A stretch of DNA of 64,000 bases, taken from positions 62,001 to 126,000 of the forward strand of contig JASANH010001438.1 of the NCBI GenBank assembly GCA_030248295.1, given 5' to 3'. The position numbers and the translations under genes are program-made. The notes beneath the pieces were generated by a model that was given only the letters and a program-made list of their open reading frames with translations, was not told the DNA's origin and did not search any database. Positions 1 to 64,000 of this stretch are shown piece after piece. Origin of the DNA: Mesodorylaimus sp. YZB2_4 (lineage: Eukaryota; Nematoda; Enoplea; Dorylaimida; Dorylaimidae). Numbering within the stretch: position 1 is the stretch's first letter; each line of letters opens with the position of its first letter.

Positions 1-70
1 TAGCCATGCTAATCTGTGATAACTATCGACGTGAGCTGGCCTCTGGTAACCCGTATTTGTACCATTCACC

Positions 71-661
71 GTGTTCGCTATCGCTATCAAAATTGGATGG
101 TGGGCACTGGCCAATGCCATATTCACCTTGCATTGCCATTTCATATTTGCTGAGGTGCAGTATTTAAATCGATGTATTCGAACTGCTCCTAAATTAAACT
201 CTGAGATCTTACAAAATTGGATCGACTCTCACGCATGTCTTTCAAGTGCACTCGAAAAAGCTAATAGCACCTTTGGCTTTTATGTCTCTATTATGCTGGC
301 AGCTTTTATTCCAGCCATTATCTTAATGGCCTATGAAATAATGACTACAAAAGAAGTTAAATTCTCTGTCTACATTGCATGCCTATTAGGCCTCTCCTTT
401 TTGCGATTGTTGAGTTTGACGTTGAACCCATCAAAAATTTATGATCAGGTACTCACTAATTTTGCTTTGTTTTGTTTTTCATTTTATAACACTTTTAAGG
501 CTGCAAAAACTTCGCAAATTTTGCGCGCAAGGCTAGCGAAAGAGGCCGTTTGGCAAGATGGACTGGTTGGACAGCAAATGTACCAGGACTATGACAGCTT
601 CTCTCTTTCTCTTTCTCTACGATACCTCTTTAGAATTAGGCTGATCAATCTTCTACAATAG
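71..661 (+). CDS. Gustatory-receptor-like 7TM fragment (C-terminal part)
   Basis: About 196 codons are open, ending in TAG. The frame is closed by TAA at 47-49 and no clear splice acceptor lies between, so the 5' end is unresolved and the N-terminal helices are missing. A segment near residues 55-90 reads as an amphipathic helix with N-S-T-F-G-F, followed by a hydrophobic helix ending in Y-E; this spacing (Leu-rich helix, N..FG, long helix, Tyr) resembles arthropod gustatory receptors. Two further hydrophobic stretches follow at about 97-117 and 128-142. The classical C-terminal TYhhhhhQF motif is not seen. If real it would be a plasma-membrane chemoreceptor. The family call is from pattern only; it could be another multi-pass protein or a decaying pseudogene. 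Confidence 0.4.
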   Translation: MFAIAIKIGWWALANAIFTLHCHFIFAEVQYLNRCIRTAPKLNSEILQNWIDSHACLSSALEKANSTFGFYVSIMLAAFIPAIILMAYEIMTTKEVKFSVYIACLLGLSFLRLLSLTLNPSKIYDQVLTNFALFCFSFYNTFKAAKTSQILRARLAKEAVWQDGLVGQQMYQDYDSFSLSLSLRYLFRIRLINLLQ

Positions 662-3600
662 GTTATAACTTGATTGTCAGACACACTCATTATTGAGAGT
701 GCTCACAAAAATAATCTGTCTCATTCCCAAACGCGAAGAAAGAAACTTTTTCACTCCATGCACTCTTCTGTGGGACCCATAAAATTTTGAACATGTGTTA
801 CACAAAATAAATACCATTGTGTCTGCTGCACATCAATAAAGGTCGGAAAAATTTGGAAACATTAAAAACCGAGGGAAACACCAGGCTCACTGTCAGCTTG
901 GTTATTTCTGGCATTTTCAATTAGCAGTGATGTGATGAATGCCTTGAAAAGAAAACTAAGATAGAGTAGGTCTTCCGATATCCTTTTAGGGCTATATGGT
1001 CAGCTCGTTCCTCATCCTGACATGGCGTGCATCACGGGATTGCTTGGAGAAAGACATTTCTAAAATCATAAATAACCAGGACAAAGAGCATCTTGTCCGC
1101 CTGGAGGCTGATGGCCATCCGTAAGCTCCTTCGTCAACACCAGTCCTAACAAGGCACAGCCGTAATGACTTTATAAGCACACCCATGCATGGTACATGTA
1201 CTATATTATGGTGACAGTGATGATAAAGGCAACCTTTTCATTTCCCTGAAACCTTGAAGCTGCAAAGCTCTACGCAGAGGACTCCCACCTACACTGCACT
1301 TGATGTGATTAACGGCCTTGGATTAGCCGGAAGCATGGATAATAATAATAAAGGCGTAAATGTTGCTTGGATCAATAAGCTAGTAGTGGGCGTAACGATA
1401 ATGAATGTGCCGACGTTTGTGCTAGAATTAGAATTAGAATTTTATCTACCCCCCTCGCCTTTTATTCATCGTTCGAAGGAGCTGCCATCCATTGTCGTAC
1501 GCGAGGCTGCCACAGTCGGCTGCGTCCGGCTTTTTCTCAAGACACCTGATATAATGGCATTAACGGGCTCCGTTCTGATCGTGATTAGCAGCATGTGTCT
1601 GATACAAGCATCGGCATTGCGTTTATCTAGTTCAATGCTAATTAGATCTAATCGGGAGCGTTTTTTGTAAGTCAGAGCTTGTATATCTTTTGAAGCTCCT
1701 GGATTTTAAAATATCAGCAAACGATTTTAGATTGGGTACTCGAACGGCTCAAAACAAGCCACTGACATTGGTTCCCGTCGTTGCCCAGCCGAAGTCAGTT
1801 AACGATGGTCAGATTAGCACTGGCAATAGGAATGGGAATCGTCAGATGGATGTTCAGCAGCAATATGTGAAGTGTTTGCTAATGCCCATACAATGTTATC
1901 GAAGCGGTAGAGAGGGCGGATCGTTTCTATTTTAAAGAGGAGAAAAGTAAATTTGAGTATTCTGCGTCAGCAAAGGATTGATATACATCTTCTCAGTTTT
2001 CTAGAGTTTACTGTTCTCTCTCTAATGACCAATTATAACTGTAATCAAAATGAATTTATGGCCATACGCTCCACTAGCTATACCACACTGGTGCTGGCAT
2101 CCCCTGTTTTGGAATTGAACCGACCAAATTTCAAATCGACCATGACTGAGCCGTGCATTATTTAAAAACAGTTGCTCAAATAAAAGCTATAGGCATTGAA
2201 AATTATTTGTTACGCTGACCGTGCGGCGCAACTGACCTTTCATCAAAAAGTACCTCAAGCCCTCAGACGCATGGATACAGCGGGAGCTCCATCAGCCCAG
2301 TGCAACATGCCAAAATTTGGGCGAGCGTAAAGGAATTTTTTAATGCTTTGATTAGATCCAATATCACAGAATTTCTTACTGGTGGTGCTCTTTCGAATGT
2401 TCTTTGCGTTCTTGCAGTATACTGTAATAATCGGCATCGGAATCCACTGTCATGCACCAGCACAATAAAAGACCCTGTAGGGCACAGGTAATGAATGATG
2501 TGCAGGAGAGGAAAAATGAGGCAAAGAGAAGGTGATAAAAAATTGAGACGAGCAAGTCGGGTGTCCAATAGACATTACCAACCTGCTTTTATTTCAGTAT
2601 GCAGAAATCTATTGTCAAAGCTCTACCACCTGAATTTGCCATAGCATGCCCTTACTGACGAGTATTCAGAAGACCGGCAGTCAGACCAAAGTAATTACGC
2701 CTGTTGGTTTCCTTTCGTGCTCCTGGCCATGCAGTCCTTTTAAAATTGCCTCAGTCCACTTAGTGTGGTTGCTTGTGTCAATGTGGTCTAGTGAGTAGTG
2801 CAATAGTGTTGTGGGGGAGGAAAGTTTTCGAGATAGGGGTTTATAACATGGCTATATTGGTGGAAGCTGCCAAGGCTGGACACGACAAGTCATCAAGCTG
2901 CTGTGAGGGCAGCAGCTGGATCATTTCCGCGCCAACTTCAACTTGAGGGATTCAGATGACAGGATAACAAGGTTGGGCACCGAGCGCGATTATTGGCAAT
3001 GCCTAAACATTCATTTCCTGTCGGGATCCTGTCATTTGCAGCTGTATTAGCTAAGATGCTTCAAGCCACAGCCACGACCTATTTGCTAGACTGCGCAATT
3101 TCATCAATGTGCAGAACGCGTCGAGTTGTGCCCTCGCCTTCGTTCATGAGTTGTCACCGCTTGTGGCTCATTTTCTCAAACACCACACCTGCAAGCCACT
3201 GTAAGTGATCACACTGTCGCGCACCCGCCATCGATATTTCATTGATCGCACAGCACTCGTATACTGCCAGCAAGAGTGGAAATTGTGCTTAAATATACCC
3301 ACCTCAGCCCCATCCTTTCGTTACGCCTCTTCAAAAAAAGATTTTGGGACACTTTATTGATTTTAGCCAAAACTGACCATGATATGCAAATGGTTGCTTG
3401 CTATAGTGAACAGTCAGGATGAGAATGAGAATAACTTTCAGGCTAGATCGTTGTCAAAAATATGATAGAACGATACTGCGATATCGATATGCCTAAGTTG
3501 TGTCTCTGTTGCCCATATCGAGCTGCAGAGGCGGTGATATTTCGATACGACGCAATGAACTTTAGTTGAGTCTAACTGCTCGGCGGTAAGAATATGAAAA

Positions 3601-4629
3601 ATTTGTACCCAGTGTCCTGGCCGTCAAGCAGAGCGCACTCAAAGGACTTCTTTCCACCTGAGCAAAGGTTCGAGCACGGAACTATAATACAGGGATGATT
3701 ATCAATGGCGCTGGATCTCCCCTCATGGTGCTGGTATTTTTGGCATACAGTCGAAGGAGCATTGACGCAAGTCGTTCGAGTTACATTCGTGCGTCAGTGG
3801 CGTCATTATTATCGATGATCTGTGTCACTCTGAAAAGCTGGTTTTCTAGAACATCCCGTGCCTCTGATTATTGGCACGAAAATAATTATGTTGCGCGATT
3901 CATAAAAAAGACGCACATAAATTGCTGTATTGTGCTATAACAAGCCCGAAACATCTCTGTTCCGTTCGACACGGATGCGCTGTCGGAACAAACAACATTG
4001 TCAACTTGATTGTCATTGTTAGAGTTTGTTATGCCACGCTTTTTCAGGGGAAATACTGGCATGACGTGCAGAGTATCATGAATAAATGAACAATATATAT
4101 TGTATATATCAAGGTCGAAGAGTCATTTTGTTCCCATTTTTGCAATATTCGAGATGCGGCTGGCTCGCCCAGGCTCTTGCATGAAAAGAAATGACATTTT
4201 TACCTTGATCAATAACTGCTTTGCAGGTACACCTGAGAAAATCTTGTCCCACCAGGACATCAAAGACACATTTGGGAGCGGTCAGGACAGGGATAGCATC
4301 CGATTTCACTCCCTGTATCACTAAGTCGATTAATGCCGCACCACAGTAAGATTTCTAAACTTTCTTTATTGGCTGCGACTACTTTCGCGTTGTTCGTATC
4401 ATTCGCAGCTGCGATCGACTCGTTACTCTTTATATTGGTTCCAAGACTTGCTCCCTGACAAATGACAGAACGGCACCTGTGTAACATAGCACCGATACTC
4501 GCCGCAGGTTACCGTGTAATAGGCATGTACTATGCATGTACTACGCCATCTGACCTATTCGTGCACTGGTTCAGGGAACCGTCCGCCTCTCCTAAGTCAG
4601 GGCCAGCATGAGACCGAGGTTGAGGTCGA
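662..4629. other. No confident gene; anonymous sequence
   Basis: No protein family recognised on either strand. The longest reading frame is 1254-1670 (+). It has two hydrophobic stretches, ends beside a plausible donor (GTAAGTC at 1668), and contains a small GAATTA direct repeat near 1427-1440. It might be a decayed membrane-protein exon, but nothing supports a function. The rest is AT-rich sequence with short chance frames. Confidence 0.5.
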
Positions 4630-4810
4630 GTGACTGGTCTGGTTGCAGGCATCGGTAGAGAACTAGTCTAGAATTCCTGGTCTGAACTTGCTCTATGAGC
4701 ACTTCGGTCTCATCGTCAGGTCCGTCAGAACCCCTTTGACGGATGACACGTGCGGCTGCTCCCCGGATTGTGAGTCTACACGGCTTTCTCTGTGTGGGAT
4801 AGTGAACGTA
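4630..4810 (+). repeat. Dispersed repeat, copy 1 (second copy at 32460-32640, inverted)
   Basis: About 170 bases match the reverse complement of 32460-32640 at roughly 70-75 percent by eye. Both copies translate in corresponding frames to a peptide with the shared core D-T-C-G-C-S-P-[DN]-C-E-S-T, preceded by E-H-F-G. This suggests a piece of a mobile element's coding region rather than a host gene. No family recognised. Confidence 0.55.
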
Positions 4811-4903
4811 TCAAGAAGTGTGCGTGGACCGCGTGGGTTGGCTCCTGTGGCTTGGGCTATCCTCTGGTCAGCCGTAGTCCTGTCCTAGGGCGAGCCAAGC
4901 ATT

Positions 4904-5424
4904 TCAACCGGATGAAGCCTCGAAATTTGGGGAGCCTGCAGACATCGACTCGATTTCGCCTGTTCTCTCCTCCATGATTAGAGATACTGTACCTGTATTT
5001 GCTCTCGAGATATGACAAAGGAATATCGCAGCACTTCTCAGGGCAAGGTTGCTTGACGCAAATTCAGCGAGTCCCTGGAACTTTTCTCGTCGTCCAAAGT
5101 TACTTGGAGTATTTACTACACGATGTTCGGCTGGTGCACGCAGTAATTCTTCTGGGGTTTGTGCTCCTTGAACTCTTGACACGATTGACACAAACTGCTT
5201 GATTATTGACTGCTTGATTTTGAGCCATTCTTTCGTCTTTCTTTGCTTGTTTCTCTTGCAGCTGCTTGCGGACCTGATCCACAAAGGACGGATCCAGACT
5301 TCTTAACTCCTTGCAGGTCCTCCTTGTGTCCTTGTTGCCAATCTTGGTTTGGGCTGCCCGCATTGCGTGGATGGCGGTTTGGCCGCCTGCTGCCGTTGGT
5401 CAAAACCGCGTTCGGCGCTCGCAA
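4904..5424 (-). other. Locally open minus-strand frames, charged helical peptide
   Basis: Several minus frames are open together here, which partly reflects base composition. One (5363 downward) encodes a Lys/Gln/Glu-rich segment with helical periodicity, VRKQLQEKQAKKDERMAQ. An overlapping frame continues to 4904. They could be joined exons or a frameshifted relic, but no splice arrangement is convincing and no family is recognised. Confidence 0.2.
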
Positions 5425-7213
5425 TTAGCGAAGCTTGGTCATACTCTTCGTATCCCTCCAATCATACTCACGATCAGCCTCTGGATACTGACGGCCATGG
5501 TCCAGGGCGTATCAGTTACTGCTTTTCAGGCCAGCTGAGCACACCACTTCAAGTACTGTAGCTAGATCGTTTCTAAGAAACTGGGGGGAAAGAGACAAAT
5601 TGGACGGCCTATTGATGCTAAAAGGACAAACGTAACACTCGAGCGGTCCACAAAGCGTCACGGGCCAAACCAATGGGAAGGATTGTAGGAAGGATCTCTC
5701 GAGGTTCTGGTTCGGTGGCTTTCGCTCTCACTCACAGACCAGATCGCCGACGGGAAAAGGAAGAGCCCTGAACCAAATGATGTTACCGCTATGGGGTGTG
5801 ACTGCGCCTACTGCAAATGGCCTTGCGCCTACGACAGCAAATACACGGTGGGTTAGTTTGTATTTTATTCCAAGAAAACACAATACTTGCAGGGTAAGTA
5901 CGCTCACAAGTGGAGGCCAACGATTTCGCTCAGACCACGAATGGTGAAGACCAGGGCTACTGCTCTAGCTTCCTCAGATCCTCGACGTTGTCTCCTACAT
6001 TAGAATTAGAATGTATTAGAATATCTGCTCGTGTATTCTTGTGCTGTCAGTCACCTGTTCTTTGTGGAATGCTGCATCCTATAGTTACTCTCTCTCTCTC
6101 ACCCTGTCTGTATATCTGCTGTGACACCCGATCCATTATCGACCTGCGAGATTGTAGCATAGACTTCAACAAGACCACAACGACAGGCCCGTCTGGCGGA
6201 GACTCTAAAACGCATTAGAGTAGACTGTAGTTAATATTTTGAAAAATATGGAGTTGTACTTGGAGGCCACACATGCAAACCAGGGTACATGCATCACAAG
6301 CATTCTTATCACTGTACGGTTAGGATATTCTTATCACGCAGAAAATTTTGCCATGAAAAAAAAACGCTTGTTAGCATACAATAAGATTCCGGAATTTCAA
6401 GAAGCTAAATATGGAAACTAATTTCCTTCCAGTTCTTTACACAAAAACTGCGATTGGCGCTTATACTGTATCTCAACGAACCGAACAGAGAAGGTAAAGA
6501 ACAAAGATCCACCACAAACAAAAGCTTTCAATCGGCCAGAGTTTTTGCGGGTTTTAATTCTAGCTTTGCGCTTCAAAAAAATTAATTTCAACAAAAAATT
6601 AAATAATGTATGTTTCGATTCTTTTCGAACGAATGTGAATTTTCCTGAAAACCAAATTGAGACATCTTCATTTTTTCAAGTGTGCGCGAAAATTCACTAG
6701 CGAATTTGTCAAGGGTATATGGTTTCATGGTTTCTGAAAGAAACAAAAAATCACTCGACCGCTGTGACATTTTTCAAAAAAAGTGCCTCACCCATGTCAA
6801 CTGGATTGATAATAAAGGGGAAAACGACAAAAATATGCACCCAGAAATAAAATCGATTGGAAATATTATGTTCACCTGCAACAAGTAAGACTATTCACTA
6901 TAGCGAAGTTATCAGCTTTCACATTGATCATGTTGACAGGCATCGTCTTACTTTTCCTGGGAAGAGGTGAGGTCTTCTCTACTAAGTTGGACAAAAAAAC
7001 TTGATTGCATTGGACTTTTTTTAGTTTATATGGAGCCGTTTCAGAATTCATGGGAAGGAACGACTACCAGCCCTAGAAGCATCGCTATGGCATTCTACGC
7101 TGGTTTGTGGGCATTCAATGGCTGGTATGTGCGCGAGGTCCCAAAAGTCTTATCTTTTGTGTCGTCGCGGACTAGTGAACTTTGACCTTTGACCCCTATG
7201 TTTTCTTTGAGCC
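5425..7213. other. No gene recognised
   Basis: Mostly AT-rich sequence with short chance frames. Nothing supportable as gene, RNA or mobile element was found. Confidence 0.5.
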
Positions 7214-7221
7214 CTACTCAC

Positions 7222-7402
7222 TGTTGAGTCGGATTTTGCGGATCAGTATCGTCGCCTTTTTGCATTTTGTTAGGATCCAGCGGATCTTCTGGTGGTTTTG
7301 ATGTAGTCGGTGGAATGGCAGTCGGGATTTCTTCACCCTCATCGGGATAATTGATAATTCCTTCTGGACTTCTAAAAATAGGAGTAGCGCTTTTTTCTCC
7401 AT
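7222..7402 (-). CDS. Candidate exon with SATP...YPDEGEEIPT motif
   Basis: On the minus strand this open stretch reads GEKSATPIFRSPEGIINYP, then DEGEEIPTAIPPTTSKPPED and further Asp/Asn-rich residues, and ends at a good donor (A|GTGAGTAGG at 7221-7220). The same motif layout (S-A-T-P, basic/Ser spacer, Y-x-D/G-E, I-P) recurs at 16594-16692 and 16972-17094, so it is a conserved coding module of unknown function. It is acidic, Pro-rich and probably disordered. It lies just downstream of the OTU-like gene on the same strand and may be a 3' exon of that locus or a neighbour. Confidence 0.4.
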
Positions 7403-7572
7403 TGTTAAGATCTAAAAACAGAGAGTATCTTTACTAAAAAGCTTCAAGCCGCGGGTGAATAGGCAAATGACTCGCCTGAACATGCTACAATTCAGAATTT
7501 TTTTTTAAACTGTCAGTTTCTTCCATTTGTGCTTTTTGGGTCGCGCGTTTGAAGGTGATTTAAACGTTTACA

Positions 7573-8190
7573 TTTTTTAAAATCGACAATGAGCTCCTGA
7601 TCAGAAGGTCTGTGGACTAAAAAGCTACTGGGGCTGAGTAAGGTCTGAAGTTCTGAAAACGGGATTGCCAATTTAAGCACTTGCGCGCGTCCCAAAAACT
7701 CGAAATCGAATGAAACTTATGATGTTCGTGGGAAAACTTCCAGATTATTCGAATGCTATATCAAGAGCATTGCATATCTGGCAGATAACTTATGAACTTA
7801 CGTCAAAGTGGTCACTTTTTTGAAAAATCAAAGTTAAATACGGGCAATTTTTGTCCCACAATGCTCAACTTGACACCAATTTTAAATTCTAAAAGTAACG
7901 CCCCACTATCAAACCAGCATTTACACCTAAATAAATATGTTCTTTAAAAACGCAAGTGGGCGAGATACGTCCATTTGTAAAATAGATACATATGCGAAAC
8001 GAAAAAATGGTACAGTAAGCTCCAAATGTTTCATTTTGACCTTTCAAAAACAACAAAGTTTATGCCATTTTCTAGGCCTATGAAATTGGGTGTAAAAACT
8101 AAATCGTCGCCATAGTAGCTATCTCTAGTTAAAGGGTTAAACCTAACAGAAACGAAAAATTTGGCAGAAAAACAAACAAACAAGTTGTTC
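7573..8190 (-). repeat. Repeat segments shared with 14463-16210
   Basis: 7573-7700 matches 14463-14565 and 7795-8190 matches 15825-16210, both in the same orientation and clearly homologous by eye with many substitutions and small indels. The second segment includes the 3' end of the OTU-like reading frame. The copies therefore belong to one duplicated or mobile locus. Confidence 0.65.
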
Positions 8191-8993
8191 CGACAATGTT
8201 CGCGCTTTTTGAAAACGTAGATAGGACTTTGAAACAAGGTCGCAGCAACCAGTACCTCGACGCAAGAACCTTTGCCAGAGCGAACAAGGCCCGTCTCATT
8301 TATGTAGTCTGACGGAGTCCTGCCATCCAAGAGTTGGCTCACAGCGTCATTGGCCAACGCGTATGTCATATAAAACGATTTCATGGCTGACCTAATATCC
8401 ATCTGCGTGGTGCATCGTCCACTAGGGCTTGGTTTCAGGAAACTAGCCAACGCCAAATACAGGCCGCTGCAGTCAGAAGAAGGAGTAGCCAGAATCGAGT
8501 ACTGCGAAAAACTGTGCCGAAATCCTGGGCATATTTCAACAAATCGTGAGTCCTGCATTCTAGTTGAGAGATTAGGAAGCAGCCCGTGTTTCCCCGAGGT
8601 CCCAATCCGCATTTGTTTCAGTTTAACAGACACTTCCTGCGCTGGCCCCACCAAGTCCGGAGAAGATCCCTCGACGCCCTGCGCTGGCCCCACCAAGTCC
8701 GGAGAAGATCCCTCGACGCCCTGCGCTGGTCCCGCCAAATCCAGAGAAGCCGTCTCTAAGTCGTGTTCCAGTCCACGCGAGACCTGAGCAGTCTCTTCAT
8801 CAAACATCACATGCGGAACATCTTGACTGCTACTCTGAGTACGCGAAACTAACATAGAGGATGGGCCAACGTTTGGGATCGCAGCCGTAGTGACTTCCTT
8901 CTCATTATGGCCTTCCTTTCCCTCCTTTCTACCACCCAAAGCCCTTTGAGCAGCAAGGGCCAACAAATGTTGCTTCTGGCGCTTTGGAGGCAT
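8031..8993 (-). CDS. OTU-like (deubiquitinase-fold) protein, probably element-borne
   Basis: A 320-codon intact frame starting MPPKRQKQ. The first ~90 residues are charged and disordered, then come imperfect tandem repeats of ~14 residues (DLVGPAQGVEGSSP) at about 95-135. From ~170 a folded region resembles OTU cysteine-protease domains: S-S-D-C-S-G-L-Y-L-A-L-A at the position of the usual D-G-N-C block, later Y-I-N-E...G-S-C-V-E-V-L-V-A-A-T resembling the W-G-G..E..A-L-A block, and I-Y-V-F. The usual C-terminal catalytic His (HYN-like) is not evident, and the D-x-x-C spacing is altered, so catalytic activity is doubtful. Its 3' end is repeated, diverged, at 16059-16259, which argues for a mobile or duplicated gene. 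Upstream exons may extend it; the fold assignment is moderate. Confidence 0.55.
   Translation of the reverse strand: MPPKRQKQHLLALAAQRALGGRKEGKEGHNEKEVTTAAIPNVGPSSMLVSRTQSSSQDVPHVMFDEETAQVSRGLEHDLETASLDLAGPAQGVEGSSPDLVGPAQGVEGSSPDLVGPAQEVSVKLKQMRIGTSGKHGLLPNLSTRMQDSRFVEICPGFRHSFSQYSILATPSSDCSGLYLALASFLKPSPSGRCTTQMDIRSAMKSFYMTYALANDAVSQLLDGRTPSDYINETGLVRSGKGSCVEVLVAATLFQSPIYVFKKREHCRNNLFVCFSAKFFVSVRFNPLTRDSYYGDDLVFTPNFIGLENGINFVVFERSK
8637..8750. repeat. In-frame ~42-bp tandem repeat inside the OTU-like gene
   Basis: About 2.5 near-identical copies of a 42-base unit beginning CGCTGGCCCCACCAAGTCC. The unit length is a multiple of three, so it adds whole 14-residue repeats and leaves the reading frame open. 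Confidence 0.8.
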
Positions 8994-8999
8994 TACAAA

Positions 9000-9262
9000 G
9001 GTACCTGCCCACGACTACACCTGCGCACAAATCTTACAAAGGTGCTTACGTGAAGTTTTCTTTATCGATGCTAGTTGAACCACACAAAACGATTTCTTGC
9101 GATTTCGATCAACTTGCGTCGAGTCGCCGAATCGAATCGAATTGAAAAAATCACTGATGACGATCGACCACCTAAAGGCGACTAAAGACACAGTACCTTC
9201 CCACCACTATACCTACGCACAAATCTTACAAATGTAACGTTACTTACTTGAAATTTCCTCTT
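9000..9262. repeat. Duplicated ~70-bp block upstream of the OTU-like start
   Basis: 9000-9070 and 9190-9262 are diverged copies of one block. On the minus strand each carries a donor-like GTAAG followed about 30 bases later by an acceptor-like TTTGTGCG(C/T)AG. It looks like duplication of a short intron boundary region in the 5' part of the locus. Confidence 0.5.
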
Positions 9263-9840
9263 TCGCCTTTTCACTTAACGGGACAAAAATCGAGACGATT
9301 TCAAACCTGAAAAGACCAAAGTATAGTAATTCAAGCATTAAAAAACGGTTAGCTAGGCCGGCTTCCGATTAGCTAAGCTAAGCTGAGCTGCCGATTAGCT
9401 AAGCTTGCAGCGAGAGAGGCTCTGCGAAAGCGTTAAGTTGAAGAGAGTTTGCAAGGACCGACCGCCCAGGTCGGCCGACAGTAAGCGACTGAGTATAACA
9501 GAGGCTTCGTTACACTGCCTTTACGGACAAAACTAAGCAAAGGACCTATCTAGCCAACGACAGGAACGAAGAATGAGCCGCAGCGAAGCGAACTAGGCGT
9601 AAAAAGGGGAAAAATCGCAGTGTAAAGTGAACGATTGGCGAGTTTATCCTCCCTAGGCCGTACTGTGAGTGTTAAATCCATCGCGCTCTATCGCGACAAA
9701 ACTTCTCACGCAAATAGTCCACTCCTAAAACCCTTATAATGATTTTCCAAAGTAAAGTTTTGTTCCGACCATCCTCCTCTAATCCGAAAGAAAGTTACAG
9801 CGCGCGCTCGCTTCACACAAACCGGAACGCCAAAAACATT

Positions 9841-10744
9841 TCATTTTTTTGTTGGGCACATATTCTGGTAAAATGTAATGAAGAGATTCAGCTTAAAATC
9901 CCTTCTGCCATCGCGGGCTATTCGTCCAAAGACCTGTTTCCCGAAACGGCTAATGTAGCGATTACAGTACGCGAAAGGCGTGTCATAAGCAGCTGCCTTC
10001 AGCGGCAGTTGTTGCGCTGATCCACCCCCAGCTGTCGCCAAGTCAGTCACTGTGGTCGCTATGCCTGCGCGAGCATCCGTGAAAGCGTTCAAGCGGGTAG
10101 AAAAAGGAAGGGTTGGTCCTCTAATCATATGCATATCACCGGGCACCTTATCACAAGTTTTAGATCTGATATCAATCAAGAATGAATGCTTAGCTTACTT
10201 TATTACCTTCGGTCAGCCTTTTTTGAATAAATTCAACGAAATTTCACACGTCAACACGTCAAAAAACAACACGTCGACGATCCTAACGAAACTGAAATAT
10301 GTAGTGCGAAGAACAGACAAATTTGACGAGATGACTGCGCGCACAAATCTATAGACTTGGGCAACTTTGTCATAAGCAGATAGACAATAATTAAAAACCG
10401 CGGGAATTTTAATTTTAGGAGTCATCTTGCATTACTTTTTAGTAATTTCCACCGTGCGGCATAGTAGATGTAAAATTATCACCGGTGTGATCGCGAGAGT
10501 GGCAGCGTTTGTAATACGCATGGTCACGTGCAAGCTTAATCATGAATTAAATAATCATGAACGATTGATGTTTTGCCTGTCTTCTTAAAAAAAGTGCTTT
10601 AAATAACACATCAAGGAAACACATACCGGCCTCACTTAGGATTTTCCCAGCGATAACGGTGATCGACGGCGCCGATGGAGTTATACTACCATCGTAGCTG
10701 CCAAGGCTAGCAATGTTGAAAAATTGCGCCCATTGCAAGATATC
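9841..10744 (-). CDS. Candidate upstream exons of the OTU-like locus
   Basis: Three minus-strand stretches look exonic. 10744-10626 follows an acceptor (CTGTTCAG) and ends at a donor (GTATGTG), encoding NDILQWAQFFNIASLGSYDG and a hydrophobic Ser/Ala-rich tail. 10425-10213 begins MTPKIKIPAVFNYC. 10179-9841 contains LTDLATAGGGSAQQ. The part near 10100-10340 is homologous to 16210-16410, where it directly abuts the homologue of the OTU 3' end. Exon joins and phases are not resolved and no domain is recognised. Confidence 0.3.
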
Positions 10745-10765
10745 ATTGCTGAACAGGGATGGCAA

Positions 10766-13700
10766 GTTTTATATCGAGCCTTAGGTACTGATTCGATGAA
10801 ATCATGCACCTGAATTTCCATGCAATCGGGATGCTATGCCTAATGTGCAGTTTTTTGGGTTGCCTATCGATATCTGATGTTCTAAAATTAGGTTCTCTCT
10901 AGGTCTAAAATTAGTTCTAAATTATAAAATCCTAAAATTAAAAATAAAATTTTTTAGGTGGTGTGTTTTTTGGTTTTTGAAAAAACAGAGTGCTGACCTT
11001 TTTTAAAATTTTTTGTAAGATCACCTACAGAAACGTATCGCAATCATTGGTAAACTACAAAAAATTAAAATTTACATCAGTGTTTGTTCACATTCACGCG
11101 ACAAGGTTTAATTCCCTGAAGAAAAGAGATGCAAAGAGGCTGAAGAGGTTTTACGCGCGCACTCCGCACGAACTCCGTCGAAACTGACCTGAGATTGAAC
11201 TGACATGTGATTTGCAGCTATACTCCTGGACTGATCTCGTGCGAACTTCGCACGAACTGAAATACTGTATAGTTTCTCCCTTACCGAGGCTTGCCTCACT
11301 TAAAGAACGAGGGACGACGAACGATGTTTGTGATTGGGTATGGCATGATGAGTCAAGAGAAAATGGAGACACACCTCTAATTTTAGGTACCATTAGTAGT
11401 GATAGAGCTCCCACCGAGCACTTCTGAGAGGCAAGCGTTGCAGGATGGGACATGGTGTAGCATACCCCATGTCAAAGAGGTAGTGAATTCAAACTGCCGC
11501 TAGGCTACAGTTTTCGCGCATGAGGCCCGGCTAGGCTACGTACGATAAGACATGGTAGCAGAACTGGAACAATGGCTGCTTTTTCGCGTTCCGTTCCGTC
11601 TGTTATGGACGGACTCCGCACTCCTGATGACAAAATGACTCACGGTTGGATCAGTTCGATATGTGTCGATCGGTTTCGGTTTCGGTTCTTGCTAATCGGC
11701 TCGGCTTTGCTCTCGGTTTTTTCGGTTTCAGTTCTAAACCTGCGGTTCAAGAGCACTGGTTTTTCTTGTGCAATTTAGCCTCAACTTAGACTATTATCTG
11801 TGATATTTTACCTCCACAAATCAAGGTGCATAGCAAATCGCCATCATAGAAAATAAATAAAACATCGAGACTGGAATTTTCACGGCTCAAAAAAGAGCCT
11901 TTGCAGAATATGGATAGCATTCAGAGCATCAGAAATCGATTTCAGCTTGACTCAATCGTTGTTCAGACTTATCAACAACCTCAATTTTTTCTTTCAAACT
12001 TAAATCCTTGCGTTTTTTTGAACTATGAATTTGACTGGTCGTTGCCGTCATGGCAAATGCAAAGATCGACCTTCCAGAAAAGAACTGGAATTGACAATGA
12101 ACGTCACTACTAAATGACGGCGTTGACTTTCTAATCTAATCTAATCTGAGACTGGAAGCGTAGGAAACTGACAAGCCCGTTATTCGAATATCCGATGGCG
12201 CTATGCAATTATCTGGTGCATATGTAGCATATGCGCCGTTCTGTTAAAGGTTATGCGTTTATCTGATATTCAATTATGCGAAGATTTTTAACATAGCGGG
12301 TATAGGAAAAGAATCAGGACTTAAAAATTTTATGCAATAAAGCGATTTATGCGATTATCCGATATGCAATTAAGTGGAGTCGACTGTAATTGCTATGCTT
12401 GCGCATGCAAATGAGAATACTGCATATAAGCCTAGCTCTACCAATATGGTATAACTGATAAGATGAAGTTCTACGCATCATCATAAACCAAACGTATTTT
12501 TAAATGAGCTTTACATTCGCACTTCTTTTTAAAAATAGCAAAACTGCGAAGTGGGGTCAATTTCAGGAGCTAACTTTCTGCTTATCCAGGGGGGGGGAGT
12601 CAGGAATTTCTTGGCTTTCCTATTGGTGTCACTGATTTCTGGCTCGTTCAGACGGGAGGTCAGCCCAGTTTTTCAAAATAACATCTCGAAATTGACAATT
12701 TTCCAAGCCTAGAGGGGGTCATGGGGGCTACACACCTAGTTTCGGATGCTGATGTAAATATATATATATCAATATACAGTTTATGCCTGATATCAATCGC
12801 GGCTATATAAACTTTCTGTCAGCCTCTGCGAGTGATCCACGCCAGCACCTTCAAAGCCTGAAACATCATCCTAACTGTGACTGCTCTCAGTTGCCAAGCC
12901 TGATAGCAATCTGTGCGCAGCTGCCCATTGCTGTTTTACTTTGAAGTCTTCGAAATGCCATCCTAGCCAATTGTCACCAACACTGCCATTGATTGCGAAT
13001 TCTAATCTCATGACCACGGACACTGCACTTACATAAAATATCTGCTCGCTATTCTATTGAAGACGGAAAATTAAAAACATCACGTCCGCACGAGAAACTG
13101 CCAACAATAGTACAAAATCAAATACATGCGTCGCCAGATAATCTCACATAATCCTCCCGACTACTGATTTCATTCATGCGAATCAAGCATAATTCCTGCA
13201 AGCGTAAAAGCCCGATGTGGTATGATAGAAGAGTGAAACTGCCACCAGTCTGACCCAGCATCGACCGACCATCTAGTGCGCAACAACCCCAGGCGGAGGC
13301 TTCTCAGGATCACAATATTCGGAGCCAAGCAAGATCTTTCAATCAAGCTTGGATTTGAATGTGCTGTGCTTCTTAGTAGGCTCTCAATACTCAGAAAAAA
13401 CGTTATGATAATAAGTCAAAGAACCAATGCGTTGCTTTTTATTTCCAGAATCAGTCAAACATTTCTAAGAAGGGCATTCAAGTCAAGGAAATACTGAATG
13501 ATATAAAATTTTGAAGCATAGCTTCCACAACAGGAAAATGCGTAAAAAGCAGTAATTTATAAAAGTTTCCCCCGGCCCCGCACCCCCTGTGCGTACCGCT
13601 GGCGCGCGCTACGCGCCGTGGCGCTGCGCGGCCAGCATTCATCTCAGCCATCTCTCCTGTCCCCCTAACCTAGCCGACCTTGCCCATACTTGGTAAGAAC

Positions 13701-14462
13701 ATCATTAAGAGAGGGTTTCTGACAGACTCGACCAATATGAAATATACTTTGCCAGTCGACTTTTTTGACCACCCTTTTTTATGTGCTCTATCGAGAGTAC
13801 TCACGAAACTGATTGACTTAGTCGGAGTAAAATTTTTTAAAATGCCTTTATATGGAAATATAGCACATAAAAGGTGAAAAGTGGTCACTTCTGGTCAAAA
13901 AATAATAACTTGCTTATGTTTGGGTCTAGAACAATTTTAAAAATACAAAAATGATCGCTACTTTCTGAAGAATCCGAATTTTTTTAAAACGAGCCTAGCT
14001 GTAACCGTTCATGAGATATTTAACAAAAACCGCCCGTAACCAGTCGTGATCAGTCACATAATCGATCATGGGCAAATTATTAAAACAGTCCAACACTATT
14101 TTTTCCAATGAAATAGTATCCTAGGGTTACTATATCACAAAACAGCTAAAAATTTTACCCTGTGACCATAGATTATTATGCAAATGTGAGATAAATGAAC
14201 CCCATTTAGGCAATTTTAGCCAAAACGGATCAATAATGGTAGCTTTTGATCAGGTGCGCTGATCAGTAATAGCCTACATTGTAAACCTTGAAAAGACTTT
14301 CAAATGCTTTTTTCCGCGTCAGAATTCAATGATTTCACAGCTGAATTGATCGATCATCATTGGCTAAAATTCCCTAAATAGGGCGCAGGTATTAGATGTG
14401 TGCACAATAACTGTGGTCCGTAAAGCGAAAATTAGGCTTCTTCTTCGATGTGCTGACCCTAG
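10766..14462. other. No gene recognised
   Basis: AT-rich sequence with a short GC-rich tract at 13570-13640 and a poly-G run near 12590. No open frame with family resemblance, no clear exon pair and no transposon ends were found. Confidence 0.5.
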
Positions 14463-16410
14463 GCTTTTTTTATATCGACAATGAGCTCTGATCAGCGGAC
14501 TAAAAGGATACTGCGACTGAGTAAAGTCAGAAGTTTTAAAAACGGGCATTGCCAAATCGAATACAGTCGAGTCCTCTTAGTATCACTCAGTCGGACGGAA
14601 AGAAAATGTGACAATATCCGGACTGTGACTTAAGCCGAAGTCCACACTAAAATGGCCAAAACTTTACTTCTCTGAGTTTTATCACCCTTTTGTAACCATT
14701 TTCGTATAATCCCAAACTTATGAAAGACGCAACACTTTTCAGACAGTTTCTGTAATCAAAGGAAGGCAGAAACTTCCCCGCCCCTGACTATACGCGTTTC
14801 TTGCGAGAAATCCTAGTTTTGGACGATTTTGCTTTTTTCCCAGACTGCCAAGACTATAAATGTGACCTTTTTTAATATTTATATTTATTCCTCTTGGCCA
14901 CGAAATTTATGTGGCAATACGCGGACTAGGCCGAATTCAGTGTGATAATATAGCGAACTCAAAATACATACAAAGTACAGGGCGAAAATTCGGGACTTTG
15001 GAAACCTGTGATAATAACCGAAGTGTGAAATTATCCGGTTTGACTATAAGTGGACTCGACTGTACTATATTAAGAGTATACTGTACATTACAGTACATAT
15101 CTGGCCGATAAATTATGTTGTGACCATTGCCGCTTGGGGCCGCCTGGAGTTCTTGGGGGTGTGCCTTGGGCAGTTGGCTCGGTGAGGAGGAGCAAGGCGG
15201 TATAAGAGCAGGCCGCCTGGAGAGATCGGGGCTCTCCCTTCGAAGGAAGCCACCCCTCCATGTGGTCCACCCTATTGGCAGAACTGTGGGGCAGGCCAGG
15301 CGCCAGCCAGGGACTTCGATTAGCATACTCTCAAAGGGCCTCTGCGGTCGTCGTTCCCTTCGGTTCATGCTGCAAAAGTTCAGGGGTTGACTCCGGGGCA
15401 GGTACTTGGTTTGTCTGCGGATTTGTCTGTGTGTAAGATCTAGGACTGTTAAGACATCGTCTGCATTGTCGTGCTTCGTAAAGGATCCCGTGGTGTTGAC
15501 GGAAGTCTTTACTGCGCCACCGACTGTGGAACTGCTCGTCAGCGTAGGCACTTTAGGACCGGGTGCATTCGACCAGCAGCCAGGCTAGTGTATCATTGCA
15601 CAGAGCAGTTGCACGCACCCTTGGGAGGCGCGGCAAACACGCCTGAGAGGTTTGTTGAGGAATCGGGGTCTTAGTGATCGATACTCTGCAGGAATAAGCC
15701 TTTCTACCAGGCTTGGGCTATTGAAGACCTTCGACCGCTCGCTTGTACGATCAGTCCGAAACCAGTACGAGTGCGAAGAAGATCTGTCGCACACTCACAA
15801 ACAACAACCATAACATTTATAAACCTACGTCGAAAGTGGTCACTTCTTTATAAGTCAAGTCTTTACAAGCAATTTTTGTCCGACAATCCTTAACTTGGCA
15901 CTAATGTAAATTCTTAAACGTAAGAAAGCACTCGTAAACTAGCATTTAAACCTAAATAAATCAGTATGTTTTTCAAAAATGCGCATGTTCGTGGTACGTC
16001 TATTTGAAAAAAATGCGAAAACGGGAAAAATTATCAGCTCTAAATGTTATATTTCAACCTAACAAAAACAACAAAGTTTATTACATTTCCGAGATCTTAT
16101 GATATTGGGTGTAAGAACTAAATCGTCGCTATAGTAGTAGTCCCTAGTTCGAGGGTTAACCCTAACAAAAACAAAAAATTTGGCAGAAAAACAAACGAAA
16201 CGCGTTTTAGCGGGTACAGTATATAGTAAAAGGAAGGGATGGTTCTCTATCATATGCATACGGTTCCAGGCACCTTATCATAAGTTTCAGATCTGATATC
16301 AGTCAAAAATACGTGCTTAGCTTACTTTACTATTTTCGAAAATTCTTGGTTGAATAAATCAAGCTTCGTTAAACGTCCAAGATCTGAAACTGAAATTCGT
16401 GCGTAGTATA
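14463..16410 (-). pseudogene. Diverged, internally deleted copy of the OTU-like locus
   Basis: 14463-14565 matches 7573-7700, 15825-16210 matches 7795-8190 and 16210-16410 matches 10100-10340, all in the same order and orientation. In this copy the homologue of 8190 abuts the homologue of 10100, so about 1.9 kb including most of the OTU-like coding region is absent. The remaining coding part (16259-16059) still reads VCFSAKFFVFVRVNPRTRDY but is broken outside it. A GC-rich segment (14600-15800) without counterpart interrupts the copy. The pattern is typical of an internally deleted element derivative or a decayed segmental duplicate. Confidence 0.6.
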
Positions 16411-16593
16411 CTTCACCAGGCAAGTGACCCTAGCGCTAGCAATGCGCCTCAAAAACAAAACTAGGAAGCACTCATTTTCATTCCCATGACAGTCAGACGT
16501 TGCAAATACTGAGCTTTGCGATCTTCCTCCCCTGGACACAAATGACAAAGCCATACTTACTATTGATTAGAATTTTGCCGGTTTTCTTCGTTG

Positions 16594-16692
16594 TCATTTT
16601 GGAATGACAGTCGGTATTTCTTGGCGCTCACCGGGGTATTCAACGGTTTCTTCCGAATCTTTCTTCGCCGGAGTCGCAGATTTCTTTTTCAT
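16594..16692 (-). CDS. SATP-motif short ORF/exon, copy 2
   Basis: A complete 32-codon minus-strand frame, MKKKSATPAKKDSEETVEYP then GERQEIPTVIPK and TGA. It aligns with 7222-7402 (KSATP...YPDEGEEIPTAIP). It may be an exon whose true 3' end is spliced, or a decayed copy. Function unknown. Confidence 0.35.
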   Translation of the reverse strand: MKKKSATPAKKDSEETVEYPGERQEIPTVIPK

Positions 16693-16971
16693 CCTAAAAA
16701 AATCTAAAAACATCGATCGTCGTATTGATGTGCTTAAAAAAGCAGGGAAAATCACTCCGCGCACAAAAGAAGTGGAGTTCGCTGATAAAAAAACGCAGCT
16801 TGGGCATATTTAGCCAGCGCATGCTGTCTTAGGTACTATGGAAGCTCCCACACCTCGGCGGCAAAACTAACTAATTTCACATCTCTGGGATACTCCTTGA
16901 GAAAAAAAATCGACAAAGGCATACTTACTATTGATTTGAATTTTGCATATTTCCATTACGCTCGGGTGGAT

Positions 16972-17094
16972 TTAAGGCCGATGTTTTACAGCTGTTACGG
17001 TATCAGAAATAACCCTCGGAATTTGTTGCCCTTCATCGCAATATTCGACGTCATTTAATGAGTCTTTCTTTCGAATAGGTGTCGAGGCTTCTTT
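16972..17094 (-). CDS. SATP-motif exon, copy 3
   Basis: After an acceptor-like ATGTAG on the minus strand the frame reads KEASTPIRKKDSLNDVEYCD, EGQQIPRVIS... and stops at TAA 974-972 of the 16-kb block (16974-16972). It shares the S-T-P, VEY.DEGQ.IP layout of the other two copies. Copies 2 and 3 lie 280 bp apart, suggesting local tandem duplication. Function unknown. Confidence 0.35.
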   Translation of the reverse strand, partial: KEASTPIRKKDSLNDVEYCDEGQQIPRVISDTVTAVKHRP

Positions 17095-17181
17095 CTACAT
17101 TTTTAAATCTTAGCAGCAAGTATCTTTACTAAAGTACTAAAGTATGTTATTTTCCAGTAAAAATGACGTAGGCCCAACGTT

Positions 17182-17280
17182 ATGCCTAAACGAAAGAATA
17201 TTTTTGCCTTTGACGACGACGTTAGAAATTGGCGGAGAAAACATGAAAGTTTAGCTAGAAGTTGGGTTGAAAAACGGTAA
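17182..17280 (+). CDS. Small ORF or first exon, basic helical peptide
   Basis: ATG at 17182 opens MPKRKNIFAFDDDVRNWRRK HESLARSWVEKR and then TAA. The stop overlaps a good donor (CG|GTAAGG at 17277), so this could be a first exon of a spliced gene. No downstream exon was identified and no family is recognised. Confidence 0.25.
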   Translation: MPKRKNIFAFDDDVRNWRRKHESLARSWVEKR

Positions 17281-17312
17281 GGTTTGTGGGCCGCGCGCAC
17301 ACTTTTCCACAA

Positions 17313-18864
17313 CTTGTTCGAACTACATTAGTGAGCCTAGTTACGCTATCAGAAATAATGCTTAACTATTTGGTAAGTTATATACAGAATTCGTACTTGT
17401 GGTTCAACGGAATCGCTCGGAATTTTATTGGAAACTAAAGAGTGCCCATAAATTCGTGTTTGTTGGCCTTGAATTTGAAATTTAGAAAAAGACAAAATTG
17501 CTACCTATTGCAAAGCGTGCTAAACTCAAATTTAGAATGCGTTTGTTTAATTTCTCTGGTATCGCAGTGCAGTGCATCAATATGAAAATGACATTGTGGT
17601 ACACATATATACAGTAGTCCGTCATAGCTCGCTAACCTCACAGCTCAGAAAATAATAATTTGTTTGGGTTTGCGTTGAGCTTCATAAAACCAAAGAAGTA
17701 CCCTGAAACCCAGCAATACTATATGCAGAATGACCATGATCGTCAGAGTTCGCTGTTACCAAATAGGCGGTGTCAAAAAGCCACTGCTGGCCAGATGGAT
17801 ATCGTTAGGTCCAGATTCTCTGTGCTCGCAGAAGCTGGAAAAGCACCGACCATTTGATGGAGGGGCCAGCACTTCCCTTTGTCTTTCCACTCATTGAATA
17901 CACCCAGGTCTCACATACGTCAACACATGTTGCATGCTTTTTTATCAAAAACAAGAACTCCGTATACTTTGCAAAAGATTATTGTTAACTTTATTGAAAT
18001 GAGGTTCTTGCCTGAAATTCTTCTGACAAAATGGCTTCCCTATCTCAGTGTCGGCTGTTTTGGTTTATAGCGAGCGAGAAGAGGATGCGAAAGGTTCGTT
18101 TCCCAGAGAAAAAGCGAGACGGAATTAGAAATTCGCTACAGTATGCGACACACAAAATCGGCCGTGACCTTATGAAAACCCTGTATAAGAAAGGTTAATG
18201 CTGAGGGCTTGCAGTTTAATTCTACAAAAGTAGCTTTTTCATATTTTTGAAGGGAAAATGTATTCTCCGTTCTTGTTGTTGGTGTTTCGAAATGCACTCC
18301 ATAATAAATTATGGCTGAATGAAGATGGAGGTAGGGCATGAAACCTGCGCTCTACAGTAAACCAGTTCCGTTTACTGGCCGCTCCCCGTGAAAACTAACA
18401 ACTATCCCTTCATGGAGCCTTCACTGTTTGGAGAATAACCTGATCGGAACTCTATCTTGTCTAATCGTAAGATCGTTTACGGTTAAGCGAGTGCTTATCG
18501 TCAAAACTCGTATGCATATAACAGACTGCAGTTGAATTGTTGTATGCAAGGTCTCATCCAAGTCTTGCGCTTGGCTTTCTTTGTCAATAAAACTAACAAT
18601 AAGCCTTTTGCAATCTGTTTTTTGACAAAGCCGTGTGTGTGTGTGTCTTTGCCACGAGCTTCTGTACATCAGGGCCTTGAACATTCTTTCTGCAGAGACA
18701 CTAGTGATTCATTACGAGGAGCCTCTGAACATTTTACTTTCTGTTTCACTTCGCTACTTATCGAGAAAACGATAGACACGCATGACAATGTCATGTGAGG
18801 CTTTTACCATTTTCATTGAATCGGGCTGGTCCGACTGTTGCTTTTTAAGCGGCTCGAGCACAGA
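17313..18864. other. No gene recognised
   Basis: Several short frames on both strands, none with family resemblance or convincing splice sites. Confidence 0.5.
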
Positions 18865-19212
18865 TCATTCTTCGCCAGACCCGTCTGGATCTCCTACAAA
18901 ACAGAAACTGATTTCTAATATCTGAAAGGAAAATTGTCTATCACCTCCTGATAAAGGAAACAGCGCATCTGGTGCGAATTGTTGCAGCCCGCCGTCATCG
19001 CTTCTCTTGTTGGTTAGAAGCTTGTCTGAAGTGAGAGCCCTAGAAGGCAAAATGTCAATATCTATGGAGACCAGAATAACTCGACTTTTATCCTACTTCT
19101 CTGATCTCACTTTAGCCGGGAGTTTGCGAACGACGAACACGAAGCCTTCAGTTTCGCTGGAGTACCACATGAGCAGAAACGCAACGAGGGCAATGGACAG
19201 GGCTGCCTTCAT
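18865..19212 (-). CDS. Small secreted peptide precursor, 3 exons, 79 aa
   Basis: Exons on the minus strand are 19212-19097, 19039-18945 and 18893-18865. Introns are 57 and 51 bases with donors GTAGGA and GTGATA and acceptors TTCTAG and TTGTAG; phases (2, then 1) agree and the spliced frame is 240 bases including TGA. Residues 1-23 form a textbook signal peptide (MKAALSIALVAFLLMWYSSE). The mature part contains RKLPAK, then TNKR followed by SDDGGLQQFAPDALFPLSGG, and an acidic Gly-rich tail. The Lys-Arg pair could be a prohormone-convertase site, so a neuropeptide-like or other secreted peptide precursor is plausible; no known family is recognised. A TATA box lies about 105 bases upstream of the ATG, supporting a real promoter. 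Exon 1 could alternatively end at an earlier GTGAG, giving a shorter product. Confidence 0.6.
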
Positions 19213-19316
19213 GATCGGGAGTTGGTCGACAGTAGGAGATAAATTGATTGCGATCCGAGTCTTGCTTCCGAAGAATGATTAGCTAAACTGATGTGCTAGG
19301 ACCATCGAGCGTTCGC

Positions 19317-19326
19317 CTTATATAAG
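19317..19326 (-). promoter_or_regulatory. TATA box of the secreted-peptide gene
   Basis: CTTATATAAG, palindromic, 105 bases upstream of the ATG at 19212. The two secreted-protein genes at 54-58 kb have TATA boxes at nearly the same distance from their ATGs (about 97-102). Confidence 0.6.
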
Positions 19327-20747
19327 ACGGGATCAACGTGCTAATTGATCCTTTAAATAAGTCCTTTCAGTCAAAACTGAAAGGTTATTTTCGACTAGAA
19401 GTCGGTAAAACTTCATTAGTAGCGGATGGTCCTTTCTGCTTAAAGGTCATGTGACATAATGCCCAGCCCTCTTCACCCCATTTTACTCAGCCTTTCCTGA
19501 TATTTAGGCAGGAAAGAGCATACGCGCAGAGGTGTTTCCTATGACGCACATTTGTCATTATCCCACGTCCGGATCGCGAACCAAACATGGTTAAAAGAGT
19601 GATATACGAAGGCAGATAGCACCTAATGACCTTGGAAAACATAAAATTTTAAGAGAAGGTAAGACGGCTCGGTTACTGTCCAAGAAAAGCAAAACATAGT
19701 CTACCTTCCGATTAAAATGTCAGGAGATATGGCTTAGGTGGTAAGAAGGCAACAGAGTCTGATAGCGACACAGAGATAGCGAAAGTCACTCCGATAGAAC
19801 AAGATAATTGTTTGATGCGAGAAGCGGCAGGTCATTTAGTGACCCAAACAGGAAATCTACCTATACATGTACAGTGAATTCTCACTTGTGAACCAAACCA
19901 CATAAGAACTAATTTATGCTAGCTCTAAAATAGGCGTGACTGCGCAGAGATCGTATGGACACAGGCTGAACGACGCATCCTCTACTGCCAGGTGAAGAAG
20001 GTTGATATGAACATATTTGAATGCCTAGATTCCTCTTGCCGAAAGGTTCGTTTGTGCATACAACTAGAGACCACTTGGACACCTGTTTTCCATGCCGTCC
20101 AAGTGAATCCATGCACCTTCCGTGTATAGTTTCCAGCTGTTCCTTCCGTGCGCCACATAGATCTGCAGTAGTAGATACGGAATAAAGGTGTGAAGCAGCT
20201 CAGTAGAGTAGTCAGTCTTGGCCCCTTGAAAGCCCCTTGGTCGTAAAACTGTTATGTGAAATATGAGCGCGTAAAATAATGCCTGTGCAATACATTTTTG
20301 GCAACACTTTTTGATTTTATTACAATTTTGTCCTCCCTTATTCTTTCCGTTGTCATCATTGCTGTAAACGTCTGTTGCGTGTTTGTTAACAAACGGGCTT
20401 GCGAACAGGTTGACTGCGAAGGAAGAACCCTTTCCGTCTGCCTCAAAGATTTGTTCGTCAATCATTGCCCACCAGTATGGAGGGCTAAAAATGTACATCT
20501 GCACGGGAGTTAGTGTTTATATGAACTCGAAAAAAGATATGTATATAGATAGGATTTCGATATCTATCCCACAAAACAACGATATAGATTTGGAGAACGA
20601 TATAGACAGGAGAAGAATTTGGTCAGGTAAGCATAGTTCGTGCACTGAGCGCCTGTTACAGTACTGACAGTGAGAATCAAAGGAACGTTTACAACATGAA
20701 CCAGAGGCATTCCAAGTGAATTAGATACATAATTACAAACGACCAAT
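19327..20747. other. No gene recognised
   Basis: A hydrophobic stretch is encoded on the plus strand at 20298-20400 (LILSVVIIAVNVCCVFV) but lacks an ATG and clear splice sites. An overlapping minus-strand frame (20504-20064) is longer but has no family features. Confidence 0.4.
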
Positions 20748-21990
20748 GTGACTGATCGTGAGCACAAATACATAGCAGACATAGTAGGAGTCCCCACAGT
20801 GAGACATCATATTTTGGGAGAGTCCATGTCATTAAGCACCTATTTTCTGTCCAAAGTGTGGTACTTAGCATCGATTTTTGCGCCGGATGCTGATTTCCAG
20901 AGATTTTTTGAGAAACATATGGATGCATATCTATGGCATCCATCTAAATCGAACATGGTGAATAAATTGATTTTAAAACGGTGCAGAGACCTCGGAGGCG
21001 TTAACTATCCAGACGTGAATACCAAGGTGCTAGCTTTCAGATTGATGCTTCTTCTACGCAGGCTGACTGCACAGCAGGCTGCTGCGTGGAGTGCGTGCTT
21101 TGATTTTTTCTGAGAGAGTGCGATATGCGGGCCTGAACCAATGGCACAGCATAATGGTGCCTCAGCTGTGCAGGGATATACGCAGGGCTGTGAAGAGAGC
21201 CAAATTCAGCTTATTGGATCAAGCCACTGTTGGATTGGATTCAAGAACATATCCGATTAAACACGTCAAGACCAAGCTGCTGTATGAGCACATGATGGAA
21301 AAGAAGGCGGGGAAAGCTACGCTAGCAATGCAGGAGTATTGGAAGGGGAAGTTGGGAACCGAGCATATCGACTTTAGGGCGTACTAGAGGCTCAATAGGA
21401 CCAAGCACGTCGATGGTCATACGCGAAGTATACACTACGCTCTACTGTACAAGGCACTGTACACAAGAAGCAAAGTCTCGCATTTTGCATTGGAGGTTGA
21501 TTCACGCTGCAAGTACTGTAAAAAGCAGGGAGCAGATAAGCACGAGGATGTGTACCACATTTTCGTCCAGTGTCCGAGGACACGTGAATTCTGGGGAAAA
21601 GTGGAGTTTCTGTTGAAAAAAGTTGACCCTTCAATGATTTTGAGGGAGGAGAACAAGATTTTTGGAATAACCGGCCTACATCGCAAGCATATCGCCTGCT
21701 TTGCAAACATGGTTTTGCAGTCAGCACAACGGTGCATATGGTATGCGAGGGCTGACTTCGAGGAGGAGGACAAGATAGTGGACTCGTGGAATGCACTGCG
21801 GAGGAGGTTGAAAGTTTTGACCAAACGAGCCAGGTGCATTCTGTCACCGCTCATGTTCCAGGATTATTTTGCAGAGCCGTCTCCCGTGGATTTGTTAGAT
21901 AAGGGCGTTGGGGAAATTAACGAAACACAATAAAAAATGAAATAAAATAAACAAAATAAACAAAATAAAAAAAGATAAAAAACCTTCAAA
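20748..21990 (+). mobile_element. 5'-truncated non-LTR retrotransposon (LINE) remnant
   Basis: The region encodes the C-terminal part of a LINE reverse-transcriptase polyprotein. 20748-21113 covers the post-RT region (LSKVWYLASIFAPDADFQRF, WHPSKSNMVNKLILKRCRDL-G-G-V-N-Y-P-D). 21091-21387 continues in another frame. After a stop, 21400-21933 carries the terminal zinc-knuckle C-x2-C-x(9)-H-x(4)-H-x(4)-C-P...W (residues CKYCKKQGADKHEDVYHIFV then QCPRTREFW). The frameshift near 21100 and the in-frame stop at ~21388 show a dead copy. The 3' end is an A-rich tail of AATAAA/ACAAAATAA units at 21930-21985, as expected for target-primed integration. RT catalytic motifs (YxDD) are upstream of the preserved part and absent. 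Most like the L1/Tx1-type clades in domain order. Confidence 0.8.
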
Positions 21991-23189
21991 AAATTGATTA
22001 AATGGATAGAGCTTATATATGGTTTCTCTTTTTCTTTTGTGTGTGTATCATATTACTGTACTGTGTCATTGGTGATGCTGTGTGAGATTAGGGCCATGAT
22101 CCGGTGCCAGGTTCAGCTGCTAACATGACACAAGGAGACCAATAATCAAATGTATCTTTTTGGAATGCTTTAACGCCGTGCATTGGTACAGTAAAATGAT
22201 TATAAAAAAAAGACAGAAGAGAACAGAAGTCATGTACTGTACGTAAAGTATGTTACAGGGTGGGTAATCCATTTGACACAATTCAGTTACACAATTTCAC
22301 ACACCTACGCGCACTTTTTAAATTCGACTTCCCAGAAATATTCATGTCCACTCTCCGAGCCATTGTCACGGCAAATCGAAAGAGCCATAAATTTCAATGT
22401 AAATAATGTTCACGTCTTCAAAATCATCCATTTTCTTTTGCTTTCTAAAAAATTGGAACAGTCAAAAGTGAAGAAGGGCACAATGTATTAAAGCATCTGT
22501 GGGAGGGAAAAGGTCGACAGGATGCATAGAAAAGGGCTCTGCCCCTTAAATCTAACTAAAAAGTCGATTAAGGCCCATTCCCACTCCCACAGACAAGTTT
22601 TAGGAAGTGATAGTTTATTATATATAGGCGACTTACACCAAGTGTTGTGTATCGCACGCCACACTGGCAAGTACATACCTCACGACCAGTACGTGATTTT
22701 TGTAAGATGAGACGGAGAGAAAGAAATACGTACACATTGCGTTTTTGCCTGTTTTGCTGACGTTTGCCAAGTATACAGCCAATAGCCAATAAGAGGAGGG
22801 AAGTAAGTGAACAAATTCACACAACTCCAATTGCCGCACCGTATACGCTTTAGGGTGTGACATGCACGCATGTTTGGCCACAGAGGCCAGTTGATCTGTG
22901 TTGCTATTTATGCACTTAGTGGGGAATGTTGACGACTTACCTGGCGGGGGGGGGGGGGAAGTGATTACAGCGTGAGAACAGCATCTTCGACCTTACCTTT
23001 AGTCACCTTATTCTTATCTTGATGTTGGCACGCTGAAGACAGAAAGTGATGATTGCGAGTGTTGCTATTTGGGAAAAACGGGGAGGCTGAAGCAACAGGT
23101 TTACAGGTGTACAAAATGTGCCCACAAATTTGAAAATTTAGCAGCGGCTCGTTTGGGGTTAACCATCAGTTTTTTAATTCGTGCCAGCA
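21991..23189. other. No gene recognised
   Basis: Intergenic-looking sequence. A poly-G run lies at 22947-22960. No convincing coding exon. Confidence 0.5.
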
Positions 23190-23535
23190 ATCGCTTATGC
23201 GCACGCTAAAGTGAAGAGACACATTGTACACGAAATAATTTACCCAACCGGGAGTCGAACACTCTGTAGCACGAGGTATTAGATGGAAGGTTATGGTTGA
23301 AATGTGCCGGGTAGGAAAGATCAGGGTTGCGTGTGAAGATCGTTGTTTGGACTAGGTTGTAATAGCATGCCAGTCTGGTGTTTGGACTTTCGAACTTATG
23401 AGCTTTTGGGCAGTGCTCGAGTAAAGCTCTGATCCGAACGGTCGTCCTCCTGAGTCCTCTGATTACAACTCACCCGTAACTGCGTACCTGGAGTGAGAGG
23501 CAGACGCCTAACCCACCAGGCCACGAGGGCAGCGC
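23190..23535 (-). mobile_element. tRNA-derived SINE, interrupted
   Basis: On the minus strand 23535-23440 begins CCTCGTGGCCTGGTGGGTTA-GGCGTCTGCC, a tRNA-like A-box region. 23275-23190 carries GTTCGACTCCCGG (B box) followed by a tail ending in CGTGCGCATAAGCG. Head and tail recur at 31990-32175 and 61969-62105. The ~165 bases between the two halves may be an insertion. These are Pol III-type promoter boxes inside a short repeat, not a functional tRNA. Confidence 0.5.
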
Positions 23536-23577
23536 ATTGCGTCGTGAGCACAGTGAATACTGCAGTAGGCACTCGTA

Positions 23578-23936
23578 TTGTATTGGCACGTTTTGAACTC
23601 TTATATTATCAAGAAGAAACCGCGCAACATCGAGGAATTAAAGGAAAAATTGATTGAAGGATGGAATATGATCACAGCGGAAGAATGTAAAAGATTGAGC
23701 ACGTCCATGTCACGTCGGGTGAAAAAGTGCATTTCTCGCCAAGGATGGCATTTTGGCTATTGACTCGGTTAGAAATGACTGTTGATAAAATTTTTCAGCT
23801 CACTCAGTTTAGATATGGTCCTGGGATATCCTGTTAGAGCGGAATTCGCCTAGCGGCAGGCCGTGAACATTTACAACTCGAAATGCAAAAAACTAGGGGG
23901 GGGGGGGGGGGTGGCGGTTAATTTTGACAGGCACTG
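23578..23936 (+). mobile_element. Tc1/mariner transposase remnant with right terminal repeat
   Basis: 23578-23763 encodes the C-terminus of a Tc1-type transposase: KKKPRNIEELKEKLIEGWNM, then ITAEECKRLSTSMSRRVKKC and a final GWHFGY, matching the family pattern of 'K-P-x-N-x-E-E-L...W...M-x-R-R'. The catalytic DDE part is missing. Downstream, 23912-23936 reads GGCGGTTAATTTTGACAGGC-ACTG followed by TA (23937-23938). Its reverse complement starts CAGTGCCTGTCAAAATTAAC, a typical Tc1/mariner inverted-repeat end next to the TA target. No left end was found, so the copy is 5'-truncated. A 17-20 bp poly-G run sits just inside the end. Confidence 0.7.
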
Positions 23937-23938
23937 TA

Positions 23939-25530
23939 TGTGATCAGCTAGGCATGTCTTTTTCTGTACGACAAGAATTGTTCTGCACTTTTTTTCTGGC
24001 AACTGAAACATCATTGCTTGCTTCACAGTGCGCTTACTGTACAGCAAACAGACACCATGCTGGGCTGAGGTTGCGCAGGCCTGTTACTTGATCGCAGGCT
24101 AAAATATCTTCAAGCCTAAAATAGCTTTTGTGCCATTCCTGGAGGCACTATTCATTGAAGGTATCATTATCGCAGGCCCAAGCCCTTGCCAGTTGAGATC
24201 ACAGAAGCCATGTAATGCAACCTTCCCGCTTTCCTCTTCCGCAGCTTTTTCTGCAGCCGTTGGCATCAACACGGTTTTTTCGTCAGGGTTTTTCTTTTCC
24301 TTGCATTCGTTTTCGCTTCAGGTCTTTGATCAGTCTTGTTTCCTTTTTTCTCTTCATCGCTTCAAAACCTCGTTTTTTGCGTTTTAGAATAAAGACACCG
24401 ACGCAACCGCCAGTGCGGTCGATTCGAAGGGGGCAAGGCAGCAAAATGACACAACAGGCAGGACACAAGCATTTTACTGAACATACGCGGGCAATGAAAA
24501 AACAGGGTGGGGATCGTAAATGTTAAAATGATTTGGGTGCTTATAATTCACATAATATGAGGGATATAAGCGAGGGAAATATAAGTGAGGTATAAATTTT
24601 AAAAGGGGTTCCTTGTGAGGTATTGACCGTTGGTAGGTTTCCCCCTTGACATATAACTCATGATTAGACATGAAAATTGATCATGCTACCTTCGACTCGT
24701 ACAGTAGGTCAAAGGCTGTGAAACAGCAACCTGACTGGTTGGCGTGCTACCATTCTCTACAGCCGACCTCGAGAGACCCATCACTAAAAGAAACGCAGGG
24801 CGCCTGTGTTTCATAAAAGCGCATTTATGGCAAGCTCTTGGCGATATGCATAATCCAAGAACAATACAGATTCAAAACGCAACAGACGGATTTCAGTGGA
24901 ATGACGAAACCGTATGTAGCATACAGACCATCACGTACACCATGTAAATCAATTGTGCGCCGCCAGGACATCGCATTCTATCGACTTGGAGGAGAAAACA
25001 AATAGATTCTAGGCGAGTGAGCGCGGAAATGGGAACCAAATGACACGCTTAGAACGAACGAACGCTGATTAGATTATAAGAAAGCCCCCGTAAAGACACT
25101 TAATTTCTGCTGCTGCCAAGGTGAGATGCTCGCCAAGAATGGTTATGGGGAGGTAAATGAACCTGTAGAAGGCAACACTGACCATTGTACAATCGGTGGA
25201 GGCTTTGGACGCTGGTCATTCTTTCTTGCCTTCAACAGTTTGGCACGACGTTAAACGGCATCGGACCATGAGGATGTTATGTACGGCACAGCTACTGCCA
25301 AAAAAATATCAGCTGTACGGATTTAGCTGCGTTCTGTGCAAAAGGAATTTTGCATTGCGATTCCATTCACCATTTCATTTATGAGGAAAACCCCTCTCCG
25401 AAGGGCAGGAAGAAAAGACAAGGAAGGCCCACGACGACTAGAAAAGCCACTAATCACCTGTCACATGATGATGCGCGACAAAGAAAGAAAAACGGAAAAC
25501 TTATAGACTAGTGAGGGATGAACGATCATT
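23939..25530. other. No gene recognised
   Basis: Short frames only. A pyrimidine-rich TTTTC stretch at 24270-24390 opens several frames together, which is compositional. Confidence 0.5.
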
Positions 25531-25866
25531 CTAGATCACTAGCAGCACGCAATCCAACGCCTTTGTCCCCTCGGCCACGCGCCGGACGGCTGAAAATTCT
25601 GCTGTGATAGAGGAACTCATGTCAGACTTCAGATCATGATAATGAGATGTCAGATCATGTCGTTTCTCTCTCCAGGTTTGCTTATAGTCGTTACCAGCTT
25701 CTCGTATCGTGGTGAAAACACTGACGATTAGCATTTTTATCACTGTTATGAATAAAGTCTTTGTCTTGCCTGTACCTGAGTCATGTCTTGTGCCATGTTC
25801 GTTTCGTGGAAACGTGAAGACGCGTAATCGATAGGCCCAGAGAAAGAACAACATAAGGCCACTCAT
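25531..25866 (-). CDS. Hypothetical small membrane protein, 111 aa
   Basis: An uninterrupted minus-strand frame from MSGLMLFFLWAYRLRVFTFP to VLLVI. It has an N-terminal hydrophobic segment (residues 3-18), a second at about 37-52 (LFITVIKMLIVSVFTTI), then a polar, probably helical region and a Cys near the end. It could be a short two-pass protein or a decayed exon. No family recognised; upstream promoter signals are not evident. Confidence 0.3.
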   Translation of the reverse strand: MSGLMLFFLWAYRLRVFTFPRNEHGTRHDSGTGKTKTLFITVIKMLIVSVFTTIREAGNDYKQTWREKRHDLTSHYHDLKSDMSSSITAEFSAVRRVAEGTKALDCVLLVI

Positions 25867-26621
25867 CGTCAGCCATGCAGCACTAGGCAGCTCGTGAGCG
25901 ACAAGGGTAGCCCCACCTACTCTCTATAATTCAATTGTTTGAATATCACGCTCTTTGCCATAAGAAACACCTGCCTGAAAATATCTGATTCCAGAAATTG
26001 CCGAGAAATCGAGGCTCACCCATTTCCTTTAATAACTGGGCAGTTTGCTTGCTCAGATCGCTGGGAGCTTGCTTCAGTTTAGGCTTCAGTGGACTATTGG
26101 TCGCTTATTTGTAACCGCCGGAGAATTTTAGAAGAAATCAGGTCTATCAGGACTGGAATGAATTTGAAATGAGCATGCTGTAGGTCGTGGAAGTCATACA
26201 CTCAGGGCTTAGGCCTCTACTGTACATGGAGCAGAACATCCATAATTGCATCTACAGTACATGTGACCCTCTTTAGCTACAACCTCGCTGTCGCTAGACG
26301 GAGCATAAAGCAGCTGTCGAGTACGGAACGGTAAGCCCTTGATGCATACGACAATGAGTTCCAGGTGCTCCTCCTTCATAGTGTGCGGGTCAGAGCCACA
26401 GGATACAGGTATACACTAAAATGTTGGCTTATTTATTTACACTGAACACTTTCGCATGAAATTGTTTTAGCATGGTAACAGTATGCACATGTGTTTAGTT
26501 GAAACGGCACAAATTGAGAAATATCTTAAAATGTTGAACCACTCCTGAATCCATAACGCCATCCCCAATTATTTCAGACACGCGAATATCAAGAGGATAT
26601 GGTGCCCTCTTAACATTCCCT
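25867..26621. other. No gene recognised
   Basis: Intergenic-looking sequence between a small hypothetical gene and the 3' end of the RING/B-box gene. Confidence 0.5.
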
Positions 26622-27932
26622 TCAGTAGTGTCGTTCATCAGCGTCTGTTCCATCCGTTGTTGCTGGAGGGCATTCTCCAACGTACATGGTGGGTGGAGGA
26701 CTCCCCTCGACTTCTGGCTCTTCAGATGCCGGTGACTGAGGACGCTTAAAGATAATAACCGGCGTTTGTGTTACCGCACTCTATGTTTTTTAAAATTTTA
26801 AACAACTTACAGTAAGCTGGAAGTCGTCAATAGTAAGCTGACTGATCGCTTGTTTCAACAAATCAAGAACCATCTCCGCCACAACATCTGTTTTTAATGC
26901 AATGCTTTCAGTTGATCCCAATCCCGTCAAAGATAAAATTTCATCAAGGACGTATGGAAACTGTTGTTTCGCTCGTTTTTGCATTGCGCTAAGTCGTTTA
27001 TAAATCTTTTCGACTCCACTGTCAGTCGAATATTGAGCGGTTGAGCGATGGCCAAAGATGTCAGTTAAACGTGCACGCCTGAGTTTGTTTTGAGTCTCCA
27101 GTCCGGCATCAATTGCTGCTTCCAACACTCTGAAATCAATAATGATAGATCAACAATTTATGGACCTAATTCAATTCAGTGAATTGCGAACTTGAAAATT
27201 TCTTCAAATTTACTCCATGTCAAAGTTTTCATTCGGGTCGCTGTATCTTGAGTTTCCGCCTGAAGCATCGAGCAGCAGAATCGGATAGTATCATAATCCT
27301 GATCGAATTCTACAGTAGCATGATCACGATGCGACTTATGGGCGCATTTGCTGAAACACGCAAAGGCAGATTAACCTGATCACTACCTTGCCAGCTGAAC
27401 TGTACCTGCACAAAATGGCCGAGCAATCTTGACACCACCATCCATCTTGCGTATCCTTTTTGTTACGGCACGACATACACTTGAGTGCCTGCGGACAAAA
27501 TACGGGTCTCAAGGTCTTGTGCACGACGGACGTGACCACATGTTCTTGATCGCAAGTTGTACACAGACGGGTTCTTTGATAGGGTCCCTCCTCTCCTTCG
27601 TCCTCTTTGCCCTCTTGCCATTGCAGAAGCAATTTTTCAGCGCAAGTCATACAAGCATTACAGCGGCAACCCAAATTTTTCAAATATTTGAATGACTTGA
27701 GGCAAGTGGGACATTGCAAGGAGTCATTGTTGATAGCCTCAGTTAATTGCGCTTTCAAGAGAACGTCAGGACAGTTGGGGGCCACAGGACGTGTTTCATC
27801 CCCACTACTCGCAGATTCAGGGGACGGCTGATGCCCGTTGGCTATTTCCCATCCTTCCACGTCACAGATTTGATCATCGAGCAAGTTCGTCGCGGCCATT
27901 CTGTCCATCGGCACATTCGAAAAGACCGGCAC
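26622..27932 (-). CDS. RING and B-box zinc-finger protein, 4 exons, 387 aa
   Basis: Exons: 27932-27406, 27350-27192, 27129-26811 and 26780-26622. All introns are GT-AG (donors GTACAG, GTTCGC, GTAAGT; introns 55, 62 and 30 bases) with matching phases; 1164 bases give 387 residues plus TGA. Residues ~74-125 form a RING-type finger C-P-T-C-x11-C-R-C-N-A-C-M-T-C...C-T-T-C, with Cys where most RINGs have His. Then CMSC...WWCQDC.AILC leads across the exon 1-2 junction into C-A-H-K-S-H-R-D-H, a B-box signature. Exon 3 is helical and probably coiled coil; exon 4 is a Pro/Glu-rich tail. By analogy with TRIM proteins it is likely an E3 ubiquitin ligase acting in cytoplasm or nucleus; substrates cannot be predicted. 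The third intron (30 bases) is unusually short, so that join is the least certain. No C-terminal SPRY or NHL domain is present. Confidence 0.75.
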
Positions 27933-28285
27933 TTCATACGGACACTGCCTTTATAGCATGCCCTTCTCTTTGCATGCACGTGCATTTTCCATGAGCACAG
28001 ACGATAAATCTGCAACGCCAAAGTCCAACAAGGTTTTGTATTGAAATGGTAGGTTAGTATAGAAACACGGGAAGCGGGTGACTTAGCTCACGTGAACTAT
28101 GCCAGTATGGAAAGCAGGCACGTGTTCTGGGAAAGTCCTATTGGATGTTGTTGTTGCGTCTGGGACAGAGTAGGGCTGTCAGGATAGGCGCGCGTGACGA
28201 ACAGACAGAATCGTGCCTAAGCACGTGAATGCCAACAACACCGTAGCTTAGTATTTCTGGTGCGGGCTGTAAAAATGTTGAATAA
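27933..28285. other. Intergenic, upstream of RING/B-box gene
   Basis: Probably contains the promoter of the RING/B-box gene. No TATA box at a consistent position was noticed. Confidence 0.4.
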
Positions 28286-29468
28286 GGGGCCGGTTAAAAA
28301 CGACGTCGTATGCAAATCAGCAATTTTTGACCCCCCCTCCCCCCTATCGTATTTTGTCGTTTTGCGCCTGACCCCCCCCCCCCTTTTCGACGTCGTACAA
28401 GCCAATACCCCCCTTAACTGCAAAGGGGGGAGTAAAGACATACTTCAAAAAATTTCATGAGCATCGGCGCACTTCACCCCGCCGCTGCTCATGTCCATAC
28501 TTCGTACGAGTCCGCATGTTCCCATCCTTATATTGGTATACATTCCAACAATGTTTTTCGGAATGTTTACAGCAGAGACATTTAGTAATTTGATTTTAGT
28601 AACAATTTGGTAGAGGTAAAATGTGCTGATTGTTTCACAGCTTGACTCTACGCCTTTAGTTCCCAAAGATTGTCTGTCAATTTTTGAAATGCACTCGTCG
28701 AAAATCGAATAGCAGTATAAAAGCAAAACGAATAACTCTTTATGATAGAGCACATTTTTCTTTATCAAACTTAAACTTTTTTGCTTTAAAAAATGTTTTG
28801 GACCGAAGCCCGTTTTTGCCTCCAGCTGGCCAGCAGTCAAACCTTCTAAGCGAGGCTACGCGGGAACCAGCTCACAAACCAGCTTCCCTCTGCGCGTCCC
28901 CGCTAGGAGCACCTCCACATGAGGACATCATCGATTGGACACCGACTTTCTTGGACGATGGCGGGCGGGCTTCGAGCCTTGCCCCTTAGACTGTCTCCTC
29001 GTTTAGCTTCCGTCTCTCCACTCGCAGCACCTCTATGTTATTGGCTGAGTCCCTCACGCCCTGGTGTGCAAGGTCAGAGAGGGTTCATTGTTCGCAAACA
29101 GACCTCCATCGCCAGGGATCGAACGCAGGGTTAGTCCAGCCGTGCTACTGACTAATATGGAGAGACAAATGCTAAAACCGCGCCGCACCAAGGCGGCCGC
29201 TTCCTATAACAAACAGAGTCTGGCCAATGCACATTATTATAATCAAACCGATCATGAATAGGTGACCCAAAAGTGGCGGACCTGTGCTCATCTGACCGCA
29301 ATTAGGCTCTAGCAGAAGAGTTCGAAAGGGAAGAAAAACGCCGGAATACCTAGTGTAAAAACGATGTCGTTTTGCCTTTGACCCCGCTCCCCCCTTGTCG
29401 TTTTTTTTGTCGTTTTGGTGCTGACGCGCCCTCCCCCCTGGCGTACGACGTCGTATTTGAACGGCCCC
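28286..29468. mobile_element. Non-autonomous PIF/Harbinger-type element (ISL2EU/IS4EU-like ends)
   Basis: The left end GGGGCCGGTTAAAAACGACG-TCGTA and the reverse complement of the right end GGGGCCGTTCAAATACGACG-TCGTA form terminal inverted repeats. The element is flanked by TAA on both sides (28283-28285 and 29469-29471), a 3-bp target duplication. Both subterminal regions carry GTCGTTTTG and C-rich runs (CCCCCCCTCCCCCC), the arrangement I associate with the ISL2EU/IS4EU group of PIF/Harbinger. No transposase is recognisable inside; the longest internal frame (28840-28445, minus) has no domain. A dispersed repeat (28810-28990) is nested within it. Confidence 0.65.
28810..28990 (+). repeat. 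Dispersed ~170-bp repeat, copy 1
   Basis: Begins GCCCGTTTTTGCCTCCAGCT and matches 56080-56245 along its length (shared blocks GGCCAGCAG, CCCTCTGCGCGTC/TCC, ACACCGACTT). It is probably a short non-autonomous element. No inverted ends were found. Confidence 0.6.
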
Positions 29469-30739
29469 TAAGGCAAAGCAACTGACTTTTTGGCTCAGAA
29501 GATAAAGAAGTTTTGTAGCCTGGTATTTTTCAACCAGACTTTGCAAAAAACGCATTGCGGACAGTTTTAGTCGGTGCAGGTATGACGTAGTGTTCACGGC
29601 GCCAGTCGCTCTCATTCTTCTGCAGCTTGTTTAGTTTTAAGACATGGCGGCAGGAAGACCCCGCCCACAAGTTAAAAGCCCATCAGGTCCGTGGCATGGC
29701 CATGCAGCCACATAGTAAGTGCTAATGCACCTAACGTGCAGTAGCCAGGGCCAGTACATTTGAACGTAGCAAAGATTTAGAGACCAACTTTTTGATTTTT
29801 CTACAGTACATCAATAGTCTGTAATAACTAAGGAGTAACGACTAAGGGATACACAAAAAACTTGAATTTCGCATTCATCTTTACACAGATGTACTAAAAA
29901 GCTGCAGCGTACCAGACGCGAAAAACTCAAACTCAAAGAAGTATTTTCCACGATAAGCGCTCATGCAATTCACATGAAATTCAGAATTTAGTAGATTTTA
30001 TCATTATTTCTTCCTATCGGACTAAATTAGCGAGAAAACGGTTTTTAGATTCATAATTTTATTTGATCAGTTTTTTGCGAAGGCGCCTGGAACACTCCAT
30101 TTTGTTCTTTTTCTCGTGAATAGGTACAGTATATATTATCTCTGCACATAAGCCAAAGGGAAGAAAAAACACGAAATCTATTTTCCCACATCCTGGGACT
30201 GCTAAGGAGGACAAATTTATTTATCCAGTGGTTTTGTGATGAGGACACCAAATATTGACATAAAACTGAAGTGATGAGTCATTTTTTAAAGATCCCTCGT
30301 CTTGCGGAATATGTCGAATCTTGTAAAAACTACGGGAGTGCTGTAAACCAGCTGCTTTCAGGAGACAATCATTTTGCCTGTGTTATTTTTATTTGAAACT
30401 GTTGGCAAGATATTTTTTGCCGTTTTCAAAAGACGATGGTATAGTAACCCTCAGGATGCACTTTAAAAACACAAACGACAAGCATCGCCAAAACGAACCC
30501 TAAAATATTGATTCCCATTCAGGTGGCTAACATAATTTTCCAAGTAATTTTTTCCCATTCGAACACGCTGCAGAAAAGTGCCTATGGGAGAGAGAAGGCA
30601 ATCAAACAGTGGAATTTTATTTTTCGAGTGCTGCCCATGGGATAACGAGTACGGAGTATTGCCTCGTTTTGGGTGAAGCGCTGCTGCCTCGTTTGTGAGA
30701 TAGAAGACTATTGCTTTGGTCAAAGAGACTTGAACGGCC
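29469..30739. other. No gene recognised
   Basis: Upstream of the Cys-loop receptor signal-peptide exon. Nothing else supportable. Confidence 0.4.
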
Positions 30740-33700
30740 ATGGTGGTGAGGTCTAAAAGTCTGCTTTTGCTGACTTGGCTTCCATTGTTGACAAAAGCAG
30801 CAATTTTAAATGAAGCCAAAGGGTAAGGTTTCTAGATTTTGGATATAATTTTGAAGTACATGGCATGGCTTTACATTGTTGTTGGGTTTATGAGAAAAGA
30901 GTATTAGACTACTCGAAGCGTGCACTAAAAATGGCACTGACTGTAAGATTGTGCGGTAGGTCACAAGTGCTAAGCATGCTGTTGAAGGAGACTTACCTTC
31001 GACTAGTACATGGCCATCGGGCCCGACCCTGAGCAGCGATCGGTGTGTGATCGATCGACTGTCTGCCTTTTTCGACTTGATCGCATAGGGTAGATATGTG
31101 TAGGGTGTCCATAGCTCGTCAACTATGCTCTCGTGAAGACTAATTTGAGTGGATCATGAGTTGAGTAATCCTGGATCATAAGCCAAACGAGGGTCCTGCC
31201 AATACTCACTGAAATAAAGCTCGATTTTGTAGTCCTGTTAATTGAACCCTAAATTACCGCAAAGATAACTACCAAAAAATTACTCATACCATAGTTCTTT
31301 CAGATACACTCCTGAGACTCAAAATCCGAAGAAATATGGTCACTTCTAGTGGCTTCTATAGAAACATAGAAATCCGATCAACTTTTTTACAGTAGAATTA
31401 TCAACCTGGAAGTAAACTTTCTTGTCCCATCATACCTCCAGCAAAGGCTCGAACCCTACGGTCGTATGGATTATCTGTATTTCGTAGAACATTCCTTGCT
31501 TCAATGAGATCCGCAAAGCGAAATTCAGATTACTCGGTTACTCCCGTTTACCGAGTATCTTCCGTGAAGCCTACAGACACCCTTGACCTGCAATCAACGA
31601 TCTAATGATCAATTTCAGCCGCAGTAAGCTACTCCTTGCACGCCTGAGCCGCAAGTTTCAACGTACTGTAGCAATGAGTCCCTGACATTGGGTGACATAT
31701 TTGAGGAGAGGCTTTTGAGTAAACTCGATAGCAAGCAAGGTTATTGCATTTAACACTTAAATTTTTCGAGACATTATTTTTTAAGCGTGAAGCTCACGCA
31801 ATGAATGTTGATTTTAGTGATTTTATTTTAGATTATCAATCAAAGCCGAGTGTCCCATGGACCTATCCTATTATCCCTTCGATAAGCAAGCTTGTGTATT
31901 GTCAATCGAGAGCTGTAAGTAACTTTTTTATTTCTTGATGTGTCTTTTTTAGAAAACTCGCGTTTCTATCCCTGCAGTGAGGCTTAGATAAGGCCTGCAG
32001 CAAAGGCAGGCCACCAGGCCACGAGGGCCTCTTGGCCTGGTAATCCGGCCTCGTGGCCTGGTGGGTTAGGCGTCTGTCTCCCAAGTAACTCATTTCGTGT
32101 AAAATGTGTCCCTTCACCCACGAGTGCGCATAAGCGTTTGGTGATGTGGTAAAACATGAACATGAACTAGGACGGTAGGGGCCACTACAATAATTACGAG
32201 ACGCCTCTAGGGGAGCCCATTTGAGTCTGACTTGACTTTGACTGCCAGAGGCTCGGCTGTCGAGCTCATGCTCCCATCATTGAGGCAAGCAAGCTCAGTT
32301 ATTCTATCCAACCAAAATCCTTCCTGCCAAAACTTGCCTTCCTCCAGTCGGAGTTTTTTCCCAAGAGGCTTCGGTCTCTACACTACACTCTACACGACTT
32401 CTGTACTATCTCCCGCCGCCTGGGTGAGCTGGCTACCCACGGACACCTCGTGCTGAGTTTCTTATCCATACACCAAGAGGCCCGTGTACAGTAGACTCAC
32501 AATTCGGAGAGCAGCCGCACGTGTCGCCGTCGAAGGGGTCATGACACCTGGGGCCGAAATGCTCACAGAGCAATTCAAACCAGCAGCAGGAAATCAAGAC
32601 CAGTCCTTTACCGATGCCTGAAATCAAGCCGGACACTTTGTGATGGGTGTACTGTTGTGAAATGCATCATTCCATGTCAATGAGTGCCATAGCTTATGCC
32701 ATTGAGTACTCTTTTCTGTCAGGAAGACACCCCATCTTTATTGGATGTATGCCAGTGACATGAGCAAGTGTCTTGCCTTCCGCCCCGTGGCCGCACCCTA
32801 GTCTGCCTGTCTAGACTGTTTCCTGTTTCCTGTCAGCTCGACGCCGTGCCGTCTCATGAGTGACTCGGTCAGCTATTGCTGTGTGTGTGCTCGTGTGTGG
32901 TTGCTTCGTGCGTGATCCCGCGGCGGCTAGCAAAAGACTGCTCTCTAGCGTGGGTTGCTTTCGTATTTCGCAATAGCTCTGAGGAAGCCACAGTCAGCTT
33001 CCTACAACTTGACCTCGATTTGGCGCCGACTTAGGAGCTGGCCCCGACCTCGCGCTGGCCCCGACCTAGGAGCGGCAGACCCGTTCCCTGAAGCACTGAT
33101 TGGCCGGACAGACTAGTCAAATGCCTATCACACTTGCTACATTTCTAACTCATGCGGACCATATCAGCAGTGCCACAAGAGCATGGCTGTTGTGTAAAAA
33201 AGTTGCTGTGCCGGAGGTCCTGACCCTACCTGACTCATGAAGCATAAGTGGAGCCGAAGATCATGTACTGTACAGTAGGTATCGAACATGTACTATACCA
33301 CGCCTTCCTACTTCAGTAACGCAGTGGCATGTGACTCAATCTTTCAATGAACTTGACATCTTTGAGAACTCTTGGCTGCTAGACTGTGAGCTATGCTCCT
33401 TTTTTCTGTGAATTTCTGATAAAATATGCCTCGAACCAGCCGTCACTTTTCAGATGGTCACTCTGTCAGAGAAGTTCGATACAAATGGCGCCAAGAGAAG
33501 CCAGTTGTTCTAGATCTGTACCTGGAATCACCAGAATACGAGGTAACCAAGGTGAAAACACACGGGCGCAATATTACCATGCTGACAGGTACCATGCAGG
33601 GTTTCGGTTCCAAAGTAATATTATGCGTTCCTTGTTTCAGGCACTTACACTCGCCCCGACTTTCGTTTTTTCTTCAAACGGAATGCTGGTTTTTATTTTG

Positions 33701-34336
33701 TGCAGCTGTTTCTTTCCGCAACGGCGATTGTTGTCACATCTTGGCTTCTTCTCTATATGGAAAGGACAAGTGAATTTTCGGACATGATCGGAAGTCATAT
33801 TGGCAATAACTTTGCTCTTCTATTCTTACATTACGGTCCAAGAGTCTTAGATCAAGGCCATGGATGTATATCTGGGATCGTGTTTTATCTTTGTCTTCAT
33901 TTCCTCCATAAAATTGTGCTTCTTGAAACTCAATCGATGGCGAAACACCTCGCCAACGAGCACTCATATAGCTTAAGAAGAGACGGATGAAGATAGGGAC
34001 GATTATGAACAAGGTGAAGGTGGAGGTAAAGCTCAGGTGGAATCGAGAGGGGGAGCCGAAAGTGCGGTTTCCTGCTTCCAATTCGACGAAGGACCACGAA
34101 GTCCAGTGCAAGACAAAAAGGGCAGTCGTAAGGCATTATTTGAAAAGAAAATCGAATATGCAGAGTGTTTCAGACACAAAGTGAAGACTTGCTGTATTTT
34201 ATGCCGCAGATTTCTCGCAAGTCTTGCTATATATCCTCTCATATTCATGTGTTTTACTGTGGTATACTTCGCGTTTTTTCTGTTTTTGGCCAGTGATAAT
34301 CATGGTGACCGGAAATGCGTAGATCCTAGCTCGTAG
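30740..34336 (+). CDS. Cys-loop ligand-gated ion channel (divergent), broken frame
   Basis: Identified exons: 30740-30822 (signal peptide MVVRSKSLLLLTWLPLLTKA), 31832-31914 (Cys-loop), 33454-33588 (end of ligand-binding domain) and 33641-34336 (M1-M4). The Cys-loop reads CPMDLSYYPFDKQAC, exactly 13 residues between cysteines, and is followed across the intron by IESYGHSVREVRYKWR. Then R-P-D-F-R-F-F-F-K-R leads into M1 (FYFVQLFLSATAIVVTSWLL). M3 and M4 (LASLAIYPLIFMCFTVVYFA) are recognisable; the M2 region is divergent and lacks the P-A-R motif of anion channels. Exons for most of the N-terminal binding domain between 30823 and 31831 were not found. Between M3 and the acidic M3-M4 loop the frame shifts by one base near 33976, so the allele is a pseudogene or carries a sequence error. 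Product: plasma-membrane neurotransmitter-gated channel subunit; ligand not predictable. Confidence 0.7.
31990..32175 (+). mobile_element. tRNA-derived SINE copy in receptor intron
   Basis: Contains CCTCGTGGCCTGGTGGGTTA-GGCGTCTGTC (A-box region), then TTCGTGTAAAATGTGTCCC and a tail GCGCATAAGCGTTTGGTGAT-GTGGTAAAACATGAACATGAAC. The B box appears deleted. Tail copies also occur at 47940-47985 and 44505-44550. It lies in the 1.5-kb intron between the Cys-loop exon and the pre-M1 exon. Confidence 0.5.
32335..32440 (+). repeat. Degraded partial copy of the TRIM-like LTR
   Basis: CTTCCTCCAGTCGGAGTTTT, GGCTTCGGTC and CTCCCGCCGCCTGGGTGAGC match the 3' half of the 181-bp LTR at 35668-35848. The ends are lost. 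Confidence 0.6.
32460..32640 (-). repeat. Dispersed repeat, copy 2 (pair of 4630-4810)
   Basis: Minus-strand translation includes LLCEHFG...PFDGDTCGCSPNCEST, matching the plus-strand peptide at 4685-4790. Origin unknown; located inside the receptor's large intron. Confidence 0.55.
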
Positions 34337-34755
34337 GTAAATGAACGAGTGCGTTTTTTTGAATTTGTGACATTCTGAGAAAAAACTAGGCTTTTTAAAA
34401 AGGCGATGGTGATATTTCTGAAACTTTTCAATCAACACATACAGTATGAGTCAGTTTTTGTGGTGAAAACGATGGTGCAATCAATTTTTTCAACTGTGAC
34501 GCTTTAGTCAGCGAACCAAGTTCGAGCAAGAGCTGATCGTGAGCTTTTTACGCACAGGGTTGGCAGAAATTTGTGAGCGATACTTGCTTTGACGCGATTT
34601 AAGAAATGGTGAACAGTATTTAGGGGATTGTTTCAAGATGAGATGCAACCTGTAAACTCATGCCCAGTGCCACCACATCAACTTCTGTTTATCGTATCAA
34701 CCAGCAATTCCTCGTCTTTATTACTTTTTGTCGCAATTCACCAATTTTGCTATCA

Positions 34756-37654
34756 CTAGATCAAAGTGCTCTTTTCTTCGTAGCAATTAATATTTCTGTA
34801 ATATTTGATGTTGTATTTCTCTTGTCTGTCATCCGCAAGGGCTGTCCCCTTCCCCTCATTTTCTTGCTCATTGGATTCAGAAAGATGGATTTCACAAATA
34901 TTCTGGTCTATGATGTTCTTGGACTCAAAAAAAGCAAGAAAACTGAAAGCCTGCTTAGCTCCTGGTCCGTAAGCATAGAAAAAGCGAGCTTGGCATTCCA
35001 GCAGGCCGATCCCACTGAAGGTGACTACATCTTTTGACTGACCACTCAAGAACGGTGCGTCACTCTCTTCGGTGTGATTGCACACAATGCAAGTACGTTG
35101 AGCTTGTGTTCTTGGGCTTGGAACAGGGCGTGGGAGGGGCAAAAGAGTATTAACAGGAGGTGACGAACTAGCGCTGGGGGAAGGAGAGAAAGTGTTGAAA
35201 GGAGATACTTCATGCTGCTCTGTGTGTGTTTCTGAAGCGGTTTCTGTTGGAAGAAGGGAGGAGGCTAGTGTCGTAGGTTCAACTTTTTCAGGAGGAATAA
35301 GCGTAGGACCCTTGCTGGAAGAGGATACTGTGACAGAACTTGACGGTGATGATTCAGGTAGAGTGGATGCAGGCGTGACGGTGACTGGAGGATGTGATTC
35401 TTCTGACGGAAAAACGCTGGAAGCCGATGACGTAGGAACAGTAGAACTCTCAGTCACTGTCGCACCTTTAGAAACCAAAGTTGCTGGTTCGATTTCAGGT
35501 ATTGTGACGTTTATTGGGATCATTGCCAATTCAGGTGACACCGAAGTCTCAGGCCTGGTCTGAACAGCAATGGTTGCAGCTTGCGATGCGCTTTGCACTG
35601 TGGTCGTTGAGTAGCCTTTATGGGTCAGCTCAGGTTCAAGTGGGTTCACGAAGGTGGGAGCACTCTGTGTGACCAGCACGCCTGGCGGTTGGGAGTAATC
35701 GATACGCTCCCCTGGCTGGGACGTCAACCTCTTCGGTTGATGTTTCTAGAGCAGGTATAGTCGCGAGACTTGCCTACCTCCAGTCGGAGTTTTTTGCTTA
35801 GAGACTTCGGTCTCGACTATCTCCCGCCGCCTGGGTGCGCTGGTTACACTGGCGTCACGAACCAAAGGGCCTTCTTCGGATGTAAGCCCCTTATGGACTA
35901 GTGTGCTAGCCCGGGTGGTTGTGGTGAATGCCGGACTGGCGCGCCTGCGCTTGCTGTGGCCCGAGGGTTCCCTGCAGGTGTACTCCCTACCAGACTTCGG
36001 TCTGGGTTGCCTCCACGTAGGCACCAGGGGCCAGCGGGCAAAACCTACTCCGCTATTACCTACCCGGGAGGAGAAGGTTCGGCCAGCGTTTGGTGCGCCT
36101 TAGCGCGACGGTGGGTGGAACACCTAGCGCTGATAAGGCACCACCACTGGGGTGTTGGTTCTCCCAGTTGGAGAATGGCGGGGACGCCATTTTTCCAACG
36201 GTGGGAGGAATGTGACCAGCACGCCTGGCGGTTGGGAGTAATCGATACGCTCCCCTGGCTGGGACGTCAACCTCTTCGGTTGATGTTTCTAGAGCAGGTA
36301 TAGTCGCGAGACTTGCCTACCTCCAGTCGGAGTTTTTTGCTTAGAGACTTCGGTCTCGACTATCTCCCGCCGCCTGGGTGCGCTGGTTACATCTGTGATA
36401 TGGCCTGTGCAATTGAAGATGTTGTTTTAATCGTGCTGCCAGGGCTGGTCGACGCTTCAGGGACAGGAGATGAGCCTTCTAGAATTACAAGAGAAGTGGA
36501 TTCTGGTCCAGGAGGCGCGGATGGTAGTTCAGTGTCAGCAGGAGAGACTGGTGAGAAGGACCCAGCCTCTGTTGGCGTGTATGAAGGCTGCCCGGACACT
36601 GGCGAGGAGGACTGATTGACAGCGGGTAGAGCCTCCGGCCTGAACGTTGTGGTTGCGCCGACCATTTGTCCCTCGGGTGCGAGACCAGTCGGAGTTGGGC
36701 TAGCTTCTACTGGTTCTTGATGAGTCTGAGAAAAGCTACTTGTAGGCGTACTTGGACTGCTCGGCCCAGTTTCCACATTAAATGTAGTCGCTGTGCTTTC
36801 AGTGCCACCACCAACAGCCGATTCAGTGGCAATTCTAGAGCTGAGAATACTCGCTGTGCCTGCCGAGGTATCCGTACCTATGCTGCTGCTCTCAGTCACC
36901 GTAAGTTGTGGATAGGCTGTGGTTCCTTTAGACGCCGGAACAGATGGGGTTCTTGTGGGAAGAATGTGCGTTGAGCCATAAACCATCCCCATTTCCGCTG
37001 TGGATGCAGATATTGGCAAGGTTTCTGTCGTCCGCTCACTGATCTTCTCCTCCAGATGAGATGAAGTTGTACCCATAATGGACGATGAAAGCACTTCATG
37101 AAGTGTCTTGGTGGTCGTGATTGGTCGGGTGCCATGCTCTGAAAAGCAACGGCTTTCTACAGTATTCTTCTGCTGAGCTCGTTCATACTTTCAGTGTGCC
37201 TTATCGAATTCATGTATTTCAAGTCTCCCTTCGACCTCTTACCAAAAGTGCTCTCGCAAGATACGTTGTACAGGTAGCGCGATGTTGTCGCGCCTTGCTT
37301 GGGTGCTAAAGATGATCTCATTCCAGTTGTAGGACGTGCCAAGTGGCATTTTCCATCGTCGTCCATTCGCAGGACGTCGCAGCCAGTGATATCACACAGG
37401 AGGAGACAGTTGACTAGGGCTCGTTCTGGTTTTGGCGCAATATTCAGGTAATAGCTGACGTCGTAATCTGGTTTCTCGCCTTTCCGGTACGAGCACCCAA
37501 TATTTCCAAACGCTGTGTGGAATTCAGCTGGACAAAACGGAACGAACAGCAAGAGCAGATCTAAAATAATTCAGGGTGTTTGAGGATCTTGGTTCTCAAA
37601 AGTTCGACAGTGTCACTTACAAAGCACATCCAATGCCACCATCATTTTTGGCAT
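34756..37654 (-). CDS. Secreted mucin-like glycoprotein gene, split by a TRIM-like insertion
   Basis: Exons: 37654-37621, 37560-37243 and 37138-34756, the last interrupted by the element at 35668-36391. Residues 1-23 are a signal peptide (MPKMMVALDVLYLLLLFVPF). The second exon encodes a Cys-rich domain with C-S-Y-R...NCLLLCDITGCDVLRMDDDG-K-C...NVSC, possibly PAN/apple-like. The third exon is a long Ser/Thr/Pro-rich, probably O-glycosylated region (for example TESSSIGTDTSAGTASILSS) and ends in a Cys-containing tail (RTCIVCNHTEES, IGLLECQARFFYAYGPG) without a membrane anchor. Removing the element plus one TCTG target copy (CAGA on this strand) restores one frame, ISQ|SAPTFVNP. With the insertion the frame stops two codons later (ATG TAA), so this allele should be truncated. 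An extracellular matrix, mucosal or cuticular role is plausible but not shown. Confidence 0.65.
35668..36391 (+). mobile_element. TRIM-like element: LTR 35668-35848, internal 362 bp, LTR 36211-36391
   Basis: Two 181-bp direct repeats, identical by eye, flank a 362-bp non-coding internal part. The unit is bounded by the 4-bp duplication TCTG (35664-35667 and 36392-36395). Each repeat starts TGTGACCAGC and ends GCTGGTTACA (TG...CA). The internal part begins C-TGGCGTCACGAACC one base after the left repeat, a possible tRNA primer-binding site, and ends GGTGGGAGGAA directly before the right repeat, a polypurine tract. These are hallmarks of terminal-repeat retrotransposons in miniature (TRIMs). 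No gag or pol is encoded. Identity of the repeats implies a recent insertion. Unusual features are the ~20-bp inverted ends of each repeat and strong predicted hairpins. The alternative, two MITEs inserted side by side, does not explain the outer target duplication or the polypurine tract. Confidence 0.75.
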
Positions 37655-37973
37655 GATTCTTGACTTATAGTCTCACTTTCTAAATATCAGGATATTTACA
37701 CTTGTGGTCTGATTATTACTTGTCACGCCAAGAGCCTATTTTCGACCACGGATCAGTGAGCATCGACAAAAACGGCTAATTTTTATGCACACCCACCAGC
37801 TTTGAAAGAGACCAAGCAAGACTGGCTAAAGAAAATATGGAAATGACTTGGCAGGCTTACACGTATGAGTACGAATTAATACCATATTGCAATCAAGCCT
37901 GACCAAAAAAGGTCACGATAAAATGCAGAATATCATAAAATATGTACTTTGAACCTCGAGATAGATATTGATG

Positions 37974-40229
37974 TTAATGTTTACTATTTGCACTATTCCT
38001 TGGTAAAGGAGGATAAACATATGCGGCGATCTTCGATAAACGGCCTTTGCGTTTGTTTTCATACCGCGATCGAAATTTTTCCACCAAGATCGATACTGGG
38101 AACGCCAAAATCAAAATGCCCGTTATGCACGCACATCCAGCCACAACTTTACCCATTTCTGTATCTGGTGTCATGTCGCCATAACCTAAACAGGAGCGAA
38201 AAGGCAAACGGAATATGCTGGCATTTTAGAATTTTTCTTACCAGTTGTAGTCAATGTGACAACGCACCTACAACGTGAAAGAGCCCAAGGCCAGATACAG
38301 GTAACAGCTGCCAGAAAATTTTATGCTTTACTTACCACCAGAACGAAGCTGGTATACTGGTATATTTTGTATTTTCCACGTCCTTTTCGATATAAAAGAG
38401 AGTGGTTGAAAAGATAACGGTTGATACGGCTAAGAACATGATCAACAATCCAAGTTCGGATCGACTATTCCACAATGTTTCACCCATCACTTGCAAACTG
38501 TCGAAATAGCGAGCCAATCGAAAGATGCGAAACACACGGCCAATACGCATGACACGAAGGAATTGAAGCAATGCAGCGCTCTTATCCTCGGCACCACTTG
38601 TCCAAATCAGTAATTCCACATAAAATGGTAAAGTAGCGAATAGATCGATTAAATTCATTATACTTTTTAAAAAATTAATCTTATCAGGGCAAGTGAGCAA
38701 GCGAATGACAAATTCGAGCGTGAACCAAGCAATGCATACTGCTTCGATCACGTCAAATACGAAACCTCCTTCGCAAGTGTACGAGAATTTGTCTTTGATC
38801 GTTCTTCGCCTCAGGAATGCTTGTGTGGCGGATGATGTGTTGGTGCTGGAGTCTGTTGGTGAAATAGTTTCGATAGACGATGTGGCATTAGCAAAACTCA
38901 ATGCGTCATTGATCAACGAAGCTGTGTCATTGGCGAAAGTGGTATTATCATCTGATAGAGAACTTTCCTCGTCAATACCCAAGAATTCATGGCCCGTACA
39001 ATGATGCAGAGTCGGAATCGTGCTGATTACCAGATTTGCAATGGAGAGGAAAATGAAAAATACGCAAATAATGTTCAAGATCTGAAAAGGACATAAGATA
39101 GTGTGGGTTGATAGTGTGTGACGCGATACAGTATTTTTTATTACAGTATTGCTGCCTGTCAAAAATCAGGGTTTGCTTGGGTGTGTTAAAATCAGGTTTT
39201 GTTCGTATGCTCGAGTGACGCTTTTTGATTTTTGCACTGGCCAAGAACTTCTAGAGTTTGCGTCTATAGGGTATTCATTGATGCATAGCATCCGGGAGCA
39301 CAAATCAATGAACGATCATTCATCCATCTGTCTCGACGAAGAAAATCCCCCAAGTGAAACTATGTATGGGTCACAATGATCTCCCATCAGGTAAGATCAG
39401 ATCGTCAAACAGTCTTAAAATTTCTGCTTTACTGATTCCGTTAAGTCCTGTCTGGCTCTCTTCCACCTCGAACCGTCTGTTTGTTGTAAGTATTACAGGC
39501 TTTACTAGCCTCCCTATCCTTCAACGTATCAGCTTTCCTTACCTTGGCTGCTATTGACGAGGATGGGTCATCAAACAAGCGCCAAATAAAATCTTGGTAC
39601 TTCCGACCGCTCTGATTGGCCGATATGACACCATGTCTCCTCGAACTTAGAGGACTATTCTTTTCTGATGGAGTCTTATAGCCAGGCGGAGTATCCGAAG
39701 GGTCTTCAGTCACATCACGGGAATCAACAATCGTAGCGCCAATTTTTTCCGCAAAATCTTGACAGCATTCTTCGAGAAGCTTTTCGGGGAGGCGCCAAAA
39801 TTTAATTTCGTCCATAAGCATTGCCTCGCACACACCAGTTGGACAGTGTAACTGACCCGTGTAAGCATAATGAAGTATCAATTCGAATAGACCAGGTGTC
39901 CGTTCCACGTAATATTCATTACTGCCCAATCGAACACAACCCGCCGTCACATACTCGTCATTGACCGTCGTTTCGGAATTGTTATTCCCATAATTGTGCA
40001 GAAAAGAGAACAGCGAGCCGTCCAATTTGCGCCTGATCGTAATCTCACTGATGGCGTATTTTCTTCCGCTAACATTAAGCCGAAGGAAAGTGAGTGAGTC
40101 GTTAGAAGTGGGAGGAGTGGTCATAGCTGCACCTCGAGTGTTCGTTTTCTGACTGGGACTGTTATTAGGCACGTTATTTCTGTGCACCGGCTGACGACGA
40201 TTAGTCGGTACGGTGGCGGCGAGAATCAC
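37974..40229 (-). CDS. Voltage-gated potassium channel alpha subunit (Kv, Shaw/Shab-like), 4 exons, 556 aa
   Basis: Exons: 40229-39543, 39081-38336, 38267-38242 (26-base microexon) and 38185-37974. All junctions are GT-AG with agreeing phases; total 1671 bases. Exon 1 carries the T1 tetramerisation domain (LRLNVSGRKYAI, RTPGLFELILHYAYTGQLHC, LLEECC); the H-x5-C and C-C residues match the zinc site of non-Shaker Kv channels. S1 is ~230-252, S2 ~340-360, S3 ~368-388. S4 (~402-420) has Arg at every third position: LRVMRIGRVFRIFRLAR. The filter T-T-T-G-Y-G-D is assembled across the microexon-exon 4 junction. S6 ends FPVSILVEKF, where most Kv channels have P-x-P. The S1-S2 loop is long, acidic and has several N-x-S/T sites. 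Product: delayed-rectifier-type plasma-membrane K+ channel. The start could also be the Met at about residue 36; the C-terminus is short. Confidence 0.9.
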
Positions 40230-42552
40230 TAAACTTTTCCTTCGGTATTTGTTTAGCCTTTATCGCAAGGTGTGTGAGATCCGGAAAACCGAATAGTCAA
40301 CTCGTCTTTTTTCTTTGATTTACAATGAGTGAACCAGGCCGATGTTTGTGCAGGTACTCGAAGGAAGGCAAGGCACCGCCCCTTTTCTCTTTCGGCACAG
40401 AAGACACAAATTAACTTGACAGTTCGTTTGTACGATGGATTAGAAATGGTATGCGAAAAGTTTGAGTGCAGTTTGGAGAAGGGTGAATTGTTCGGCAAAA
40501 TCATAATTTACTCGGGCCCAGTTTTCCATCTGGTCCAGATCTTTTTTTCAAATTGTTTTATCTGACTTGCATGGTGATGATTGATCGACAAGGTGGTAGC
40601 AATAACGTGGTACCCGCACGAAGTGATGATTTTGCATACAAGAAAAAAGCGCGCAAAATTTTAAGATATTGCACATAGCAGTAACATACAGCGACGAAAG
40701 AGGCCAATATTATAAATCTTTAATAAAATGCACAAATTTAGAAGCCAGAGCAATCTTTACACTATTAGCCAGCACTAAAATCAACAAAGTCCTTGATCTT
40801 GCTCTTTTGTATAAGACATTTTTGTGGGTGTGGTGTGTAATGTTTGTCATTGCCGATAGGCCCTTGCCTCCATTATGTTGACTGGTTATCAAAAGATTAC
40901 TCTCTTTTCGAGTCAGAAGAAGACGGAAGACCTTGTGGTATTTTGTTCTATGAAGGTAAATCGAACCAGTTCGGGGGACTACATGTACGGTTAGGGCGTG
41001 TCTGCCGTCTCTTGACAGAGCCGTGTCATGATTGTCGGGTGCTGTGATAACGTGGTAGACGTGTACTCTTCGGTTGTGGCGGTGATTTCCGATGAGCGAA
41101 CCCGATCAATGTTTGTACAGCTAGTACTTGGGGAGAGGCAAGGCAAGTACAAACTCTGTGAAAATCGATGTGATGTGACATGCAGCTGTTCTGCTTGCTC
41201 ATTGTACATATCATGATTGCTGTTTCCATGCTATTCGCATTGCGCTTTTGGAAAGTACAGTGAAAATGCAGCGCCATAAGCGAGTCGAGATGCACCCACT
41301 GGGTCGATGTACTCTATTCCTGTTCCATGTATACACCAAAAATTATGAAATGCTTGTTGCTTAGAGTGGTACTAAAGCCCGAAGTATAGTTCGATGCGAT
41401 GCGTCAAATAAGCGTGCGATGCGACACTTTTTGGTCACCCACAAATACAAAGGCCCAAAACCCCCCCTCCCAACTTATTTCCCCCCACTAAGGGTCTGCT
41501 TTTGTGTGTTGCTATGCAATCGTGCGAACCTGTTCCGCCTAAAATTAACCAGAGAATAGGTGACTGGAGAGGAGGATGAGTGAGTAGAATCCTTACCTTT
41601 GCGCTGGTCGAGAGGCTGTCGAACACCGGCAATCCGCCTGACAGATCTGATTTGGGAGTTATTGTCAATGTTGGCGTGCAGATCAGTTCTTTCTGAACGT
41701 GCTTACGTATTTGCCTAAAAAATAACATGTGTTCTTCGTCCTTTTTCAATCAAGTTTTCAACTGTAATGGTAACTGTCTGCTACTAAATTCGTCAATAGT
41801 TTTCATCATTTCACCATGAATCGTTGTCAACCATCTACGTAATGTATGTATTATGAGATTTCTAGGGCCAACTTTTTGTCACGCTGCAGTAAATTATACA
41901 AATGCTCGACGGGCTTTACATAATTTACCACAGCATGGCAAATGCAAGTACGTAGACAGAAGGTTAGCTTGAGCGGGACCCAAGCAACTAACCTGCCTAA
42001 CCACGGTCAGCATGGTCATCATTTCTCCACTCATTTTGGCGGGCTTCTGACAATGAGCTTTCTGACGTGAATTGAAGAACGAATATTTCAGAAATTTATT
42101 ATTTATTTTATGTGATCTCACACTCAAACTCCCCAGTTTATGAATGAACTCCGGAAGGAATAATATCGGTCTCCTAATAAGGCACATTGAGATTTGAATA
42201 ACCCAAAAGTTTGAAAAACAGTCTGTAAAATTTGTCCATGGTGTTTGTTGTGGATATCGTGTCCACTGGATCTTTGCTTGAACATACCTGTTCGGAATCA
42301 TAGATAGCAGTGTCTAGAGGCTACTATGACGCGCGGCTGTTGTTGAAGCTCATTGTCAGCTGGATTGTGAGAAAAACCAATTCCCGATGGGGTTTTACCC
42401 ATACTTGATGGAATCCAATGAGGACGGGTCGCTCTTTATGAATACTGTACATCAGAGGAGAAGAAATGAGCATAAATTGCTTTTGTACGTTGTACCCGCT
42501 CGGTCGTGCATTCTTGGGATTCCGACACTGTTTCTTGCCAATCCAAAGTGAG
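40230..42552. other. Intergenic, with one candidate minus-strand exon
   Basis: 41714-41597 (minus) is bounded by TTTTTTAG and AAAG|GTAAGG and reads QIRKHVQKELICTPTLTITP-KSDLSGGLPVFDSLSTSAK, which looks coding but belongs to no family I recognise. A short frame at 42034-41993 (MSGEMMTMLTVVRQ, donor GTTAGT) could be an upstream exon, but its phase does not fit. Nothing else is supportable. Confidence 0.35.
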
Positions 42553-43753
42553 ATGGCCAACACGATATCTGCCTGCCTAAGCCAGTATCCTACGTGTAAC
42601 ACTTCTTTGTTCAGCGATATCCAAGTACGTACTTGCTGCGATCTACAGCGGAAGTGGTCGTTGGAATCGAATCTCTATGATGCACTGACTGGCTATAGCA
42701 TGGTCGTATCTGGCATATTTGGCCTACTTGGCGCTCTGTTAATGTTCCTGACATTCTGCAGGTCAACGCTCACTGGACCAAGCTTCATTTATCACAAGGC
42801 TGTGGCTATATTCGAATTGGTCCATATGATGATTATGACCGAATATGGTATTTTTCGTTTGTTGCATTTTCCAACACCATTTAGCGCGTTGCCCGTTTGG
42901 TACACAGTGTTCAATCAAGGTTGGGTGTTCGGTGGTGGATTGAAAACGACTGTGTCTCTGATCGCTGCGCTAATATCGATCGAGCGATGCGTTGCTTTGT
43001 GGGAACCCCATAAATTTCAATTGATCAATAGAAATATTGTAGCTTTTTGCGGTATCCTATTCTAATTTCTGTTTGGGTGTTTGCATTGGTGCAAGCTGTC
43101 AGGATATACCATCTTTGTTGTCAATGGCTCGCTACAGTATGAACCATCAAGCATTTATTCTTCAGCCACTCTGGCAGATCATACACTTCAGTATTACATT
43201 CTACCAACTTTCAAAGTAGTTCTGTGTTTGGCCATCCTTATTCTTAGCATTGTTATTGTGTTCGGTTTGCGTTCACGGGCTCAAGTGGCAACGACACTCA
43301 CAAGTCAGCAAGATAGGAAAGATTGGAATTCGATGAAGCGATTGTGCTACTTGCAGTTGCTCCTCGCCAGCACAACCGTACTTGACCATGCGGCCTGGGC
43401 AGCATACCGAGTAGCCATCATGATAGCAGGCTACTACACTGAAGGCCCAGAGTATTCTCAATGGTATGACTACCTTGGTTCTACGAAGCGCATGGTTCGA
43501 CTACAGTTCGTACAAGATATAACGGCGCAAATAGTGCACAGCTGGAGATTCTATCTGTACTTGATCTTGCACAAGACATTTCGCCAGGCATTCGTCAGTC
43601 TGGTTAGAAAAAATCAAGTGGCACCAAGTGAGTACAGAGCCCCCTTTTAGCAAGATGAAAACTAAAAGAACCAAGTGGCCATCTTATCTTTTAGGTGGAA
43701 CGCACCCGCTGTTCAGTCTCAAAGCTACGGGAGCCTCAGCCAGAACATCGTAG
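42553..43753 (+). pseudogene. Rhodopsin-like GPCR, paralogue 1, one nonsense codon
   Basis: Exon 1 42553-43627 and exon 2 43695-43753 (donor GTGAGT, acceptor TTTTAG). Start MANTISACLSQYPTCNTS. TM1 is near GYSMVVSGIFGLLGALLMFL, TM3 ends in I-E-R-C (the DRY position), TM5 is near LPTFKVVLCLAILILSIVIV, and after TM7 comes YLYLILHKTFRQAF, a helix-8 pattern as in peptide receptors. The whole frame is open except a single TAA at 43063-43065 in TM4; the paralogue at 48.2 kb has GCA at this position. It is therefore a young pseudogene, a null allele or a sequencing error. The TRIM-like element at 43812 sits just beyond its stop codon. Ligand unknown; an arrangement like FMRFamide-type or chemosensory orphan receptors is possible. 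Confidence 0.7.
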
Positions 43754-43811
43754 CCGAAACTATTAATAGCGATTGCGCTGAAGACTCGTGGCATAGCGTT
43801 GACCGGATTAG

Positions 43812-44400
43812 TGTAACCAAGCCTGGTAGGCGTAGGAGGAACAAAAACTCCGACTGGAGCAGGATAGTCTTGCGACTATACCTGCGGCTGAAACATCAAC
43901 CCGAGGGGTTGACGTTTCCCAGCCAGGGGAGAGTATCGATTACTCTCTCCCACTCGCCATGGCCTACCAGGCGGGGGGTTACATTCCTCCCATCGACTTC
44001 CCGGAAGGAAGACCTCCCCCTCCCAATAAGATAGAGGGCCGACCTCACACTGCCTACGCAGTGCAGACGGTACTGGGACCAGCTGGCTAGGCTTGCCAGG
44101 CCAGTGTTGGACTAAACGCCCTAGACCGTGACGAACATGGGCGCACCCAGCGGTTCGACGGGGACTTACACCACTATGGATGGCCCCAAGGTCCGTGACG
44201 CTAATGTAACCAAGCCTGGTAGGCGTAGGAGGGAGGCGGCCGACCGAAGTCGGCGGGACAAAAACTCCGACTGGAGCAGGATAGTCTTGCGACTATACCT
44301 ACGGCTGAAACATCAACCCGAGGGGTTGACGTTTCCCAGCCAGGGGAGAGTATCGATTACTCTCTCCCACTCGCCATGGCCTACCAGGCGGGGGGTTACA
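43812..44400 (-). mobile_element. TRIM-like element, second full copy
   Basis: Two direct repeats, 43812-43983 (172 bp) and 44205-44400 (196 bp), flank 221 bp of internal sequence; the outer target duplication is TTAG (43808-43811 and 44401-44404). Relative to the copy at 35.7 kb it is inverted. On the minus strand the internal part starts TTAGCGTCACGGACC, matching CTGGCGTCACGAACC of the other copy, and ends GATGGGAGGAA before the next repeat, matching its polypurine tract. The shorter repeat lacks ~24 bases that would form one whole hairpin; otherwise the two differ by about one base. Non-coding. Confidence 0.75.
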
Positions 44401-44727
44401 TTAGGCGTCTGGCTTTCGCAGTGAGAATTTTCCAGGGACTGTTCGATCCTGGCCTGGGCAAGCTGTGCTGTGTAACGTGTTTCTTCTCGAGCGCTCATTC
44501 TAGCTTATTGTTAGTGATGCAGTAAAACATGAACATGGAATAAACTAGAAATTAATAGACATGTGTTAATATTCTACGGGGACCAAACGTTCTGAAAAAC
44601 AAACCATGAAATTTCCGTATTGTAACAATGTGTGACACTGCAGAAGCAATGATCTTTTCGGCTGACTGTATTTCTGTACTTCTAAAACGTTCTTCCACGC
44701 CTAACGCTGGGTGTAACAGTAATAAAA

Positions 44728-45757
44728 GTTTCTAAAAAAATCTGTTATCAAACAATAAAAAAGTTAGCCCAGCCACCCTACTCGAACCAAATGCGAGGCA
44801 AACGAGGTTGGCTGGGCTCCCTCGGCGGCACATGCTTAAGTGGGCTATTGTAAGACGTCTTGCCTCACAACAAGTCGAGTGTTGATATAGGTTTATTCGA
44901 GCGCACCGTACGCCACGAGTTACACCGAGTACTGACTGAGATACCAACAAACGGTTATAAGTGCAATTCACAAAACAAAAGAAAGACAAGGGAACCAGTC
45001 AGCATGGCCCGTACCCGATGTTGACTTAGGCCTAACAGGCAAAGGTAGCATGAACTCACCAGACACAGGTATCATTATCATGGTGCACAAACTAGATCTT
45101 ATATCCCCCTTACATTATGCTTATGTGGAAGTGATATATCTACGTTTATGTTGCCTTCAGGACGAGGCTCACAATCGTTTTCACACTTACCCACAACGCA
45201 TGTCTCTGTGATGTACTTGATACATCGAGGAGTCGTGGGGTCAACTCCCTGTGGGATTTTATCGTTTTTCACCAAAGGCCAGTATCCACATGAATAAACT
45301 TATTCGTATTTTGGAGTAAGTACAGAAGTTTGGAGTTTTGGAATACGATCCCCTTCTATTACCTCGAACTTACTTGGAAAACAGTGAGGACTTGCTGCAG
45401 TAAGGTTGCATCTGCCGTGACAGCACGAGTACTGCTTGTGTGGCACCTACTCAGTGACACTAGAACAGGAAGTTCAGCTTCTGTGGAGCCAGCATGCTAA
45501 TAGCTTTAGGCGTACAACCTTCAGCACTAGAACGACCATCGGCGATTGTGTTGTCATCTCTCTATTGCCTTAATGAAGTGGCTGAGGTAGGGGACGCCCT
45601 GTTACAATTTTTTATGACAGTAGCAATGCTGTTTGATCACAATTTTTCTACAAACGCCGCCGAGGGAGCCCAGCCAACCTCGTCTCGCCTCGCATTTGGT
45701 TAGAGTAGGGTCGCTGGGCTAACCTTTTTGTTGTCTGATAACAGATTTTTTTAGAAA
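44728..45757. mobile_element. Foldback-type DNA element with ~103-bp inverted repeats
   Basis: 44728-44830 (TTTCTAAAAAAATCTGTTAT... GTTAGCCCAGCCACC) is the near-exact reverse complement of 45655-45757. The ~820 bp between them have no coding capacity that I recognise. The target duplication is unclear. It is a non-autonomous DNA transposon or MITE, family not assigned. Confidence 0.7.
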
Positions 45758-45913
45758 TAATAGTAATTTTTCGCACCTACATTTGGGCTAGGAATTCAGA
45801 ATAGATGGAAGAAGTTTGTCGTCTAGTCACTCCTGAGCTGACGCAAATATCGTACAAAGAAGGTTGCCGCGTTGTGCTCTGTCACTGCAGCCTACCGCGC
45901 ATAAGACTTACGA

Positions 45914-45953
45914 TTAGACAGAGTAGGGCCCCCGACCACCCTACTCTGTCTAA
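45914..45953. repeat. Perfect 15-bp hairpin
   Basis: TTAGACAGAGTAGGG at 45914-45928 and its exact reverse complement at 45939-45953, loop 10 bases. It may be a MITE relic or a structured RNA; it is not next to a gene end that I can see. Confidence 0.7.
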
Positions 45954-45957
45954 ATCT

Positions 45958-48231
45958 TGTAATTAGAGCACACAATACTGAAGAATGATAAGCCACGGAG
46001 GAGTGGATCAAGAACTCTGACTTTACTTAGTACCAACTGATCGTGAGCTGAGCTGAATTTGTTGCCAAATGCAGTAGATAGGGCTGGGAATGGTCGAAAA
46101 ATTAATTGCGTTCCCTGTTTCTTGCCCCCACTCGTATAATCGACCCTTCAGATCACAACGCGCGGACAAAACTGCCTCAAGAAGTCTTAGAAAAGGACAC
46201 GCTGCTTCAAAAATGTGGTAACGTAGGCTGCTATATCCAGATTTACACCAATCCGCCAGAATCCGCGAAAAAACCTAAAATCCACTGCAAATTCCGCAAA
46301 AACAGTCAATCCGCTGTTTATCCGCTGTCGGGAAAAAAATCCGCCAGATCTAGCAGATTCTAGCTGCATTAGCAACGCTGCCAGTAAGTTTTTTTAACGA
46401 AGGGTAACTACGGCTAACGGGAACAGCGCGCGCCGCACGGCTAATAAAAATAAAGAATTTGCTAAAACTGCGTTGTTAGCATAGCTCGGGATGTATGGTG
46501 CATATATCAGAAACACGGAGCAAACAATACAAAGCAGAGCACACATAGTACGTTTCGACCACTTCACACCGCCATAATCAGCGAGTGCAGCAGAAGGAAC
46601 ACCACCACCATCTCGGGCAATTTGATGTCTTCTGTCATTTGAGAACCAGTATCAGTTCGAGCACAGGTCGCTTGGATGGTTTTGCTTGATGGCGCACGAT
46701 TGGGGCACATAGGCGGGCGTCAGAATCCTCGAGTTTATTTCAGAATGCCATAAATCTTACTCGCTTTGCAAGTCTGGTTGTGTCATCCTATCGCACATAT
46801 GCGTATGCCTTGCTATGATCGTAAAGCGGCAAACAGTGTGTTTTTTGGACAGTAACTGGGAAAAAGAGGGGAAAAACCAAGGTGAAACCTACGAGACTGT
46901 CAAGGGAGCAATGACAGACTTCAAAATTGAGAATGGCGCAAAGCCACGGTATTCTATCAGACAGAATTCCATAAAATCTTGCGTTCGCCTGGCAATGCTC
47001 GGTTGGAGCAGATAGTTTCAAAAAGGCCATCCAGAGTAAGTCGAGAAGAGAGCTGTCCTGTGTTCGATTCTTTTTCCACCCGCATAGCTAGACTGCTAAA
47101 AAAACCACAAAATGGACCCCGCTCTAGTCGGATGCATTTACTGTACATTGTATCGGGTGTGCCATAAAGAATGACCCTCTAATGTATCGTCTTCTATGGG
47201 CCTTATTAGGCAAGTTATCGCAAAATATTTTATACCATTGTGTTCAGCATTCAATTCTGAGTCAGCTTGGCCTATTTTACTTGCCAATATATTCACCATT
47301 CGTTTTCAAAACTCGATGCAGTCGAGAGTACCAACTTTCACAGCTTTTTTTCTCAATATCCAAACGAATTAGTCATCAGTGGGAAGCCAGGAAAGGCAAG
47401 TGCAGCAGGTTCATTCGGACTAAACCTAAAACAGCGACACCCGTCTAGATCATATTTGGGCGACGCTGGGGCTTGTGACAGGACAAATCATCTCTAACCA
47501 GAGATTGTCAGACTACGATAGATACTTTAACGATAGAAAAATGCCATGCAGGTTATCACAAGAAAGCTGTGAAACCAAATGAGGCAATGAAATGAACATT
47601 TCGTTCGGCCTGTATACCTTAGAAAGGGCACTGAAGGTGCTACACTAAAATGGGTGAATGGGTCAAACAGGAGCTGTTATGGCTGTAATAACATAACATA
47701 GCTTGTTTGGAAAACCTTCAAGTACACTACGCCGTGGCTTATCGCTATACGTCTAAAACTCATGCTGCAGCATCTTTTAGTGCTTGCACCGAATTCTTGT
47801 CATGAACACCTAACGGATTTTCATTCCAGCCTGATCAAGATATGCCCCCGCATCCGGACATTCTCGTTGGATATGAAGGATTTTCTCATTTCATTAGTCG
47901 AGGATGATGTCTCTGCGAGAAGCAGACTACGACTGACGAAGCATAAGCGTTGGTGATGTGGTAAAACAGGAACAGGAACAGGACGAATGAGCAAACCAGT
48001 AGGGCGCGTGAGTGGGCATAAGTGCATTTCTTGAGCCAAATGTCACGCGCCATATCTTTGCGAGCCTGTTTTCCCCGATTAGTGATGTCGGTACGTATTG
48101 CAACAAAGGCATAAAAATTTACATGCCAGTTTAATAAATACAGTATAGGAGACTTCTGCTCTTTTTAGCTTTATAGCGTCAGCTTTGAATTGCGGGATTA
48201 TTTGAGCTACAATCATTGAGGGCCCGTCAAG
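45958..48231. other. No gene recognised
   Basis: Short frames only. A SINE-tail fragment (AAGCATAAGCGTTGGTGATG-TGGTAAAACAGGAACAGG) lies at 47938-47985. The 5' flank of GPCR paralogue 2 is at the right end. Confidence 0.5.
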
Positions 48232-49791
48232 ATGGCTAGCACTTGTAGCCCCCCCCCCGCCTGGTTGGCCATGGCGAGTGGGAGAGAGTAATCGATACTC
48301 TCCCCTGGCTGGGAGACGTCAACCCCTCGGGTTGATGTTTGAGCCGTAGGTATAGTCGCAAGACTTGCCTGCTCCAGTCGGAGATTTTGTCCCGCCGAGT
48401 ACGGTCGGCCGCCACCCTCCTACGCCTGCCAGGCTTGGTTACACACTCCGGAAGTTTGCCTCCAGCTGTACAGTGTCTGCAATAGCACCTATTTCAACTC
48501 AAATCAAATCAATGATTGCTGCGATCTGCAGCAGTCATGGTCAATGGAATCAAACCTCTATGATGCGTTGACTGGATACAGCTTGGCCATATCTGGTACA
48601 TCGGGCATGTTTGGGGCAGTGTTCATGTACATAACACTCCGCAATAAAGCGTTCTCTGGTCTTAGTTTCCTCTATCACAAAGCAGTGGCTGTATTTGAGC
48701 TAATCCATATGATAATCATGACCGAATACAGCATTTTTCGCTTGCTGCATTTTCCAATAACTTTTAGCGCTTTGTCCGTTTGGTACGCAGCGGTTGGCGG
48801 TTCAATCAGGGTTGGGTATTCGGAGGTGGATTGAAAACTACCGTGTCTGTGATCGCTGTCCTGATATCGATCGAGCGATGCGTGGCTTTGCGGAAAGCTC
48901 ATAAATTTCGGCTGATCAATAAAAATTGGGTGGCCATTTGTGGGATTGCAGTCGCATACCTGATTGGGTGTCTACATTGGTTCAAAGTACTAAGGTACAG
49001 AATTTTTATTCTTGATGGCAGTCTGCAGTATGTTCATGGGGAGATCTTTCCTCCGATCGTTTTTTGTCGACGGTATACTTCAATATTACATTCTTTCAAG
49101 CCTAAAAGTATTGCTGTGCTTATGTTTGTTAGGTCTTGGCATCGCTATTGTTATTGGCTTGCGCTCTCGCGCCAAAGCTACAGCACCTCTAACAAATCAC
49201 CAAGAACGTAAAGAATGGGATTCGATGAAGCGTTTATGTTACTTGCAACTGCTTATTGCCACTACAACCTGTCCTCGACCACGTGGCTTGGGCTGCTTAC
49301 CGATTGGCTATTATAACGGCCACTATTATGATGGCTACGGATCTGCTACGAAGATTGGTACGATAGCTTCTGGCACACGAAGCTTATGGTACGGTTACAA
49401 TTTGCTTTAAGATGTCACTGCACAAGGGGCTCACAGCTGGCGCTGCTATTTGTATTTATTATTGCACAAGACATTTCGACAAGCGTTCATTCATTTGTTA
49501 AAGAAAAACCACGTTACGCCACGTAAGTACAGTATGAGGTTGTCTCATCGTCAGACACGAGAGAAACAAACGGGTCGCCAAATAGGCGTTACAGTATCCC
49601 CTGTCACTGTCAGCAGCCGCACTCAAAAAAAGCAAAACTCCTTTGGTAACGTCGAAAGATTATGATGGCAAGAAGAAGCATTGTGATCGAGTAACTTCTT
49701 GATCTATGCAGGTGCATCAATATTGACTGGGCAACAACGCAGAAGCCAACAGCAACCGTCTTTAAACCAAAGTACCAACATGGCCAATTAG
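48232..49791 (+). pseudogene. Rhodopsin-like GPCR, paralogue 2, with solo-LTR insertion and frameshifts
   Basis: Homologous to 42553-43753 over its whole length. The start ATG GCT AGC ACT (48232-48243) is followed by a 200-bp solo LTR; after it the frame resumes CCG GAA GTT TGC, so element removal gives M-A-S-T-P-E-V-C-L, aligning with M-A-N-T-I-S-A-C-L. Further breaks: an 8-base insertion/duplication near 48793 (GCGGTTGGCGGTT), a frameshift near 49045-49080 before LQYYIL, and disruption of TM6-7 at 49265-49410 with a stop. The splice donor to the C-terminal exon (C|GTAAGT at 49523) and exon 2 (49712-49791) are preserved. Several independent lesions show a dead gene. Neighbouring conserved text includes ESNLYDALTGYS and E-R-C at the DRY position. 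Confidence 0.75.
48244..48443 (+). mobile_element. Solo LTR of the TRIM-like family
   Basis: A 200-bp copy starting TGTAGCCCCCC and ending CTTGGTTACA, flanked by CACT on both sides (48240-48243 and 48444-48447). Same orientation as the 35.7-kb element. A solo copy with its own 4-bp duplication is what LTR-LTR recombination leaves behind. Confidence 0.75.
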
Positions 49792-50167
49792 AACCGAATT
49801 ACAGAAAAACCATCAGCTGGTATTCTTAAAAGAAAAAAGGAGAAATTTTCTAATAATTACTGTATATCCGCTTGCCTTGAATCTTGGGAATCAATTTTTA
49901 GATGTATTTTGTCCCACTTTGTGCGGTGAAAGATCCAGCTCTTATTCTACCCCGTACTGATAATCATGAGCTAGCTTGCTTGTTTTTCCTGTATCTTGCG
50001 CTTACGTGCACTCCGTATTTATGCACTGTACGGGTTGGCATTCTCGACATGTACCGCATGCATACAAACATATACATTTATAACAAAGCATATATACAGC
50101 ACTTAATGAAAATTGACTCAAGTTTTCTTTCCAGGTGTCATTTTGTCTACTACAAGAGTACCTGCTG

Positions 50168-51007
50168 TTAGGGTCCACACTACATGGAGGTCCACACTAC
50201 TTGGAGGTCCACACTACTTGGAGGTCCACACTACTTGGAGGTCCACACCACTTGGAGGTCCACACTACTTGGAGGTCCACACTACTTGGAGGTCCACACT
50301 ACTTGGAGGTCCACACTACTTGGAGGTCCACACTACTTGGAGGTCCACACTACTTGGAGGTCCACACTACTTGGAGGTCCACACTACTTGGAGGTCTACA
50401 CTACTTGGAGGTCCACACTACTTGGAGGTCCACACTACTTGGAGGTCCACACTACTTGGAGGTCCACACTACTTGGAGGTCCACACTACTTGGAGGTCCA
50501 CACTACTTGGAGGTCTACACCTTGGAGGTCACACTACTTGGAGGTCCACACTACTTGGAGGTCCACACTACTTGGAGGTCCACACTACTTGGAGGTCCAC
50601 ACTACTTGGAGGTCCACACTACTTGGAGGTCCACACTACTTGGAGGTCCACACTACTTGGAGGTCCACACTACTTGGAGGTCCACACTACTTGGAGGTCC
50701 ACACTACTTGGAGGTCCACACTACTTGGAGGTCCACACTACTTGGAGGTCCACACTACTTGGAGGTCCACACTACTTGGAGGTCCACACTACTTGGAGGT
50801 CCACACTACTTGGAGGTCCACACTACTTGGAGGTCCACACTACTTGGAGGTCCACACTACTTGGAGGTCCACACTACTTGGAGGTCTACACTACTTGGAG
50901 GTCCACACTACTTGGAGGTCCACACTACTTGGAGGTCCACACTACTTGGAGGTCCACACTACTTGGAGGTCCACACTACTTGGAGGTCCACACTACTTGG
51001 AGGTCCG
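50168..51007 (+). repeat. 17-bp minisatellite, about 49 copies
   Basis: Unit GGTCCACACTACTTGGA repeated with very few variants (ACATGG, ACCACTT, GGTCTACA) and one local deletion at ~50512-50535 that shortens two units. Because 17 is not a multiple of three and the unit holds no plus-strand stop, all three plus frames stay open and encode the same 17-residue repeat (GGPHYLEVHTTWRSTLL). This is best read as a non-coding minisatellite; there is no evidence of a host gene around it. Confidence 0.9.
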
Positions 51008-51510
51008 CAGCATGACAGGCATTTTTGCACTAGAACATTGACGTCAGACCTGGTCGAAATCCTTTAAGTCTCTACTTATGTGCTTCTGGCTGGAACCCCT
51101 CGAAATCCTACAGTATATCCACTGGGTAAAAACAAAGATTTACGGTAAGCGGCTGGGCGGGGCGCAGTGCTAATCCCGAGGACACATACCGCAGCAAAAG
51201 GAAGGCCAACACTTACTACACTAGGTAGTTTGCGAACGTGCTGCAAATCTAGACACGAGGTTGCAATTTTACAGGGCGCCTAATTTTACGCTGCACTTTA
51301 CGCAGATGAAAATTGTTTTCTACTGTATGGCAAAATTTCATTCGCATATCTCAAAGAGTGTAATGTTCACACATGAGCACTGGTTCAGTCTAGCACCAGT
51401 GTCAGCTTGGATAACCTCGCGTACAGCTGTGTTGCCAAGATCGAGGTACGTATGGACGCAACCAACACGTACAAAGGTTGGGCTCAATTGCGACCGCTCG
51501 TTGACGGACG

Positions 51511-51634
51511 GTGTCTTCAGGCAGCGGTGCAGGATTGCTGTCGTCGGCCAGGTGACGAGCATTGGATACCATGCTGCAGCGTGCGTTGAAGGTGATGTGA
51601 CGGAGTGATGCATGTATCGCGGTCGTGTGTACGG
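51511..51634 (+). repeat. Direct duplication, copy 1 (copy 2 at 52044-52163)
   Basis: About 120 bases beginning GTGTCTTCAGGCAGCGGTGC are repeated almost identically 533 bases downstream. The flanking region 51640-52040 is GC-rich, and frames on both strands are open (plus 51764-52093; minus 51996-51517 with a C-x2-C-x3-C-x2-C cluster). Which of them is coding, if any, is undecided. Confidence 0.75.
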
Positions 51635-52043
51635 ACGGACGGTACGATCACCGTTCTCGTCCATTTAAAGGCTAGTACATTTTCTAACACTTGCGATTTC
51701 ATTATAGTAAGCGCTCCAAGACCTTGAAAATCGGCCACGCCAATCAAAGTCGCAGTTCCGGGAATGTCGAAGACCCTGCGATCGATGAGCCTGTGCGCAG
51801 CGGACTGCAAGCGGTCCCTTTCCTCGATCCTGAAGCGAAGGCGAGCTTTGGCGCACGGATGGGATGCAACGAGTCGCGAGATGATGGTCAGTTTCGAGAA
51901 ATCTGCGCGTCTCTTGCACGACTTGCAGCAGTACTTGCAACGCTTGCACAGCAACAACGTCTCGCTGTCTTTGAGTCCGATGTCGCAAGAACTCAAAATC
52001 AGTCAGACATCATCCGCCTCGACGGGCTCATTCTCATCGATCT

Positions 52044-52163
52044 CAGGTGTGTCTTCAGGCAGCGGTGCAGGATTGCTGTCGTCGGCCAGGTGACGAGCAT
52101 TGGATACCATGCTGCAGCGTGCGTTGAAGGTGATGTGACGGAGTGATGCATGTATCGCGGTTG
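52044..52163 (+). repeat. Direct duplication, copy 2
   Basis: Near-identical to 51511-51634; followed by a poly-G run at 52170-52182. Confidence 0.75.
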
Positions 52164-52182
52164 TGTATGATGGGGGGGGGGG

Positions 52183-53899
52183 GCCTGCAACAGATGCCTA
52201 GCACCAAACTGGGTGGTTTGAACAGCTTTCCTGCTCTGTGGACATATCTTCAGTGGGTGTCATTGTGCTTTCCTGAAACCAGGAGTGCCGAGCCCCCGAC
52301 GCATGCACATATGCTCGCTTTGGTCCCATCTTTTATTTCTCGACCAAAAGCATTTTCTTATCACGTGTATCACGTTAGCGTTCATTCGTCCATCATTTCA
52401 ACAAGCCTAACTTTTAGTCGTCAGACATACTGAAGCAGGCACAGACTCTAGTTTTGCGGATCTTTTTATACGACACGTAGGCGGAAAGAGCAAAGTTCGT
52501 AACTTTCCCTCTGAAGGAAAAGATTTCTGGCACATGGTACTGTTGCAAGGCAAACTGAACATCACCGCGGCACGCGTGAATACCTCCTGCTCAGGCCTCT
52601 GGTGAGAGCAGAGCGTGCCCTGACCCTGGCCCTCTAACTCTGACTGGTTCTACCAGGTCGCCGTTCGGACTCTTGGCTGGCCCCTCTGGACTGCCAGTCA
52701 GTCACCATCTATCTATCTAACCCCCAGCTGCCCTTCCCATTAGTGCTTTTCATTTGGTTGGTGGAACCAGCGTAGACGTGTCCGCCCGTCGGCCTAATAA
52801 AGGAGTATCTATGTATACATATTAGCGTCCGTCTCGGTAGGGACCGAGCAGGGTAGATTCGAGCCCTAGTACGCGTGTAGGTATTCCGATCCATACTCGG
52901 GGAGAGTATCACAATTGTATCAAAAGGTAAGAATGAAGATACAGTGGAGTAAAAAAAGCAGAATAGGCAGCTCACAAAAAAGATTGTCACTATGGACTGC
53001 ACTAACAGTCAGCTCGTCCAATACAGTATCTAGACTCTTCAGACTTACGTATGAATGTCCTGCTCACGATTTCCCATGCATCTAATTGAAGATTAGAAGT
53101 AGCTTTCTACTGTCAACGGGAGAACCCTCCGGTGAGATGCCCTCTAATGGTGGTGTATGCGGGATTTTTAAGAGCGAGCTTGGTGGTAGAAAATGTGCGT
53201 GAGCAGAGAGTGTGTCGTGCGGCGATGACCAGTGTGCTCGAAAAATGTAATAGTGGTTCAATTACTCACTAACAAGTAAGTACTAATGGCTCATAAACCC
53301 CACTTGGTGTATTGCTAAAACAAAACGCAGTATTTTAATAGGCTATGTTCAGTTATTATACTAGTACTTATAGATAAGCCAACAATGGAAGATTCTAGCG
53401 CCTGCGCTGATAAGGCGCAAGCGCATTACTGCAATCCCTTCGCTATGCAGTCGACGTTTGCTCGGGGCGCTTTCCTTATCATAAGCTGACAACTTAGATT
53501 GAAGGAGGTGCTCGAACTGGTGTCCTTTCGCACGTTTTGCGCGATCCGTCCTACTTCCACAAAGCGAACGTTGAGAAAATCTAAACTGTAGGACATGTAA
53601 CCTGGGACGTATTGAGATGTTTGACTTGCGACAGATGAATTAAGGTATAGAAATTCGCATGCTCTGCGGGGCATGCGAAAACGTGATCCGTTTGCGAGCG
53701 TTTGCTTATCAAATCCTCTTTGCGAAGGGAGCTCGTCCAGGATTGAGACGTCGTGAATGACGCAGAAATTCACATACTGGTGCTGTAATACAGAACGTTC
53801 TGTCCAAATATTGCCCGAAAGAACAATCTGTTTTTGACATGAGTTTGACAAAGTGCAAAGACACCTGCTTCAAGTGCAACCCCCAATAGCTTGATTGCC
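52183..53899. other. No gene recognised
   Basis: Intergenic-looking. A tRNA-like B-box text (GATTCGAGCCC) at 52857-52867 without matching arms suggests SINE debris. Confidence 0.4.
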
Positions 53900-53906
53900 T
53901 ATAAAA
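53900..53906 (+). promoter_or_regulatory. TATA box, secreted-family gene 1
   Basis: TATAAAA 97 bases before the ATG at 53997. The leader contains CCAAGAGACATTGGAAGAAG, shared with gene 2 (CCAAGAGGTATTGGAAGAAG), so the core promoter and leader were duplicated with the gene. Confidence 0.7.
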
Positions 53907-53996
53907 GGCCACCTTTGACAGAGAACTGACATCAGATCCAAGAGACATTGGAAGAAGAATATTAAATTTTACCGCCCAGTGAAACCAACTAAAAAT

Positions 53997-55204
53997 ATGA
54001 AGTTCATCATTTTGGCTGCGGTTATCTCGGCTACACAAGCCTTATTGTTTCCCGACTTAAGCCTGAACTGGAGCAACTTGAGAGGTAAGGAACAGGAGGA
54101 CAGAGATGACTAGGTGACTTAAAAAAACTACAATAACTTTTACTTATAGTCAGCTGGTATGCCAACCCGTTTAGCTCATGGGGGTTCGACAATGTTCCCA
54201 GAAGCTTGGACGATAACAAGGAGATGTTCACTTTGAAAGACGACCAATGCGCTGATGGCGGTATGCTACCAGGTTTCAAATCTTTGAATAAGTTAATTAA
54301 GACAGACCTGCTTTCAGGTCAAAAATTCGTTGGCCAACGTTTTTGGTACAAAAACGACCCAGCTGTTATTTTGCTGTTTGACAAGAACGGTATCATTGCT
54401 GGTATTCAGACCTCGGTACGCAATTTTGTGCAAAGCAGTGTTTCCATGTCGCTCTTTTGAGCGTAATTACTCTGTCTAGGCTCCAAAGGCAAAATTCACG
54501 CCATATGGTGAATTGACGAAGTATTACGTCGATGATGGCGATTACTGGACATTGACAGCTTATTTCGTAGATCCAAGTAATCTAAGTTATTTATGCTAGA
54601 AATTATGTAACTACTTACGAAAATATTGTAGGCACCGTTTGCACTACCGGTCGTACCAAGGATGATTTGAAGTCGCAGGGCACTGGAACTGGCTTATGGT
54701 TGCAATATGGGCCGAACCCTCTCACTAATAGCGTGCAAATTCCAGTAAACGAGGCAGATGTCAAATCGACCAAGTGGGGATTCGGAAAATGCTTTTACAC
54801 CATGGGTATTATAATAGACGCAGGTTTTGTGCCACAAAAGACATCCGTCTTTTCTGCTTTCAGGACAACACTACTGGTACAACGTATCCAAGAGTATGGA
54901 CTGCGGCAGCTTCGTTCCAAATTGTCTTTTGTACAACAAGGGAAAACTGACTGGTTTCTGCTTTGCTACAAATGCCGATCTGTCGTCCCAGCGTTATGAC
55001 AGCCCAGCGCCAACCCCGGAAGTAGTTAACGTACGTACAGCACTGTAGACTCGCTATGAATCACCTACACCAATTGAATGTACTCTTTTTCAGAAATTCT
55101 TGGATCCAGTCCCGGATTGTTTTTTCACAGACAAGTCCTACGCTAAGCTCAGCACCGTCCATGTGTACTTCGCTGACAATCCACAGTTGACTTCCTTCTG
55201 CTAA
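53997..55204 (+). CDS. Secreted Cys-containing protein, tandem copy 1, 6 exons, 300 aa
   Basis: Exons 53997-54084, 54150-54415, 54480-54576, 54632-54805, 54864-55030 and 55094-55204; introns 55-65 bases, all GT-AG; 903 bases in frame. Signal peptide MKFIILAAVISATQALLFPD. The mature protein has D-D-Q-C-A-D-G-G-M, V-I-L-L-F-D-K-N-G-I-I-A-G-I-Q, D-G-D-Y-W-T-L-T-A-Y-F-V-D-P, a conserved Q-G-T-G-T-G-L-W-L-Q block, G-K-C-F-Y-T-M-G, and a C-terminal P-D-C-F-F-T-D-K ending in Cys. Eight or so conserved cysteines suggest disulfides. I recall similar uncharacterised secreted proteins from arthropods and other invertebrates but cannot name a family. A polyadenylation signal AATAAA is at 55301-55306. TATA-driven with a short leader, suggesting strong tissue-specific expression (inference). 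Confidence 0.85.
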
Positions 55205-55300
55205 ACAAGAGTGATCAGCTTGAAGTGATCAGCTTCAGGAGTGATGGATAGCTTGGTCATGTTTCTTCTGACTTTTTATCAGTTGATTGGAAAAACTATC

Positions 55301-55306
55301 AATAAA
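55301..55306 (+). terminator. Polyadenylation signal, secreted-family gene 1
   Basis: AATAAA 97 bases after the TAA stop. Confidence 0.6.
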
Positions 55307-55309
55307 ACC

Positions 55310-56630
55310 CAATAAGTTGTGTCATGCCAATTCGTCGTATCGTGCATGCCAAGCAAGAACTCTGGGAAAAATCACCATCGTTATCTTGTTGGGTCATGTT
55401 TGTGTACAATGCGAAATTGCTCTTAGGCCATTGGCAAGGGAGACATGGCTATCGCCTAAGGATCCGATAGTTTTGTGTATTCCTATATGGATGGGGGGGG
55501 GGGGGTGTTGGGGGGGAAGGTCACTTTGGAGTGAACTCCTTTGGTACCTTCAAATAAAGACAGAAAATTATGAAATCAGGATTTCATTTCTTTGCAGACC
55601 CCCGTTTCAAAGTTAGTCTTGATAATGCGCAGGCACGAGTATTTGATGGTCTTTGCGCGTTGCTTCGATTCGCGATGCCAAGACTTCTCATGAAGATGAT
55701 GACGATAATTTATCATGTTTCGTGAATTTTGTTCGTGCTGCTTAATTTGTTCTTTGTTGCTCTTTCGATTGCATATGTTCCATCTTCTGAATTTTTATTC
55801 AATCCGATCCTGTGGTGAATCCAGCCCTTAGGGACAATGAAGACCTCCATCTTCCCTGGCGTCACTCTTCAACAAGCCACGTGATCCAGAAACCGCCTTG
55901 ACCCCACGGTGCCATATAGTAGAAGTAAAGATGCGACGTTGGATTAGCGAAATATCTGAATGTAATCTCACGGGCATAACTTGACTAAGATACATACAAA
56001 ACGATTATGCCTGCAACTAAATGATTGTTTTTTCAATTTTTGAGGCTTGGACCTCGTGCCGCCCCAGTTTCCCCTACAGGACTTCCAAGCCGTTTTGCCT
56101 CTAGCCGGCCAGCAGCCCTGATACGATAAGCGAAGCTGTGAGATGACCAGTTGTCACGGAGGCGTCCCTCTGTGCGTCTCCACTAGAAGCACCCACACGA
56201 CGGCATCCTGGACGGCACACCGACTTCCTCAGACAATTGCTGAGATCACTAAAATGCTTTTGATGAGTCAAATATGCAATGTCTAGGGAAAACAGTACAT
56301 TCTGGGAAGTGCAGGCGCCCGCATGCTATCTGCTGTAGGATCGTCGTTTATTCTTGCAAGCGCCTTGCTCTCGTGTTCTCTTCAGCTTAAAAACACATCG
56401 AGGTCGCATGCTTACATTTGTGATATTGCGTGATTTGTCATTGTATTCAAGCTAGTCGTCCAGGAAAGAGACGTCATGCTTGAAAACATCTATTCATTTG
56501 CTTGTACGTACCAGTTGCTTTAGTTTAAAAATTTTCCAATGAATAGTTCTTCTTTGACGTACACTTGGCAGAGTGTAGAAACATCTGTAATAAAGTCAAT
56601 GTTAACCTACGTCGCAAAGTGGACCTGGCC
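55310..56630. other. Spacer between the tandem genes
   Basis: About 1.4 kb without a gene. It contains a poly-G/GGGGTGTTGGGG tract at 55492-55518 and a copy of a dispersed repeat at 56080-56245. Confidence 0.5.
56080..56245 (+). repeat. Dispersed ~170-bp repeat, copy 2
   Basis: Matches 28810-28990: GCCGTTTTGCCTCTAGCCGG-CCAGCAG at the left and GACGGCACACCGACTTCCTC at the right. Confidence 0.6.
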
Positions 56631-56635
56631 TACAG

Positions 56636-56644
56636 TATATAAGG
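56636..56644 (+). promoter_or_regulatory. TATA box, secreted-family gene 2
   Basis: TATATAAGG 102 bases before the ATG at 56738. It overlaps a TACAGTA heptamer (56631-56637). Confidence 0.7.
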
Positions 56645-56737
56645 CAAGCATCGAGAATTAACTGGCACCAAGATCCAAGAGGTATTGGAAGAAGACGTGA
56701 TCAGTTTTCACATTCCAATGAAATAAAGTCAAGGAAA

Positions 56738-58144
56738 ATGAAGCTCATCGTTTTTTCTGTGGTTATTTCGGCTACCCAAGCCTTTTTCTTTCCTGACTTC
56801 AGCCATAACTGGAGCTCGCTGAGAGGTAAGCTCGAAAATGATGGCTGACGCGCTAGTGTGACCTTTTCCAGAGACTCGCACTAGAGTTGGACACCGTTCT
56901 GACATGTCACAGCCTTGCTATGTTAGAAGATTCGACTGGTAGTTCTTTAAACAACTAGATTTTGTTTATAATCGAAGCAAATTACTGATAGTAAAAACCA
57001 CTGTTTCATTACAGTGAGCTGGAACGCCAACCCATTCAGTTCTTGGGGATTCGATGGCGTGCCAAGGACCCTGGAGGACAACAAGGGCGAATTCACTTTG
57101 AAAGATGATCAATGCGCCGCTGGTGGTATGCTATCTTTTGCATCTTTCATAGGCTCCGCTCTGCGCCTGCTTACGTTTTTAGGCCAAAAGTTTCTCGGAC
57201 AACGCTATTGGTACAAGGAAGATCCAACGGTCATCCTGCTGTTTGACAAAAATGGTATCATCGCTGGTATCCAGACTTCAGTAAGAATTTCAGCATGGAC
57301 CTGCCACATTGTGGCCGCTTGATGGAATGTGCGTTTCCTGTAGGCTCCAAAAAGCAAGTTCACTCCGTATGGCGACTTGAAGAAGTATTACAATGATGAC
57401 GGTGATTACTGGTCCTTGACTGCCTACTTCGTTGACCCGAGTACATCTCTAATATTCTTTATTGTGGCTAGTAATGACACTCTTTATTGTTCAGGCACCA
57501 TTTGCGTCACTGGTCGTACCAAGGACGATTTGAAGTCTCAAGGAACCGGAACTGGATTGTGGTTGCAATACGGACCTAATCCAATCGCTGACAGCGTGCA
57601 AATCCCAGTGAATGAGGCAGGTGTCAAATCGACTAAGTGGGGATTCGGAAAATGCTTCTACACCATGGGTAAGTACGCTTTCTGATCACGGACATGGACA
57701 TGGACAGGACCAGGATGCGGGACGTGGGGACAGGGAAATGACGAAAACGGGGACAGGGGATCTAGGACAGGGACAAGGAACGCACTCACAATTTCTATCT
57801 CCAGGACAACATTACTGGTACAATGTCTCCAAGAGTATGGACTGCGGCAGTTTTGTTCCAAACTGCCTTTTGTACAACAAGGGAAAACTGACTGGTTTCT
57901 GCTTTGCTACAAATGCTGACCTGCAATCACATCGTTATGACAGCCCAGCTCCAACTCCTCAGGTTGTCAACGTAAGTTGGCCCCCCTGACTTTACTGCTC
58001 TGTGACTTTACTTCTCCGAGCTGATGCTTTCAGAAATTCTTGGACCCAGTTCCAGATTGCTTCTTCACAGATAAGAGCTACGCTAAGCTCAGCACCGTCC
58101 ATGTTTACTTCACTGACAAACCTCAGTTCACTTCATGGTGCTAA
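56738..58144 (+). CDS. Secreted Cys-containing protein, tandem copy 2, 6 exons, 300 aa
   Basis: Exons 56738-56825, 57015-57280, 57344-57440, 57495-57668, 57805-57971 and 58034-58144. Every exon has exactly the same length as in copy 1 (88, 266, 97, 174, 167, 111), so phases and protein length are conserved while introns differ. Signal peptide MKLIVFSVVISATQAFFFPD. It shares all motifs of copy 1 with substitutions mostly conservative by eye; the most variable stretch is residues ~57-75, after D-D-Q-C-A-A-G-G-M. Intact frame, so both copies are likely functional. Intron 1 (189 bases) and intron 4 (136 bases, with a GGACA-type repeat) are expanded. No clear AATAAA was seen downstream. Confidence 0.85.
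57686..57780 (+). repeat. Purine-rich GGACA/GGGACA array in intron 4
   Basis: Degenerate tandem units (GGACAT, GGACAG, GGGGACAGGG) fill most of the intron of copy 2 and are absent from the same intron of copy 1 (58 bases). Confidence 0.7.
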
Positions 58145-58376
58145 CAATAAGATGTGATTGATTATAAGGAATGATAAACAACAAAAAACTTGTTTTTCAC
58201 GTATGTGATTGGTTGTGAAACGTCAAAATATAAAATGAATATTTTCGATCTGCGTCGAATGACTGTAGACAAGAGCACGGTTTATCGAAAGCAGATATAT
58301 AATGCTGGCTTAGGAGATAAGTTCACATTAATCGAGATAAGCTAACATTAGATATGTGGTCCATTAGAGTAAGTTA

Positions 58377-59703
58377 AGGTCTGTTTCTCGAAAGACCTAA
58401 TGTCTGGCATTATCTAATGCGGCATTAACGGCATTAGCTCTGCATTAAACCTAACTTAACTTATCGCTGATCGAAGTTCGCCTACAGTCGATGCTTGTCT
58501 GTGTGCAAAGTATGCAGGCGAGAATCGATTTTTTTCGGTCAATTTTTTAATGCATACTCAAATTTATTCGATCACATGAGTGTGCATCTGGTCAGCCGGC
58601 ATTCTATTGCAACGTTGCAATTACATAAGTTTCGATCACAATTACCTTTACGGTTCTTTGTCATAATCAAACTTTTTCACATAATGCTTGCGAAAAATAT
58701 GCCGAACTAATGATAAGCTACTCAAGCAACTGTTACGGGTGGCTTTTCAAGTTCCTACAACACCCTTCTTCCACAAGTTTTCTTAACAGTGGCCTCCACA
58801 GCCTCAACAGTCTCAACAGAGGCACTGGCGAGTGGTAGAGAGTAATCGATACTCTCCCCTGGCTTGGAGACCGCAACCCCTCGGGTTGATGTTCCAGCCG
58901 TAGTTACAGTCATAATTCATTAGTCAAAGTTTCTGCCCCACCGGCTTTGGTCGGTTGCATTCTCTCCTTCCCCTGCCAGGCCCTTATTCATCCACTTGCT
59001 TTTGCAAGCTTTCAACAGGATAGCTTGACGGTGGCTGCAAATGTGCACGACTCTGCTTTCCAAACCGCGGAGAAAAAACATCAGATTGCGTGGCTCAACC
59101 GTGGTTGACGTGCGTACCACCAAGAGCCACCTCCCAGCGGTGCCCTCTGATTTGCTGGCTGAACCACAGTCCGAATGTCCTCACCGTCCTTTTCATCCCT
59201 GATTTCATCATCTTCAAAAACAACCTTACTTTGCAACTTAACACACTGCTGAATGCTGGGTTCCGTGCCAGACGGCCTTCGATAGCACCAGCAACGCCTA
59301 GCATGCTACTGAACTGTAAAACCATTGAGGCCATTGGGATTGAGATCAGAGTAAGAACAGAAACAAAGTCATGCAGCCTCCTCACCTCAGAGACAACAAA
59401 AAACGACTTCCAAGTAAATGCCACAGGCATGATGGTATGACCATGGCGCTCCATCTTGCGCGCGACCTCGAAAAGAATGAAATTTGCTTGCACCTGATCA
59501 CGCAAAAGCTGTGACAGAGCCTGATAATGAGGGCTTATCATGGATAAGGTATCTCCGGAGGCACCTTTTTTTTCGGGGCTCGGCTGCTAAATGTAATGGT
59601 CAACCTTAATTTTAAGTCCTTTTGAGAAACAGATCGCAAAGTTAATGCCAGATTATCCAAAAAATCCGCACTTAAAGATAAGTGCTTTCGAGAAACCGGG
59701 CCC
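58377..59703. mobile_element. Possible DNA transposon with GTTTCTCGAAAG ends
   Basis: GGTCTGTTTCTCGAAAGACC near 58377-58396 and, at the far end, the reverse complement of CTTTCGAGAAACCGGGCC (59686-59703) share an inverted GTTTCTCGAAAG core; GGCATTA.. text recurs inside both. 59541-59095 (minus) is open for 148 codons and contains FSSMLGVAGAIEG, faintly like the G-A-I-D-G block of Harbinger transposases. Boundaries and family are tentative, and a TRIM-like LTR relic is nested at 58826-58985. Confidence 0.3.
58826..58985 (+). mobile_element. Degraded solo LTR of the TRIM-like family
   Basis: Contains GCGAGTGGTAGAGAGTAATC, GATACTCTCCCCTGGCT, CAACCCCTCGGGTTGATGTT and CCGGCTTTGGTCGG in the family order. 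The TG...CA ends are lost and the flanks show no duplication. It is an old copy. Confidence 0.7.
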
Positions 59704-60431
59704 AGACTTTTGCGGGTTTTTTAAGCATACGTGTATCCTCAACAAAATATGCAGTTTGCAGTTTACAAAACCTGCAGCTCTACAAAATATACTCGGAGCA
59801 TCCCGACGCACTCGTTAAGTCATGCACGGAATGTTTCTTTAAGTCAAACAAAAGACAAGGGAGCGGTCTTTACAAACCAGCCACACAGGGCCAAATCACA
59901 AAAGAAGAGTTCATTCAAAGGGGTTCACTGAAGCTCTGGAATGTCGAGTAAGATTTTATCCCCACCAGTGGAACCGATGCGAAACCATGCAGGCACCGTA
60001 ATATTCACTCTGACAATGAGTTGTCATTGCTCAGAAAAGCGGCCGTTTCCTCTCGTTGTTCAATCCACCATGTACAGTATAATACCCTGCGGAGAGCACA
60101 ATTGTCAAGTGACGCTCTTCGTCTGTCTGTTCTCAGCAAAACCCCTCGCCCCATTTCACAGCTTTAGTCGAAATCACTTGACCAATCCCACAGTCAGTCA
60201 ACTTCTCCATCAGATAGACTTGTTTATCTCCTCAAAATATACTCGCTACTTCATGTGCCCACAGTATTCTTCTCCTTTCTACCTTCCAGATCCTTTGTCA
60301 AAAGAACTAAATACCATTTGATCGTGAGTACAATCCAACAACTCCGCAAAGACCACTTCAGACTGTTCAGAAAAAGAAAAGCGTGCCTCGTAGCCAAAAT
60401 GTACACTGCCTCTGTCAGCTACTCAATCTTT

Positions 60432-61420
60432 TCAGGACTGTGACCACCATTTTCCGAAACGCTCTACTCGCATCACCATAACGTAGAAATCTAATGCATT
60501 GATAACCTGTAGAATGAGATCTGTCAAAGGACTCAGCATTAATGAGATACAAGATTGGAAAGAAGGGGAAGTAAACAGGCTTACATCCCACATAGTTAAA
60601 AGTAGGGCTGGTAAGGTGGTTGCAGCAGATTGAAATAAGGCCAACGCAAAAAGTGTACGTTGACCAGATTTTCGATCGGCTTCTTTCTTCAGGTCTTTGA
60701 TCATCAAATTTTGTATTTTCTTATTCCTTTGCTTGAACAAATAAATCATAGCGATGTTACTCACGATCAAGGTCACCTCAGCTAGGGACCTAATAACGAC
60801 TGAGCACTGCGCGAGAGCATTACCAATAAGCGATTCCGCGAATTCGGAATACCTGATCACGTATTTCCCGCCATCCATTTCCACATTGAATGAATAGATC
60901 ACGTGCATTTCAGAACAGATAGGAATCGGAAAGCAAGCCACTGCTGCGTAAGCAACAATGCGTCTGTGATTGGCACTCCTGTACATACTTCACGGGTTTG
61001 TACGTGGCGAACACACGGTCACTCGCTGTGGCTGCTGATGCCAGAATAGGGACACTTACAAAAGCTGCGGCCAACATGGGAGTGAGACGAGCTTTAAACC
61101 ACATGAGCCAGTATCCTCGAAACACCCTGGACCATTACCTTTGCCATGACCACTCCAATCTTGACCCGTTCCCATGGACAAAGAGTAATATGAATAGGTT
61201 TATTGCCAGAATTTCACATATTTTAGCAATAGCTATCAACCATTGGTAGGAATAAGATTTGTCCAAACTTTTTTTTATCGTTTAGAAAGACTACTATGAC
61301 CAAAATGTGCCCGGCCAATCCAAACGCGAAACACACTGGTGGCGAGTAAGAGTAAGTTACCTTGGTTACAAACTCGCATGCTCGCCAGTATGTTTGTGAG
61401 AAACCGCAAGTTTGATCCAT
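60432..61420 (-). pseudogene. Rhodopsin-like GPCR pseudogene (different subfamily)
   Basis: Minus-strand pieces in different frames cover a 7TM receptor. From MDQTCGFSQTYW (61420), TM1 is PPVCFAFGLAGHILVIVVFL with a following KKK loop. After a frameshift near 61245 comes TM2, QWLIAIAKICEILAINLFIL. An in-frame TAA lies near 61135. TM3 ends ASDRVFATYKPVKY (DRY-like). After a second frameshift near 60990, RSANHRRIVAYAAVACFPIP and TM5-TM7 follow to the stop at 60432. At least three lesions indicate a pseudogene. It differs from the 42-49 kb pair at the DRY position (D-R-V against E-R-C). Confidence 0.6.
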
Positions 61421-61968
61421 ATTTGTATAGTATTGTATAGTTTTCGGCGCAGCTTGGCTGTATAAGTGGCCAAGGGTTCGATCTGTCGAGGCACAACTGC
61501 ACACTGATCTGTCGGGGCCAAGGGCATACTGATTGTGAGTCGGCCACCTGCAGGATTGCAAGGCACAGAGAACTTTGGTTATCGCCAGGGAATCAAACTC
61601 TTTCATCGCTTATAAATCTGTCTTAAAATTTTTTTTGAAAATCAGTAACGTTGTCTTTTAGCGGGAGGAGCCGTTCCAAAAGATTAAAGTAACGACATGC
61701 ATTTGGATCCTGTGCTGCCCCACACAGCGGAAAATGAGTAGACATATCTCCTCTACTGGATCCTGCTGAATATTTTCTGGCGAAAGGTTTGAGAGAAATG
61801 TCGGGAAGGATCGAAAACAACAGCTATAACATCGTGATACAATGTGGTCCTGTTTTATTACGGTGTGTCCTTATTACCTACTTTGGTCAGCTAGAATCGC
61901 CCACTCAGGAACGGACTCTAGAAAAACGGTGCACAGAAGCCAAACATGCTATGCCCGGGTCGCGAAAT

Positions 61969-62105
61969 AGCGGGTTAAGGCGTCTGCCTCTCACGCTGGG
62001 TGTGCACTCACAGGGGAGGGTTCGACGCCTGGGTAAAAAAATAATTGTCAAATATGTGCTCCTTAGCCCTCGAGTGTGGTGCTTGGCTATGGATAAAGTA
62101 TGACG
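61969..62105 (+). mobile_element. tRNA-derived SINE with intact A and B boxes
   Basis: AGCGGGTTAAGGCGTCTGCC (A-box region), then 40 bases later GAGGGTTCGACGCCTGG (B box), followed by a non-tRNA tail related to 23190-23275 and 31990-32175 (ATGTGCTCC...CCTCGAGTGTGG). The arms do not pair well enough for a functional tRNA. Confidence 0.55.
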
Positions 62106-64000
62106 ACATGCAAAGAAGTTATTTGAACCTTCAAAGATGGACATATTTATAGTAACTACAGAAGTCATAATGAGACTGATTATCCTGTTAACACCATTTT
62201 GTGAAATCTGTTGGCTAACATTCAATCCTTCAGGCCTTGGAAACGTCTAGAGTAGAACTTTATTCTGAAATGTTTTTTCTGTCTGACCTTGGGTGAGTGT
62301 CTTTGTCAAAAGCAAACATTTAACCTTTTAGCATTAGGCGTCTGGCTTGCTGGTCTAAGCAGGCACCACCGTGTCTGCTGATAGGGATGGGAAAATCGCC
62401 ATTAATCACCATAATGTATTCCTAAAATTCAAGATACAATTTACAATAGCTAGAATCTCTGGAATTCGTCATGGTGTTATTCTCATGGTCATGGTGTTAA
62501 AATTGATCGATTCTTTTCTTTTTTCAGGTTCCATGATTTCATCGAGACCGCCAATCCATTAAAATTACCAGTATGGGAATACCTATCAAAATACCAACCA
62601 CAAAAATGCCTGCTCTTGTTTATTGTCGCTCACAGGATATGGTCGAAGTGTTTGCGTAGGAGCTCTTCGGTTTTTGAATTAACTGCACGCTGATCATTAG
62701 AAATGAATTGTTGTTTGCGAACATGCGCATTGATATACGTGGTCCGCTTGATTACGTTTTGCCGGTTTTTTTGGGGGGTCCTAGTAAATATTTTCACATC
62801 TACATTTGTGAATGATGGGAAAGTGAAGAGCGCTGCATGGTAAAGTTGCTCACAATCACTTTAGTCGTTCTATTGCAGGTTATTTGCAGCATAAACTCAT
62901 TTTTTCAAGGGCAGAACACGTGGAAAAATTGCAGTACGCACAAACAGTATGCGTGCACTACGCAGATTTTAAAAATGACGGGTTTTGTTATAAGTGGTTA
63001 GGTCGACATTTCGTGGCGACCAAGTGTTGCTGCCAGCCTGGGATCGCCCATCGTTCAATTCCCAAAGAAAACAATTTGTACAAGATGCGTTCTTTGAGTC
63101 AAAGTTACATTTTTTGATTAAGAACCATATCAAAGATTATCCCGCAGTTTCTTCAAAACTGCATTTAATGGCTCACGTAAGAATCACTCACGATGTGCCC
63201 GACAATAATCGTGCATTTGCACTTTCGCGGATGCCATCTTGCCAGTGACGACAGCAGGCACAATGTGCACGAGGTACACGAGTGTACTGCGCGCGCTTAT
63301 CAAACTAGCAAGCACTGTTGTAGATGCCGCTTCACCCTGAGAATGACACAAGAAGCTCCACCTCCAATTCTGGTGTGCAATCATATGCGACGCGGAAAAT
63401 CTGCATGATGTGAAAGACCTGTTTCTAAAAACGTACGCTCCGCTCGCACAAACTGTCGTGTTTTCTTTTGCAGGGACCTCATTTTCTCAATCAAGGTTTG
63501 AGGGGCACATATTGTTAGTCGAGCAAACAAGATGCAATGTGTAATTCGAGTCATAATAAGAGGAGGTGAAAGAACCGTCCTCGAACCGACAAAGCACAGA
63601 CAAAGGGCTCGCACGATGTCAAATTATTGTCAAACACGAGCCCGAAATGCCAATACACCTCAATCCAAATTCAAAAAAAAATCCCCCCCCCCAAAGCACG
63701 CAGCCACCCCCCCCTTTTTTAAAAAAAAAAAAAAAAAAACAAAAACATATGACATACAGTATGGCATTGAGGCGCAGGCACCACCGCACGCATTGCATGC
63801 CCAGATAGTATTTCCACCACCTTGGGATCCCCAGGAGGCCGAAGAAAACCTGTCCTGCCCCAAGGGTGTTTCAATCTCATCAGACACGACTATTTTAAAC
63901 GCGTAACTGTCTGATCGTGATCGTATACAGTACATTAAATGTATAAAAATCGACTCCACCAAAAATGTGTATGCCGATACGCTGGAGGTCCACGAAACCC
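62106..64000. other. No gene recognised
   Basis: Short frames only. A C-run/T-run/A-run tract at 63685-63740 opens several frames. No family resemblance. Confidence 0.5.

Follow-up and report, generated by a model that had tools for sequence, protein, structure and literature searches.

Are the short, inverted-repeat-rich sequences found between positions 35668 and 48443 of the window (the whole 64,000-nt stretch of Mesodorylaimus sp. YZB2_4 DNA analysed here) copies of a structured RNA or parts of a mobile element, and what might their folding serve? The initial annotation suggested that they may be a retrotransposed structured RNA. We find instead two complete non-coding miniature LTR retrotransposons (TRIMs), A (35668-36391) and B (43812-44400), which at 724 bp and 589 bp both lie within the TRIM size limit of <1,000-1,500 bp. 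The span that had been treated as one feature does contain these repeats, as two elements and one solo LTR with other DNA in between. The features are as follows.

35668..36391, plus strand: element A, complete TRIM, 724 bp (LTR 181, internal region 362, LTR 181)
35664-35667 and 36392-36395: TSD of element A, TCTG
35668..35848, plus strand: 5' LTR of A, stable fold (z -7.36)
35668..35688, plus strand: 5' arm of the terminal stem P1 of A
35691..35711, plus strand: H1 motif of A, central ATCGAT; hairpin predicted in B/C, not in A
35718..35746, plus strand: H2 hairpin of A (GGGACGTCAACC/GGTTGATGTTTC)
35753..35775, plus strand: H3 hairpin of A, GNRA loop GCGA
35778..35789, plus strand: H4 motif of A, CTCC-AGTC-GGAG, outside the predicted full-length fold
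35801..35814, plus strand: H5 motif of A, GAGAC-TTCG-GTCTC, displaced by a rival hairpin in the predicted A fold
35824..35848, plus strand: 3' arm of the terminal stem P1 of A
35850..35862, plus strand: PBS of A, TGGCGTCACGAAC, 13 nt complementary to the 3' end (including CCA) of a tRNA-Ser-like gene
36200..36210, plus strand: PPT of A, GGTGGGAGGAA, just before the 3' LTR
36211..36391, plus strand: 3' LTR of A
43812..44400, minus strand: element B, complete TRIM, 589 bp
43808-43811 and 44401-44404: TSD of element B, TTAG
44205..44400, minus strand: 5' LTR of B, 196 nt (z -9.50)
44194..44203, minus strand: PBS of B, TAGCGTCACG (TGGCGTCACG in other B copies read)
43984..43994, minus strand: PPT of B, GATGGGAGGAA, just before the 3' LTR
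43812..43983, minus strand: 3' LTR of B, 172 nt, H5 motif deleted
48244..48443, plus strand: type-B solo LTR, TSD CACT at 48240-48243 and 48444-48447
58820..58981, plus strand: old diverged LTR copy
32328..32435, plus strand: fragment matching the 3' half of the LTR

These TRIMs combine TG...CA LTR pairs, a serine-tRNA-like PBS, a PPT, 4-bp TSDs and solo LTRs. The two LTRs of A, each of 181 nt, are identical to one another, so its insertion is probably recent, and no ORF of at least 150 aa occurs in the internal regions of A (362 nt) or B (221 nt). Genome-wide, the LTR core matches more than 2,000 places and falls into at least three LTR subfamilies (A, B and C), with LTRs of 181 nt in A and about 196 nt in B; among copies whose LTRs have exact TG and CA ends, 4-bp TSDs flank every one of the 17 full elements and 59 of the 75 solo LTRs. 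The tRNA-Ser-like gene complementary to the A PBS is found at five genomic places, its serine identity resting on an anticodon judged by eye. A solo LTR, with inverted ends of about 20 bp and a 4-bp TSD, could be read as a MITE; since the full elements hold PBS and PPT inside one TSD pair, that reading does not fit.

The idea of a retrotransposed RNA gene is not supported either: the repeats belong, as LTRs, to a tRNA-primed element flanked by 4-bp TSDs, and nothing in them was recognised as a cellular RNA or a ribozyme. The Rfam comparison proposed at the outset brought no family near its gathering score in the window. The general anatomy of these elements, with a 4-bp TSD, a PBS, a PPT and a non-coding, highly paired RNA, is shared with plant LTR retrozymes (about 70% paired) as described in the available text of PMC4918200, and the putative RNA units here have 72% (A) and 69% (B) of their nucleotides paired, which might indicate that an undescribed self-cleaving LTR motif frees a circular RNA unit. 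Plant retrozymes differ in having LTRs of 300-400 bp, a tRNA-Met PBS and a hammerhead ribozyme; no hammerhead was found in the LTRs here (Rfam, window at gathering score; A and B permissively), no Rfam ribozyme matched either element even at E up to 5, and shuffled units already reach 67% and 65% pairing, so we regard the chance of such an element as extremely remote. A Pol III-transcribed TRIM that has captured a small-RNA gene, of the kind represented by Helenus, Ajax and Cassandra (TRIMp3; available text of PMC10886601), would account for the T5-T6 run conserved directly after the H4 motif (T6 at 35790-35795 in A) as a terminator. We consider this highly improbable, because ARAGORN finds no tRNA gene in the window, Rfam finds no 5S or tRNA similarity in the LTRs, and under simple patterns the LTRs of A and B lack any string resembling box A or box B.

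A comparable element is known from another group of animals. The ta-TRIM of taeniid tapeworms (Koziol 2015, available text of PMC4558846) is non-coding, with TG...CA LTRs of about 198 bp, a PBS, a PPT and TSDs of 4-5 bp, and in E. multilocularis 1,939 loci show LTR similarity, with numerous solo LTRs. The elements described here are alike in being animal TRIMs with TG...CA LTRs, PBS, PPT, short TSDs and solo LTRs, a likeness judged from the published description; the PBS of ta-TRIM is of tRNA-Leu type and its interior is about 590 bp long, whereas here the PBS is tRNA-Ser-like and the interior is 328-362 bp (A) or 221-247 bp (B) across copies. Plant TRIMs and SMART (Gao 2016, available text of PMC4717578) are similar in size, TSD, tandem copies and lack of proteins, though their TSDs generally measure 4-6 bp, the examples having 5 bp, as against 4 bp here. 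Within the text available, the ta-TRIM paper mentions secondary structure for the packaging signal only and does not use the word 'hairpin', and neither term occurs in the main text of Gao 2016. Our literature search, which left Repbase and most subscription journals outside its coverage, returned no title or abstract on a TRIM with a folded LTR. A single IMG/VR match to the core resembles unrelated coding sequence by eye and was taken as chance.

The LTR cores of A and B are 81% identical over 122 nt. Internally, the longest stretches of similarity cover 23 nt next to the PBS (78%) and 12 nt next to the PPT (92%), and taken singly neither of them is significant. Judged from these alignments, the LTR core is better conserved than the interior, which appears to have little in common beyond PBS and PPT.

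The LTRs of both elements fold far more stably than shuffled sequence (z -7.36 for A and -9.50 for B, with none of 200 shuffles equally good in either case), in agreement with the structured look noted in the initial annotation. For comparison, a grid of 426 plus-strand windows with 25 shuffles each gave a mean z of -0.11 (sd 1.32), and the three lowest (43801-43981, 36151-36331 and 44251-44431) all overlap LTRs; grid windows cutting the A 5' LTR and the solo LTR are absent from the 22 lowest listed. The internal regions score -3.21 and -3.35 (A, two estimates) and -0.93 (B).

Every inverted motif that the initial annotation named is present in the LTR sequence. The ends read TGTGACCAGC...GCTGGTTACA in A and TGTAACC...GGTTACA, plus GCCTGGTAGGC...GCCTACCAGGC, in B, followed inwards by H1 (GGGAG...CTCCC or GAGAGTA...TACTCTC), H2 (CAACC...GGTTG), H3 (AGTC-GCGA/GCAA-GACT), H4 and H5 (GAGAC-TTCG-GTCTC in A, CCGAC-TTCG-GTCGG in B). 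Loop counts, H5 arm swaps, helix tests and pair probabilities were taken from 139 distinct copies (45 A, 94 B/C), drawn from 205 matches of which 176 were full-length. ATCGAT is found in H1 of 39/45 A, 53/66 B and 22/28 C copies. The loss of one hairpin noted earlier also holds, the H5 motif of 44205-44400 being missing from the B 3' LTR at 43812-43983, as it is from genomic copies L061 and L132.

The single multi-hairpin fold that had been proposed stands in part, with P1, H2 and H3 common to A and B/C, H1 and H5 predicted in B/C only, and H4 seldom predicted in either. In the full-length fold of the A LTR of the window, mean pair probabilities are 0.95 for P1, 0.85 for H2 and 0.98 for H3; H1, H4 and H5 do not form in it (0.00-0.01), and the place of H4 and H5 is taken by a rival hairpin, CGGAGTTTTT/AGAGACTTCG (0.96). 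The B LTR forms P1, H1, H2, H3 and H5 (0.93-1.00) and does not form H4 (0.34). Among exact-motif copies, mean probability exceeds 0.5 in 0/26 A and 57/61 B/C for H1, 39/45 and 76/79 for H3, 2/23 and 8/51 for H4, and 2/23 and 39/43 for H5.

Lack of covariation above phylogenetic expectation had been named as what would refute the structured-RNA reading; as for such covariation, the all-pairs analysis did not find it: none of 18,721 pairs reached E < 0.05 against a tree null in 90 copies from one genome (166 LTR matches, 148 kept, 110 distinct, 97 after removal of near-duplicates, less 7 that were broken or very diverged). The top scores, for example columns 170 and 195, involve mostly non-pairing letters and reflect subfamily linkage. 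Of 13 helices examined singly, P1b of B/C was equalled by 2 of 300 null sets and P1a of A by 5 of 300, both uncorrected for the 13 tests; the other 11 did not stand out, and the covariation score of H1-H5 was never above null. The terminal-stem arms do differ jointly between subfamilies, and in rows A, B, C2 and D the P1 arms find their best partners within the subfamily. Helix-level support is concentrated mainly in the terminal stem, where the covariation of P1 could also stem from integrase recognising the DNA.

This leads to a rival that we hold to be plausible though rather doubtful, namely that the inverted structure serves DNA, the termini being mutually matching integrase ends and the inner palindromes paired transcription-factor sites of a compact promoter. 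It would explain why covariation is strongest in the terminal stem, where one integrase must fit both ends, why folding is good on the minus strand as well (-78.7 in A and -103.8 in B), and why A and B/C keep the motifs although their predicted RNA folds are not the same. It sits less easily with the H3 loop, a GNRA tetraloop in 45/45 A (GCGA) and 62/66 B (GCAA) copies, GCGA being present also in 17/28 C copies, or with the sense strand, which out-folds the antisense in 84/90 copies. When set against composition, this strand preference goes beyond it in both B copies and both C copies examined (9, 1, 0 and 0 of 200) and stays within it in both A copies (19 and 152 of 200). Also against the DNA reading are L176 and L178 of the same genome, two longer LTR-like stretches that carry the PBS of these elements and may rely on the same enzymes; they are unstructured (z -1.94 to +0.17 in six windows), and the truncated L175 scores +1.64.

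The hairpins could also have arisen as by-products of mutation: in reverse transcription or replication, template switching would copy one arm onto the other, so that compensation is only apparent and arises without selection. Hairpin losses and duplicated arms are indeed seen in copies (43812-43983, L061, L065, L071 and L073), and L175 and L178 are recombinant. We nevertheless judge this unlikely, as changes on the lineage branches of A avoid stem columns (7 in stems and 42 unpaired, against 93 and 134 in decay; p = 0.0003, odds 0.24), and H2 and H5 columns retain pairing above null. B/C show no such avoidance (54:67 against 243:252, p = 0.42). Watson-Crick pairs changed to G.U rather than A.C by 20 to 8 in lineage branches and 87 to 77 in terminal branches, a difference that is not significant (p = 0.099). 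The H5 change between A and B, first read as covariation, does alter two pairs on both sides of the stem but may be one evolutionary event. H5 arms form 4.45 (A) and 4.69 (B/C) of five pairs with their own partner and 2.83 and 2.77 when swapped, excluding 33/139 copies without a TTCG loop; because H5 is not predicted in A, compensation between A and B/C is weak evidence here.

The explanation we tentatively prefer, from sequence comparison and predicted folds, is that these are TRIMs in which the LTR acts in cis as a structured RNA module that serves mobilisation in trans. Elements of less than 750 bp without genes would depend for their movement on proteins supplied in trans by an autonomous LTR element, the folded LTR transcript possibly helping its own copying by another element's enzymes. 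In its favour are the stable LTRs set beside the unstructured L176 and L178, the conserved LTR core, the stem avoidance in A and the sense-strand preference; the empty all-pairs covariation result, the lack of one predicted fold for A and B/C and the missing stem avoidance in B/C count against it. As to an autonomous partner, the genome contains at least 150 matches to RT_RNaseH_2 (488 candidates, of which 150 were scored), and one of 20 extended-PBS sites, six of which (L174-L179) were read, is placed by its coordinates 5.8 kb upstream of a listed match (C73). Being local, H2 and H3, together with H1 and H5 in B/C, would be retained in the genomic RNA unless the transcript start falls within them. 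In B/C the 6-nt palindrome AUCGAU in or next to the H1 loop would suit kissing-loop dimerisation. P1 may have a double role: as DNA, an inverted repeat read by integrase; as RNA, arms that could pair across the internal region, since the PBS directly follows the end of U5 and the PPT directly precedes the start of U3, uniting the ends for reverse transcription in the manner of Ty1 CYC5:CYC3. A contiguous U5-into-U3 slice of A folds with P1 closed. The Ty1 5' RNA domain (available text of PMC5454406) offers a comparable set of functions, namely kissing-loop dimerisation, packaging and 5'-3' pairing for reverse transcription, although Ty1 is an autonomous element whose signals are known from experimental mapping, whereas function here is deduced from sequence.

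We think it very unlikely that the LTR is a self-contained structured RNA replicon, its fold alone recruiting gypsy-type machinery by dimerisation, 5'-3' closure and possibly undescribed self-processing. Were this so, almost any filler could lie between two LTR copies, the LTR fold would be a new RNA family, and the element would be a mobile RNA motif and not a shrunken retrotransposon. A more general caution is that small structured genomic repeats may be LTRs rather than RNA genes. How TRIMs are recognised by the Gag and reverse transcriptase of another element is an unsettled question in the field, and Koziol 2015, in the text available, calls the packaging signal difficult to identify. Subfamilies with little in common besides PBS, PPT and a folded LTR core point to a possible site for such a recognition signal, one that could be tested by base-pair swaps.

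The window holds two complete elements, A and B, together with further LTR copies.

LTR elements and LTR copies in the window
35668-36391, plus strand: element A, complete, with an LTR pair
43812-44400, minus strand: element B, complete, with an LTR pair
48244-48443: solo LTR
58820-58981: old LTR copy
32328-32435: LTR fragment

The LTRs start with TG and end with CA. The primer-binding site (PBS) of A, TGGCGTCACGAAC, starts 1 base past the 5′ LTR, its 13 nt being complementary to the 3′ end, including CCA, of a tRNA-like gene present at five genomic places, a serine tRNA as read by eye from the anticodon; B copies carry TGGCGTCACGGACC, and the B copy of the window TAGCGTCACGGACC. Directly 5′ of the 3′ LTR lies a polypurine tract (PPT), GGTGGGAGGAA or GATGGGAGGAA. 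Exact 4-bp target-site duplications (TSDs) flank 17/17 full elements and 59 of the 75 solo LTRs counted, and the internal regions of A (362 nt) and window B (221 nt) contain no open reading frame of 150 residues or more. With an LTR pair, PBS, PPT, TSD and no long reading frame, the elements are TRIMs, miniature LTR retrotransposons. With as many as 3 mismatches allowed, the host assembly (145 Mb, 1,067 contigs) contains 2,643 occurrences of the core motif AGGTATAGTCGCRAGACT, versus 201 for the reversed control. The two LTRs of A are identical, so its insertion is probably recent; it lies in antisense orientation within a long open frame rich in Ser and Thr (34756-37094), and a minus-strand frame of 568 residues runs across the site once the insert and one TSD are removed.

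B-type copies adjoin two similar stretches (42466-43650 and 48800-49532, 71-76% identical) that look like tandem multi-pass receptor genes, the former giving no Pfam match. Elsewhere in the window there are potassium-channel-like exons with BTB_2 and Ion_trans matches (38332-40229, minus strand), a tandem repeat with three frames open (50113-51067; GGPHYLEVHTTWRSTLL and similar) and, by eye, inverted stretches around AGCCCAGCCACCCTACTC...GGCTGGGCTCCCTC and GAGGGAGCCCAGCCAACC...GAGTAGGGTCGCTGGGCT (44760-45740), a possible inverted-repeat transposon. Genome-wide, COX1 has 15 matches (C73, C273, C741, C47 and other contigs), some with stops, which suggest that nuclear copies of mitochondrial DNA are among them. 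One COI-like locus can be read with TGA as Trp and has a nematode-like look.

The LTRs sampled fall into three subfamilies, plus one divergent copy, D (L037). The arms of the terminal stem, P1, are TGTGACCAGC...GCTGGTTACA in subfamily A and GCCTGGTAGGC...GCCTRCCAGGC in B, while subfamily C ends in GGTTGCA and has the arms ACCGGGCAGGC or TGCCGGCAGGC with GCCTGYCTGC or GCCTGCCGGCA; by eye, C looks like a mosaic with an A-like core and a B-like last hairpin. LTRs are usually expected to evolve faster than the element interior. Judged from the sequences, this is reversed between A and B: their window LTRs are 81% identical over 122 nt, whereas the internal parts, beyond 7-8-mers, are alike only over 23 nt (78%) at the PBS end and 12 nt (92%) at the PPT end, neither significant alone.

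Folding of the LTRs gave z-scores against shuffled sequence of -7.36 for A and -9.50 for B, with 0/200 shuffles as good in each; the internal regions gave -3.21 and -3.35 (two runs of A) and -0.93 (B). A plus-strand grid of 426 windows had its three lowest z-scores in windows overlapping LTRs; none of the 22 lowest listed is a window that cuts the solo LTR or the 5′ LTR of A. An in-genome control came from sites with a longer serine-tRNA PBS, 20 in all, of which six were read: three follow TRIM-like LTRs (L174, L177, L179) and three a long LTR-like stretch, ending GGATTTCAC (L176) or GGATTACAC (L175, L178), the label LTR-like resting on 77% likeness of L176 and L178 over the 400 nt up to the PBS, with no LTR pair seen there. 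These stretches gave z-scores of -1.94, 0.17 and -1.83 (L176), -1.49, -0.74 and -0.81 (L178) and 1.64 (the truncated recombinant L175), against -4.29 for the divergent TRIM-like L174 and -6.26 for the B-type L177.

The full-length ensemble of the A LTR contains P1a (pair probability 0.95) and the inner hairpins H2 (0.85) and H3 (0.98) and lacks H1, H4 and H5 (0.00-0.01), a rival hairpin, CGGAGTTTTT/AGAGACTTCG (35785-35809, 0.96), replacing and excluding H4 and H5; the two arrangements are possibly states of a switch. In the B LTR, P1, H1, H2, H3 and H5 stand at 0.93-1.00 and H4, at only 0.34, is not formed. Among copies with exact motifs, those exceeding a probability of 0.5 number 2/23 in A versus 39/43 in B/C for H5, 0/26 versus 57/61 for H1, 2/23 versus 8/51 for H4 and 39/45 versus 76/79 for H3. 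The inverted motifs listed in the initial annotation are all correct, but in the predicted ensembles they do not make up one fold shared by A and B/C.

Covariation above phylogenetic expectation, on which the initial proposal of a structured RNA was to be judged, did not appear in an all-pairs test: among 90 copies of one genome, hence few independent lineages, 0 of 18,721 pairs reached E < 0.05 (G-test, product correction, tree-simulated null), the top-scoring pairs being mostly markers of subfamily linkage. At the level of helices (139 copies, 13 helices, uncorrected), the null sets of 300 with summed covariation at least as high numbered 2 for P1b of B/C, 5 for P1a of A and 28 for P1c of A, and 97 to 300 for the remaining ten helices. 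For pairing retention the figures were 1 for P1b, 8 (B/C) and 22 (A) for H2, 26 for H1 (B/C), 8 and 12 for H5, 31 and 84 for H4, 39 and 38 for P1a, 100 and 39 for H3, and 130 for P1c. When arms are swapped, P1 pairs best within its own subfamily in the rows for A, B, C2 and D; the exceptions concern C1, which does slightly better with the single D 3′ arm, and whose own 3′ arms do slightly better with 5′ arms of C2 and D. H5, absent from the predicted A fold, keeps 4.45 and 4.69 of 5 pairs with its own arms and 2.83 and 2.77 with swapped ones.

Parsimony changes were divided between internal branches, which record the active lineage, and terminal branches, mostly post-insertion decay. In A, internal changes fall on stem columns less often (7 stem, 42 unpaired) than terminal ones do (93 and 134; p = 0.0003), the stem columns counted including H4 and H5, which the predicted A fold lacks; B/C show no such effect (54:67 versus 243:252, p = 0.42), and pooling gives p = 0.013. 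Watson-Crick pairs changed to G·U versus A·C 20 to 8 times on internal branches (p = 0.036) and 87 to 77 on terminal ones (p = 0.48), a contrast in G·U excess that is not itself significant (p = 0.099). Of the two strands, the sense gives the better fold in 84/90 copies; of six compared with shuffles, two B and two C copies exceed composition (9, 1, 0 and 0 of 200) and two A copies lie within it (19 and 152 of 200). Taken together, these results favour, without proving, a function of the sense RNA.

With U5 upstream of the PBS and U3 downstream of the PPT in the genomic RNA, pairing between the P1 arms could span the internal region and close it, and a contiguous A slice from U5 through into U3 does fold in this way. 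In Ty1, according to PMC5454406, CYC5:CYC3 pairing promotes reverse transcription and dimerisation is proposed to begin at kissing loops; the AUCGAU palindrome in H1 of B/C may serve as such a loop. A partner element would have to mobilise the TRIMs. At least 150 RT_RNaseH_2 matches, of gypsy type, are present in the genome (150 of 488 candidates were scored), many of them in long open frames. The L176 site (C73:163032) lies, by coordinates, 5.8 kb upstream of one such match, making the LTR-like stretch, tRNA-Ser PBS and match at C73:162500-169139 a candidate autonomous partner. In L175 and L178 the long LTR-like stretch, with its PBS, leads into the middle of a B-type LTR core; this suggests recombination or template switching between the RNA of another family's LTR element and TRIM RNA.

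TRIMs are on record from plants, hymenopteran insects, bivalves and taeniid tapeworms (PMC10886601, PMC4558846). The present elements showed no hammerhead, tRNA or 5S component and on these tests are therefore neither retrozymes nor TRIMp3, and the open-access literature searched yielded no description of a folded-LTR TRIM of this kind. What appears to be new is a TRIM whose LTRs are predicted to fold stably, whose LTR core is, by sequence comparison, more conserved than its interior, and whose LTRs would be folded where LTR-like stretches sharing the same PBS are predicted to be unfolded.
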